Source: Telopea speciosissima (Eukaryota; Streptophyta; Magnoliopsida; Proteales; Proteaceae). Taken from it: a stretch of 64,000 bases of DNA. A model generated the notes under the pieces. It was not told the DNA's origin and ran no database searches. It was given only the letters and a program-made list of their open reading frames with translations. Every line of letters starts with the position of its first letter. The stretch's first letter is position 1. Below are positions 1-64,000 of the stretch, one piece after another. The DNA lies in the NCBI RefSeq assembly GCF_018873765.1, contig NC_057923.1, positions 57,716,593 to 57,780,592 on the forward strand, in the 5' to 3' direction. Made by a program: the position numbers and the translations under genes.

Positions 1-2641
1 CTTATACTAGAAACCTGGAGTGAACATGAAGAGATTGCAAACATAAAGGTCAGGAAGTATCATGATAAGATCAAATAAGGGTGTAGTAGTGAGTGAGTTT
101 TCACAATACACCTAGCGAAGGTAGAAAAGATGTCATATTTGTTAACTTTTACTGGATGCCCACTTAATTGATGGTTAGCTAACTATTTCTAGAGCAAAGC
201 TTAAATTTGTGCCAGCAACTTCCTGAGAATCATAAATACTCGTTTAGGTTTTGGTGAATTCCAAGACTAAAAATTGGTTGGATTCCTAATCTGGTTCGTT
301 TATCCTTCTTCTTCTATCATTCTATCAAATCAGGTCAGAATTTCTAGTTTCTAAATTGTGGCTGTGCTGTTTTACACCTTCTTCTAATTTTTAATTTGAG
401 ACTGATTTGAGTTCTAGTTATTGAACTGATATGCTCATCCATACAACCATTGAGCTACATTCTAGTACTTGAGTTTCAGTTTCTGTTTTATAACTTTGAA
501 TTCTAATAGAAATTCTGGGTTCCTAATACTAGTCTGACTCTGAAAATTTCAACTTTCTGGTTTGATATGCTGGACCTGATTTCAGTTTTCTGTTCAATCA
601 TCAAGATATACTGTTAATTGATTGCTGTTCTGAACCCTGAAGGCCTGCATCGATTCTGAATTTTTTGGGTTGTTTCTGCTTTCCTAGATAGAGTAGGAAT
701 GCCCCATAACTTGAGACCCAGCCATCAGATCTAGATCATGTTTTGCAGACCTATTCTACCTCTTGAATAGACCCTTCGAACAAAGTTTCAGATTCATCCA
801 ATCTGTCTTGAATAAGTTTTTGAAATTTCTCTAAATCTGGTTGTTCCTTTTCCCTTCGGCTCTGGAAATTTTCATATTTTGAACAATTCTATTCAGTTAG
901 GAGTTAGATTACCCCACTAGAGAGCCAAAGGCTTGAAATTTAAGAGGTGAACTGTAGTAGTCAGAAAAACCTTCTTTTTTCTGTAAAATTGGATGTCACC
1001 CCAATAGAAGGGGCATAAGTAATAGTATTATTGTAGTAATGTATATTGCTGCCTAAAAAGAGATTCTATTGGAGAGGATGTGATTTATAACATATTCTTG
1101 ATGTTCACCTATGTAAAAACATATGGAAACGAATAATAGAAAGAAATCTAATAGTGTGATCCCAAGTGTCTGTGCTATTAGAATTCAATGCCCGTCTAAC
1201 ATGGATACATCATCCATTTAAAGGACTCCATGTAATAGGCTGCTGAGAGTGTTGTGGATCCTATCATAGATATGGGTCAGTTTCAATGAAAATTCAGAAT
1301 TTATTGTCTGATTTGTTGAAATTGATTTCATTTTTATTTTTGTGTATTTAAGTACTGCTAGTTGGAGACCCAGCTTCCTTATTGTAGATTTCACTTCAGC
1401 AGTATTTAACTAGTGACTTCAGTACTTAAATTTAGTTCTGTTTAGGAGTTCCCGGTGCTTCTTTTTAAGTTTTCACTCTATGATACCTTCCCAGTTCTTA
1501 CTATGCCTCAGCTTCATTGCATCTTTCATACGAGTAATTTAGGGATTGATTAATTGCCTCCACAAGCAATGTTCCTTTTGCAACATGTCGCAACTCACAC
1601 TGACCTCATAGTCAGGAATCCATTCAATACGAATCAGTTGGATTGATTATATTGATCGATAGCTTTTCTTTGAAGCTACAATGCCAATAGAAGGTTTACC
1701 TCGCTTGTGACAAGGCCCCTCCCTTGAGGGTTCATACTTTATGCTTCTGCTACTTCCAACACCCCCCCCCCCCCTTTCTTTTCTTTTTTGGGCGCAGGGG
1801 GGGGTTTGGTTTGGTGTTGCACTTTCTCATGCATCCATAAGCAGGCAAATAATTGATTTTAAAGGTAGTTTAGATCGTAGAAAATGGTAACTCTCAGCTA
1901 TGAAAGTACACTTCTATGTTTGACTTTCCACCTTAATTAAATCTGTCTGTTTGCTTAGATCTTAATGAATTTCTCTGCCTTCAACTGATGCTAAACGCGA
2001 ACTCTCTTGTATGGACAGGAAATCCTATAAGGGCATGTCTTGTGGCAAAACTAGTACCAATGTCATCCGTGTGGTTTTTGGGCCAGCATCTAGCCAAGAT
2101 GGAACTTAACAATTTGGCTCAAAAGTAGAAGTTCCAAGATATTGATGAGCACTTGGATTCATAGTCTGCAACATAAAAGATGGCATTGCATGCTTACCAA
2201 ATATCATCCAGATTGAAGTATAAAACCATCTGCTATTACCTAATAGCTATGGTTTACCTGGGGAAATGGTGTCAACTGAAAAAAGATGATTTTGCACTTG
2301 GATAGGGGTTAAGGTTTGTTTGTTCATACATAAATGGATCTAAATGGTTAAGTGAGAGATGTTGGAGCTTGACCAGAAGTCAGATGCATGAAGTAATTAA
2401 CAGGTAATGATTTTGGAAGTGCCTTGTTTTCCTGTGGGTGACCTCATTGGCAAACCCTGCTTTAGCAACATTTTGGAGTGGAAATTTAGATGTGACGCTT
2501 GATGTCGTTCTCTAGAAAGGATTTGGAGGTTGGATCCATACCCTACTATCACCTTTTGCTGGTTAACAATCTCAGCGAAACTCTTGTTAAGTAAGTCGGT
2601 TTATATGTATGTTAATTTGTATACTAAAGATATTTAGGGGT
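1..2641. other. No gene seen
   Basis: AT-rich DNA without an ORF or splice-linked exons I can support. A C run (1759-1776) and short T runs are the only simple repeats. It could be an intron or UTR of a gene outside the window. Confidence 0.4.
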
Positions 2642-2722
2642 TTGACTAATTAATATACTCCGTGTCGACCCCAACTAGTTGGGATAAGGCTATGTTGTTG
2701 TTATTGACTAATTAATATACTC
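2642..2722 (+). mobile_element. Very short 5'-truncated RTE-LINE/SINE tail with 19-bp target duplication
   Basis: A 43-base insert (2661-2703) reads GTGTCGACCCCAACTAGTTG then GGATAAGGCTATGTTGTTG, the known 3' tail of plant RTE LINEs and their SINEs. It is flanked by a perfect 19-base repeat, TTGACTAATTAATATACTC, at 2642-2660 and 2704-2722. Confidence 0.85.
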
Positions 2723-3381
2723 TTTAGTTTGTTAAAGAATATTATGAAGGTACGCTCAGTTTTTTTTTTTCTTTTTTAATTCCACCTTGGTACAAAATTG
2801 ACGACATTGTTGTATTATTTAAACGGTTTGCGTAGATAACCTTATCTTGATCGCCCACCAGTTCGATGCACTTGAATCGTTCGTTGAACTAGTCGGTTGA
2901 TCCTTTGGGCAGATAAATCACCTCTTGGGTTCGTTTCATATTAATGTGGTCTATATCAATCATATGTCTTCCTAACTAGTAGATTTCTTTCACTACTTCT
3001 ATCTCAAATTAGTGAATAATTAATGTGGCAATTCTAACTATTGGATAGATAGGGATCTTAATGATTGGGCAACTTTTCAATTCCAATTTCCTTGCAGCTA
3101 GTGCAGTACGTAAGTCAACAATAACAATACCTTTATTTGGTCATGGTCGCCTTATAATAGTCTTTTAGAAATAGTAAAAGTTTTTCTTCACTAGCGGAGG
3201 GAGCAAAGAAACCTCTTCTCCACTGGTGATGTGATCATGTGATAGTACTCTTGGGTCATGATTCTGAGGCCAATGTTGTTGGTCATTCATATCAAATCAC
3301 TTAGCCAAATTGCTTTAATCTATTTATGTGTTGCGGTTAGAGTAAAATTTTGTGAATAGATAGATCCTAAGGGGATTCAGA

Positions 3382-3630
3382 TAGGGTTGTAAATGAATAG
3401 CCAAAATCCGTTTCCGTATCCGTTTAGCACTATCCGAATCCGTCTAAACGGATGCCGATACGAATAGGCTATAGCTATCCAAAAAACTATATTTACATAT
3501 AAACGTATAAAATATCCGATCCGTATCCGTGTCCGTATCCATTTAGCACTATCCGAATCCGTCCGAAAGCTAATCGGATGCGGATGAGGATATAGCACTA
3601 TCCGAGCCGAATCCGATCCGTTTACATCTG
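3382..3630. mobile_element. hAT-like MITE, TAGGG..TGTAAATG family, copy 1
   Basis: The left end is TAGGGTTGTAAATGAATAGC, the right end GATCCGTTTACATC. The inside is filled with inverted ATCCG/CGGAT motifs. Copies 2 and 3 are at 14051-14290 and 37341-37616. Confidence 0.75.
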
Positions 3631-3647
3631 AATCGTCTATTGCTGAG

Positions 3648-3787
3648 CTACCCGGTAGGACCCTACTACCAAGACACAGTAAGGATATAAATGACCGCCT
3701 TATCCCCACTCAGGCAAGGCGCTCGGGTAGGGATAAGACGATCATTCCCCGCCTTGCTGTGTCTTGGCAGTAGGGTACTACCGGGCA
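3648..3787. mobile_element. Near-palindromic MITE
   Basis: The left arm from CCCGGTAGGACCCTACTACC through AAGACACAGTAAGG to CGCCTTATCCC pairs with the right arm GGGATAAGACGATCATTCC to GCTGTGTCTTGGCAGTAGGG. The total is about 140 bases with a short loop around 3700-3725. It directly follows the hAT-like MITE copy 1. Confidence 0.75.
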
Positions 3788-4009
3788 CCTCGGGAGTAGA
3801 GGATCCAAATTGATCCTAAGGTCCCTCATTCACATGTCAAATTTTAATCCAACTGGAGATAACCATGTGGCAAAATAGATAATTGAAAAATAAGAATTTA
3901 ATATGAGTGAATGGATTGCTGAGGGAGATGCATGGACATACATGGGAGGATATGAAATTGCATGTGGTTAAATGTTAAATGATTGAATTTGAGTTAAAAA
4001 TTTGATATA

Positions 4010-4325
4010 AGAGAAAGAATGCCACCCGATCGGGCATGTATAATAACTGCTGCATCCCCTGGGAAGATGGAAATGATCAGGGGTGCGGCGATCATTTCAC
4101 ACACCCCTACGTCTAGGTGCAAGGGCAGGATGCGCTGCACGATCGAGTGGCGTTCTCTTTCCCATTTGATATATATTCTATGGGGTGTTGTTCTCTATGC
4201 CACAACGCAGGCTACGCCCAAGCACATAGGGGTGGGCACAATGACTACCTTGCCCCCTACACAGGCTGCCCATGTGCCGGGGCGCAAGCTACACTACGAC
4301 ACAGAGAACATTCTCCCATAGTCTA
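4010..4325. mobile_element. Two adjacent small TIR elements
   Basis: Element one (about 4010-4164) has ends GAGAAAGAATGCCACCCGAT and, inverted, CGATCGAGTGGCGTTCTCTT. Element two (about 4170-4325) has ends TTCTATGGGGTGTTGTTCTC and, inverted, GAGAACATTCTCCCATAGT. Two ORFs that cover them are not genes. Confidence 0.65.
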
Positions 4326-4797
4326 TTTAGACCATCTCCTTGGTATCCAATAGTCATGTAGAAATTAGGTGTCCCAACCAAGGGCCCCCTTGCCTGCTTT
4401 GCACACTAGGGAAACTTTTGCCAAAAATAGATTCCACACCAAAAATAAAAAAAATAAACAAACCATATGAAAGGAGGATCAACACCAAAAGATTGCAAAT
4501 TAAATACAAACTCTCTAAAATAAAATTTACTTGCTACATTAGTTCCTTAAAACATAAAAAAGGAAGAGAAAATAAAATATAAAAAAAAAAAACCCCAAGA
4601 TCTCATTAACTCTTTCCATGTCCTTTTTTTGTTTTTTTAATTGAACTGATGCCCCAACTCCCTAGCCCCAACACAAGCACACACAGATCCCCAATCCCCA
4701 TAGCCCCAAACACTAAACCCAAAACCCAAAACCCACAACCCCAAAGGACCAAATCTCAAACCCTGCACGTCCCACAACATATATATATATATATAGG

Positions 4798-7700
4798 TTA
4801 AGTGCAGATGGTAATAGGAAATGGGTATGAAACCGAGGTGGTTGTTGAAGCAGAAGACAAGCCTTCTCCCATCAAACCATTCTCCCCTCCTTTCTTCTTC
4901 TCCTCACTAACCATGTAACCTCTCTCTGAACCACCAGAATTCTCAAAAATCACATCCAAGCTCACACTACTCTCTTTGCTCCCATCAAAGAAGAAATCTA
5001 TGCTCTCTTCGAAACCCGAATAATTGAACAACTCGGGCAATTCGCTGGGTTTTTCATCGAGGCCAATCCCGGGAACCGGAAGCGGGTTTGGGTTGAACCC
5101 GGGTTCGATACAGAGGTGGTTCCATGGGTGTTCTTCTTTGGGTGGGTCTATCACATTAAATGATTGATTCTGATTCTGATTCTGACGATGAGCGGGATTG
5201 CCGGAATCAGGTGTTCCTAGCTTGGGAATCTGAGGTGGGGGAGTGGCCTCTTCTTGTGATTCAGGGAGGTGGGTGGTGGTGATGATTTGTTGGTGTTGTT
5301 GTTGCCTTTGTAGTTGCTGAAGATGCACAAATTGCTGTTGTAATAGTTGCCTTTGTAAATGTGGTTTTAAATGTTTAAGGTAGCGGCTAACATCAAAATT
5401 GGTCACAGCATTCAAGCCTCTGTACTCCAAGGCAGCAAGGTCATATGCTTCAGCCGCTTCTTCTTGGGTACCTATTAACAAAAAAGCCCATCTCTAAGGA
5501 CACTACCAAATGTAATAAGGTTGTTTAACATTAAATTCGGATACGGATCCGGGTTTGGGCTTCAATGTTACCCCTTAGTCAAGGGTGGAACCCGAACCTA
5601 ATATGAAAACCCGGTCCATAATATGGGTCATAGTTTTTACTGGTAAACAAGACTAAGACTAAACCAGATTTGACCAGGATCAAGAATTCAACCCAGGCCA
5701 GCCCACTAGAAGATTGGACTCATATTTGAACTACATTGTCACAAATCTGATTCGACCTAGGGGTGTCAACCGGTGGGGCCGGGTCAGTTATGATTGGCCC
5801 TAATAAGTCCTCACCAATTTAAGGCCCCACACCATTACCAACCACTTGGGTAAGCGGTCAATGGACTAATTGGCTTATCGGGCTATGAACGGACCGGACC
5901 TTAAACGGGTTATAATCGGGGTAAATACAGCTTTGACACCCAAATTCGGCCTTTGCCAAATTCCTCAATTTCCAATCTATCCCAACTAGCCCGAGTTCTG
6001 TTGAGATCCGGGGCATTAGTGTTGGTATGATCGCACCCAACCCAACTAGCCCGAGTTGTCTTTTATATAAATGAGAAACATAAAAGTTGTGTTTGGTATG
6101 CATTCTAGTAATAGATTCTAGGTCTAAAACGCTAAAGAAAAATCAGATTTTAAAATACGTTATTGGCCGTGAATCTATTCCAAGGATGCATACCAAACAC
6201 AGCCTTAAAAAGACAAAACAATATTATTTAACAACCAAACCATACCAAACTATACTCCCAAAGTTGACTCCGGTCAAACAACCCTCTAAAGCCCAATCAA
6301 ACGACTGTAAAATGAAGGCGACATGCGTGGGATCAGCTATAAAATTTGTTACATGCAATGTGGTCCCCACATGACCATCACCACCCAATCTAACCATGGA
6401 TTGAGAGCAAGCAAATCCTTTAATACCCTTTTTCTCACGTGTACACACCAGTTTAGTTACACGTGTCTTACATTGGATTGAGAATCTCACGTACTACCCT
6501 TTTTGCATGGCCCTACACGTGTACTTCTGCACGTGTTCCCCATATGGTTCATGCATGCGATCCTCAATCCTATGCAATCCACCCCCACTAATCGACAAAT
6601 AAATCACCTCTCGCCGTCGCCGTCACCGCTGCCGCCGGCGAGAGAGAGTTAAAACAGAGAGAGAGAGAGGCTTTACTGTAAGTGCCCAAGTAGAGATACT
6701 TGTTCCCAAAAACACGACCGATCCTTGCTTCCCACCTTCCATTATGATGGTGCCTAATCAAGAACAAGAATCCGGTAAATCGCGTTACATTCCGGTCGCC
6801 GAAAAACCCAAATTCCGGCCAAAAAAATTAATAAAATGAGCTTACCTGGCAACCCCACGATATTTAGAAACACCTCTGGCAAAGCCACTGCTTTTTCTCC
6901 TCAGCATTGCCAAGTACTCTTCCTTAGACACACTCTGCATTGCTTCATATTCCTTATCATAGGTAGGAAACTGCATTATTTTTATAAAAAAAATATTAGA
7001 AATTTATTGTATTAAAATGGGTAGTCAAATTGAAATTTATTATAAATATACCGGAAAATTGAGAATGGTATCAGCACCCCAATACTTAAGAGCAGCAAGA
7101 TCGTAAGTATGAGCTGCGGCTTCTTCATCATCATAAGCTCCTGCAAAAAATTTCATTTTTATAATTTTTTGTTCCAAACTTCCAATCAAAACCCACATGC
7201 AGAGATGCTAACATGCGCTAAGAAAGATGAGAAGAGAAGAGAAGAGAGATTATATAAATAAAAAAATAATAATTAAAATTAATTAAAAAGGGAGAGATAG
7301 AGAAGTCATGCAGAGGAGGTCAGGGGAAGTTGCAGTTTGCTCACCCAAATAAACTAAAAGCGGCGACAAAAGCGGCATAGCCAACCAACGTTAGGATTTG
7401 CAGAGAACACCCCCCACAGAGAGAGATATTAAAAATAAATAAATAAATCAGAATCCATTAGAGATGAGTGAAATTAAAATTAAAAAGCTGATTAAAGATA
7501 ACAAATCTGATTTTTTTTTTTTTTTTTCCCCTCTGTAAAAAAGATTCTATAGTTGTATCACCTTGTCGGCCTTTCTTGTTTTGAATGGGATTCCATGAAC
7601 CCTTATCCCAGAGATGAGCTTCATACCTTCCTGTCCATCTATGCCTGATTATGAGCAACATTAACATGCAAGAACATTTAAAAGATACCCAGATGGAGAA

Positions 7701-7991
7701 AACTCAGAAAAGCTAGAAAATGAATGAAAATCACCTAAGAAGAAGAAAAAAAAAATGCAATCTTTGATGTTTAATTAATTACCTGGTGACTCCTCTGTAA
7801 ATGGAGCTTCTTTTGCCAGAGTTACTGAATCTTGGTTTCTGTTGGTTAATCCTTCTGGGGCGTTTGATCTTTGATTGTTGCTGATCAATAGGAGGAGAAG
7901 TTGCAGGGGAAGGAGGAGGTGGGGAAGATGATGGATTATGAAACTCAAGAGATGAACCAGAGGAAGAACAAGAAGAAGGAGACCTCTTCAT
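4798..7991 (-). CDS. WRINKLED1-type AP2/ERF transcription factor
   Basis: Seven exons on the minus strand: 7783-7991, 7562-7644, 7345-7353, 7052-7140, 6846-6970, 6677-6753 and 4798-5471. All introns are GT-AG, and the joined frame gives 421 aa. Residues 1-60 are Ser/Pro-rich with a basic patch. The first AP2 domain (about 64-130) starts with IYRGVTRHRWTGR, and the second (about 166-230) starts with [20 protein letters not shown] Gln-rich stretch follows, then an acidic tail with [19 protein letters not shown]. Length, exon layout and the tail match Arabidopsis WRI1 (430 aa) as I remember it. WRI factors are nuclear activators of late glycolysis and plastid fatty-acid synthesis genes, binding AW-box sites. 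The start at 7991 gives the usual MKRSPSS-type N-terminus; an in-frame ATG at 8078 would add 29 residues. I cannot tell WRI1 from WRI3/WRI4 without a tree. Confidence 0.93.
6083..6208. mobile_element. MITE in intron 6 of the WRI-type gene (GTGTTTGGTATG family)
   Basis: Terminal inverted repeats of about 20 bases: GTTGTGTTTGGTATGCAT on the left and ATGCATACCAAACACAGCC on the right. The inner part is also partly palindromic (AATAGATTC / GAATCTATT). Confidence 0.75.
6436..6535. promoter_or_regulatory. Cluster of four G-box (CACGTG) motifs in intron 6 of the WRI-type gene
   Basis: Perfect CACGTG palindromes lie at 6436-6441, 6460-6465, 6516-6521 and 6530-6535, with one more ACGT core near 6488. 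Three have ACACGTGT-like flanks or part of them. bZIP and bHLH factors bind such sites. They start about 140 bases inside the 1.2-kb last intron. A regulatory role is inferred only from the density. Confidence 0.4.
7345..7353 (-). other. 9-nt microexon of the WRI-type gene
   Basis: Exon 3 of the AP2 gene is only nine bases, flanked by AG on one side and GTGAGC on the other. With the G that ends exon 2 it encodes Val-Tyr-Leu in the first AP2 domain, and it joins NKKGRQ to GAYDDEEAA without breaking the frame. A 9-nt VYL exon at this place is an established feature of WRI1 and other AP2-type genes. Without it the frame is kept but VYL is lost. Confidence 0.93.
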
Positions 7992-8077
7992 TTGGAGAGT
8001 TTTTTTGGGGGGACTAAAATGAGCTTCTTGCTTGTGGGGTCTTATAAAATCATATCTTTCCTTTCTTCTCTCTCCCA

Positions 8078-8463
8078 TCTCTTCTGGATTTTTTTTTATT
8101 TTTTTTTAATTTGGCAACCTAAGTTGGTTTACCAAAGCACACTCTCACAGAGAGAGAGAAAGAGAGATGGAGAGAATGAAGTGAGAGAGAAGGGGTTATA
8201 ATGGCTTGAGGGGAGAGGTTTGTGGGTTTTAAATTAACCAAGGGTTAAGGTTTTAACCATGGGTTTAAGAGAAAGTGAGAGAGAGAAAGGGGTTACAATG
8301 GCTAAACAGCTAAAGGGCTTGTAGGTTTTAAATTAACCAAGGGTCAAGGTTTTTTTAACCATGGGTTTATTTAATCTTTCAACACTTGGCTTAATGGCTA
8401 GCCATGCTTCCAATAACGGTTGAGCTCTCTGTTTCTGTACTGCCTTTTTCTTGTTGGAAACCT

Positions 8464-8511
<48 letters not shown>

Positions 8512-8520
8512 CTTAGAATT
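8078..8520 (-). promoter_or_regulatory. Upstream region of the WRI-type gene, CT/GA-rich
   Basis: Upstream of the WRI start the plus strand has GA-rich tracts (8142-8200, 8268-8290) and a (CT)n microsatellite of about 40 bases at 8469-8509. On the gene's own strand the first tract reads CT-rich, typical of plant 5' UTRs. Two similar stretches around 8215-8260 and 8320-8370 (TTAAATTAACCAAGGGT, then ACCATGGGTTTA) form a local direct duplication. I see no clear TATA box. Confidence 0.3.
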
Positions 8521-9799
8521 CGGAAACAAGAAATTTCATGTGAGTTTTGGTTTTCACATGTCAGTAACTGTAAGGTAAGGTTCCGTGTTTGAAGTTAATT
8601 AAGAAGAGGAATGTGCCAAGTGGAAGGAGAATTCTGAAACAGTGAAGGAGAGGTTAAAAAATTTTGTTTGGATATGAAAAATTACATAAATTGCCATTCT
8701 CCAATACTGTTTCTAGGTTATAATTTAATTAATTAATTACCAAAGGTGATTTTCCTTTTGGTTGACACGTAATGGGCATGCATATGGGTAGTAAGTTTAG
8801 TAGACCATTGGTTAAGTTTAGATTCTCAATTGGTTTGTTGACATGGGTCAAACCATTAAAGGTCTAAACTTGGTAGCTTATTCATAAAATGATTGTATTT
8901 AACCCTATAGAAAGGTTTGAAACCTATTGGGTAAGAGTAAAATATATAATTTTTGGAAGCTAGACCATAATTGGATTAGAATTTAAAAGGGTATTGTGTT
9001 GGTTGAATCCGGTTGGACCAATATTGGTTGGTTTCTTATGGAATTTATGAGATTTTAGACTAAGATGTGAAGATATTGGTTTAAGCTTTTTAAGCAAATT
9101 GTTTGGTTTTTATGACAAACTATTGGGAATGAGTAACTTCATGTTCTTATAAAATCTAGGACTTGAGTTTCCCTTCAATCAATTCTCTCTACACGACCAT
9201 TGGTATCGCCGAAATTCTCGGATTGCATCAGGGAGAGGTAATTTCGACTTTGTAAATAAGGGGTAGGAGTATAATGATGGCATAATTAAGATTCCAACCA
9301 TGTGTTCTTTTGTCTCTCTTTTGGGTGAAGGAAAACTTAATGGCAAATATGACATTAAACAAAAGTTGAGCAACTAAATGGGATTCGTGTAGCTAACTTC
9401 ATTTTGATCAGATATGGCTTAGTTAGGAAAGAGCATAATGGATTTATTGTGTGTTCACTTTTTGGTAAATTTATCTTAATATTTAGTGAAATTATAAACT
9501 GTAGGCTTAGGTAGCACATTAAATTTGTTATCTAGCTAATACTCATATTCAAAAATTTATTATATAGAAAGATATTGTTAGGAAATAGCCAACTTTTTTT
9601 TTTTTTTTTGGTTGTTGCTTCTTGATATAGGTTAACCTTTTAAATTTTAATCTAACGATTGAGTTGTTCAACCAATACCATATATTTGTTAATCTAGAGT
9701 TTAAAATGTCGAAATAATTGCATATGAGTAAATTTATGTCCATTTATTTTAATTTATTTTTTTGGAAAAATTTATTTCATAAGTAGTTAATTTTAATTA
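8521..9799. other. No gene seen
   Basis: AT-rich intergenic DNA upstream of the WRI-type gene; no recognisable repeat beyond T runs. Confidence 0.4.
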
Positions 9800-9975
9800 G
9801 GCATAAGATCTCTGTCAGGTTGCATGGCCCCTGCACAAGTGCGGGGGCTGATGAGCACATGCAGGGGCATTAATGGGAGGTGAGATTTTTTCCATTTCAG
9901 GGGGCGGCAATGATTCACGCAGTCCTGTGTTCTGGGCACAGACTGCACATAGCTTGGCAAAGATCTTTTTCCCTT
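9800..9975. repeat. Dispersed repeat, also near 42.83 kb
   Basis: Motifs in order: CAGGTTGCATGGCCCCTGCA, GGGAGGTGAGATTTTTTCCA, TTCAGGGGGCGGCAATGAT, and TAGCTTGGCAAAGATC. A similar order occurs at 42838-42995 (CCAGGGTGCATGTCCTCTG, GGTGAGATTTTTCATTTCA, AACTTGGCAACC). It leads into the tandem array. Confidence 0.5.
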
Positions 9976-10685
9976 TTAATTATAATGTCCTTTGGGCCTA
10001 TCTTGCACATGTACGTCGAACACTGACATAGATTACGTGTCAAATTATCAAAAAACGTTTCAATAGCTCTTAATAATTGACACTCAGAAACAATTAGAGA
10101 CGTTACCGCTAAACGTCAATTTTAATTATAATGCCTTTGGGCCTATCTTACACATCTGGAACATTGTCATAGATTACGTGTCAAATTATCAAAAAACGTT
10201 TCAATAGCTCTTAATAATTGACACTCAAAAACAGCTAGGGACATTACCGCTAAACGTCAGTTTTAATTATAATGTCACGTGGTCTTGTGTCTAGGCGCAG
10301 ACTGCACATAGCTTGGCAGAGATCTTTTTCCCTATTAATCATAATGTCCTTTGGGCGTATCTTGCACATGTGGAACACTAATATAGATTACGTGTCAAAT
10401 TATCAAAAAAATGTTTCAATAGCTCTTAATAATTGACACTCAGAAACAGATGGGGGCGTTACCGCTAAACGTCAGTTTTAATTATAATGTCACACGGTCG
10501 TGTGTCTGGGCGCAGACTGCACATAGCTTGACAGGGATCTTTTCCTTTTAATTATAATATCCTTTGGGCCTATCTGAACACTGACATAGATTATGTGTCA
10601 AATTATCAAAAATCGTTTCAATAGCTCTTAATAATTGACACTCAGAAACAGCTAGGGACATTACCGCTAAACGTCAATTTTAATT
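9974..10685. repeat. Four-copy tandem repeat with a second interspersed unit
   Basis: A core of about 140 bases begins TTTTAATTATAATGTCCTTT, passes TAGATTACGTGTCAAATTAT and ends ACCGCTAAACGTCA. It occurs at about 9974, 10120, 10333 and 10536. Before copies 1, 3 and 4 lies a second block with GCGCAGACTGCACATAGCTT (9936-9975 in diverged form, 10297, 10510). This gives an A-A-BA-BA layout. No coding potential. Confidence 0.8.
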
Positions 10686-10689
10686 ATAA

Positions 10690-11332
10690 TACTCCTGTAT
10701 TTAAGTCCTTATTACTTGAAAAAAAGACAACGATTCCCTTACCATTTCAAAATTAGGGTTTCCCTCTTTTTTGTAGGGTGTAATGTGGATGAATATATCT
10801 TGGTGGCCAATAAAATCCTGTAGTGATTCTTATGTTTAAGAATCACAACTCATTGCTCACCTTCAGACAAGTAAAATAAGATCTTCAAAGAAGAGTCTAA
10901 AATATCAAATCTTTCTAATTATATAAGATAGTTTCTAGCTATGCATTCCTTTGTTTTGGCTTAAATTGCCAAAAAAAATACTTTATTGGAAAAAATTACT
11001 TAGAGATAGCTAGATAAATTGTATCATTTAACTAAAATTATGGAGTTAATTGAGCATTAGAACTTGTACAAGTTCCTTTTTTTTTTCTAAGACATGTAAT
11101 ATATAAACCATAATACCACCCTCCACAAAATTATTAGTAGAATAAAAGCTATTGCTTGCAAATTTATATTATTAGCTAAGAGTAATATAATGTAGCACTA
11201 ATTTTGAAAGTGTATTAATATCTACTAAGGTTTTCTACTCATTATTGAAAATCCAATCAATATTTACTTCAATTTTGACAAAAGAAAGTACAATATACAC
11301 CCAAAACCTTACTATTCATAAAAAGATAAAAG

Positions 11333-11364
<32 letters not shown>

Positions 11365-13000
11365 TTTCATTAGCCCTTGAATATATACTCTAACTCTATG
11401 GATGGACTTTATTTATGTATTAATTTCTTGTTATCATCTCACATTTAGACCTATTATCCATATAAGACACTACTCATTTGGCAAGTTTCAGCCCAAAATC
11501 ACAACTTAAAGAGAAAAACTTTGAAACACAATTAACAAAGTAAATAATTTTTACATTAATTAAACCAATAAAAATAAAATTAATACATGATAGATCATAT
11601 GATTGATATGTACAATAGAATTTTGCTCCTGACACATATAGACCATCAGACCCAATGGCTAGAATGGCCTAATCAATTGTCCAGAAAACCATGTCTCATA
11701 AAAGGGGTGTAAACAGATCGGATGTGATCAGATCCAGATATTCCTTGCCAGGATACGGATATCCCTAAACAAATATGGATGCGAAACGAATTCGGATTTT
11801 CGACTATCCGTTTACATCTCTAATTTGTGTAAACTAGGCCTAGCTTCCTCCCCTCAACAGACATGATTCACTCTCAATCCTTGTTTTAGTCTCATAAATC
11901 TCCTTTCCTCATTCTTTAGAACCTGTTGAATCTTCAAAAACCCTCTATATCATTAGTTGGATACCTATTCGGGTCTGATAATTTTTTTTTCCGAATTATT
12001 TGAATAAAAATTCGGATACCCCTAAATGAATCGAATTTGAATTTTTGAGTACCCGTTTACATCCCTAGTTCATAATACCTACAACAATAACAACAACAAT
12101 AGAGGAACCATATGTTTAATACTAAAACCCTATAGGAGTTTGTAAACCCTAGGTTGATGTGGTTAAGGAAAACTTTATCCTTAATTTTAACTTTATTTAC
12201 AATTTCAGATACGCAAGATGGATATTGAGGGGGAGGAAGGTTAGGGTTATAGAATTGGTTAGTCTCCTCTCTAGCTAACTACCTTTCACTTTTTATTTTG
12301 TTGAGTTTAAAGGGCATTAGGTTGCCGACTTGATAGAAATAAAGGGTAGGTTTGCTTTTTCAAAAAATTCAAACTCTCTCAACAGGGTTTCTTGCAAGCC
12401 ATTTATTTAGTTAAAGAGTTGGAGGGTGGAGAAGAACTAAGATTGGACTCACAATGTCCAAAACCAAATTACCAAAACCTCCTCGGGTCAAACCTATATT
12501 CCCTTTCATATGCTCTACAAAGAAAATGGAAATATTGATACTCTTTAAGAGTGAAACATGCACAAAACACTGGGTTTAAAGTATTCTTCTTCTACCAAAC
12601 AGTTTTGAGGCCTATTGGTCCACCTCCTTTGGACCTTGGGAAACCGGTTGGACCATTCAGGTTGGGCCATTTCAGTTTTGAGAATATATATATATATATT
12701 GCGTCTACTCAGGCAAACCCAAGTATGCGGTTCTCTTTCCCACCTCCTGTGGGCCTTGGGAAACTCCCCACTTAATTTAATTCCTTAGTTTTTAGATTTG
12801 AGGATCGATTCTAAGGTTCTTGAGATTATTTTCCGATTACAATTTCAATTTGAATCAAAATTGACATGACCAATTTGATCCCCGATTCCAATAGTTGAGA
12901 CATTGTTATTTGAGACACTGAACAAAATTGAAACTCGACAGATATAAGCAACAAACTTGAGATCTACCTATCCAAAATTTCTGCCCTTTCTGAATCACAA
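10690..13000. other. Intergenic, repeats only
   Basis: Contains a (GA)n tract (11335-11364), two decayed blocks like the hAT-like MITE (11703-11825 with TGTAAACAG / TTTACATC, and about 11955-12070), and one copy of the AAACCCTATAGG repeat near 12120. No gene. Confidence 0.45.
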
Positions 13001-13009
13001 CGCGGTGAA

Positions 13010-13180
13010 ACATATTTTTTTTGGTAACGAGAGTATCTAGGCCTTCGGCCTGACTATTCCCCCGGGCCCATGCATACCCCACAGTCATAGGACCGAGTAA
13101 GAGGAGTCGAACACAAGTCATCTATCAATTTAAACTAACGCCCATGCCAACTCGACTACCTCCTTGGGGTTAACATGGTG
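13010..13180 (-). mobile_element. tRNA-derived SINE
   Basis: Read on the minus strand from about 13178, it has GGAGGTAGTCGAGTTGGCAT (A-box-like), then a B box TGTTCGACTCC, and ends TACTCTCGTTACC plus an A run. GGTGAAAC on both sides (about 13007 and 13179) looks like a short target duplication. An ORF across it is not a gene. Confidence 0.7.
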
Positions 13181-13977
13181 AAACGTTTATCCATAATTAC
13201 AAATGCATTTATCACCAATGTGGTGACAAGTTTTTTTTTTTCTTTTTCATGAAAAATGTGGCAACAATAAGTTGTTCCTTTGATGGGTTTCAATAAATGT
13301 TTAATTATCATAATTTTTGTTCCTAAAAGATAATTTATTATGAAAATTTTAACCAATCACAGCTAATAAGTATTGAGTTTCAAAAAATTTAACCAAAAGC
13401 TTTGATAATGACATAGGTACTTGCTAGCTTGTCTAAGAAAGAAATTTATTAGAAATTTGATTAAGAGGTCCATTATTGCATCCACTTAAGAGACAAACAA
13501 TTATAATCCATTTTTTTTCCATGAAGGACAAATTATAGTAGTGCTAAGGTGACAATGACAACTAATAACTTGTATATGTTGTACAGTTGAAGTACAATAA
13601 TGTGGTCAATTCTTTCACTTACTCTCTACAAATCTACTCTAGGGTTTTTTCCCCTAAACTAAACCTATAGATTTTATAAATTTAACACAAAAATGTGTGT
13701 TTTTAACAAAAATGTTTCTACATTCTCTGCATCAATGCCTCTGCCAAAAAAAACAGAGTATCTGCTGTCAAATCACATATAAATATTGTAACAATAATGT
13801 TTATCTATTTTCCCAAGAACCCAAAATTTACTTAGAATGTTAGCATTTCAATGAGACATCATGATTGGTCTCATAAACTCAACTAAATGAGCCATTATTC
13901 AGTGTTAATCACACCTATGTGGGGCCCTAGGAGGGATGATTTTGAAGTCGATCTTAACCTTTGGTTAGGAGATCTTT

Positions 13978-14391
13978 ATCCTCTCAATTTGCCTGCCCGT
14001 ACTTGACGTCAAGTACATCTAACAAAGGGGGCGAAAATGACTATCCAACCTAGGGATGTAAATGAATAGCCAAAATCTGTTTCCGTTTCTGTTTAGCACT
14101 TTTCAAATCCGTCCAAAAGCCAAATGGATACGGATACGGATAGGCTATAGCTATCCGAAAAGCTATATTTATCTGTAAATGGATAAAATATCCGATCCGT
14201 ATCCGTCTAGCACTATCCGAATCCGTTCGAAAGCTAATCGGATGCGGATATAGCACTATCTGAGCCGAATCCGATCCGTTTACATCCCTAATACTACCCC
14301 CTGCCTGAACACACTACCCGAGATGGGGTCCACCTCCCTCTATTAGATGTACGTGACGTCAAGTACGGGCAGGCAAATTGAGAGGATAAAA
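13978..14391. mobile_element. MITE with about 45-bp terminal inverted repeats, host of hAT-like copy 2
   Basis: The left arm ATCCTCTCAATTTGCCTGCC, followed by CGTACTTGACGTCAAGTACA, is matched in reverse by the right arm ending GGGCAGGCAAATTGAGAGGAT. The arms differ by about one base over 45. They contain the palindrome TTGACGTCAA. The hAT-like MITE separates the arms. Confidence 0.85.
14051..14290. mobile_element. hAT-like MITE, copy 2, nested in another MITE
   Basis: The left end is TAGGGATGTAAATGAATAGC and the right end is GATCCGTTTACATCCCTA. It sits inside a second element whose inverted ends lie at 13978-14025 and 14345-14391. Confidence 0.8.
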
Positions 14392-14394
14392 ATT

Positions 14395-17300
14395 CTTGGT
14401 TAGGGGTGTCAACCGATCAGGTTTAGTCGGTTTCGATCGGGCTGAATTGATCTCCACCAATTAAAGGTCTCGTATAGTTTTTGTTCGTTTAGGTTATCGA
14501 ACCTCATAGGCTAGGATATGAACATGTTTCTTGGTTACCGGTTCATAATCGGGCTATAAATGGTCCTTAAACGAGTCATAAATGGGATGTAATTATGTTA
14601 AATGGACCGGCTTAAAATGGGCTAATCGTGCTCCCAGTCATGAAACCTTGGACTCTGTTTGGTTGCAAAGGAATTACAAGGAAGGACAATGAAGTTTTCA
14701 AATAAAGAAACTTTTGTAATCATTACCACATATGATATATCATTTACTCTAGATCATTTCATATTTAGTTATTTAATTCACTTTACTTGGCATCCAAATC
14801 CATCGAGTTTGAAATGTAAAATAAAAATTACATCTAAAAGGTATCTTTAGTAAATATGGTAAAATATTAAGTAGTTGATAGGATCATGTTAAGTAATGAA
14901 TACAAAAGATTTATTTTTTAGATTTGAAAATTTTTCTCCCCTTCTCTTTAATTTTCCTTGCAACCAAACATAGCCTTGGTATTTTTTGAGCAAACGATAT
15001 AGGAAGCACACTGACGAAGAATGAAGAACGATGAAACGATTTCGTACATAGAGGGCAAAGAGGTCAGTTGATGTGAATAGAAAAGAGATAAAATAGAAGG
15101 TGCTAGTGCACCCTCCATGGTACACTCTGATAACCTTTTCCCCTTAAATTCTTTAAAAACTTGGTCTGTGGCCCCAAGCTTTGATGAGAAGGCTTGGGCT
15201 GAATCTGCATTTATTAGGAGTTGGGTTTGGGCTTGAAATTATAGGTTACTCTTAGGTAAGGATGGCTCTACGACAGGGCCCGCCCCATTTAAGAGCAACC
15301 CATGAAACTTGAATAAGGTTTTTTTTTTTTAATGCAAAAAAAAAAAAACTTTAAGCTTAATCAGACAAATAATATTCAATATTTTTTGGGAAAAAAGAAT
15401 GCTAACCAGTTGCGTGATTCCTGTACTCAAACACAGGTCCGTGTGAAATTACTGCTCAACCTCGGTGAACTTAAAAATCTCATTCAGTCAAATACTTTTA
15501 CACGCATTCTTATTGGTCTCTGTGCTAGTGCAGACGCTACATGACTAGACAATGATTTCTTGCCCTATTTTTTGTTATCATAGTTGATAATGGATCTCCC
15601 TAGCCTTAGCTACACACTTTTGCCCTATGGAAAAAACATGTCTAATTTCCTTCTTTATACATACATGGTTAAAAGTTTTAATTAAACAAATAGTTTCAAA
15701 AATTAAACCAAACAACTCTCAAGGCCACCTGCTACACCCGTCATGGATCGAACAGTCCACGATCTCTTGAGAATCTATCCAAATAGCTACTTGCAGCCAC
15801 CCTGTCTCTGTGCTCCCTGCATGCCCTAGTATTGGTCGTCGTTGATACTAATATTGATACAGAATGATCATATCGTGCTGGATCAGACAATTTTGCCCCT
15901 CAAAATGCTGAACTGAGATTTTTTTTGGGATCATTTTACCCTCCCCTATTTTGATACCAACGATGCGGTATCAGTCAAGTAATGGTGTCAGCGATGATAC
16001 AGTCGATCCGATCCAAATACCTAAAACCATGAGTGAAGCCCTTTAGATTGAGATGGTTTATGTTTTACAAAACCCTAATCCGCATCAAATCCGCCCCATT
16101 AGAGGTGCGGCCCATTTAACCTACCCAATCGCCATCCCTACTTTAGGGTAGGACCAAGATCAATTGGACTTACCATTCTTATCTAAGCACCGGCAAATTC
16201 TTAGGGTCCAATATCAAAAAAAGGGCACAAAAACATAAAGCCTTAGGGACCATTTGTTGGAAGTGAAGAGAATGAAAATAGCCAAAAGTGATACTCTTAT
16301 CAACAAATTCTTTTCTTTCAATCAATTTACCTTCAATTAAAGACCCCAATCGAAAGAAATGGTTTAATGGAGCAGTTGCATGCCTTAAAGTATAGGAACA
16401 TCAAGACTAAGGGTGTTAAAATCAAGCTGATCTATTTGAACCGATTGAAACCAATCGGATTGAATCGAAAACAGTCTAACAAACTCCGTATTGGTTCGAT
16501 ATTGGTTTTAATTTTTAGAAACGTTAAAAAGACCGAAATTGAAAAAATCAATAGAAACCCGATAAAATGCAATATTTTGTTTCACAGAGTCCGGACTGAC
16601 AAGGGACTAAGAAGGAAACCGATAAGGATCCGAAACTGACAACGAATCGGTTTCAATTTGGACCGTTGAGACCAAACACCTTATCGGTCCGATCCCCAAA
16701 ATCAGATCCAACTGACCGATATCTTAGCTGACCAATCAGATCAAACTGCCGACTTCCCTCTTTATTCATCATTCAATTCCACTATTTCAAGCTAGTACTC
16801 CAATGGTAAGGTCCTCTTAAACCCTTAAAACAGTTACATTTATGATGCCACCAGTTTTCTTTAATTTTTTTTTTCAATTTCACTTTGCCAATAAAAATTA
16901 TATTTCACTCCAATCCAATCCAAAGAGAGCCTTAGCCAACTTTGAATTGAGGAAAAATTAAGGACCTCTTCAACAAAAAGTGAAGAACCAAGTTTTCTTA
17001 CACCCATAATGGATGGGAATCTATTGACCACAGAGCTTCAGATGGGTGTGGATGGGTATCACGAAGGTATTCGGGAAAATACTAAAACCCTATAGGGGTT
17101 TGTGAACCCTAGGATGGTGCGGTGAATAAAAACTTTCTTCAAGAGTGAATTGAATACTAACTTAATTCTGTTCCTTAAGGTGTTCCACTGTAGCTAAACT
17201 AACCAACTTAGGATCCCTTTGGAACATATAATGCAAGGGTGATTCTACATGCCACAGCACATTCACACATAGCAGGCAAAGACTAAAAAAGTGTGGGTTG

Positions 17301-17959
17301 TTATTGAGCAATAGTGGCCCATTACTCTTTTAGGCCAAGCTTTAAATGTCCAGTTTCTAGGTACCATGCCCCAACTTAACTTTCCGGCTGCCAATGGTCA
17401 CTTTTTCAGGTGGCTCATGGGGTTCAAGTCTTATCTAAGATTTTCAAAAAACATTGGATGGAGTTTTTCTCTTGTAAAATATGAGTTTCCATTGTTTGTT
17501 TTAATGTAAACTGCAAAAAAGGAAAGGTATTGAGAAAGTAAGAGATTTTAATGGTGAGTTCTCTTGGATACATGGAGTTTTCTTGAAACTATATGCCCCA
17601 GGTTGATCATGTTCAAGTGTACTACAGTCCTTGTTATGTATAGAAGTATAGAACCTTTTAAGCACAAGTAGGCCCTTTCGACATACAAAGATGTTTCCTT
17701 GTCAACACGGCCCACCCTTTTTGAGTTAGATGGATTCATTTGAAGGACTCGTAAAAAAAAAAAGACTATTGGATAGGTCGTAGAGACTGTTACCCATATA
17801 TTAAATTTGAAGTACTATCTCAATCATATAGCCCACCATTTTTAATTCACAAACACTTTATAAAGCTTGATATCACTGCATTGTTCCAAGTGGTATATCT
17901 CCACAATTTGAGCGGCAAATGAACTGCCTAATGTAGCTCTAAATAGGAAACAAAATCCC
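14395..17959. other. Intergenic, decayed repeats
   Basis: Blocks starting AGGGGTGTCAACCGATCAGG (14403) and AAGGGTGTTAAAATCAAGC (16406) are single-ended relatives of the GTGTCAA family; the stretch at 17075-17115 is a copy of the AAACCCTATAGG repeat. No gene. Confidence 0.4.
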
Positions 17960-19720
17960 ACTAGAGGCCACGCAATAGGATCTAATAAGGCTGCTGGTTT
18001 TGCTGGGCAGAATTAAGGTTTTTACGTTAAATTCTAGGGTTAGGTATGGGGGAATGGGGTAATGTATATCTGATTTTAATAGGCAGGCTTTGGGAAAACT
18101 ATTAAAACAGATTTTAACAAGTTTTGAATGAAAATTCAATTTCCATCATTTTTAGGGTTAGGGTTTGGGCTTTTAGGGAAACAACCAAGTACTCAAAACT
18201 AGGGTTTACAATGGGAATCTGAACCAGGGGTTAGAGTCGAGTGTTCAGACGTGTAGGAGGGAGGTTCGAATGTAATATGGACAGATTCTGATGGGTGGTT
18301 AGCTCTAGACAGAAATTAGGCTATTTAGGGTTTTTTGGGGTTTTAATGGTGGTAGGGGAATCTAGGGTTTTGGTGGCTATTTGAGACTGCAGGTCTGGTC
18401 GAGTGGAGGGGTTGGTATGAGGGGGTTGTGGTCTAATTTTTATGAAAAACAGATGAAGGATGAAGGCTGGACAGGTTCTAGATGAATTAGGGTTTATGGG
18501 ATTCAAACTAAAAAATAAAGGGGGAATCGATTGGGAGGGAAGATGAATGGAAACAAAGTTTAATCATTCAAACTTATAGCAGGAATCCACCGACAGCAGC
18601 TTGAAAATTGAGGGAACCTCCCGATCTTCTAATAAGGCTACTGGTTTGACTGGACAGAATTAGGGTTTTTAGGTTAAATTCTAGGGTTAAGTATGGGGGA
18701 ATGGGGTAATGTATATCTGATTTTAATAGGCAAGCTTTGGGAAAGCTATTAAAATAGATTTTAACAAGTTTTGAATCAAAATTCAATTTCTAGAATTTTT
18801 AGGGTTAGGGTTAGGGTTTTAGGAAAACAATCAAGTAGTTAAAACTAGGTTTATAATGGGAATCTGAACCAGGGGTTAGAGTCGAGTGTTCAGATGTGTA
18901 CGAGAGAGGTTCGAATGTAATATGGATAGATTCTGATGGGTGGTTAGCTCTAGACAAAAATTAGGCTATTTGGGGTTTTTTGGGGTTTTAATGGTGGTAG
19001 GGGAATCTAGGTCTTTGGTGGATATTTGAGACTGCAGATCTAGTCGAGTGGAGGGGTTGGTATGAGGGGGCTGTGGTCTGATTTTTATGAAAAACAGATG
19101 AAGGATGAAGGCTGGACAGGTTCTAGATGAATTAGGGTTTATGGGATTCAAACTAAAAAATAAAAGGAGAATCGATTGGGGGGGAGGATGAATGGAAACA
19201 TAGTTTAATCATTCAAACTTATAGCAGGAATCCACCAACAGCAATTTAAAAATTGAGGGAATCTCCCGATCTTCTCAATGCAAGGAGTCGCAGGAGTCCA
19301 CCTACCCTATCCACCTTGAGATCCACAAGGATATACACCCACAAAGGAGCAGCAGCAACGGTCTTTTTTTTATTCAAAATTCAATGTGGGGGAGCCTCCA
19401 CGATTTACTTTATTTATAATATGGCTTATGCCAAATCCCAATACAAGTTAATGACTTCTCCTTCACAAAATCATGGAAGGGAAGGAATTAAAACTAAACT
19501 AATAACTTAAAATAGTAAAAAGACCTATTTAACCCTACTAACTTAAGTTAAAAGAATCTAACTTAAAACAACTAATTTAAAAGAAGATTCCATACTAGCC
19601 AATAGGATTTAAGGACCTATTAACCAATAGGAACACTTCACTTAAATTAAACCAATTGAACCAATTAGGTGCAACCAATTCTAAACTGGTTCAATCTAAA
19701 AACAGGAAAATAAACTAAAT
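17960..19720 (-). mobile_element. LTR-like fossil with internal 645-bp tandem duplication
   Basis: Read on the minus strand it has a TATAAATAAAG motif followed by AATCGTGGAGGCTCCCCC and then an AACCCTA-rich leader. This is the look of a plant LTR and 5' leader. The part at 17983-18625 is repeated at 18626-19272, with a few percent divergence. I could not find a partner LTR, so the family is open. It is noncoding as it stands, an old fragment. Confidence 0.45.
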
Positions 19721-20180
19721 ATGGAGAATAATAATCCTAATCTATGGTTCCCTAATCAAGCCCTAAGTTCAGGACTTCTTCTTCTTCTTCTCCTTCCTAC
19801 TTGGAGCTGCATCACTGCCAATCGGAAAATATTCGGGCATTTAAAGCCATTTCCTTTATCAAAGGTGGACTTAAACTGCCTAGGTCAGTCCAATGTACTA
19901 AACATAAATTCAGCAAATTTGCATATGTGCTGTCTAACATGATACAACATTTATCGTTCTATGAAGAACTTCATTCTGCCCTATGCCCCCAACTCAACAA
20001 ACAAATGACTCAGAAATCCAGCATTCAGATTTTGACATTTTAAATTGTACTTTAATGGATTCTCTCTTAAATTACAAGCAACTGAAGATTGTAATAATAT
20101 ACATTCAGTATTTCAACCCTCCATGATTAGAACGATCCGTAATTAAATAGTGTACTTCCACAGAAACCAAACCCCAATAA

Positions 20181-23100
20181 TTAAATTACAATACCACTAG
20201 CACAGAGAAGAAGACTACCAGACTGTATTTTGTTCTTGAGGATCACCTTGTCAAACAATAAGCTCTCAGCCAAGAAGTGTGACTTGTAGTCATCTGCATC
20301 ATAAGAGCTTAATCTTGTCTGACAGTCCCTCTCATTGTTATGAGTTTCTTTTTCGAATTTCTTTATATAACTTCTAATATCATCGAAAAGTCCTTGGGTT
20401 TTCATTGGTTCATGCGAAAAGGAGAACTGAAAATTTCCGACCTGTTCAGCATCGATTTCTGTTGGACTTCTTTGAACATTACCAAGTTCTTTACAGCAGC
20501 TGCCAGCTGTTAAGACACTACTCTCTTTGCAAGGGTTGTAGAAAACTTGACCATCTGGGTCCTGCACATAGAGAAGTTAATTTAGGTATATGTTTTAACA
20601 CATGGATTGAAACATCAATAAGGGAACAAAACTAGATAAAGTTGAAGACAACTAATTACTTGTACACATCAGACCTTTCTTCTTTTGTGCTTCTTCAATA
20701 ACTAATAGTGTTATGGCAGGAAAAGAAAAATAACACCAAAACCTTTACCTGACAGATAAAATTGCATGATTCATAGTGGGAAAAACCTCACATGCTCGGG
20801 AAATGATCTCCCAAAATAAAAGCTATTTGACATTATTTACAAAGTTCAATTACACCAAAACAAGTTTTTCTTTATTATATTTGTAATCCTGCCTTGAACT
20901 AGACCAGCCTATCCACAAACTTCGTCAATAAAATTATGTAGTTCAATGGGTTTGAACCATGTAGTGTAAACAATAAGTTCTTTAGTTGCTCAGTGATAGG
21001 GAATCCAGTCTTAGAACGGGGTTAAGAACTTAAGATTTCTCACAATAGTTTCAAATGTGATAGTAGATAGGCTAACATCATAAGTTCAGAGATGGACCTT
21101 GTTACAATTGAGTTGAACATTAGAACAATGGGAAGTTGAGGCACTTGAACTTCCACACGGCAAGAATCTGCTGTCACCAACAGAGGGAGTAGCAGCAACA
21201 GAATTGAGAGGTGGGTCCTCTTGTGAAGAGAAGTCAGAACTATCAAATGTTGATATTGATACACATTCATCAAAATAATTCATGGCTTCTTCTGTCAGAC
21301 GCTTGGACATTTTCCGCCGCTCAATGCTGGTCTGTCATAATAGTTCCATGGAGTCATTTGAACTAAAAGAAAAACAAGTGGAAACTCAAATAATGATACA
21401 GATAAAATGAATAAAGAGCTTTCCTCTGATGGTTAGACAAATCCGGGTCTCTAAATTAAAATGTAAGTCTATCAACCAGCTAACAGGACAACCCCAAAAT
21501 TCCAACCAAATGTCCAAACTCAAATTTGACAAAAAATTGGGGTCATCCAATACATAAAATCTCTGTGACCAAAACTTGATAGTTCAGAAGAGGATGTCAT
21601 TTCAAGGATAGGATCACATCCAACCAACATTATTTTAGAACAATAGTGGCCTGAAGGAATGTAAAATGGTCAGATGTGACCTTTTCTTTTTGGGTAGAAA
21701 GTGATAGGGAATTTAATATGTGAAAGCCAGTCAATGAGAACAAAGAGAGAGGTGCCAGTGTCCAACATGAAAATTACATAGTCCGATATAGGAGAGTTGG
21801 TGTCAGTTTCTGACATGGAAAAGGGGTTCAAACACAGAAATGCCAGTCTGATGAAAGTGAACTAAAAGCTTACTTTTCTTTTGGGTTGAGGCTTCTGTGT
21901 AGCCGATGACTTCGGATCCGGAAGTATCTCCTTCAGAATTCGATTAAGTTCTTGTCCACGATGCTCTTCCATAGCCAGCTCTGCTCGAAGCTTCCTAGCT
22001 CGTTCTTGGGACTGAAAGATGGAAAATCATGGACTAAAAGATTGTTTGATATGGAAATGCTATATATCAAGGATCTAAAATGAATAGGTCAGATTGCCAA
22101 TCCAGATCAGCACTGGACAGGACAAGTCCAACCCATCAGACAGCAGACTAGCCAATCCATGACCAACTTGTGGCATCTACTCACTCAATCAGCCAATCTT
22201 TATATGGATTGACCAATGCAAACAGATGTAGATCTCTATTATCTTCAAATCTTTGCTATATAATGCTAATGAAGCTTTGGAAGTGTGACACGAAGAAACA
22301 GATTAACAAAAAACCAATTGCATGCTTGCAAAAAACTGATATTATGACAAATGGAACATTTGAGTTTTCTACTGAAAAACATGTGGTACATGCTGCCCAC
22401 AAAAGAGGTCTCAACTTCAAGCTGTAAAATGGATTCAACTAGTGATTATAATATTTGCTTACATATTGAACATTGCTCTTTGTAATTCCATGCTTTTAAT
22501 GTCTTGAGGGAGTATATCAACATGTTGCTCTGTTCTTATTTTTCTTAATCCAAATAGTCACATGGTAGAATAGCAATTAAGAACAGGGCAGGTTTGGGAG
22601 GTTGAGCTAGGGTTTCTCTTCTCAGGCCCAGCCATTTAGAATGGGCAGGTGGCAAGCATGCTTGACCCCAACTGTTCAGAATCAGGCAGGTTCAGAAGGC
22701 CCACACAATCATTTAAAATTCAGTAACAATCTATTAGTTTAGTTTAGTTTTGATATATAATAAACCATTTAATTATACAAGAAACATGTTAAAGAGGCAA
22801 TCTGACAGCTTAAAGCAAGCACGTGGTTGGAGAGGTTTAATCTGGGGCTGGTGGGGTTGGAGAGGTAAAGTTACCAGCTCAAGCTTTCTGGCATATTCCT
22901 TTCTGATGTCAGAAACTAATTCAATTGCATCTGGGTTAACCGATTCAGGTGGGATGTCAACAAAATTGGCTGCTCCAATAGTAGTAGAATTCCTTCGAAT
23001 CACCTGAACTTGCAAAAAGGAGAGAACAAAATAAGAGCTAATTTGAAGCTTAACAGTATATGTAACAAATGGGAAGCTTAACAGTATATGTAAATCCAAT

Positions 23101-26100
23101 GTAAGTAACCAAAACACCGAAACCAATGTCAAATGGATTTACAGGCAACATGACAGTTGACAAGGAGCATATTACACTTGATTCTGTATGAATAAAGAAA
23201 ATCAAATCCAGTTCTTCCACTGCCTATTTTCCTTCGAGTCTTGTTCCTTAGTTCAATGTATGAGCTTTCAGACTACGTATCAACTTTCTCTTCCCTGGAA
23301 GATAAAGGAATCCTCTTAAGCGCTTTGCCTGATCCTAGGTGAGATAATTGACAGACATGAGGAATTCTATTTTCTATCATCATGTGTCTTTTCTATCTTT
23401 TTATCAAAAAAGCAAAATGAGACCCCCAAAATCAATTTCTGTCTTGATGATGTGAGATCAACCATGTCTTAATATTTATTTTGATGAATAGGTTTCTTTC
23501 TTTTATTTTATTGTTTAATATCAAACCAAGTTCAAAGCTTTTCTTTATCTTCCTCTCTTCCATCTTCTACAGGCTCTTAACGAGCTAATGACCCTGAACC
23601 CTCCTCCCATTCTCTAGTAGACTCAGGTATTTCAGTGTTCTTTACATGAATGGAGAAAGCAGTTAAAAGGCTTCAGAGGACCAATCTAGATCAGTCCATT
23701 CATTTCATAAAATCTGTTCTCGCAATGTTTCAGTAGATTATACTAGTTTTTTTCTTTTCCCTTGAACCAGCACCTTAAGAAGACAATAGTGAACGTAATA
23801 GATAGGTAATCATGTCAGAAACAAAAGTGTATAACACCTTCTCTGTCCTCGTGAGAGAAACTTCCAGCCTAACATATCCTATGGTTTAAATTTTTCTTTT
23901 TGGTACATCTCTAAATATTAGATTGTCGGTGACATGTTTCTACACTACTTTCTAGATCACTCATTTATTTTCTTTGAAATATCATTTCCTCAATCTGACC
24001 CAAAAATATGCTCCTGGCAATTTCAAAATTCCAATCATACCCCAGTCCAATTTCTTTGGTGCTGAGACTCTAAGTAGGGCTTGGCTATGGGTATCATTTT
24101 GACTGTTTACCTGCCTTTTGAAGGTACAGGTAAGGTTTCTTTACCCCTTCAGCAAATGAGGAGAATAAGGGTAAAGGATGCTAACCCCCACCTGGCTAAA
24201 CAGGGAGGGTAACTTGTTTACCGTCTATGTAGGGACAATTAGGTGATTTCATGAATACATATTCTAAAGATACCTAAAGACATACGTATTGATCCAAGTC
24301 CCAAACCATATACATCCTACCTAATTTATCCACTGCCAAAAGACTGAATGCGAACCTACTTTCCCAAATGCACTTGATGTTGCTTTACGCAAATACAACT
24401 GAAGTAACATTGATGATGCTTTACCCACCGGATTATGGAAAATTTACCCATACCCTGTAAAGGGTACAGATGAAACCCCTCTACATCCCTAAGAGGGTAA
24501 GGGTAAGGCCATTGCCTGACCCTACGCTACCATTGATACCCCTAGTTCTAAGGGAGTTCTTAACATTTGAGTATTTGAAATTGATTTCCATCCTTCCACA
24601 AAATCCAGCAAGGCAGCGGGAAGACAGAAGATTACACTAATGCGCCTAACAAGCCTGCAGTGTAAACAGATTAACAGACTACCAGATACATAACCACAGA
24701 ACCATTATCGTTGTGCATCCGAAGATAAACATAAGATGAATTTGCTTCCACCTGGCTGACTACTAACAGTGCAACTACCGGATTTAAAAGGTCAAAATAA
24801 GTTGAAAACAGGTCTATGCAGAAACTGTAGCAATCATCGAGCAACTCCAGCCATGGATTACAGTAAGACCATGCCGTATCATTCACTGTCGTACTTCAGG
24901 TCAAATATCTAGAATAATGTTCAGTTAAAAACTATGGTTAATCATATCCAAAAGGAGAGCATTATGTAATTTCTACACTTTTTTGGAAAGCTGCATTAGT
25001 ACATTAAGTTATCAACCATGCAGCAGCTCTGCGAAAAAAGAACAAAGGAAGATATTGTCAGAACCATCCAACACATGTTGACAAACAAAACAAAACAAAA
25101 GGAAGAAGATGCAGATGTTATGTTGGTTTGAAACAACTCCAACGTACAGGAAAGAGGCTCATGTAAGAAATGGCCTGAAATTCTCTGAAGAACTAGAAGA
25201 AGATTATCGATAAGAAAATGGTTACAAGAAACAGGCCACATGTTAAAGAAAGTTATGCACACTATGTATTCACTGATGAAACTCTAAAACCAAAGCCTTA
25301 AAACCTGGTTGACTCACCTGGGTCAATCTATCCATCCTATCATCCAGTTTTAGAAAAGGCTGAGTGAATATACCAACCAAGTTACCTATCCAAATGATTA
25401 CGTTGACTTGATCTGGTTAGGTAGGGACAAGCATGGTTGGTGACCCAGTTCACCGGTTGACTTGTCAACTAGTCACTAAATAGATAACTGATTGGACCAC
25501 AGGACCAGGATCTAAAACAATGGAGAAAACATTATATATCAAAATGTGCATGATTTAAACGATGGACATAAATTCATTGGTTAATAATATCTTTATGTGC
25601 ATAAGAGATTTGGCACATGAAGTTATACCTATGAATGGGCATTGCAACCTATTTAGTCAACCACAGGGTCCATGATGTATATGGAGCTCATAAAGTGAGC
25701 CTCAATCTAGTAATTCAAATTAAATGATGAAGCTTGATTTTACCAATTTACCCTTACCCTTTTCCATTCTGTACATAAATTTGAACTCCTCCTAGGTAAG
25801 AAGAATCAAGATTAAGTCCTTCAAAAAATTGGGGCTAAAAATAAGTGAAACTCTGCATAAACTGGGAGGCAGAAAAAGATGAGATCAATTAATTAAAGGG
25901 GATGAGAGAAATTAAGTGAAACTACGAGAATGAGAAAAATCAAGCATCCCTCTCCCAAAACTGACTTTTCTTGTTTAATTAAATTACAAATCTTGCAAAA
26001 CACCAAATAAAAAAAGAGGGGAAAAGTTCCAGTTAGCATGTATTGCTGTAATCAGCAGGGCTATATCATCAATCTGTTTGCCACCTCATAAGCTGGCATG

Positions 26101-29056
26101 GATGGTTGTCAAAGGCCCACTGGCCCTTCCAGCCAAAGGCTGCACAAGGTAGAAGCTAAAAAGAACAATCAGAGTTTTCTTCCCTGGGGCTGGAACTCAC
26201 ATCTTTTAGTAGTTATGGCTTTCAAAGTTTTCCATTTTCAATAAAGTATGCTTATTTATCCCCTCCCCCCCCCCACCCAAAAACAAAAAAAGAAAAAGAA
26301 AGGAAGTATCTCTTTCCTCCCCCCCACCCAAAAACAAAAAAAGAAAAAGAAAGGAAGTATCTCTTTCTCTATTTTCATATTTAAAATTGTGATTGAGGGC
26401 AGACATTGGCACAACGGTAAGGTTGCTCCATTGTGACCCAATGGTCACGGGTTTGAATCGGGAAACAACCTCTCCACAAAGGAGTAAGGCTGCATATATC
26501 CCTCCCCAGTCCCCACATTGGCAGGAGCCTTATGCACTGGGTACGCCCCTTTTTAAATTTGATTGTAGGGGCAATAAAGGACAATGATGACATAGGGTGT
26601 GCACATTATTGACATTGACTGATTGAGGTGCATAACTGCTGTTCGCAAGTAAAATAGATGCCCCTATTTTGAATGTGGAAACTCAGTGCCTGGTTGGAGT
26701 CATGCCAAAGTTTTCATTTGGTAGATCCAATTCAACAAGGGTTGCGCTTATCCAAAATAAAAATACCTGAACTTTTTCTCTAGAAAGGGATGGAGAGGAA
26801 AGCTCATATTCATGCCAAACACAATCCTCCAAACCACAAAGCGTGTAAAAAGGAAGCATCATCAGGGCTGAATTGAAGGTGTCTAAACTTTCAAAAAGTT
26901 CAAAGCAGGGGGAAAACTTGAAACTGAAATTAGGTAGTATACTCCCTGCTCAAGAAGAATTCAACTATGATGAGTCCATAGCTAAATAGAGACTCCCATT
27001 CTGCAACTTCTGCGACTCTTTGAAGTTCAACAGAGTGCTAACTATTCTCTTCCTTGTCACCAAACCTTTTGGTGTATTCTTGTTGTTAACTTGTGAAAGA
27101 ACTATTTTCGAAACTTGAACTTGAGTATAAAGAGTGGAAGACTTCAACTAAGATCCTGTGGAAGAATCAACAAGACCCATACAAGAGAAAATTTGGATGT
27201 AGATGTAAATATACAAGTCCTTTGGAAACCCAATTTCATAAGAGTAATCCCATATTAGTTTGTTCACTGCAATGAGGTTAATCCTTTTTCTTCCAGTTTT
27301 TGTAATAAGTACAAACTAAAAGTTTTTCCTTCCACATATAGGTTATAAGAGATCCAAGATCTCTATCACTTAAAACCTGCTCATGCCAACACTGGTTCAC
27401 TCATCCAAGCATTGAGTATGCATGATATCCACTAACATTTTTGTTCCAACCTAGTGCATTTTCAACGTACTCATATATTGCAATTGAAAACTTGAATTTC
27501 TTCCTAAAACAAGCATGTTGTCAAGACGACGCCTAGGTGTCCAGGCGCCTTGGATGCCTTGGACGTCTTATTGGTTTTGCCTTTGATTCGAGGCCCCCGC
27601 CAACGCCTTGGGTCGCCTAGACGCCAAGAAACTATGAAAACAAGTCAGATTTTTTTACTCATTCCTTTCTTACCATAATTTTGTAAGCTTCCTGAAAATT
27701 TATGTATGTGTTCAGCACAATTTGCAACTTAACATATTTCACATAAATTTCCATACAAATCATTGTATGCAACTAATTCATAACAAAAGCATTACTAATG
27801 AAATCTAAGTTCCTTTCAAGCCACAAGAGCTTACATTTTCGAGGTCGTTTTGAATCTCAGAAATTGCACGTCTTACTTCAGAACGAACCGTTTCATATAT
27901 TCCAACAGTACCAGAATCATCTGCCTGCTGATCAGTCTGGAAAGACTGGGTTATCAAGCACAAAGTCAGAACATGAATTATTTTATCAGGACAACTGATC
28001 CATAACAAGTTCTTTCCAATACAAATTGAAGGAACAAAGCAAGGTCTGCACCTTCATCTGTTCAAATACTGCTCTGATGGTTTTCTCTTCAGCTTCTGAA
28101 AAAGAACCTGTAGAGATCTCATCTTCCAAATTTGGAATCTGCAGACAAAACGAAAACGAATTGAAATTGATAAAAACCAACCACCAAAGGTACTATTTTC
28201 ACTATGCCTTGACCCATATATAGGGTCATTCATTAATGAACTTACCACTGAACCATCTGAAGGCTCCAAAAGAGGATGTTGACTAGACCATCTATGCAAA
28301 TTCCTCGTCTGATCTGATAATTCAGAAGCACATGTGGTTACAGTAGCTTTTTTTTCCATGCTGGGAGCTAATTTCTCATTATTCTTATTTCTGAGACCTG
28401 AAGACAAACTATTTTCTTTTTCAACTTCATTCTGTAAACATAAAACAACGAACAGTAACAAAACTAAAATGAATAAACTCTCATAACCAACTCAAAGTAC
28501 AACAAAACAACGACTGGTGGATCTTAAGCTACAAAGCTCAGACCTCAGAGTTCCCATAATGGCCTCTTGAAACAGATCGCCTGCGTCTTCCCATCTCCTC
28601 CCTTGACAAACTTCGACCCACTTCCCTTCGAGTAGCCAAAGACTGATTCCCATAATCAGAAAGCCTCGTAACCGATCGTCCTCTTCTGCTATCCGAAACA
28701 AAACCAGTACCCACTGATTTCCTCGCTGCTTCACCTAATCTGGATGCTTGCTCATCTAATTTGACGATTCCAATCACGTTTTCCGATTCAATAACATCTG
28801 GTGGTGATAAGGTGCTGCTGTAGAACAATGGATTATCTCTCTTATTCAGAAAATCAACAGTGCTTGTGGAGATAGAGTTAGAAGAAGAAGGTATTTCCTT
28901 GTCTTGGTAATTTCTGCCCACAGCACTTACACTTCTCGACCTACGAAGGGGGACTTTCTTAGTCAACTCTGAATCTTTTGCAGAAGAAGATTTGTTATTG
29001 GAAGAAGATCCCAAATTCCCCCTTTTGGAGTTGGATTTGAAAGCCGAAACGGCCAT
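20181..29056 (-). CDS. Plant protein of unknown function, Ser/Arg-rich N-terminus with a charged helical core
   Basis: Eight coding exons, all in phase 0: 28544-29056, 28246-28431, 28052-28138, 27835-27936, 22875-23003, 21874-22011, 21098-21331 and 20181-20561. Together they give 589 aa. A further intron (29077-29206) lies in the 5' UTR. Residues 1-171 are Ser/Arg-rich with the repeated motif RSRSVS and no signal peptide. Residues about 234-385 are highly charged and probably helical, including DAIELVSDIRKEYARKLEL and a stretch with EEHRGQELNRILKEILPDPK. Next comes a basic segment, ERRKMSKRLTEEAMNYFDEC, then a Ser-rich acidic patch. The C-terminal 126 residues include FSFSHEPMKTQGLFDDIRSY. 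The charged core resembles an uncharacterised plant-only family I have seen, but I cannot name it or give a function. Intron 4 is 4.8 kb and full of repeats, so an extra small exon there cannot be excluded. Confidence 0.85.
26265..26370. repeat. Tandem duplication of about 55 bp with C, A and GAAA tracts
   Basis: Two adjacent copies of a unit running from a C run through CACCCAAAAACAAAAAAAG to GGAAGTATCTCTTTC. The ORFs across it translate to Lys or Phe runs and are not genes. Confidence 0.8.
26396..26560 (+). mobile_element. Au-type SINE
   Basis: The segment has the order typical of Au SINEs: GGTAAGGTTGCTCCATTGTG (with the A-box-like part), GGTCACGGGTTTGAATC (B box), AAACAACCTCTCCACAAAGG, AAGGCTGCATATAT, CCCCAGTCCCCACATTGGC, and a 3' end GGGTACGCCCCTTTTT. 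It is nearly full length and sits in intron 4 of the unknown gene in antisense orientation. Au SINEs are tRNA-derived and known from many angiosperms. Confidence 0.88.
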
Positions 29057-29349
29057 TAGACAGAATAAGAAAAATCCTGGAATCAAAAGTTTAATAAACT
29101 TCAAATCTAAACAAAAAGATTTGTAGAATCAAGAAGAAACCCTCAAATATCTGTGCAGAGAGACCAGTTATCAATAGTGCAACAATAAATGTAAATTTGA
29201 GCTCACCTAATTTTGTCAAGGAAGAGAGAGGTTTGATCGTCGTTGTGCATTAAAATAAATGGAACTAAACTAAAAACAAAAAAAAAACAAAAGAGGAGCA
29301 GAAAGCGACTTTGGAATTTTTTAACGTTCGAATAGATTCGCATTCGCAT

Positions 29350-30689
29350 TTTTTTTTTTGTCGTTTTGGACGATATACTATATAGGCAAACGGTGTCTTA
29401 TTCGTATAAACTATAAAGTTATCAAAATTTTCTTCCTTTAAGCAAGTGTTTGGCCACTTGCATTAGTACTCACCAAAAAAATAAAAAATAAAAAAAATCA
29501 TTACTTTGCATTGAGTTCACATTATTGGATGAAGCTTTTTTCACGTATCAAGCTCTTCGCCACATCGTTTAGAAGGAATTTGAAATTTATGGGTGAAGGT
29601 GATTAATCTGATGAGTCGGGCCACATTGCATCGCCAGATGTCCGCATTGCAAAGGATTTTAATCTATCATCACCACCACCTGCACCACCCACCACACCTC
29701 TCTCTCTCTCTCTCTCTCTCTCTACACCCTCCCTCCCCTACAACCCTGTACCACCATGCTCCCCTACCCCCTCTTTGTACAAACCCCACCCCACACCTTC
29801 CTTGGGATGAATCTGGATCAACTACCCACATGGGGATGGGTGGGGATTGATCTGATCTCCCTTTGGATCCGACTCCTCTCCAATGAGCCCGCCACCCAGG
29901 GAGTGCCCAATGAGCATCCGACGGCTAGGCTAGTTGGCATGCATTTTCAGGTGCATGCTGAGATGTGTGCCAGCCAGCCCAACCCTTGGATGGCTCATTG
30001 GGCACTAATTGGGCGAATTCTTCATTAAAGAGGAGCTTGACGCCCCTCCTCCATGTTGATTTCTAACATCGCCTACACCAAATCAATGATTTTCAGATTC
30101 CCACTAATTATCCCTCCATGCCCTATTGTAGGTAGCAGAAGGCTTCATGGAAAGACCCCCCTAATGAATTGATCGTTGCATGTAAATGGAGGTCCACATG
30201 TCTCTATATGAATCACCATGCATAGGTAATTCATAGCATAGCATATTTCAAAAAAATCCTCTGCAGTGCCTTGTAATTTGGGCTTGCGAGCTCAACACGT
30301 GAAAGATGCGACATCCAACGATGCCGAGCTTGAGAAGAAAGAAAAAAAAACTGAGTCAATTAAGCTCCCATCGTTGGATTAAGCATTTTCCACGTGTCGA
30401 GCTCATAGACCCAAACTGCAAAGCACAATAAGTCAACAAGATGAAGGAGTTGGAGAGGATTTTAATCCAAACATTTCCCTTACGTGGTATTCCCGTACGA
30501 GTACGCTCAATGTTTTCCTTATTTTCGATTGCAAATACGAAATAGAATCGGATTCGGCCGATCCATGGCCGATTTGCTTACTTCCTTGCCTAAAAGGCTT
30601 AAACATCTCGGTTTAGAAAATGTAGGCTGGGCCTCTTCGAATGTTGGGCCGACCCAAATCACTAAAATGCCCATATCTATTCCTATTCA
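29350..30689. promoter_or_regulatory. Divergent intergenic region between the unknown gene and TFIIIA
   Basis: It serves two opposite promoters. A TATATAG motif at 29378-29386 could serve the unknown gene. The middle holds a (CT)n run (29697-29723) and a TIR element (30250-30430). No ORF here is convincing. Confidence 0.35.
30250..30430. mobile_element. TIR element with ATCCTCTGCAGTGC end, related copy at 41.0-41.2 kb
   Basis: The left end is AAAATCCTCTGCAGTGCCTT; inside are the mirrored phrases GAGCTCAACACGTG and CACGTGTCGAGCTC. A related, inverted arrangement occurs at about 41015-41205 (GGCAGTGCACTGCGGTAGGA ... CACGTGTTGAGCTC ... GGTGCACTGCTGAGGATTTT). This copy lies in the intergenic space before TFIIIA. 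Confidence 0.55.
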
Positions 30690-30702
30690 GATATATATAA
30701 TG
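30690..30702 (+). promoter_or_regulatory. Possible TATA box of the TFIIIA gene
   Basis: ATATATATAATG lies about 220 bases before the TFIIIA start codon, in the right position for a 5' UTR of about 190 bases. There is no other support. Confidence 0.35.
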
Positions 30703-30919
30703 TAATAATGGCTAAGGATCCGTAAAGAAGGAGAAACGAGAATCCATCTCACATCTCATTAGGGCTACAGTTTCCAGACTCTCTAGTCTCCACTTTTAGG
30801 GTTTGCGGCAGCAGCCTTCACTTCTCACTTGGAGCTTGGGACTTTCGATCGGCTGGGAAGGTGTTCATCTATCCTCAGGGGAAGAGAGATCTTTTCAAGC
30901 AAAGAAAAATCTAGTGGTG

Positions 30920-33900
30920 ATGGAAGGAACGGAAAGAGAAGTCCCTATTTTCAGGGACATAAGGCGCTATTACTGCGAGTATTGTGGCATTTGCAGGTCC
31001 AAGAAGTCGTTGATCACCTCGCATGTACTTTCCCGCCATAAGGTTTCACCTCTTTCTCCTTATTTGCTCTTGAAGTTTAAAGATTATGGAAGTTTCACAT
31101 TTTGTTCGTGTTGATGGTATGATTTGCTGCTGGGATTACTGATTTTGTGTTTTAGTTTCACTTCGCTGTTCATTCTTGTTGGTGGAGAGGGTATAATCAA
31201 GGGTTTTAATTGGGGATTTCAGAAGCTGCTCTTATTTTTCTTATTCTGTTCTGTTTTCTTTTTCAATTTAGGATGTGGTTGAGGAGAAGAGACTCGATGA
31301 AAATGAAGGAGAGGTGGAGGAGAAGTCCAATATTTGTGAAGAGTGTGGTGCGAGCTTTAAGAAACCTGCATATTTGAAGCAACATATGCAAAGTCATTCG
31401 CTTGAGGTATTTTATCTGCTACTGCCACTTCCCTTTCAATTTTTCTTGCTTTCTCCTCCTCCGTTACCTTCTTATTTTATTTTTTTCCTTGGAAGTTTTA
31501 GCATGTTATCCCTTTCTGAAACTGTTAATATTTGACTTGTTGATTCCCTCAGCATTAAAATATTGAACATTTCCGACTCGAATTGCTTACCACTGATTCT
31601 GGTTTGATATTCTTTTATGTAGCCCTTTTTCCTTTGTGGGTTTTGATCTTTGGCGCTTGGTACTGGCAGATCGATGCCAGGCTGTGTTTACAATTTCTGC
31701 TGTGTTAGATTTTTTTTTTACTATATCCTTCTTTTGATTGCCGAAGATTTATTGGAGACTGATTTTGTTTCCTTTGAAGTAAAAGGAAACAGTTATGGTT
31801 TTCGTGGGGTGGTGATCCAGTTGAACTAATGTTTGAAATCCATTTTATTTTCCTGGTCACGGTGCAAAATGTTAAAACGAGGTTTTGTGGAGGCCTTGCC
31901 TTGATTGTGTATGACTTGTTCAATTGAAAAATTATTCTAAAAATTGTCGAACAAGATATTAGTTATTGGCATAATGGTTCAGACATGGCCATGAGGTTGG
32001 AAGTTTTTCAATGAAATTAATTGACAAGTTGAACAAGGTTGTATATAGTCCATTACTGCATGCTTGGTAGAGCGACATAACTGTTTCAAATACTTATGGC
32101 CACAGGATTTCTTATTTATTTATTTTTATAAATTCTGTTGCTTTCCATAAGCATTGAGATGGTTTTTTGGTGCCTCTCTTTTTTCCCCTTTTCTTTTTTT
32201 CTGTTACTATGTTTTCTAATGATTATGGTTATTGTGGAAACCAGTGGATGTTAGTGTGAAGCATTGGATCCCATTTGAAGAACTCCAAAATGCGAGAGGC
32301 TTTGTAGATTTAATCTTGAATGGACCAGTACCAGGTGGGGGACCTCCTGAGAAGCTCCATCAAGCAAGCCTCAGTCACGCACTGTCTCACTTGTAAGGAT
32401 TTATGATTTTTTCATTTGTTATTTTTAATTATGACCATATCTTCAACATCTATCTTTTATGGAGCATGCTCTTGTGCGAATATTCTGCAGAGGCCGTTTA
32501 CTTGCCCAGTAGATGACTGCCAATCAAGCTACAGGAGAAAAGATCACTTGACCCGTCACCTGCTCCAGCATCAAGGGAAGCTTTTCAATTGTCCTGTAGA
32601 GAACTGCACTCGTAGATTTGCATTTCAGGGTAATATGAAGCGGCATGTGAACGAGATTCATGAAGAAGATGGGTCTTCCTCTTGCAACACTGGGGGTCAA
32701 AAGAAGCATGTTTGCAAGGAGTGTGGAAAGGTTTTTGAATTTGCATCAAAGCTGAGGAAGCATGAGGATTCCCATGGTAAATTATGTTACTGAGCAGGCT
32801 CTCCCTACCCCCTCTCTAGATATTAGACTGATCCCTTTTGTGTTAAAGGATATTAAGTGTATCAAGAGCTTCCTATGGGTCTATACCAGTTTCCATTACA
32901 TCATTTTCCGTTACCCCCACTTATGAAAATAGGGGGAAAAGGCTAGGCACACTGCCCACATACCGCAAACGGGTGCCTCTCTCTCTCTTGATTCTTCCCC
33001 CTTTGAAATGATTCCTCTACCTCTCTTGTATGATGCCCTTTCCCGTCCTGTGAACCCATTGGTTTAGCCCTCTAGCTTACCCCATCCAGGCGATGTGGCT
33101 ACCCCTCTTCCATGAAAATATTACCACTTATGAAAACAGTTTAACTTGTATTGGCTTGTTATAGCTTTTGTAATGATAATTTTGCTGACAAGTTTTATCA
33201 TTACAGTTAAACTAGATACTGTAGAAGTGGTTTGTGGTGAGCCAGGCTGTATGAAACACTTCACTAATGATGAATGCCTTAAAGCCCATGTCCAGTCATG
33301 CCACCAACATGTCACCTGTGAGGTTTGTGGACAAAAGCATCTGAAGAAGAATATCAAACGGCATCTGCGGATGCATGAAGCAGGAGTTTCATCCAGTGAT
33401 ATCAAATGCAGTTTCAAGGGCTGTCGGCACACATTCACAACTGTAAGACTTTCCTGTTTTCTTTTCAACATTACATTTTTGTTCCCTATTTCAGTCTGTT
33501 AAACCTCCTTGAAGAAACTCAATTGTTAACTTCTATTTTGTAGTAATTTGCAGGTGGAGGTTAACTTATTCTAGACCAAAGATATTTTTTTAATCCCCCC
33601 CCCCCCCAAAAAAAAAAAAGAAAGTAAATTAAGAACCTTGTTGTAACTATAAATCCTTCTTCTCTATTATTAAATAACATTATTAATACAATAATAATAT
33701 ACCAATATCTTTTTCTAGTTGGATTACCTTCAGAAGGAACCAGAGCATCAAGATTTTCTTGTGTTATTCATTTCAGTTCTTTCTGAAAGCCACCTAACAA
33801 TATTTAGTTATTTGCTGTTACTAGCAGAAATCAAATCTCAATCAACACATAAAGTCAACACACCTTGAGGTCAGACCATTTGCCTGCCGAATTCGTGGAT

Positions 33901-34284
33901 GTGACAAGAAGTTTCCATATAGACATGTGAGGGATAATCATGAGAAATCTGGAATTCATATCTATGTCCATGTAAGTCTCTAGGCACGAGCCTTCAATCG
34001 TGTTGTGTGCTGTGTTTTTGAGCATGAATTTGGTTATTTATATGTTGACATGTAGCAGAAATTTGGCTGATATCTTGATTTTATTGATTTATGTCTAGGG
34101 GGATTTTGAGGAGTCTGACGAGCTATTCCGGTCAAGACCAAGAGGCGGGCGTAAAAGAGCATGCCCTAGTGTGGAGACTTTGCTACGGAAGAGGGTAACC
34201 CCACCTAGTCAGATGGATTCTGTTACAAACCAGGGACCAGAATACATTGCATGGTTACTTTCTGAGTTAGATGATCAACCGTGA
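30920..34284 (+). CDS. TFIIIA: Transcription factor IIIA (nine C2H2 zinc fingers)
   Basis: Six coding exons: 30920-31042, 31272-31406, 32491-32776, 33207-33442, 33828-33971 and 34099-34284. All introns are GT-AG, and the product is 369 aa. Nine C2H2 fingers follow in order, starting with [22 protein letters not shown] (C19, C22, H35, H40) and [22 protein letters not shown], and ending with a finger containing [20 protein letters not shown]. The C-terminus has [11 protein letters not shown], as in plant TFIIIA. The protein binds the internal control region of 5S rRNA genes to recruit TFIIIC and Pol III, and also binds 5S rRNA; it acts in nucleus and nucleolus. The spacer between fingers 4 and 5 is only about 17 residues, much shorter than the long one I recall in Arabidopsis. 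The ATG at 30920 is the first in frame that gives a normal N-terminus. An alternative exon between coding exons 2 and 3 controls output (separate entry). Confidence 0.95.
32245..32392 (+). promoter_or_regulatory. Plant 5S rRNA mimic (P5SM) alternative exon of TFIIIA
   Basis: The segment between TFIIIA coding exons 2 and 3 copies 5S rRNA blocks in order: GGATG near the start, TTGGATCCCATTTGAA then GAACTCC (helix III/loop B region), GCGAGAG, and CAGTACCAGG then GGGGACCTCCTGAGAAG (helices IV/V, loop E). It is bounded by an AG acceptor (32243-32244) and a GTAAGG donor at 32393. Included, its 148 nt shift the frame and put a TGA at 32257-32259, so the mRNA would be a decay target. Established work on plant TFIIIA shows that this mimic is bound by ribosomal protein L5, which promotes skipping and so full-length TFIIIA. 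Exon ends here are from splice sites, not transcripts. Confidence 0.92.
32930..33120. repeat. MITE-like repeat in TFIIIA intron, related to copy near 42.5 kb
   Basis: The segment starts with GGGGGAAAAGGCTAGGCACAC and ends near GATGTGGCTACCCCTCTTCC. A similar order of motifs, GGGGAAAATGTTGGGCACAC to AATGTGCCTATCCCTCTCC, occurs at 42478-42640. The ends are weakly inverted. Both have a TTCCCCCTTTG(A)AATGA core. Confidence 0.55.
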
Positions 34285-34289
34285 GATAT

Positions 34290-35599
34290 ACAGTTTGTTG
34301 GAGATGGCATTTGTAGTAATAGTTTACCTTTTGTTCTTAAAATATATATACATAGGATGTATATAGATCTAAATGCATTATTGCATTGTAATCAACCTCG
34401 TTGTTTATCTAAAGCGTAACCACCTAATTGAACATTGTTTCCTCTGATGTAAATGGTATTTGGAGTGGATTGAACTCCATGCAGTATAATGCTCTGCAAT
34501 TTCTAATGCTGTCATGAATCTGCTAATGTTTAATAGGAAATTGTTTTGATGTTGCATTTGTCTGTTTGCACCTTTTTTATGAAATCAGGTGGGTTTACTG
34601 TTTTAGTTGCAACCAGCTTAATCATGGGCTGGTGGCACCCCCAAACAAGTGATAATCAGCTTTTAGAGTGGAATTCTGATACAGCAGATGCACTCATACT
34701 TTTCAGGAGCAGTTGTAAAAGGCTCTGTGGAGAGGAGCATCCCCACAGTTTATTGCCATCACTACAGAACCCAAGTTGAAAATATTGACGTGGTAGTATT
34801 TCTACGGTGACGCATTTAACAGAGCAGATTGAAGTTTAAGGTGTCAATCATCTTGGTGATTTAGCAATGGATGCTATTATTCATTTTATCAAGTTCTGGG
34901 TTTTAAAACTGAGAATTGGAATCCGGGTAGTCCCGGTCAGTGCCGGTTGATTTCGATCTGGACCCGGCCAAACTACCTCACCCAACACCCAAATCTACAA
35001 TTAACCTAAAGAGTTGATACAGGCAACAAGTGCTCATAAATCATAAATGTTCCTGTAGATGTTTTTGTTTTGTGGGTATTTATTGTTGCTTAAACTTTGA
35101 AGATTTCATCTCATAACCTTGTCATGAAGCAAGTAAACAAGTTTTAAAATTTATTTGAAAAAATGTTTAACTTTGTTTGCTTCAAGAAAAAAAACCTTGG
35201 AAAAAAGGGTAACAATTCAAATCATTCCTTCTTGTGAATCTTACCCCCTCAATATAAACTTGGAACTAATATGAGATGAGGCAAAATATATGGATGAAAT
35301 AGCTAGCTAAGATCTCCTTTGAACAAAAGTCGAGCCATAAATTTCACCAAAATTGGTTCTCTATTGTCTGATCAGATTAGATTTGAGGAAATACAGAAGC
35401 ACCTTTTGAATTGTTTTGATGAGCTATTGGTGTGTTAAAAAAGAAAAGACAGATAAGAAAAAGAGGGCCTCAAACGAAAAATGTAATTGCTCAAATTTAG
35501 GCCACTACTTGTAAAGTTTTTCCAAATTCCACTTTTATTCAATTAGTTGTAGACAAAATCTGTTAAATCTTTGTAATTGCTCAAATTAACATGGGCTAA
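34290..35599. other. TFIIIA 3' region, no further gene
   Basis: Holds the TFIIIA 3' UTR, with AATATATATACAT near 34340. Further on are AT-rich DNA and a short GGTCAGTGCCGGTTGATTTC-type decayed repeat at 34915-34980. Nothing else supported. Confidence 0.4.
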
Positions 35600-37095
35600 T
35601 TACTCTCCTATATTTACTCAGTCTTCTTTATCTCAACCTTTTTAAAAAAAAAAAAAAAAAAAAACTTCCTCACGTCTTTGTCCTCCTGTAATTCAAATTC
35701 TTAAATTACTCATAATACTCTTCCCTTCCTTCCCGTTGACCTCCCATCCGGTAGCCCCTCTGGTGCCCTCTGCAGCTCTTTTGTGTTTATCCATCTATTA
35801 CTCTCTTGCTTGCTTGCTTGCTCAGTCACTGGTTGTTTTAACACTGTTACCACTTCATTTTCTACCTCACTTGCCACTACCGCGCACAAGAACGTGAAGG
35901 CAGAGAAGGGCAATCACTCATTTTAAAACCATCATTCTTAAGACCAAAGAGTGGCGAAAAAGGGAGGAAACCTCTCTGTTCCTAGCTCTCCTGTAGTTGG
36001 ATTCTCTAGAACCATAAGAATCCTTAGAATAGAATTATAACTCAATACCTTAATTTCATCGAAGAGATAGATAAAAACATCAATACAGTCTAACAGATGG
36101 TTTTGGTTGAGATCTTGACCTGAAATGCCAAGACTAAGTCTGTCGATATAGGCTTGATGGTGCAATTGATCACAAGACCTTCATATCAAAGATACCTTTG
36201 ATCACTTACGAGGATCTTCAGCCTGAGATCCAACGCATTGCTAATGGTGGAGCGATCACCATTAGCAATGCGTTGATGCCAGGCTAAAGGTACTTTTAAG
36301 CGATAGCACGTATGATGTATCTTCGATTTGAAGATATCGGTCACACTATTAAGATTATATCCCAAAGGTGCTCAATCTCGGCATTTCGGATCAACACTAG
36401 ACTAAGTACCTCCGTCGATATAGGTTTGATGGTACAAATGATCACAAGACCTTCAAATCAAAGATACCCTTGATCACTTACGAGGATCTTCAGCCTGAGA
36501 CCCAACACATTGCTAATGGCAGAGCGATCACCATTAACAATTTGTTGATGTCAAGCTGAAGGTACATCATACATATGTAAGCGATCATATGTATGATGTA
36601 TCTCCGATTTGAAGTTATTGGTTGCACCATTAAGATTATATCGATAGAGGTAGAGGTGCTCAATCTCGGCATTTCAGATCAAGATCTCTGCCAAAACCTT
36701 CTCTTGGACAACACCGAAGGTTTTGGTCATCTTTTTGATGGAGGCACCTTTGCATCCTTCTTGCAAGAGGCAGTGCCAAGTGAGTAAAAAGTGAAGTGGC
36801 AGCAGTCATTGTTAAAGCAGCCAGAGCAAGTGAGGAAGCAAACAAGAGAGTAATAATGTAATATGAGCATAGAGGAGATACAGAGGGACGCCGGAGGAGC
36901 TGCTGGACCGGAGGGGTGGTCTACTGGAAGGAGGCCGGCAAAGGGGATTAGGGGTAATTTAGAGATTTTAAATTATCAAAGGGGAAAGAAAGATAAAAGT
37001 TTGTTTTGCTATGGGAATAAAAAAGAAGTTTGAATTAAAGGAATTTGAGTAAAGGACAGATGAAGTTTGAAGTAAAGGAATTTGAGTAAAGGACA
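35600..37095. repeat. Foldback of about 1.5 kb with two palindromic units in its centre
   Basis: The outer arms pair imperfectly: left arm at about 35600-35900, right arm at about 36780-37095 (for example GCAAGCAAGAGAGTAATA on the left arm's minus strand against GCAAACAAGAGAGTAATAAT on the right). The centre holds two tandem units, about 36107-36393 and 36394-36690. Each is itself a palindrome around GGAGCGATCACC or AGAGCGATCACC. No transposase reading frame is visible. Confidence 0.75.
36107..36690. repeat. Tandem pair of about 290-bp palindromes
   Basis: Each unit has arms with CAAGACCTTC, ACGAGGATCTTCAGCCTGAG and CATTGCTAATGG, mirrored by CCATTAGCAATGCG and AGGTGCTCAATCTCGGCATT in the first unit. 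The two units differ by roughly 10 percent. Each could form a long hairpin RNA if transcribed. Confidence 0.75.
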
Positions 37096-37110
37096 GAATT
37101 GTCCTCTACT

Positions 37111-37340
37111 TACGGTGAATGAGATTCCATTCATCGAGGGTGTCGGATGGGCGGGTAAGGGCTGAGGGCACCACGAGTGTATTTTAGAAAAACACTAAAA
37201 CCCTGTAGGGGTTTGTAAATCCTAGAATGGTGGATGAATCGTTGTCCATGGGTGGAGGAAACTTTGTCCATTGAGTAAATAGGACCGAGTTTTCCTCCAC
37301 CCATGGTAAAAGGGATTCCATTCATTACGGGTGTCAGATG
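37111..37340. repeat. Dispersed repeat with AAACCC(T)GTAGGGGTTTG motif
   Basis: The phrase ACTAAAACCCTGTAGGGGTT followed by TGTAAATCCTAG occurs here and, with changes, at about 12115-12150, 17083-17115 and 40845-40880. Here the block is flanked by direct repeats with GATTCCATTCAT (37120s and 37315). The hAT-like MITE copy 3 is inserted right after it. Confidence 0.6.
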
Positions 37341-37616
37341 TAGGGGTGTAAATGAATAGCCGAAATCCATTTCCATATTCGTGTCCGCATCCGTTTAGCA
37401 CTATCTGAATCCGTTCAAAAGCTAAACGGATGCGGATACGGATACGGATACGGATAGGCTATAGCTATCCAAAAAGCTATATTTACATGTAAATGGATAA
37501 AATATTCGATTCGTATCCATTTAGCACTATCCGAATTTGTCTGATAGCTAATCGGATTCGGATGCGGATGCGAATATAGCACTATCCGAGTCGAATCCGA
37601 TCCGTTTACAGCCCTA
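37341..37616. mobile_element. hAT-like MITE, copy 3, with perfect 8-bp target duplication
   Basis: The ends are TAGGGGTGTAAATGAATAGC and GATCCGTTTACAGCCCTA. The flanks are GTCAGATG at 37333-37340 and again at 37617-37624. An 8-bp target duplication is the hallmark of the hAT superfamily. A GGATAC hexamer is repeated inside. Confidence 0.88.
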
Positions 37617-38356
37617 GTCAGATGGGCATGAGAGAGATACATGGGGCTCTTCTGTAGCGCAACAGTGTATAGCGAATCATCCAACGGCCCAGTTGGCTCC
37701 AGCCGGAGGATCCCAAATAAATGGCCATCCAGTATGTGGTCCCATTCTTTAATAATGAGACAACTGGCATAACCATAGTCACTCTTAAAGGAATTGACAC
37801 CTAAATAATAAGATAGGATAGCAAAAGTCGTTGAGAGTTGAGAGTACGAGAATACTGAATAAATGGCTTGCCATTGATTTCAACCACTTGATCTCATGTG
37901 ATGTGTGCAAATAAAATTCCAATTCCACCCTCCACCTTAACTTAAATGCCACGCTTTCATTTATTGCCTAACTGTCCACCGTCACTGCTTTGAATAGACC
38001 TCTAGCATTCCCATCGGCCATATCCGTCCTGGTTATCGGTATCAGATCGGCCGTATCGGAAGATCCATATCAATATTAACCATTTCGAGTGATCTGTATT
38101 AGTATCGGCATAGAGTGAACCCAACACCTGGCCAATTCCATAATGGTGGACCGGTACAAACCAAGGGTAAAACTGTCAAAAAAACCATATTTTTAAAAAG
38201 AAAAATTGGGTTAGAGAAAAAATGTTTGATATGATTCAATCTGTATCCATATCATATCAGTTTCTAAAATAAGCGATACAATCGATCCATATCGAAATCA
38301 TTATCAAGTCACTTCTATCTCTTAGGCTGTGTTTTTATTGTCCCAAACTGCAAAAT

Positions 38357-38456
38357 CGGCTGTGTTTGGTATGTATTTTAGACGATAATAAAATAATTAT
38401 TTTTATCATTCGAGAATGTGAAATCGACCTAAAATACATACTAAACGCAACCTTAG
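38357..38456. mobile_element. MITE (GTGTTTGGTATG family)
   Basis: The left end is GGCTGTGTTTGGTATGTATT and the right end is AATACATACTAAACGCAACC. It is about 100 bases and close to a full palindrome. It lies between TFIIIA and the LTPG gene. Confidence 0.7.
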
Positions 38457-38745
38457 TATCATAGAGGGGTTGAGTTTTCTTGTTCCCATTTGCCATTTGG
38501 GAACAAGAAACCATACATCACAACAGTAACAAAACAGAATTGATAAAAACAGGTACCAATTCCCTTTCAATGAAATGAATTACAAAGGATATAATAAATA
38601 AGGCTTAATTAAGGTTTCTATAAGTTATTTTCCAGTGAATATGTCTTCTTCTGATCATCACAAGTGTAATGAAGAGAAATGTAGAATGATCAAACTTCTA
38701 ATTTCTAAACAAAAAATTAAAAACAAGAATGCTGAAATTTCCTCA

Positions 38746-39584
38746 TCAGAGAAAAAATTGAAGAAGCAAACTTGATAAACCAGTGAGGAACAGAAGATCA
38801 AAGCCTGTCATAATGTTTGAAGCTCCATTTTTTGTTTTTGTTGTTGATGATGGAGACACTGCTGGCTCCCCTGCAATATTTCCTCCTGTGAATCATACAC
38901 CCAAAGTTCTTAATCTAAATTCTCAAAAGAGAGTTAAAACCCAGTAAATTTGTGGATTCAAAGCAAAACCCAGTTTCCAATACTTGCAGAAGAATATGAA
39001 AAATAACAAAAAATAAACAAATAAAAAATTACCTGACCCTCCACTTGGTTCTGGAGCTCCAATTGGGATCCCAATCTCTGCATCAACAGAATTAATAAAA
39101 CAAAATCAAGAAACGATTTTTACCAATCCAAGCCCATCCACACCCTTGATTTACCCAGGCCCACAACAAACGAAAGGTTCAGATCAAAGCTTTTGACATA
39201 CTAACCTGCACACAAGCTTACTGACGGTGTAGTGATCTTACAAGCCTTAGGAAGCCCTAATGCTCTGTTCGTGTCGAGTTGGATTCCGAAGCTTGAAGAG
39301 TTACCCAAAAGCTGGCAAAGGCAGATCGGATTGCTATCCACTAATCCTGCCAGTTCAGGGCAGCAAGCTTTATCTGGATTTTTCAGTTTGCTTCCGACCT
39401 CCACATATGTCAAACAGTCTGACATGTTAAGTAGAGCTGTTGTGCAGTCGCCAGCCGGTGCCTCTGCAGTGGCGCCGCTTGGTGACATTGATGGGGCTTG
39501 AGCTGAGGTGATGGGGAATGAAGTAAGGAAGGCGATGAAGAGGACAATGGTTAGGGCAGAGAATGTGATTTTGGTGATCGCCAT
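38746..39584 (-). CDS. GPI-anchored non-specific lipid-transfer protein (LTPG)
   Basis: Three exons, 39206-39584, 39033-39077 and 38746-38885, give 187 aa. Residues 1-29 are a signal peptide (TIVLFIAFLTSF core). The eight-cysteine motif is complete: C47, C57, CC at 74-75, C88-L-C90, C115 and C125. A Pro/Ser/Thr-rich linker follows, then a hydrophobic end (LLFLTGLSSLLLQFFL) preceded by NGAS, a likely GPI-attachment region. The eight-Cys fold forms a lipid-binding cavity. LTPGs act at the outer face of the plasma membrane and cell wall in cuticular wax or suberin lipid export. The subfamily cannot be set from sequence alone. The ATG at 39584 is the first in frame before the signal peptide. Confidence 0.93.
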
Positions 39585-39910
39585 TGCTTTATTGCTTTTC
39601 TTCTTTCTTGGGTTCTTTGGTTTTGTATATCTAAAGCTTTAAAAAGGTTAGGGAAGTGAAGAGTCCTGATGAGGACTGAGGAGTTGAGACAATTTATGTA
39701 CATTTGAAATCAGAGAAGGGTTGGGCGTTGGGATAAACCCACCACCTACCTACAATTAATGGGCCACGAGTATGGAGGTGTTATTGTATTGATCGGGTCG
39801 GGTCAGATTTGACCCGCATAAACCCTGTGTAGACGGTGTGCACTGTGTGGCAGTGTTCCCTACACCGTCTTACATGGGGCATTGAAATGACTATCCCATC
39901 CCTCCCCTTG

Positions 39911-40372
39911 GGAGTCTGAATCCTCTCCAGCGCACGAGTGAGTGAAGTGAGCATCAGATGGCTGGAGCTGTTCGACATGCACCCCAAGGACAACTCCAGT
40001 AGTGTGTTGGAGAGGATTTTTACACCTTGGATGCCTGTGCGTTTGCTCTTAGCTTGGCAGCAAGTCTCTTCCTTTTTTATTTTTTTTTTCTAGATTTTTA
40101 TCAGTTTTGGTTTGATTTGTTGTTATTTTTTATCAGTCTCTAGAAACCCAATTCGAAACAGCCCAGGAAGAGTTCAGTTTCGATTTCATCTTTGATTGGT
40201 CCAACCAATTTGGATTGGAATTTGACGAATTGTTATCCTCTCCTGTGTACTGCATCGTGCGGCACTGCAGAGGTCATGTGGCACAGTGAGCCCCATATGG
40301 CGCACATGGCCTCTGCAGCCACCGCACGATGCATTACTGCACCGTGCTGTAACAGGAGAGTATAAAAATTCG
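39911..40372. mobile_element. Two small TIR elements with ATCCTCTCC ends
   Basis: Element one (about 39911-40020) runs from GAATCCTCTCCAGCG to TGTTGGAGAGGATTTT. Element two (about 40231-40372) runs from TATCCTCTCCTGTGTACTGC to GCTGTAACAGGAGAGTATAA, with a CGCACGATGCA / TGCATCGTGCG inner stem. They share terminal bases with the outer MITE at 13978. Confidence 0.6.
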
Positions 40373-42275
40373 AATTTGACACCCCTATTGTTGGTGATGA
40401 GTTGGGTTTGATCAAGAATTGCTGAACTCTAAGCCATATGCAGCGTAGAGGAGATTAGTTGATTAGTGAGAAGCTCGTTTTTTTTTCCCCCTAAAGTTTT
40501 GAACTTTATGCAAACGCATAAGTTGAATATGAAAACTTTTGAGGTTTTGGACGTTGGGCTGTGATTCTAGAAGTGGATATTTGGGCAATTGGGCATTTAC
40601 TTGTTTTAAGTGGATTTAAGGTTTTTGATTCTTGTTGTACAAGTTGGCAAAAGCTACATTTGGCTAAGTTTCTTGTATCTCACTATTTTGTGAGACTAAA
40701 AAGAATATAATATTCAATTTCTAGAACCTCGAATTCCAACAAAATCCTTGATTGTGGATCCAAAATTGACAAGTTTAGTAAATGAGAATCCATTCATTGA
40801 GGCGGGGTCAGGTACACATAGGGGTATCAGAAGGTATTTTGGAAAAATATTAAAACCTAGGAAAGATTTGCCAACCCTAGGATGATAGGTTTCAATTCAC
40901 CAGGTGGTGAAGGGAAACTTGATCCTTAATGATCCCCGATTCACACTCAACAAAATCTAGGATTGTAACTTTCTTGGTTAGGTTACAAATAGAGGAATCC
41001 ATTAATTAGATTTAGGGAAAAAATTCTTTGTAGTGTATCGATCTGGCAGTGCACTGCGGTAGGATCTTGCGAGCTTGATTGCATTTTTTTTTCTTCTTCA
41101 GCTTGACACCGTCAGATGTTACATCATCCACGTGTTGAGCTCACAAGGCAGCACCGCAATGCACCGATCTGTTGGTGCACTGCTGAGGATTTTAAACCTT
41201 AGATTTATCTATAATATTTTTTTTGGTGGGGGGGGGGGGGGGAACTGGGGAGAGAGTCATAGCTTCCCATCCTTGCATGTGTTAGTTTGGTAGTAATAAT
41301 GTAATACCACATGATTTGTCACCAAGATCCATCCAGATATAGACACTTTTGTTCCAATCAAATTATGGAAAATGATCCACAGTTGAAAATGCTCATCCCA
41401 TGAAAACTTTATGGACTTTTAAGATCTTCCATAGGCATACTATGCGCCCCTATAAAAGGGTAGTTTCCTTCAATCATGGATTAAGTTCAAGGTATTGATT
41501 CTTAATCAAAACAATAATTTTCATAGGAAAATCATGAGGGAAAACTGGCGACGTGCCCAGTTTGAGTCTGTCTCCCTCCCATCTTTTATGGAAATGACCC
41601 CTTACCCTCTCCATTGGACACAACTGCTAGCTCTAGAAAAACTAAAAATAGATAGTAATCACAACTCACAACTGATACTGATATTGATATGAATCAATCA
41701 ATACGACCAAACCCTAGTGAGACCATGTTGGCCTTATGGCCAAACAGTTGTTGGGATGGGGTTCAAATTTCAATGAAGACGACTCATCAAAAATCTGCAA
41801 CGTGGGTTGCTTGAATTTGGTGGCATGGAAGGTCAGTGTGAAACTGAGATGGAAGATTGAATAGCCGCAAATGGAGTTGGGGTGGAACCTTGAACCATGG
41901 CACCATTTAATATCAACAACTGCTAATTCCTATTATATTGTTTGGGTAATGGGGACTTCATAAGTTCATATTGGGGCTCCGTTTGGAAGAGAGTAGAAAA
42001 GCAAAAAGCAAGGTGAAAGATTGGTTGTTGATTAATTTTTGGATTAAGTTTTCCTTCTTGGGAAGAATTTCTTCTCCATGATGATGTGACATTATGATTG
42101 TATTCTTGAGTCTATCATTAACTCTCAGTCTTTACTGAATAATCAAAAGTTTAGATCTATAATTGAAATTGATTTTTTTTTTCCCCTTTAATTTTGTATT
42201 TTGGAACAATATCACCCTAATATGCACTTGGGTAAGAACATTGGATATTACCTCTTGACATGGTCTGGCTTTTTG

Positions 42276-42378
42276 AGACATAATGATGGCAGCCTTAACT
42301 TCCACTTCGCGAAGAGGCTGTTTCCAGACTTGAACTCACGAACATTAGATCACAATGGAGCAACCTTGTCCGCCCTTC
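42276..42378 (-). mobile_element. Diverged Au-type SINE fragment
   Basis: On the minus strand it reads AAGGTTGCTCCATTGTGATC, then GTGAGTTCAAGTCTGGAAAC and AGCCTCTTCGCGAAG, matching the middle of the Au SINE at 26396. The 3' third is not recognisable. Confidence 0.65.
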
Positions 42379-43863
42379 AGGAAAAAAATATGGATGTGGG
42401 ACTATACCATGCAATACTCTGTACCTTGTGTACAAACTTCCCATGTTACATATTTTCATCATGTTTTTAATTTTTTTTGGGGAAAATGTTGGGCACACCG
42501 CTTGCGTATTTCTCTCTCTCCCTTCCCCCTTTGGAAATGACCACTGCACCTCCTGTATGATGCCATGTCTTGCGCCCTCATTGGTGCCACTTGCTAACCT
42601 GCTACCGCACACAGGTAATGTGCCTATCCCTCTCCTATATTTTTTAATACATCCATCAGAAATTGTCGTATTACCAATGGAATTGCCATGTGTTAGATAA
42701 TCAGATCGTGTTGAGAGAGGCCTCTCAGCATGGGGCCATGTAAACAAGTTTTTCCCTATTCAATATAACACTGTCAATGACCAAAATGCGCATTTTAGAT
42801 ATTCTCATATATTTTTACATTATTTTTAGAGAGGGAGGATCGTTGCCAGGGTGCATGTCCTCTGAACCAACACAGGGACCAATGAGAGCGTGTGTGTGGA
42901 TATCCAATAAGGGTGAGATTTTTCATTTCAAGGGGTGATTATTTCACCCTTCATATGTTTGGACACAAACACCATGGAACTTGGCAACCTTCTTTTTCCC
43001 TTTTTTTTTTTTACATTCACCAGATCCCCTAAAGATAAAATCGTATTTAATAACTCCTTGTTACATTAATTAAAGCAAATAATAATGAATAAAATGTTCA
43101 CAATTACTCCTCTAAAATAATTATTATTTATGCTTTTTTATTATTAATAATTAACATGCTATGACAACACAAAAATGTATTAGAATTCCAATATAGTTCT
43201 TTGGGAAAAAGTTTTCTCAGTTGTTTGGTAGGGTATGTTAGCACCTCTGTGTCTATCTCTCTTTTCTTTACATGAATGACCTCAATATCTTCCAATATAT
43301 GATACCATTGTATTTAATCTCATTGGTGTGCTCTTCTATACCACTTTCTTAGAGAACTCTCTCCCTAATTTTTTTAAGATTTTTTTCCCCTAAATTGGTT
43401 TTTTCTGTGATAATATATACTATGATATACTGGGTTGTTGAAATTTTGATTTCCCCTAGAGCAATTAAAGCATACAATTTTGGCCTTTTGTTTGTCACAT
43501 GAAAAAATCCACCAATTAAGTATTAAAGAATCCATTGTCCTCGAAGAGGTGACCTAAAAGCAACAAGAGATAGGATGACATTGATAGAAGTTAGGATCCA
43601 AAGTCCTTGAGCATTGCCCACAAGTTTCAGCAAATGGGTTGGTTGAACTTGCAACTTGCAATGTTCCTTATCTTCTTTGTGGGGTGAGAGCGAGAATGCA
43701 TTTTGTAGCAAGAAAATAAAGAAGAACCGGGTTTCAAAACGTGTTCTAGATCCAAAATCAATTATCAAACACAATCTAAATTATATAAAATTATATGACA
43801 TCTTACATAACCCCGTTGTTTATAACACCAAGTTACCATTACAAGATCACAAAAGGATACATG

Positions 43864-44443
43864 TAAGGGTGTCAATCGGTTCGGTTCCAGAGAGTATTGT
43901 TGTGATCCAGAACTAAATCGAGAACCAAATCGATTCCGAAATTCGATACTCAAACTAAACCTGTTGTTTGGTTCGATTTCAGTTCGTATTCGGTTCCAAA
44001 ATTAGGTTCTTACACAGTTCGGTTCCGATTCCTCTACTCAATGCATATACTATAATATATATAGTATAATATTGTAATAAAGTATAATAGTATTTTAAAT
44101 TCTAATACTAACATTAGTAATTTATTCTTACCAAAAAAAAAAAAAAACATTAGTAATATATACTACAACATATTAATTTACTATAATATATTAGTATTAT
44201 AATAAAATAACATACTATAATATACTACTATCCAAATTCGGTTCGGTTTTGATTTTGGACTTCGGTTCTTATACTTGATCCAAAACCAAACCAAGAACCA
44301 AATCAGTTTTGAAATCGAATACTCATTTCTAACCGAATTTGATTCGGTTTGGTTCGATTTGGCTTATTTAGTCTGGTTTAGGTGGCTTATTTAGTCTGGT
44401 TTAGGTTTTGGTTTTCGGTTCCGATTCTAATTTGACACCCTTA
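43864..44443. mobile_element. TIR element with TAAGGGTGTCAA ends and GGTTCGGTT filling
   Basis: The left end is TAAGGGTGTCAATCGGTTCG and the right end is ATTTGACACCCTTA. The inside is degenerate GGTTCGGTT/AACCAAACC repeats with an AT-rich core (44034-44230). The 8-base flanks GATACATG and GATGCAAG match at six positions, consistent with an old hAT-type target duplication. Single-ended relatives lie at 5758, 14403 and 16406. Confidence 0.65.
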
Positions 44444-44821
44444 GATGCAAGAGAATAACAGACATGGAGAACAAGCGACAAATTTCGAGCCAATGCTGGG
44501 CTATGGCTGGGCTAGGGTTAGCCCAATCTATTGTGAACTGCATTTTGGGTCTCAAAACAATATGTTATGGGATCCCAATTGTGGGCTCAAGTTAGCCTGG
44601 GCCTATCTGCAGCCCCAGTTCTTCCATTTGAAGTTTGTGTGGTTTCTACCAATAAAACTGCTAAACTTGTGAAATTGGCCCCTCCCAAACCATTTATAAG
44701 GTTTTCAATGCACCTGATCCCATATGTGATTTTCTGATAGGACAGTCAAGCAACCTCATAGTTGTTGCTTTCAAGCTAGCAAAACCTTTCTATCAACTTC
44801 TACATATGGGCTCACATGGTT

Positions 44822-44965
44822 GATGTTAGAACCAACACTAAGCAAAATACAAACAGAAACAAAAACAGAGTAAGATGACACAGAGATTTAACGTCACACT
44901 AATACGATGTGTTACGTCTATGGGTGAAGTTGAAGATGTTTTACTATGTAATGGAAGAAAGTTAC
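44822..44965 (+). mobile_element. Possible LTR fragment before laccase unit 1
   Basis: TGTTAGAACCAACACTAAGC followed by CACAGAGATTTAACGTCAC looks like the start of a copia-type LTR. The partner and 3' end are not visible. Confidence 0.3.
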
Positions 44966-45554
44966 AATGGAGATCTCTCATGAACACCCAAAACGGCTTT
45001 GTTTCTCTCTGCTCAAAACCCTAATACGAAAACCCCAAATTCAATTTCCTTACAACAAGACGGATAAAGAGTATAAATACTCCTCCATCAGGTTGGGTAG
45101 AACCATACCGTGGGGGCTTCACCCTCGCAACCCCAATGAAATTAGTGATGATAGTGGAGGCTTGGGCCGATTAGAAAAAATCCCATTCTGGTCGCTACCA
45201 AAATATATCGGAGTAGGCCAATCTTCAAAATGGGTACTCTCTCTCTCTCTCTCTCTCTCTCATTCATTTGGCATCTATCTTAAATGGGTGAGTTTCTTTA
45301 TGAATTTTGAAGAGATAAATATCTATAGATCAAATGCTTATTTCATTGATGAATATTGAAAACTTCTTTCACAAACAGTATTAACTCGAAATTTTGGGGA
45401 AAAATAAAAAAGAAAGAAAAAAAAATCTCATCTCTATCCTCTCTTCCTTTCCTCTGCTTGTGGCAGTATTAAGAACATATATTACTAACTGGAAACAAAA
45501 AAATAAATTAAAAACTCATTGCATTCCAATCAAAACGAATGTAGATGATCATAA

Positions 45555-48500
45555 TCAACATTTGGGAAGATCAGATGGTGGTGGTGGCAACTTCTGATTG
45601 GGGCTTGCTCCATCTAAGACAATCCATGCCATCTTCAATCCCCAACTTGTGTGGACTTCCAAATGGCAATGCATGAACCACACCCCTGTTGACAAGTCAT
45701 CATCCAAAGAAAATCAAATAATTTCTATATTATTATCTCATGTTATATTATGGAAAATTTGGCACCAGAAATTTAAAAAAGAAAAAAAGGATGGAAAATA
45801 TTGTGACCTCTGGATCACATTAAAGAGAGTTTCATTAGGCAGCCCATGAAGAAGTCTGTAATTGAATTTCAGTCACATGGGCTGGTGGGCTTCTTCTACC
45901 TAATTCTGGGCCCAAGTTGAGCCCAGCCCTATATGCTTGCTTGAATATTAAAAATAAAAATAAATAGCATAACCTGTGTGAAGATGATGACAATTAATAC
46001 AAAATCTTGGGGGCCCAAATTAATATTGTGAAAAATCTTCAGGGTTAACCTTATTTATCAATTACACCTTAAAAAACATTAGGGAGAGTGTTTCTGAAAG
46101 GCAGCGTGGCTCCTACACAGAAGCATTAACAGGGATGGGATTTCCGCCTTTCATGGAGGCGGGGTAGTCATGTTGTGTCCTCTGTGTCTAGGCCATGGTG
46201 CCTTTCAGGGTTCTTTTTCCGAAAAATGTATTTCTTACTCCCTTTATTTTTTGGGGTTCCTAATCATGGATCAAGGTATTGGTATCATATCAATTGATAT
46301 GTAGTATCAATATTGTTGGAGATTGATACCAATACAATACCTATACCAACTTCAATCGTAGGTAACAGCCGATACATGGTATTTTTTAAAATTCCGTTCA
46401 ATCTTAAACCAATATGGCTCGATACGATATCAATACAGAGACCGATACGGCCTCCGATACCGATACCTATAACCTTGTGAGGTTAGTAAAACCCTAAAAT
46501 TTTCATATTAAAACATTAGATTAAGCAAACCCACCTGGATTGTCTGCAAGGAATCGAATGGCAACCCAACCACCAGAAGGTACCCCGATAGTATTCCTTT
46601 CAACCGGGTCAATAAGATTGAACTTAGGTGGGTCCTTTTTAGGATCAAAGTTACCAAATCCTTGGCCAAAAACAAAGAAATTGAATCCATGAAGGTGAAG
46701 AGGGTGACTCTCTGCACCTAGTATGCTAGTGTCCTGCAACACCAGCTCTACACTTGTGTTATAGTTCAACACCACAACCTTGGTACCATTACTATCCATA
46801 GTGTTGTTAGGGGGAGTTCCTGTATAGTTGAAGGGAATAAGTGGGCTTTTAGGGAAGTCAGTTGTGTAGATACCTTTTGATGATTGCCCAAAGAAATGGG
46901 TTTGAAGGAGGGCTCTGTTTGGAAGAACAAAAGAGACATTATTTATGTTACCAGAAAATTTAGTGGTATTGGTGGGACCTTGGCAGGTTTGGTTCTTAGG
47001 GCATGGAGTTGTTCCTAAACCAACAGTGAAGAAGAAGTGTCTGTCCACAGTTTGAGGAACATTTGCAGGGAATGTAGTAGTGGCTAAGCTTCTAAATCTT
47101 TTTGTAAATTTTGTAACAAAAGAAGTGTCATTTAGGGAAGGGAGAGGTGGCTTAAAGAGTGGAAGGTTCTTAATTGAAGTTGGAAGAGAAGAAGAAGAAG
47201 AAGAAGTGGTTGGGTGTTCATATTCAAGGATTCCTACAGTGGTTGAGTTGTCAAAGGTACCACGGCCAGTGAAATAAGGTCTAGCTGCCATTAAGAAGGT
47301 GGCATTAGGGAATTTAGGTTTTGTCTTGAGGAGAACATTTGTGGTTTGTCCTGGTGCAATGAGGAGTGTTTTGGTGTTGAAGGGCTTCACATAAACTGCA
47401 TCAGCTTCAACTATTGTAACTGTATGATTGGCAATACTGAAGAAGAGCTCGTCGTTGAGCGCAGCATTGATCAAACGGAGGAGGTATGTCTTCCCAGGCT
47501 TCACCTTGAGCTTGAATGTATCTGCAAAAGTTTCATTAATGGAAGTGCACGTATGTGAGTAGCCTGATGTGGAGACTTATAGGTACTTGTGCACCTTCTC
47601 CTTAACGACTAGCTTTTAAGGATGAATTTTACCCAAGTTCCTACCTTTAGCAGAACAGTTGTACAAAGGACCTGGGAGTCCATTGATGGTGTAGGAATCA
47701 GAGACATTAGGACCGCCTCCAGTTTGTAGAGCCTGGTTGATCACTGCTTCTGTGTTTACATTCCACCATTCTCCTGAAAACACGTAACATGAGGAATTTA
47801 ACGTGGTTCAACACGAATGCCTACATCCACCTAAGAGAACAAGAGATTTTCCATTAAACCTGAAAAATTCTCTACACCACTATCCACCTCACAAAGTGAT
47901 CGACCCCTCTCCCTTTTGCTCGTTTTTAGGTTTTTCTACATAGACAATATATAGGGAACCCAAAAAACCCTAATCCACATACAGTTACAATTTTATCTCG
48001 TACATGTAATGGATCGAAAACTCGATTTAATTACACATACAAGCCCAATAATAATTATGTGAACCCATAGAATATAAGACACACCCAACCTCAACAAGAA
48101 CATGAGCCTGAATGAAACCCAGTTAACCAAATGTAATGCACTTCAATTTTTTGTTATTTTAGTTGCTTACCAAAGATGATGGGTACTTCCTTGTAGGGTT
48201 TGAGAAATGGGTAAGGAACACCATGCTTGGGGAGGATGATAATAGGTCCATAAAGGGTAGATCTCAACCATGAGATGTGGGCATGCCACAAAAGGGTCCC
48301 TCTCTGTCCAGTAATAGTGAAGTTATACACATACGACTGTCCTGTTTGAATAGGGCACTGAGTTATATATGCTGGTCCATCTGCCCATCCACTTCTAAGC
48401 TGTCGAATTCCATGCCTGTTCCAATTTAAACCATGTTAATTCACAGTAAAGAAGATAGCTAATTGAGTGAGTTGGAGAAAGAGAGAATGATCTATATATA

Positions 48501-49034
48501 GCTTTTAATTTAGTCCTTACCAATGCAAGCTAATATTGTTTTGGACATGGTTAACCACCTTGATGAGAACCTGGTCACCCTCTCTAGCCACAAGTGGAGG
48601 CCCTGGAAACTGCCCATTAACAGTCACAATGCTCTTTGTGTGGCATAACCTTGTTACATTTTGTAACTTGATCTGTAAAAAAGAAAGAAGAAGAAGAAGA
48701 AGAAAAAAGTGTTTGGAACCCATATCAAGGCAGTGTTTGGTATGTATTCTTCAAATGCATTTTAAATCAATTTCGCATTCTCGGATGATAAAAATAATTG
48801 TTTTTATCGTCCGTAAATGAGAAATCAACCTAGAATATATTCCATGAATGAATACCAAATAAAGCAATAAAAAAAAAAACTAGTCAAGAAAATGTTACGT
48901 ACATCAAACTTGTAGTGCCTTGTATTGCCTGCAGAATGCTGAGCAACTACTACCAAGGGCAGAAGCCAAACAGTGCTTAAGGCCAAGATTAAAGCTCCCA
49001 CAAGTGGTGATGAGGAAAGCAGAAAGAAACCCAT
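45555..49034 (-). CDS. Laccase, LAC17-like, tandem copy 1
   Basis: Six exons: 48903-49034, 48521-48672, 48171-48415, 47645-47773, 46535-47521 and 45555-45685. The product is 591 aa. A signal peptide covers about residues 1-31 ([20 protein letters not shown]). The four copper-binding signatures are present: HWHGIRQ (across the exon 2/3 junction), [21 protein letters not shown] and [16 protein letters not shown]. The protein ends DLPKC, as in LAC17-type laccases, and has many N-glycosylation sites. Laccases are secreted multicopper oxidases that oxidise monolignols with O2 in the cell wall. A MITE sits in intron 1 of this copy only. Exon 5 encodes a six-Ser run made by a short GAA/TTC repeat. 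Assignment to LAC17 rests on remembered sequence. Confidence 0.95.
46094..46214. mobile_element. Small TIR element 3' of laccase copy 1
   Basis: The left end is CTGAAAGGCAGCGTGGCTCC and the right end is GGCCATGGTGCCTTTCAGGG. The inside has GGATGGGATTTCCGCCTTTC. The same element lies at 52742-52860 in unit 2, so it predates the duplication. Confidence 0.65.
46260..46485. repeat. ATCGGTATC-rich degenerate repeat, several copies
   Basis: Filled with GATACC/GGTATC motifs, starting near ATCATGGATCAAGGTATTGG and ending GATACCGATACCTATAACC. The same material is at 52905-53072 (unit 2), and related blocks are at 15830-16030, 38010-38320, 50100-50455 and 56560-56865. Probably several decayed MITEs of one kind. 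Confidence 0.5.
47777..48165. mobile_element. Probable LTR/TRIM fragment in intron 3 of laccase copy 1 (also copy 2)
   Basis: The intron contains AATTTAACGTGGTTCAACAC then GCCTACATCCACCTAAGAG, a phrase common in plant LTRs, and long AT-rich sequence. The copy 2 intron (54425-54780) has the same material, so it predates the duplication. I could not set ends. Confidence 0.35.
48728..48866. mobile_element. MITE in intron 1 of laccase copy 1 (GTGTTTGGTATG family)
   Basis: The left end is GGCAGTGTTTGGTATGTATT and the right end is the reverse, AATGAATACCAAATAAAGC. The same terminal sequence occurs at 6083-6208 and 38357-38456. The homologous intron of copy 2 (55286-55364) is only 79 bases and lacks it, so it inserted after the laccase duplication or was lost from copy 2. 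Confidence 0.75.
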
Positions 49035-49104
49035 TTCTCTCTTCTCTCTCTGGTTGTTTCTCCACTTGTTTCTTGAGTGTGAGATTCATGAAGCCCTTTG
49101 AGGT

Positions 49105-49120
49105 CCTTTATATATAGACA
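49105..49120 (-). promoter_or_regulatory. TATA box of laccase copy 1
   Basis: On the minus strand CTATATATAAAGG lies about 75 bases before the ATG, next to a (GA)n tract. The matching site in copy 2 is altered (separate entry). Confidence 0.65.
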
Positions 49121-49124
49121 CAGA

Positions 49125-50636
49125 GAGAGAGAGAGAGAGAGAGGGGGTAGGGAATGGTCAATTAATTAGATGATAACCATAAGTAATATCACTGTAGAGA
49201 GTATTTGACTGGGCCAGAGTTGTTGCTGACTTGCTGTTGGTTGAGCTTAACTTTAGAGTAATGTCAAAGTCATAATATTTTTTGTACCAAAATACCCTTA
49301 TTGAATGGGACTTTTGGTGATGATTTTGACCAATCCTTCCATGTTGGGAATGCTTTAATATTGCTTCCATGTTCATGCAACAATAATGAAATAGTTTTAG
49401 TCTCCCCAAATCTTTGTAACACATAAAAGTACCTTCACAAGCAAAAGTGACAGAAAAAAAAAGGCTATAGATCAGTTCTTGCATGGAGGGTATTATTGTC
49501 ATTAATGAGTATAAAGCTTTCCTAACCCATATATATATTCTTGGAAACCAAGCCAAATCAAAAGGGTTAACATCTGTTTGGTTGTTCATGTTTCTTCATG
49601 AACCAAAGTGGAAATCTATTATAATATATTTATATCTCTCTCTATACATTTATTGTTGAGAGACAAGTGGAGGGCCAGTGGTGTTTGGCCTTAGCTTATG
49701 GTGGGTGCTCTGGTGTTGGTAAATCTGTAGAGTTTTCCGGCTAAGAGGAAGACATTTTAACCAACACATACATTCCTCCCTGGCCAGCTTAATTTCCTTC
49801 TAAAGCAAAGAATTCACAATGGATGGAACATTGGAACATATGGTCTCTTCAAGTGTTTTTTTTCTATTTATAGTTTGCTAGAGATTTATTTTTATTCTTA
49901 TTTTTATTTTTTGGTGCAAAGTTTGCTAGAGATGATGATTCATTCATTCAAAAATAGAACTAAAACTAAAAGAATAAAAATAGAAATAAAAAGCCTTAGC
50001 TGTTACTTTAATTCTACATCCCCAACACTCAACCTAAAAGACCTAAAAAAAAAAGAAAAAAGAAGTAAAAAGGGTTTGTTTTATCTCCATCTTGACAACG
50101 GTTCAAATTCAGGTATCGGATTCGGGATCAGTCATGGCCGATATCCAGATCAGTCATACTCGGTTTGGATCGGTAAAAAATGACCAAAATCTAAGTTTTG
50201 ATGGATTGGGCTTGGATCATTCAAAAATATTCAAAATCGATATGGATTGGTAAAAAAATAAAAAAAATGTCAAAATATCCAAAATATCAGTAAAAAAAAC
50301 CCCCAAAAAATGGCAAGTAGCGGATCAGATTTCCTGATCCAACTGAGTTGACCGATCCAAGGAACAATCTAGGAATACTTTGATGGATCAGTCTAATCTC
50401 GGGATCGATCATGGCCGATACCGATCCGATCCGAGATTTCGAACCATGATCTTGACACCTTTCTCTCTCTCTCACTACTTGCTTGATGAGGTGCTTATTT
50501 GAACTCTATGAGTGAAGGACAACCTGATTCATAGAATTATGTCATGTTGATACATATTTTTATCAAAAAAAAAAAGAAAAAAAAAAACGTGATACAGATT
50601 TTATGTACCAAGTAGGGTTTAACTTCTTCCCTCCCC
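49125..50636. other. Upstream region of laccase copy 1, matched at 55600-57062
   Basis: About 1.3 kb directly upstream of both laccases is conserved between the units, with small indels, so the promoter was duplicated along with the gene. A GAT-rich decayed repeat occupies 50100-50455 and 56560-56865. Confidence 0.6.
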
Positions 50637-51394
50637 CCTCTAAGGTTGTTAGTCGGTTTGGTTTTGGTAAATTTGTTCACGATACAGAATGCAACAATCA
50701 AAATTGAACAAAATCAATTTTAAAACCAAAATTAAACCGTTTGGATCGGTTTCAGTTTTTATTCGGTTTTTTATTAAATTGGACCTTACTCGGTTTAGGT
50801 CCTATTACCCACAAAGGAATTTCAGCAATAAAAAGTATAGATTGATAGCCTCCAACTATTAATATGTGTTGGCTTGAATATGCTGCACAATCCATAAAAA
50901 AAAGTGGAAGGTTATTAATTATCTTGTTTAGCTTGTGAAGAATCAAAAAAATCATAATTCAAAGTTAACAATTATATTTAATCATATGGATTCATAAGGA
51001 TGAATATTCAACATATGTCCTAAATTTGCTCGTGACTTAATGATGCTTTATGCCTTTACCTTTGAAGACTCAACTAGTTATTTCTTTCACCATATTCGAA
51101 CAAGTTGTAAATTGGATTGTTCCACATAGAACTTTCATTTATGCACCAGTGATTTTCGGAGTGTTTTTGGTGATCTACAGCCCACAAACCCTTCTCTAAG
51201 TACTAATACAGTTTAAAGTAAATTTATTTCAATTTGGTTTTAACTGAATGGTTTCACCCTTGAAACCAAAACCACATCGAACTGAATCGAAAAAATATTC
51301 ATTATGTTTAAATCGAAACGGAACCTATTCTTCTTCGATTCGATTTGACCAAGTTTTAAATGATCGGTTTCGTTTCAATTACAAATTGACACCC
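50637..51394. mobile_element. TIR element of the same family downstream of laccase copy 1
   Basis: The left end is TAAGGTTGTTAGTCGG and the right end is AAATTGACACCCTTA, with GGTTTCAGTTTTTATTCGGT-like filling. In laccase unit 2 the same element spans 57063-58801 because two LTRs are inserted in it. Confidence 0.6.
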
Positions 51395-52223
51395 TTACCC
51401 TCTCCCACAAAAAAAAAAATAAAAAAATTTGTGTAATCTAACCAATATTATGGTTGAGATTAGTTAGAGATATTGGGAATAAAAAACTAAGTTAACATAC
51501 TAGATATCATTGAGCTAGGGACCTAATTCTAGAGGTAGAAGGATCAGTAGAAAGATTTCATGATTAAAAAGACTAACCAGAACAAAGGAACAGTTGTTGA
51601 GAAATCAATTTAAAAATCATGATTAAGAAATAGGAGATCTCTCAGGAACACTCAAAACGGTTCTGCTTCTCTCTTCTCAAAACCCTAACACGAAAACCCC
51701 AAATTCTATTTTTTTACAACAAGATGGATAAATAGTATAAATACTGCTCCATCAGGTTGGGTCTAACCGTACCGTGGGGGCTTCACCCTCGCAACCCCAA
51801 CGGAATTAGTGATGATTAGTGGAGGGCTTGGGCCGATCAGAAAAAATCCCATTCGGATCGCTACCAAAATATATCGGAGCGGGTCAATCTTCAAAACAGG
51901 TACTCCCTCTCTCTCTTTCTCTCTCTCCTTCATTTGGCATGCATCCATCTTAAATGGGTGAGTTTCTTGGATGAATTTTGAAGAGATAAATATCTATAGA
52001 TCAAATGCTTATTTCATTGATGAATCTTGAAAACTTCTTTCACAAACATTATTAACTCGAAATTTTGGGGAACAATAATAAAGCAAAAAAAAAAATCTCT
52101 TCTCTATCCTCTCTTCCTTTCCTCTCTAGTGGCAGTATTAGGAACATATATAATTAACTGCAAACAAAAAAATAAATTAAAAACTCATTGCATTCCAATC
52201 AAAACGAATGTAGATGATCATAA

Positions 52224-55200
52224 TCAACATTTGGGAAGATCAGATGGTGGTGGTGGCAACTTTTGATTGGGGCTTGCTCCATCTAAGACAATCCATGCCA
52301 TCTTCAATCCCCAACTTGTGTGGACTTCCAAATGGCAATGCATGAACCACACCCCTGTTGACAAGTCATCATCCAAAGAAAATCAAATAATTTCTATATT
52401 ATTATCTCATGTTATATTATGGAAAATTTGGCATCAATAATTTATAAAAATAAAAAATAAAAAAATAAAAAAAAAGATGGAAAATCAAGGATCACATGAA
52501 GCTTCGGATTCAAGTTTCATGAAGATGGGCTGGTGGGCTTCTTCTACCTATTTCTGGGCCCAAGTTGAGCCCAGCCCCATATGCTTGCTTGAATATTACA
52601 AAAAAATATCATAAATAGCATAACCTATATGAAGATGATGGCATTTGCAAAAGCTTGGGGTCCAAATGAATAGTCTGAAAAATCTTTAAGGTTAACCTAA
52701 TTTTATCAATTACACCTCAACAAAAATTAGGGTGAGGGTTTCTGAAAGGCAGCGTGGCTCCTACACAGAAGCATTAACAGGGGTGGGATTTCCGTCTTTC
52801 ATGGAGGCGGGGTAGTCATTTCATGTCCTCTGTGTCTAGGCCACGGTGCCTTTCAGGGTTCTATTTCCCAAAGCTTTATTTCTTACTCCCTCTATTTTTT
52901 GGGGTTCCCAATCATGGATCAAGGTATTGGTATCATATAAATCGATATGTGTCGGTATATTGGAGACTGATATATGGTATTTTTTAAAATTTGGTTCAAT
53001 CTTAAACCAATATGGCTCGATACGATATCAATACGGAGACCGATACGGCCTCCGATACCGATACCTATAACCTTGTGAGGTTAGTAAAACCCTAAAATTT
53101 TCATATTAAAACATTAGATTAAGCAAACCCACCTGGATTGTCTGCAAGGAATCGAATGGCAACCCAACCACCAGAAGGTACCCCAATAGTATTCCTTTCA
53201 ACCGGGTCAATAAGATTGAACTTAGGTGGGTCCTTCTTAGGATCAAAGTTACTAAATCCTTGGCCAACAGCAAAGAAATTGAATCCATGAAGGTGAAGAG
53301 GGTGACTCTCGGCACCAAGTATGCTAGTGTCCTGCAACACCAGCTCTACACTTGTGTTATAGTTCAACACCACAACCTTGGTACCATTACTATCCATAGT
53401 ATTGTTAGGGGGAGTTCCTGTATAGTTGAAGGGAATAAGTGGGCTTTTAGGGAAGTCAGTTGTGTAGATACCTTTTGATGATTGCCCAAAGAAACGGGTT
53501 TGAAGGAGGGCTTTGTTTGGAAGAACAAAAGAGACATTATTTATGCTAGCAGAAAATTTAGTGGTATTGGTTGGACCTTGGCAGGTTTGGTTCTTAGGGC
53601 ATGGAGTTGTTCCCAAACCAACAGTGAAGAAGAAGTGTCTGTCCACAGTTTGAGGAACATTTGCAGGGAATGTAGTAGTGGCTAAGCTTCTAAATCTTTT
53701 TGTAAATTTTGTAACAAAAGAAGTGTCATTTAGGGAAGGGAGAGGTGGCTTAAAGAGTGGAAGGTTCTTAATTGAAGTTGGAAGAGAAGAAGAAGAAGAA
53801 GAAGAAGAAGAAGTGGTTGGGTGTTCATATTCAAGGATTCCTACAGTGGTTGAGTTGTCAAAGGTACCACGGCCAGTGAAATAAGGTCTAGCTGCCATTA
53901 AGAAGGTGGCATTAGGGAATTTAGGCTTTGTCTTGAGGAGAACATTTGTGGTTTGTCCTGGTGCAATGAGGAGTGTTTTGGTTTTGAAGGGCTTCACATA
54001 GACTGCATCAGCTTCAACTATTGTAACTGTGTGGTTGGCAATGCGGAAGAAGAGCTCGTCGTTGAGCGCAGCATTGATCAAACGGAGGAGGTATGTCTTC
54101 CCAGGCTTCACCTTGAGCTTGAATGTATCTGCAAAGGTTGCATCAATGGAAGTGCACATATGTGAGTAGCCCGATGTGGAGACTTATAGGTACTTGTGCA
54201 CCCTCTACTTAACGGCTAGTTTTTAAGGATGAGTTTTACCCAAGTCTTTAATACTAAATGATGGAGATTGATTATGCTGAAGGAAGTACCTTTTGTAGAG
54301 CAGTTGTACAAAGGACCTGGGAGTCCATTGATGGTGTAGGCATCAGAGACATTAGGACCGGCTCCAGTCTGTAGAGCCTGGTTGATCACTGCTTCTGTGT
54401 CTACATTCCACCATTCTCCTGAAAATTCAATATGGTTCACTACGAATGCCTACATCCACTTGAGAGAATAAGAGATTTTCCACTAAACCTGAAAAATTTT
54501 TTACACCACTCTCTACCTCACAAAGTGACCATCCCTTGTTCGTGTTTAGTTTTTTCTACAAAGACAAGGAACCCAAAAAACCATAATCCACATATAATTA
54601 CAATTTTACTCTGTACATGCAATGGATCAAAAACCCGATCTAATTACACATACAAGCCCAATAATAATCATGTGATCCCGCAGAATATAAGACACACCAA
54701 CCTCAACAAGAACATGAGCCTGAATGAAGCTCAGTTAACCAAATATAATGCACTTCAATTTTTTGTTATTTTTGTTGCTTACCAAAGATGATGGGTACTT
54801 CCTTGTAGGGTTTGAGAAATGGGTAAGGGACACCACGCTTAGGAAGGATGATAATAGGTCCATAAATGGTAGACCTCAACCATGAGATGTGGGCATGCCA
54901 CAAAAGGGTCCCTCTCTGTCCAGTAATAGTGAAGTTATACACATAAGACTGTCCTGTTTGAATAGGGCACTGAGTTATATATGCTGGTCCATCTGCCCAT
55001 CCACTTCTAAGCTGTCTAATTCCATGCCTGTTCCAATTTAAACCATTTTAATTCTCAATAAAGAAGATAGCTAAATTGAGTGAGTTGGAGAAAGAGAGAA
55101 TGTTATATAGATAGCTTTTAATTTAGTCCTTACCAATGCAAGCTAATATTGTTTTGGACATGGTTAACCACCTTGATGAGAACCTGGTCACCCTCTCTAG

Positions 55201-55493
55201 CCACAAGTGGAGGCCCTGGAAACTGCCCATTAACAGTCACAATGCTCTTTGTGTGGCATAGCCTTGTTACATTCTGCAACTTGATCTGCAAAGTAATTTA
55301 AACTTATAAAAGAAGAAGAAGAAAAGTGTTTGATAATTTTGTTTTAAAAAAAAAAATTTCTTACATCAAACTTGTACTGCCTTGTAATGCCTGAATGCTG
55401 GCCAACTACTACCAAGGGCAGAAGCCAAACAGTGCTTAAGGCCAAGATAAAAGCTCCCACAAGTGGTGATGAGGAAAGCAGAAAGAAACCCAT
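52224..55493 (-). CDS. Laccase, LAC17-like, tandem copy 2
   Basis: Six exons: 55365-55493, 55134-55285, 54783-55027, 54290-54418, 53133-54128 and 52224-52354. The product is 593 aa. Exons 2, 3, 4 and 6 have exactly the lengths of copy 1; exon 1 is one codon shorter and exon 5 has three more Ser codons (nine in a run). All four copper signatures are intact. Substitutions against copy 1 are mostly conservative or in the signal peptide and glycosylated loops, for example [11 protein letters not shown] for [11 protein letters not shown] after the third copper motif. Introns 2-5 align with copy 1; intron 1 lacks the MITE. Both copies look functional, so the duplication is young or both are under selection. 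Confidence 0.95.
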
Positions 55494-55566
55494 TTCTCTC
55501 TTCTCTCTCTCTTGTGCAACTCTCCACTTGTTTCTTGATTGTGAGATTCAAGAAGCCCTTTGAGGT

Positions 55567-55570
55567 CCTT

Positions 55571-55592
<22 letters not shown>
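55567..55592 (-). promoter_or_regulatory. Expanded (TA)n TATA region of laccase copy 2
   Basis: At the place of the copy 1 TATA box, copy 2 has an uninterrupted (TA)10 to (TA)11 run followed on the minus strand by AAAGGACCTC. The flanking bases match copy 1, so the dinucleotide run grew at the TATA box itself. Confidence 0.65.
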
Positions 55593-55604
<12 letters not shown>

Positions 55605-57248
55605 CAGGTAGGGAATGGTCAATTAATTAGATGATAGCCATAAGTAATATCACTGTAGAGAGTATTTGACTGGGCCAGAGTTGTTGCTGACTTGCTGTTG
55701 GTTGAGCTTAACTTTAGAGTAATGTCAAAGTCATAATATTTTTTTTACCAAAATACCCTTTTTGAAGGGGACTTTTAGTGATGATTTTGACCAATCTTTC
55801 CATGTAGGGAATTGGAGAAAAGCTTTAATATTGCTTTCATGTTCATGCAATATTGGAATAGTCTTAGTCTTCACAAGCAAAAGTGACAGAAAATAAAGTT
55901 ATAGATCAGTTCTTGCATGGAGGGTATTATTGACATTAATGAGTATAAAGTTTTCCTAACCCATATATATTAATTCTTCGAAACCAAGCCAAACCAAAAG
56001 GGTTAACATCTCTTTGGTTGTTCATGTTTCTTCATGAACCAAGTGGAAATCTATTATAATATATTTATATCTCTCACTATACATTTATTGTTGAGAGACA
56101 AGTGGAGGGCCAGTAGTGTTTGGCCTTAGCTTATGGTGGGTGCTCTGGTGTTGGTATATCTGTAGAGTTTTCCGGCAAAGAGGAAGACATTTTAACCAAC
56201 ACAATCCTCCCTGGCCAGCTTAATTTCCTTCTAAAGCAAAGAATTCACAATGGATGGAACATTGGAACATATGGTCTCTTCAAGCTTTTTTTTTGTTTTT
56301 ATTTCTATTTATAGTTTGCTAGAGATTTTTTTTTGTTTTCATTTTTTGGTGCAAAGTTTGCTAGAGATGATGATTCATTCAGAAATAGAACTAAAACTAC
56401 AACAATAAAAATAGAAGAAAAAAAAGCCTTAGCTGTAAATACTTAGCCGTTACTTTAATTCTACATCCTCAACACCCCTCAACCTCAAAAACCTAAAAAA
56501 CTTTCAAAAAAAAAAAAAAAAAAAAAGGGTTTGTTTTATCTCCATCTTGATAATGGTTCAAAATCTAGGTATCGGACTCGGGATCGGTCAAACTCGACTT
56601 GGATCGTTAAAAATTCATCAAAATCCAGGTTTTTATGGATTGGGCTTGGATTAGTAAAAAATATAAAAAATCGATACGGATTGGTAAAATAATAAAAAAG
56701 GGTCAAAAAACCCAAAAAAAAATGGCAAGTAGTGGATCGGATTGGCTGATCCAACTGAGTTGACCGATCCAGGGAACAATCTAGGAATACTTTGACAAAT
56801 CGGTCTAATCTTGGGATTGATCATGGCCGATACCAATCCGATCCAAGATTTCGAACCATGATCTTGACTCCTCTCTCTCTCTCTCTCTCTCTCACTACAT
56901 GCTTGATGAGGTGCTTATTTGAACTCTATATGAGTGAAGGAAAACCTAATTCATAGAATTATGTCACGTTGATACATATTTGTACCAAAAAAATAAAAAA
57001 TAAAAATTCTTGATACATAATTTATGTACCAAGTATGGTTTAACTTCTTCCCTCTCCCCCTCTAAGAGTGTTAATCGGTTTGGCTTTGGTAAGTTTGTTC
57101 ACGATACAGAATGTAAAACCCAAAACCAAACAAATTCAATTTCAAAACCAAAACTAAACCATTCGGATCGGTTTCAGTTTCTATTCGGTTTTGTATTCAA
57201 TGGGTCCTTACTCGGTTTAGGTCCTATCACCCACAATGGAATTTCACC

Positions 57249-58064
57249 TGATACATCCAATATTCACCGGGCCAACCAACGACCGCCACGTGTCACAGAC
57301 GACCCGCCCCATAGCCAAGGGGAACGAACCGGAGTCCCAGCCCCACTCGGGGGCGGCCACTACTCGGGCGCGGCCACACATCCGGGGCGCGGCCTCACCC
57401 AGGCGCGGCCCCCTCACCTAGGCACGACCTCACCCAGGCGGCGGCCTCCTCACCAGGCACGGCCTCACCCAGGCGCGGCCTCCTCACGAGGGCGCGGCCT
57501 CCTCAACAGGGCGCGGCCTCACCCAGCACGGCCTCACCCAGGCGGGGCCTGCACCCAGACACAGCATCGTGGGCACGTGAGGTGGGGGCCACCCATCTAC
57601 GACCCTTCGTATCGCTGAGACTCATGTCACTATCAGGACTCTTGACCGCCGCTTAGAGGTCACGTCACCCAGACGGATTCAAGCACCAAGGACGTTATCA
57701 CCACACGCGGGTATCTATCCACCAAGGATCCTGATGCCACCAGGACACTCCCTCCCACGGGGAGATGGCCAATCAGGATAGAGCCCCGTTACCCAGGGCC
57801 TCTATCCACTCAACGGCACAATTGCCATCAAACTGGGACTCTCCACACCGCCATATGCTACTATAAAAGGCAAGGTACACAACCCCATCCGGGACATCTA
57901 AACTCATACTGAATAATCACTATTCATCTGTTTGCGCCAGGAGATCTAACTTTGGCATCGGAGAGCCCTAGGCCGGGACCACACCGGTTCTCTCTGTTGA
58001 CCCCTTTGGTCCGCTTGCAGGTGACGGCACTCGTAGGACCGCTCGACGATTTCTTGACGCAACA
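57249..58064 (+). mobile_element. LTR A, solo LTR of a Ty3/gypsy element
   Basis: It starts TGATACATCCAATATTCACC and ends TTTCTTGACGCA plus ACA. TCACC flanks it on both sides (57244-57248 and 58065-58069), a 5-bp target duplication. It has a GC-rich minisatellite at about 57346-57555 and a TATA motif CTATAAAAGG at 57861. The uninterrupted target is seen in laccase unit 1 at about 50822. No internal region adjoins it. Young: about 1 percent from LTR C outside the minisatellite. Confidence 0.9.
57346..57555. repeat. GC-rich minisatellite inside LTR A (longer in B and C)
   Basis: Units of about 15-20 bases on the theme GGCGCGGCCTCCTCACCCA, variably spaced. LTR B has about 275 bases of it (59683-59957) and LTR C about 325 (62095-62420), against about 210 here. 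Long ORFs in these tracts are by-products of GC-rich repeats. Confidence 0.85.
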
Positions 58065-59573
58065 TCACCAATAAAAAGTATAGATTGGTAGCCTCCAACT
58101 ATTAATATGTGTTGGCTTGAATATACTGCACAATCCATAAAAAAAAAGGTGATAAGATCTTGTTTTGTGAAGAATCAAAGAAATCATAGTTCAAAGTTAA
58201 CAATTTATATATATTTAATCATTTGGATTCATAAGGATGAATATATGCTCGTGATATAATGATTTCGGAGTGCTTTTGGTGATACCGCATCGAACCAAAT
58301 CGAGAAAATATTCTTTATTTTTAAATCAAAACAGAACCTATTCTTCTTCGATTCGATTCGAATGAGTTTTAAATGGTTGTTTTCATTTCACTCGTAAGAA
58401 AACAACATCCGAATGGTGATTTGCGGAAGAAATACGAAAAATAGAGAAGAACAAGCACACACAAACACACAAGATTTACGTGGTTCACCCCAAGAAGGAA
58501 GCTACATCCAGGGCCGAGCAAATGAGCGAATTTCACTATTCTTTGGAAATGTTACAAAACCTCATTGATCCTCTCAAAGATAAGAACATTATATAAAGAA
58601 GCCCTAATCCGAAGAAGTACAAGAATACTCCTGGACACAGAAATTGGCAAATCGAACAAGGTCGGACCAAAACATAACGTACACCATTTTTCGACAATCC
58701 GAGATCGTTTCGAGGCTGAAATAGCCCTCCGAAGATCTCAACCGCACATTCTGGACCAAAAAATAAGACTTCACCAATAACAAGTTTCAAATTGACACCC
58801 TTACCCTCTCCCACCAAAAATAAATAAAAATTTTTATGATCTAACCAATATTATGATTAAGATTAAGATTAGTTAGAGATATTGAAAAAACTAAGTTAAC
58901 ATACTTAGATATCATTGAGCTAGGGACCTAATTCTTGAGGTAGAAGGGTCGGTAGAAAGATTTCATGATTAAAAGGACTAACCAGAACAAAGGAACAGTT
59001 GTTGAGAAATCAATTTTAAAAATCTTGATTAAGAAATAAGAGTTAGAGTTAGAGTAAGCCATTAATGACGAAAAAGATGGGAGTTCTGAATCGGCATTAT
59101 CAAAAGATGAATTCTATCCAAACAAAGAGTGAGAACCAAGCAAAGAAATAATTTATGGAAAAATCGGTTTCAGATCATAAAAAATAGCTATTTCCACTCT
59201 TAGTGGGAGTTTCTTTCTTTTTAAAATGGACAAATAATTTGTCAAACAGAACCTCTTGCTTTGGAAGTAAAAAATGAAGAATTAATAGAACAGATCGAGA
59301 CCCTACGAATTGAAGGGGTCCAAAATATATTTCACTTAGCTTTTAACCAAACAGAATTTGATTTACATTGAAGTCATGCATTACTTAAGAATTACATAAA
59401 ATTTAACCAAACAAATTAACCCTACTAGCCTTCTAGAAAGATTAATAACCAAGTCCTTGATAAACTACGGATCCTGATCTTCTACGGTGCATCGCTCATA
59501 GCGGTCTTAGTGGTGCACTCACAGGGCTGCACACAATATCCGGACATCCTATCCCAAGAGAGTGGGGGGCAAA
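58065..59573. repeat. Spacer S, copy 1, of the duplicated LTR-spacer unit
   Basis: It contains the tail of laccase unit 2 (to about 59043), about 400 bases of other DNA (59044-59450) with no gene, and about 120 bases that look like the 3' internal end of a gypsy element, finishing with a purine-rich tract AAGAGAGTGGGGGGCAAA directly before LTR B. It is repeated almost exactly at 60476-61992. Confidence 0.85.
58392..58782. mobile_element. Copia-like solo LTR in spacer copy 1
   Basis: About 390 bases that include ACGTGGTTCACCCCAAGAAG and AGGAAGCTACATCCAGGGCC, and end AATAACA. The sister copy at 60806-61201 shows matched ends TGTTA and TAACA. It is absent from laccase unit 1. Noncoding; ORFs across it are chance. 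Confidence 0.65.
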
Positions 59574-60475
59574 TGATACATCCAATATTCACCGGGCCAA
59601 CCAACGACCGCCACGTGTCACAGACGACCCGCCCCATAGCCAAGGGGAACGAACCGGAGTCCCAGCCCCACTCGGGGGCGGCCACTACTCGGGCGCGGCC
59701 ACACATCCGGGGCGCGGCCTCACCCAGGCGCGGCCTCCTCAGGGCGCGGCCTCCTCACCCAGGCGTGGCCCCCTCACCTAGGCACGGCCTCACCCAGGCG
59801 ACGGCCTCCTCACCAGGGGCGGCCTCACCTAGGCGCGGTCTCACCCAGGCGCGGCCTCCTCACGAGGGCGCGGCCTCCTCACCAGGGCGCGGCCCCCTCA
59901 CCCAGGCGCGGCCTCCTCACCAGGCGCGGCCTCACCCAGCGCGGCCTCACCCAGCGGGGCCTGCACCCAACACAAGCATCCGGGCACGTGAGGTGGGGGC
60001 CACCCATCTACGACCCTTCCTATCGCTGAGACTCATGTCACTATCAGGACTCTTGACCGCCGCTTAGAGGTCACGTCACCCAGACGGATTCAAGCACCAA
60101 GGACGTTATCACCACACGCGGGTATCTATCCACCAAGGATCCTGATGCCACCAGGACACTCCCTCCCACGGGGAGATGGCCAATCAGGATAGAGCCCCGT
60201 TACCCAGGGCCTCTATCCACTCAACGGCACAATTGCCATCAAACTGGGACTCTCCACACCGCCATATGCTACTATAAAAGGCAAGGTACACAACCCCATC
60301 CGGGACATCTAAACTCATACTGAATAATCACTATTCATCTATTTGCGCCAGGAGATCTAACTTTGGCATCGGAGAGCCCTAGGCCGGGACCACACCGGTT
60401 CTCTCTGTTGACCCCTTTGGTCCGCTTGCAGGTGACGGCACTCGTAGGACCGCTCGACGATTTCTTGACGCAACA
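59574..60475 (+). mobile_element. LTR B, recombinant gypsy LTR
   Basis: It starts TGATACATCC after a polypurine tract, as LTR C does, but is followed by ACATCACCAATAAAAAG, as LTR A is. The minisatellite (about 59683-59957) resembles LTR C in order and length; the part after about 60050 carries the LTR A bases. TATA motif at 60272. Confidence 0.88.
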
Positions 60476-61992
60476 TCACCAATAAAAAGTATAGATTGGT
60501 AGCCTCCAACTATTAATATGTGTTGGCTTGAATATACTGCACAATCCATAAAAAAAAAGGTGATAAGATCTTGTTTTGTGAAGAATCAAAGAAATCATAG
60601 TTCAAAGTTAACAATTTATATATATTTAATCATTTGGATTCATAAGGATGAATATATGCTCGTGATATAATGATTTCGGAGTGCTTTTGGTGATACCGCA
60701 TCGAACCAAATCGAGAAAATATTCTTTATTTTTAAATCAAAACAGAACCTATTCTTCTTCGATTCGATTCGACCGAGTTTTAAATGGTTGTTTTCATTTC
60801 ACTTCTGTTAAGAAAACAACACCCAGAATGGTGATTTGCAGAAGAAATACGAAAAATAGAGAAGAACAAGCACACACAAACACACAAGATTTACGTGGTT
60901 CACCCCCAAGAAGGAAGCTACATCCAGGGCCGAGCAACAGAACGAATTTCACTATTCTTTGGAAATGTTACAAAACCTCTGTTACAGTCCTCTCAAAGAT
61001 AAGAACATTATATAGAGAAGCCCTAATCCGAAGAAGTACAAGAATACTCCTGGACACAGAAATTGGCAAATCGAACAAGGTCGGACCAAAACATAACGTA
61101 CACCATTTTTCGACAATCCGAGATCGTTTCGAGGCTGAAATAGCCCTCCGAAGATCTCAACCGCACATTCTGGACCAAAAAATAAGACTTCACCAATAAC
61201 AAGTTTCAAATTGACACCCTTACCCTCTCCCACCAAAAATAAATAAAAATTTTTATGATCTAACCAATAGTATGATTAAGATTAAGATTAGTTAGAGATA
61301 TTGAAAAAACTAAGTTAACATACTTAGATATCATTGAGCTAGGGACCTAATTCTTGAGGTAGAAGGGTCAGTAGAAAGATTTCATGATTAAAAGGACTAA
61401 CCAGAACAAAGGAACAGTTGTTGAGAAATCAATTTTAAAAATCTTGATTAAGAAATAAGAGTTAGAGTTAGAGTAAGCCATTAATGACGAAAAAGATGGG
61501 AGTTCTGAATCGGCATTATCAAAAGATGAATTCTATCCAAACAAAGAGTGAGAACCAAGCAAAGAAATAATTTATGGAAAAATCGGTTTCAGATCATAAA
61601 AAATAGCTATTTCCACTCTTAGTGGGAGTTTCTTTCTTTTTAAAATGGACAAATAATTTGTCAAACAGAACCTCTTGCTTTGGAAGTAAAAAATGAAGAA
61701 TTAATAGAACAGATCGAGACCCTACGAATTGAAGGGGTCCAAAATATATTTCACTTAGCTTTTAACCAAACAGAATTTGATTTACATTGAAGTCATGCAT
61801 TACTTAAGAATTACATAAAATTTAACCAAACAAATTAACCCTACTAGCCTTCTAGAAAGATTAATAACCAAGTCCTTGATAAACTACGGATCCTGATCTT
61901 CTACGGTGCATCGCTCATAGCGGTCTTAGTGGTGCACTCACAGGGCTGCACACAATATCCGGACATCCTATCCCAAGAGAGTGGGGGGCAAA
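60476..61992. repeat. Spacer S, copy 2
   Basis: Near-identical to 58065-59573, with about a dozen small differences, mostly around the copia-like LTR at 60806-61201. It ends in the same polypurine tract (61975-61992) before LTR C. Confidence 0.9.
60806..61201. mobile_element. Copia-like solo LTR in spacer copy 2
   Basis: It runs from TGTTAAGAAAACAACACCC to CACCAATAACA, with inverted ends TGTTA/TAACA, and has a TATATAGAG motif near 61010. The flanks ACTTC and AGTTT do not form a perfect target duplication. No partner or internal region. Confidence 0.65.
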
Positions 61993-62930
61993 TGATACAT
62001 CCAATATTCACCGGGCCAACCAACGACCGCCACGTGTCACAGACGACCCGCCCCATAGCCAAGGGGAACGAACCGGAGTCCCAGCCCCACTCGGGGGCGG
62101 CCACTACTCGGGCGCGGCCACACATCCGGGGCGCGGCCTCACCCAGGCGCGGCCTCCTCAGCGCGCGGCCTCCTCACCCAGGCGCGGCCTCCTCAGGGCG
62201 CGGCCTCCTCACCCAGGCGTGGCCCCCTCACCTAGGCACGGCCTCACCCAGGCGGCGGCCTCCTCACCAGGGGCGGCCTCACCTAGGCGCGGTCTCACCC
62301 AGGCGCGGCCTCCTCACGAGGGCGCGGCCTCCTCACCAGGGCGCGGCCCCCTCACCCAGGCGCGGCCTCCTCACCAGGCGCGGCCTCACCCAGCGCGGCC
62401 TCACCCAGGCGGGGCCTGCACCCAGACACAGCATCGTGGGCACGTGAGGTGGGGGCCACCCATCTACGACCCTTCGTATCGCTGAGACTCATGTCACTAT
62501 CAGGACTCTAGACCGCCGCTTAGAGGTCACGTCACCCAGACGGATTCAAGCACCAAGGACATTATCACCACACGCGGGTATCTATCCACCAAGGATCCTG
62601 ATGCCACCAGGACACTCCCTCCCACGGGGAGATGGCCAATCAGGATAGAGCCCCGTTACCCAGGGCCTCTATCCACTCAACGGCACAATTGCCATCAAAC
62701 TGGGACTCTCCACACCGCCATATGTTACTATAAAAGGCAAGGTACACAACCCCATCCGGGACATCTAAACTCATACTGAATAATCACTATTCATCTATTT
62801 GCGCCAGGAGATCTAACTTTGGCATCGGAGAGCCCTAGGCCGGGACCACACCGGTTCTCTCTCTGTTGACCCCTTTGGTCCGCTTGCAGGTGACGGCACT
62901 CGCAGGACCGCTCGACGATTTCTTGACGCA
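61993..62930 (+). mobile_element. LTR C, gypsy LTR leading into an internal region
   Basis: About 938 bases from TGATACATCC to TTCTTGACGCA, with the longest minisatellite of the three (about 62095-62420) and a TATA motif at 62728-62736. A polypurine tract lies before it and a primer-binding site right after it, so it sits between a 3' internal end and a 5' internal start, as in tandem or recombined elements. Confidence 0.9.
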
Positions 62931-64000
62931 GATTGGCGCCGTCTGTGGGAACGACGCTAGCCATTACAGACTACTAGCTCGCTTCCATACTCATTCAATG
63001 GCACGAAGGAAGACTACTACCACCAACAATGGAGCAAGGAATGGATCACCACCCCAGTGCTCTCCGCAGAGCCAACGACCAGGACCATGTCCTCCGGAGG
63101 AGGAGATCCCCCTTAATGACGTTCGTGATCGCGAGCCCAACAATGACGAGGCCAACGATGTGGTGGTGGAGGTGACACTGAGCCCAATGCTCCAGCCATC
63201 GTGGGTTAGATCAACGACCCGCAACGCGGCATCCTCGATGAACAACGACTCTTTCGAGAATACCCAGCAGCGCGCGACATCTCACTGTCGGAGGACTTCA
63301 CCAGCAGCAAGGGTGGAGTCCATACCTCAACAAGAGCCAAACCCTAGGAGATCATCTCCCAGAGGCGCGAGATCAGAGAGACTTGCGCGACAGGCAACCC
63401 CCACTCCGCAGCGGGGGGAGCCTTCCCAGCATCCCAGGAGAACAAGAGACCTCTCGCCACGGTCAGAACGTGGGAGGACGCCAACACCCAAGGCGAGGGT
63501 GTCTAGCCCGCAGAGATCGGTCCGGAGGTCCGTGTTTGACGACGACGCGGAAGAAAGTTACATACCACGACAAGCCGGACCTACAGAGAAGAAAGCCCCT
63601 CACCTTCACGACAGGGTTCATCACGGCATGACCATTCACCATCCCGCCAACACTCAAGGCGGGAGGGGACATCCAGGAGAGAGCGTGAATGGGGTCGCAG
63701 CGAACGTCCGGCTAGGCGTGGGGGGCAGACAAGGGACGAGGAGCTCGATCAAAGACTCCACGACCTGGATGAGAAGCTGGAAGGGTTGAAGAAGCAGACC
63801 AAAGGCGAGACACATTCCATACCTGGACAACACCCCTTCTCGGCAGAGATCATGTCAGCCACACTACCTTCCAGGTTTCGACTACCCACCTTTGAATTCT
63901 ACAGTGGTACCACTGACCCTAATGACCACATCAACTACTTTAATGGCATGATGACGCTGTATGGGGGGTCGGACGTGGTATCCTGTCGGGCATTCCCTGC
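62931..64000 (+). mobile_element. Ty3/gypsy internal region: primer-binding site and gag, cut by the window end
   Basis: The primer-binding site TTGGCGCCGTCTGTGGGAA starts at 62933; its first nine bases after the T fit the 3' end of tRNA-Asp. Gag-like coding begins at about 62998 with a Ser/Arg/Pro-rich segment. Near 63870-64000 a retrotransposon gag domain starts (LPSRFRLPTFEFYSGTTDP and DHINYFNGMM), as in Tat/Ogre-like plant gypsy elements. The visible part looks broken, about one break. The rest lies outside the window. Confidence 0.85.

Follow-up and report, generated by a model that had tools for sequence, protein, structure and literature searches.

The intron between coding exons 2 and 3 of the TFIIIA gene of Telopea speciosissima contains a segment that resembles 5S rRNA, and this raises the question whether the segment is a cassette exon of the P5SM kind, i.e. 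a 5S rRNA mimic that controls the splicing of TFIIIA. The P5SM exon of plant TFIIIA was reportedly described by Hammond in 2009 and by Fu in 2009. All positions refer to the window, the whole stretch of 64,000 nucleotides that was analysed.

Gene structure and splice sites

The coding exons of TFIIIA and the elements of the mimic exon were located as follows.

30920-31042, plus strand: TFIIIA coding exon 1, finger 1 (gene model)
31272-31406, plus strand: TFIIIA coding exon 2, finger 2 (gene model)
32243-32244, plus strand: 3' splice site AG of the mimic exon, preceded by C (CAG), with 7 pyrimidines among the 17 nucleotides upstream; predicted to be paired with the 3' end of the exon
32245-32392, plus strand: 148-nt segment of the intron that separates coding exon 2 from coding exon 3, very probably a cassette exon of the P5SM kind (flanked by AG and GT, with blocks of 5S and a 5S-like predicted fold, and better conserved than the introns)
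32257-32259, plus strand: premature TGA, fifth codon after the join to exon 2; the last exon junction lies 802 nt downstream of it
32393-32394, plus strand: 5' splice site GT of the mimic exon, CTT/GTAAGG (sequence)
32491-32776, plus strand: TFIIIA coding exon 3, fingers 3-5 (gene model)
33207-33442, plus strand: TFIIIA coding exon 4 (gene model)
33828-33971, plus strand: TFIIIA coding exon 5 (gene model)
34099-34284, plus strand: TFIIIA coding exon 6, including the stop codon (gene model)

When the six coding exons were joined without the mimic exon (skipped form), one intact open reading frame of 369 amino acids was obtained. Nine C2H2 fingers were counted in the protein by eye, with a motif scan as guide. 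Pfam reported zf-C2H2, and the matches to solved structures included the TFIIIA chains 1tf6, 1tf3 and 8ffz, which ranked below other C2H2 proteins.

The mimic exon follows the finger 2 exon and precedes the exon that begins with finger 3, which is the position of P5SM. Its inclusion adds four codons followed by the TGA at 32257-32259, so that translation stops far 5' of the last junction, and its skipping restores TFIIIA; this pair of outcomes is also that of P5SM. A stop codon far upstream of the last exon junction usually marks an mRNA for decay. Judged from its sequence, the included-form mRNA, which ends after two zinc fingers, is a candidate for nonsense-mediated decay.

The original prediction had given the exon as 32245-32392 with flanking AG and GT, the stop at 32257-32259 and joins to 31406 and 32491, all of which proved correct. 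The splice sites had also been called good. They are the canonical AG and GT, but the wording was too strong for a tract with 7/17 pyrimidines and an exon end of CTT instead of CAG. The weak pyrimidine tract (7/17) would suit a regulated exon.

Similarity to 5S rRNA

The 5S rRNA of the species itself was taken from the 823 Mb genome that contains the window. There, 47 of 21,906 first-look candidates were scored, and all 47 exceeded the cut-off of the Rfam 5S family RF00001. The form that was commonest by eye (L014, 7 of 12 loci) was used as own 5S. The exon equalled it at 48 of 53 positions, which fall into two ordered blocks; the remaining sequence of the 148-nt exon gave no convincing alignment. 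Block 1, around helix III and loop C, was equal at 20 of 22 positions, the loop being enlarged by an insertion of 3 nt. Block 2, in the region of loop E, helix IV and loop D, was equal at 28 of 31.

The strict local 5S score of the exon was 37. This score was reached by none of 2000 shuffles of the exon (best 29) and by none of 100 shuffles of the whole window on both strands (best 33). An Arabidopsis-type 5S query was used in the shuffle tests, and own 5S gave an identical score for the exon. The claim that blocks of 5S rRNA stand in the right order inside the exon was thus confirmed by the 48/53 identity and by shuffles that never reached the score of 37. Ordered 5S blocks are a further property of P5SM, found here by block identity, by shuffles and by reciprocal model matches (see below).

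A covariance score below threshold had been named in the original prediction as evidence that would speak against it, and this outcome did occur, since RF00001 gave 15.9 bits for the exon against a cut-off of 38, short of membership in 5S_rRNA. The shortfall is not decisive because the family models 5S genes rather than mimics. At the gathering cut-off, no Rfam family matched in the whole window; with E up to 1 in the range 30000-36500, four matches to microRNA families were obtained, none of them inside the exon.

For the reciprocal comparison, a covariance model (R1) was built on three sequences, the exon and its copies on C6 and C9, with no 5S sequence in it. In the underlying alignment (A2), the C6 row is one base off at both ends, and no paired column is affected. 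R1 was searched against the window, two loci with 5S genes and two with L5 exons, and gave 18 matches up to E 5. Sixteen of these fell within the 5S loci; 13 were end-to-end matches, and the best had 21.4 bits (E 5e-4, with E-values only roughly calibrated). Ten end-to-end matches coincided with the ten 5S genes listed inside one of the loci (L006). The other two matches were the exon itself and a 10.6-bit match at 45737-45858. In the alignments of R1 with 5S, the seven GAGGCUU/AAGCCUC pairs had no counterpart in 5S, so that the score of R1 on 5S rests mainly on the two blocks.

Predicted secondary structure

The minimum-energy fold of the exon (-37.7 kcal/mol) was a three-way junction with 5S-like arms, and the predicted helices were retained when 0-100 nt of flank were added. 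The following elements were predicted.

32246-32249 / 32384-32387, plus strand: outer closing pairs GGAU/GUCU, mean pair probability 0.52-0.64
32254-32259 / 32375-32380, plus strand: closing (helix I-like) helix GUGUGA/UCACGC, moderate mean pair probability of 0.56-0.67
32261-32293, plus strand: helix II/III-like hairpin with the letters of loop C (GGAUCCCAU...AGAACUCC), 20/22 equal to own 5S, pair probability 0.85-0.92
32296-32372, plus strand: helix V-like arm with GAGGCUU/AAGCCUC, CUUGA/UCAAG and UGGA/UCCA, pair probability 0.80-0.97
32303-32314, plus strand: A/U-rich 12-nt bulge in the helix V-like arm, of which 6 nt are missing from the C9 copy
32327-32354, plus strand: letters of loop E (AGUA ... 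GAGAAG), helix IV-like hairpin CAGG-U-GG/CC-U-CCUG and GGGA loop D, 25/28 equal to own 5S, pair probability 0.98-1.00

The helix II/III-like hairpin is paired as GCAU-UGGA/UCCA-AA-AUGC. By the predicted fold and the linker shuffles described below, the closing sequences of helices I and V appear to have been replaced by new pairing sequences. The original prediction had stated that most of the helix I/V closing sequence is lacking; this holds for the sequence, which is lost, whereas the helices themselves are not missing from the fold, their pairing being predicted. Its 'A-rich middle' was found to be the 12-nt A/U-rich bulge at 32303-32314 in the helix V-like arm.

The 5S-like secondary structure, as expected of P5SM, is a matter of this prediction and of linker shuffles. 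When the three linkers were shuffled by single bases and the 5S-derived cores were kept fixed, 5 of 2000 shuffles reached the summed 5S-like pairing of 43.1 (mean 22.5, sd 7.6); this figure is generous because the segments were chosen after the fold had been seen. Single arms were unremarkable, each being reached by 80 to 556 of the 2000 linker shuffles. The energy of the fold was ordinary (z 0.19), being equalled or bettered by 120 of 200 shuffles and by 742 of 2000 linker shuffles, and fold stability was rejected on this z value as evidence for a mimic.

In comparison with 5S, one pair was read as changed on both sides with pairing kept (C29-G48 in 5S, U32265-A32287 in the exon). Among the three copies, no pair was changed on both sides, and a shuffle control of the counts was uninformative. 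In the C9 copy, pairing is kept in 35 of the 36 cells that contain letters, with one-sided changes in three of the 35, and all six inner closing pairs form, two with one-sided changes.

Copies of the exon and of TFIIIA in the genome

A DNA search of the genome with the exon gave three places, namely the window, C6:65707040-65707155 and C9:30719410-30719538. The C6 locus (L004) is homologous to positions 31434-34729 of the window, introns included. Ungapped matches were found there to the whole of exons 3, 4 and 6 and to 143 of the 144 positions of exon 5. No convincing match to exons 1-2 was present in the 22.6 kb upstream of the start of homology, and a genome-wide protein search gave no match to exons 1-2 on C6 among the best candidates scored. 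The C6 mimic carries a 33-nt deletion, by which the closing helix loses its 3' strands and the helix V-like arm most of those on its 3' side. The C9 locus (L005) is a fragment in which the mimic exon is nearly whole (140 nt) and the 3' splice site reads AT in place of AG. Homology at C9 jumps from 32402 to 32583, and the start of exon 3 is therefore gone.

A reading of C6 and the window as syntenic duplicates was rejected: between 27.7 kb of C6 and the 64-kb window, no homology was found beyond 31434-34729 except for a 268-nt match to 11812-12066.

Partial copies of TFIIIA were seen at several loci. They comprise the mimic plus exons 3-6 at L004 (C6), the mimic plus part of exon 3 at L005 (C9), exon 3 plus part of exon 4 at L034 (C10), the leader plus exon 1 on C3 (L036) and at two places on C2 (L037, L038), one of these with part of exon 2, and an exon 2-like stretch with intron at L035 (C11). 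The C9 and C10 copies were considered as processed copies that would prove splicing, and were rejected as such, intron sequence being kept in both.

Conservation of the exon

Identities were counted without gaps, such as the insertions of 2 and 1 nt in C6. In the comparison of the window with C6, 108 of 110 positions were identical in the part of the exon before the deletion (the exon core), and 1342 of 1595 in the introns (Fisher 5e-6). The best 98-nt stretch of the intron reached 94.9% identity, against 98.0% for the exon. The coding exons were identical at 781 of 852 positions (0.012 versus the exon core). Between the window and C9, identity was 124/139 in the exon and 230/315 in the intron (8e-5). 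Since the exon core is 98% and the introns are 84% identical to C6, selection has probably kept the mimic exon. Neutrality of one copy from the duplication onwards predicts about 8.7 changes for the 110-nt core; 2 were seen (P 0.008). On account of this deficit, the C6 mimic was probably functional for most of its history and broken late. This comparison within one genome suggests that constraint on the non-coding exon is no weaker than on the protein-coding ones, and that its closing helices are kept by pairing, not by sequence.

The unusual point of the genome is the second TFIIIA locus with a broken mimic, near which the exons for fingers 1-2 were not found. It may reflect a split of TFIIIA, in which the window gene makes the nine-finger, mimic-controlled protein and C6 a later-finger form free of 5S feedback. 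Exons 3-6 at C6 are open up to a slightly early stop. Over the 281 codons of exons 3-6, dN was 0.044 and dS 0.271 between the window and C6 (own count, last three codons dropped), and the resulting ratio of 0.16 is lower than would be expected had C6 been neutral since the duplication. With the C10 fragment used to polarise the changes in exon 3, the window branch received 5 silent and 5 replacement changes and the C6 branch 5 silent and 3 replacement changes; 2 were ambiguous. Just upstream at C6, no start codon in the reading frame of finger 3 was seen, which counts against such a split, and we consider it rather unlikely. The C6 copy is a natural test of TFIIIA after loss of the mimic.

The two decayed copies show that the element can be lost, and together with the weak pyrimidine tract they could point to an inactive relic also in the window, with homology and fold remaining and splicing regulation lost in the species. 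However, neither splice site, nor the stop, nor any of the arms is lost in the window, the copies resemble each other more in the exon than in the introns, and the core shows 2 changes against a neutral expectation of about 8.7 (P 0.008). A relic is very unlikely.

Further features of the window

A better 5S match than the exon was found on the minus strand at 5993-6038 (score 72). It is a 46-nt piece of true 5S that corresponds to the 5' end and is identical to own 5S at 42 of 46 positions, and the Rfam 5S family gave no match to it at E up to 10. Direct repeats of 22 nt (91% alike) are located near the piece at 5981-6002, overlapping its end, and at 6041-6062. When the piece with its flanks was compared to the genome, 40 of 50 candidates were scored; one was the piece itself, and 39 covered the 5S part only (query 32-87). 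From these alignments, the flanks look unique.

Positions 6083-6206 hold an element with 49-nt inverted ends that are 80% complementary (GTGTTTGGTATGC...) and with several matches to microRNA families below the cut-offs; it is probably a miniature transposon. An inverted-repeat stretch at 36168-36352 matched MIR821 with 31.4 bits against a cut-off of 249, and similar sequence follows from about 36420.

Two very similar open reading frames on the minus strand, 46521-47576 and 53119-54183, are about 6.6 kb apart. They resemble what we take to be laccase (multicopper oxidase) exons, and by their similarity are likely a tandem duplication. The open reading frames 57004-57618, 59429-60067 and 61848-62485 have Pro/Ala/Arg-rich stretches in common at a spacing of about 2.4 kb, which suggests a tandem repeat or a mobile element.

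Regulation and sensor

Exon anatomy, stop codon, skipped reading frame, 5S homology, predicted fold and constraint on the exon were all obtained from the sequence and by computation. The P5SM assignment is supported by the position in TFIIIA, the 5S blocks, the predicted fold, the stop, the reading frame of the skipped form and a constraint that is higher in the exon than in the introns. As a whole, positions 32245-32392 are best explained as a P5SM exon that serves an L5-sensing feedback on TFIIIA and 5S rRNA synthesis, and we hold this to be very probable.

Passages of the published work describe that L5 binds the mimic and causes exon skipping (PMC5972288, PMC5568362, PMC4538838), and that inclusion of the mimic exon leads to a premature stop (the same three sources and PMC6164485). 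In one model given in these four sources, L5 displaces a factor that favours inclusion. The L5 site on 5S rRNA is placed at helix II and loop C in a part of PMC6164485. The hairpin 32261-32293 of the exon retains the letters of loop C. L5 exons were found at two loci in the genome, on C7 and C3. The idea of a further mimic at these L5 loci themselves was rejected, as R1 had no match there at E up to 1.

By analogy with published work on other plants, inclusion would be the default, and L5 binding, skipping and decay would take place as described there. With the exon spliced in, the mRNA would stop after two zinc fingers and become a candidate for nonsense-mediated decay. Free L5 in excess of 5S rRNA would bind the 5S-like fold, the bound mimic exon would be skipped, and full nine-finger TFIIIA would be made, by which 5S rRNA synthesis would rise. 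The closing helix could conceivably reach over the 3' splice site, so that a folded, L5-bound form would hide this site. Equal pairing of the 3' site with the exon end was reached by 15 of 1000 shuffles of the last 18 nt of the exon, and such pairing is not special to this site, since among the five other 3' sites in TFIIIA, those of exons 4 and 5 were equally paired.

The original prediction had described TFIIIA as controlled by a copy of the binding structure of its own product. The presence of a 5S-like copy was upheld; the role of TFIIIA as its binder is not needed. Because the published sensor is L5, the exon copies the structure bound by L5 and need not act via TFIIIA. Direct control, with TFIIIA itself instead of L5 binding the loop E/helix IV-like part and directing its own splicing, would be compatible with a mimic. 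It could draw on the letters of loop E and helix IV, 25/28 of which are kept, and on the contacts of TFIIIA with helices I, III and V and loops A, B and E of 5S rRNA that a section of PMC6164485 describes. However, L5 is named as the binding splicing regulator in passages of PMC5972288, PMC4538838 and PMC5568362, and the sequence of helix V is not kept; TFIIIA as the sensor is very unlikely.

A chance likeness or a recent insertion of a 5S fragment into the intron has a negligible probability: the separate true 5S piece at 5993-6038 indicates that 5S pieces land elsewhere in the genome, but the 5S score of the exon lies beyond every shuffle made, the matches of R1 to the 5S loci speak against it as well, and the exon is old because it also occurs at two further loci, where intron sequence has diverged by 16% and 27% from that of the window.

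Comparison with known systems

The kind of element is already described, and the exon of the window adds the instance of one genome to P5SM. Relatives were sought with patterns of the TFIIIA protein and of the exon in collections of prokaryote and virus contigs, where little was expected, and none were found.

In its published description, the plant P5SM exon lies in TFIIIA after the first two fingers and brings a stop on inclusion and a nine-finger protein on skipping; it has 5S blocks and a predicted 5S-like fold. The exon of the window is alike in all these points. The TFIIIA mimic exon is reported as conserved in land plants in parts of PMC5568362 and PMC8909551, and a passage of PMC4374538 has it again across flowering plants.

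The included TFIIIA-7ZF mRNA is described in a part of PMC6164485 as holding a seven-finger open reading frame. Unlike this mRNA, the included form of the window has no in-frame AUG before finger 3. An AUG-started seven-finger product is unavailable here because past the stop the first AUG in the frame of fingers 3-9 is at 32635, in finger 4; the longest open reading frame downstream of the stop in the included form has 235 amino acids.

With 5S rRNA (RF00001), the exon shares two ordered blocks (48/53) and, in the predicted fold, the order of the arms. It differs from 5S rRNA in that the sequences of helices I, II and V are replaced and loop B is a two-nt bulge in the prediction, and with 15.9 bits versus 38 it is not a 5S gene.

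The HyP5SM cassette, according to passages of PMC4538838, is an engineered exon of the same kind, the skipping of which is triggered by rice L5. Unlike the exon of the window, it is synthetic and was engineered to be unresponsive to dicot L5. The exon of the window adds an instance to a well-established RNA switch that links the supply of a ribosomal protein to 5S rRNA synthesis.
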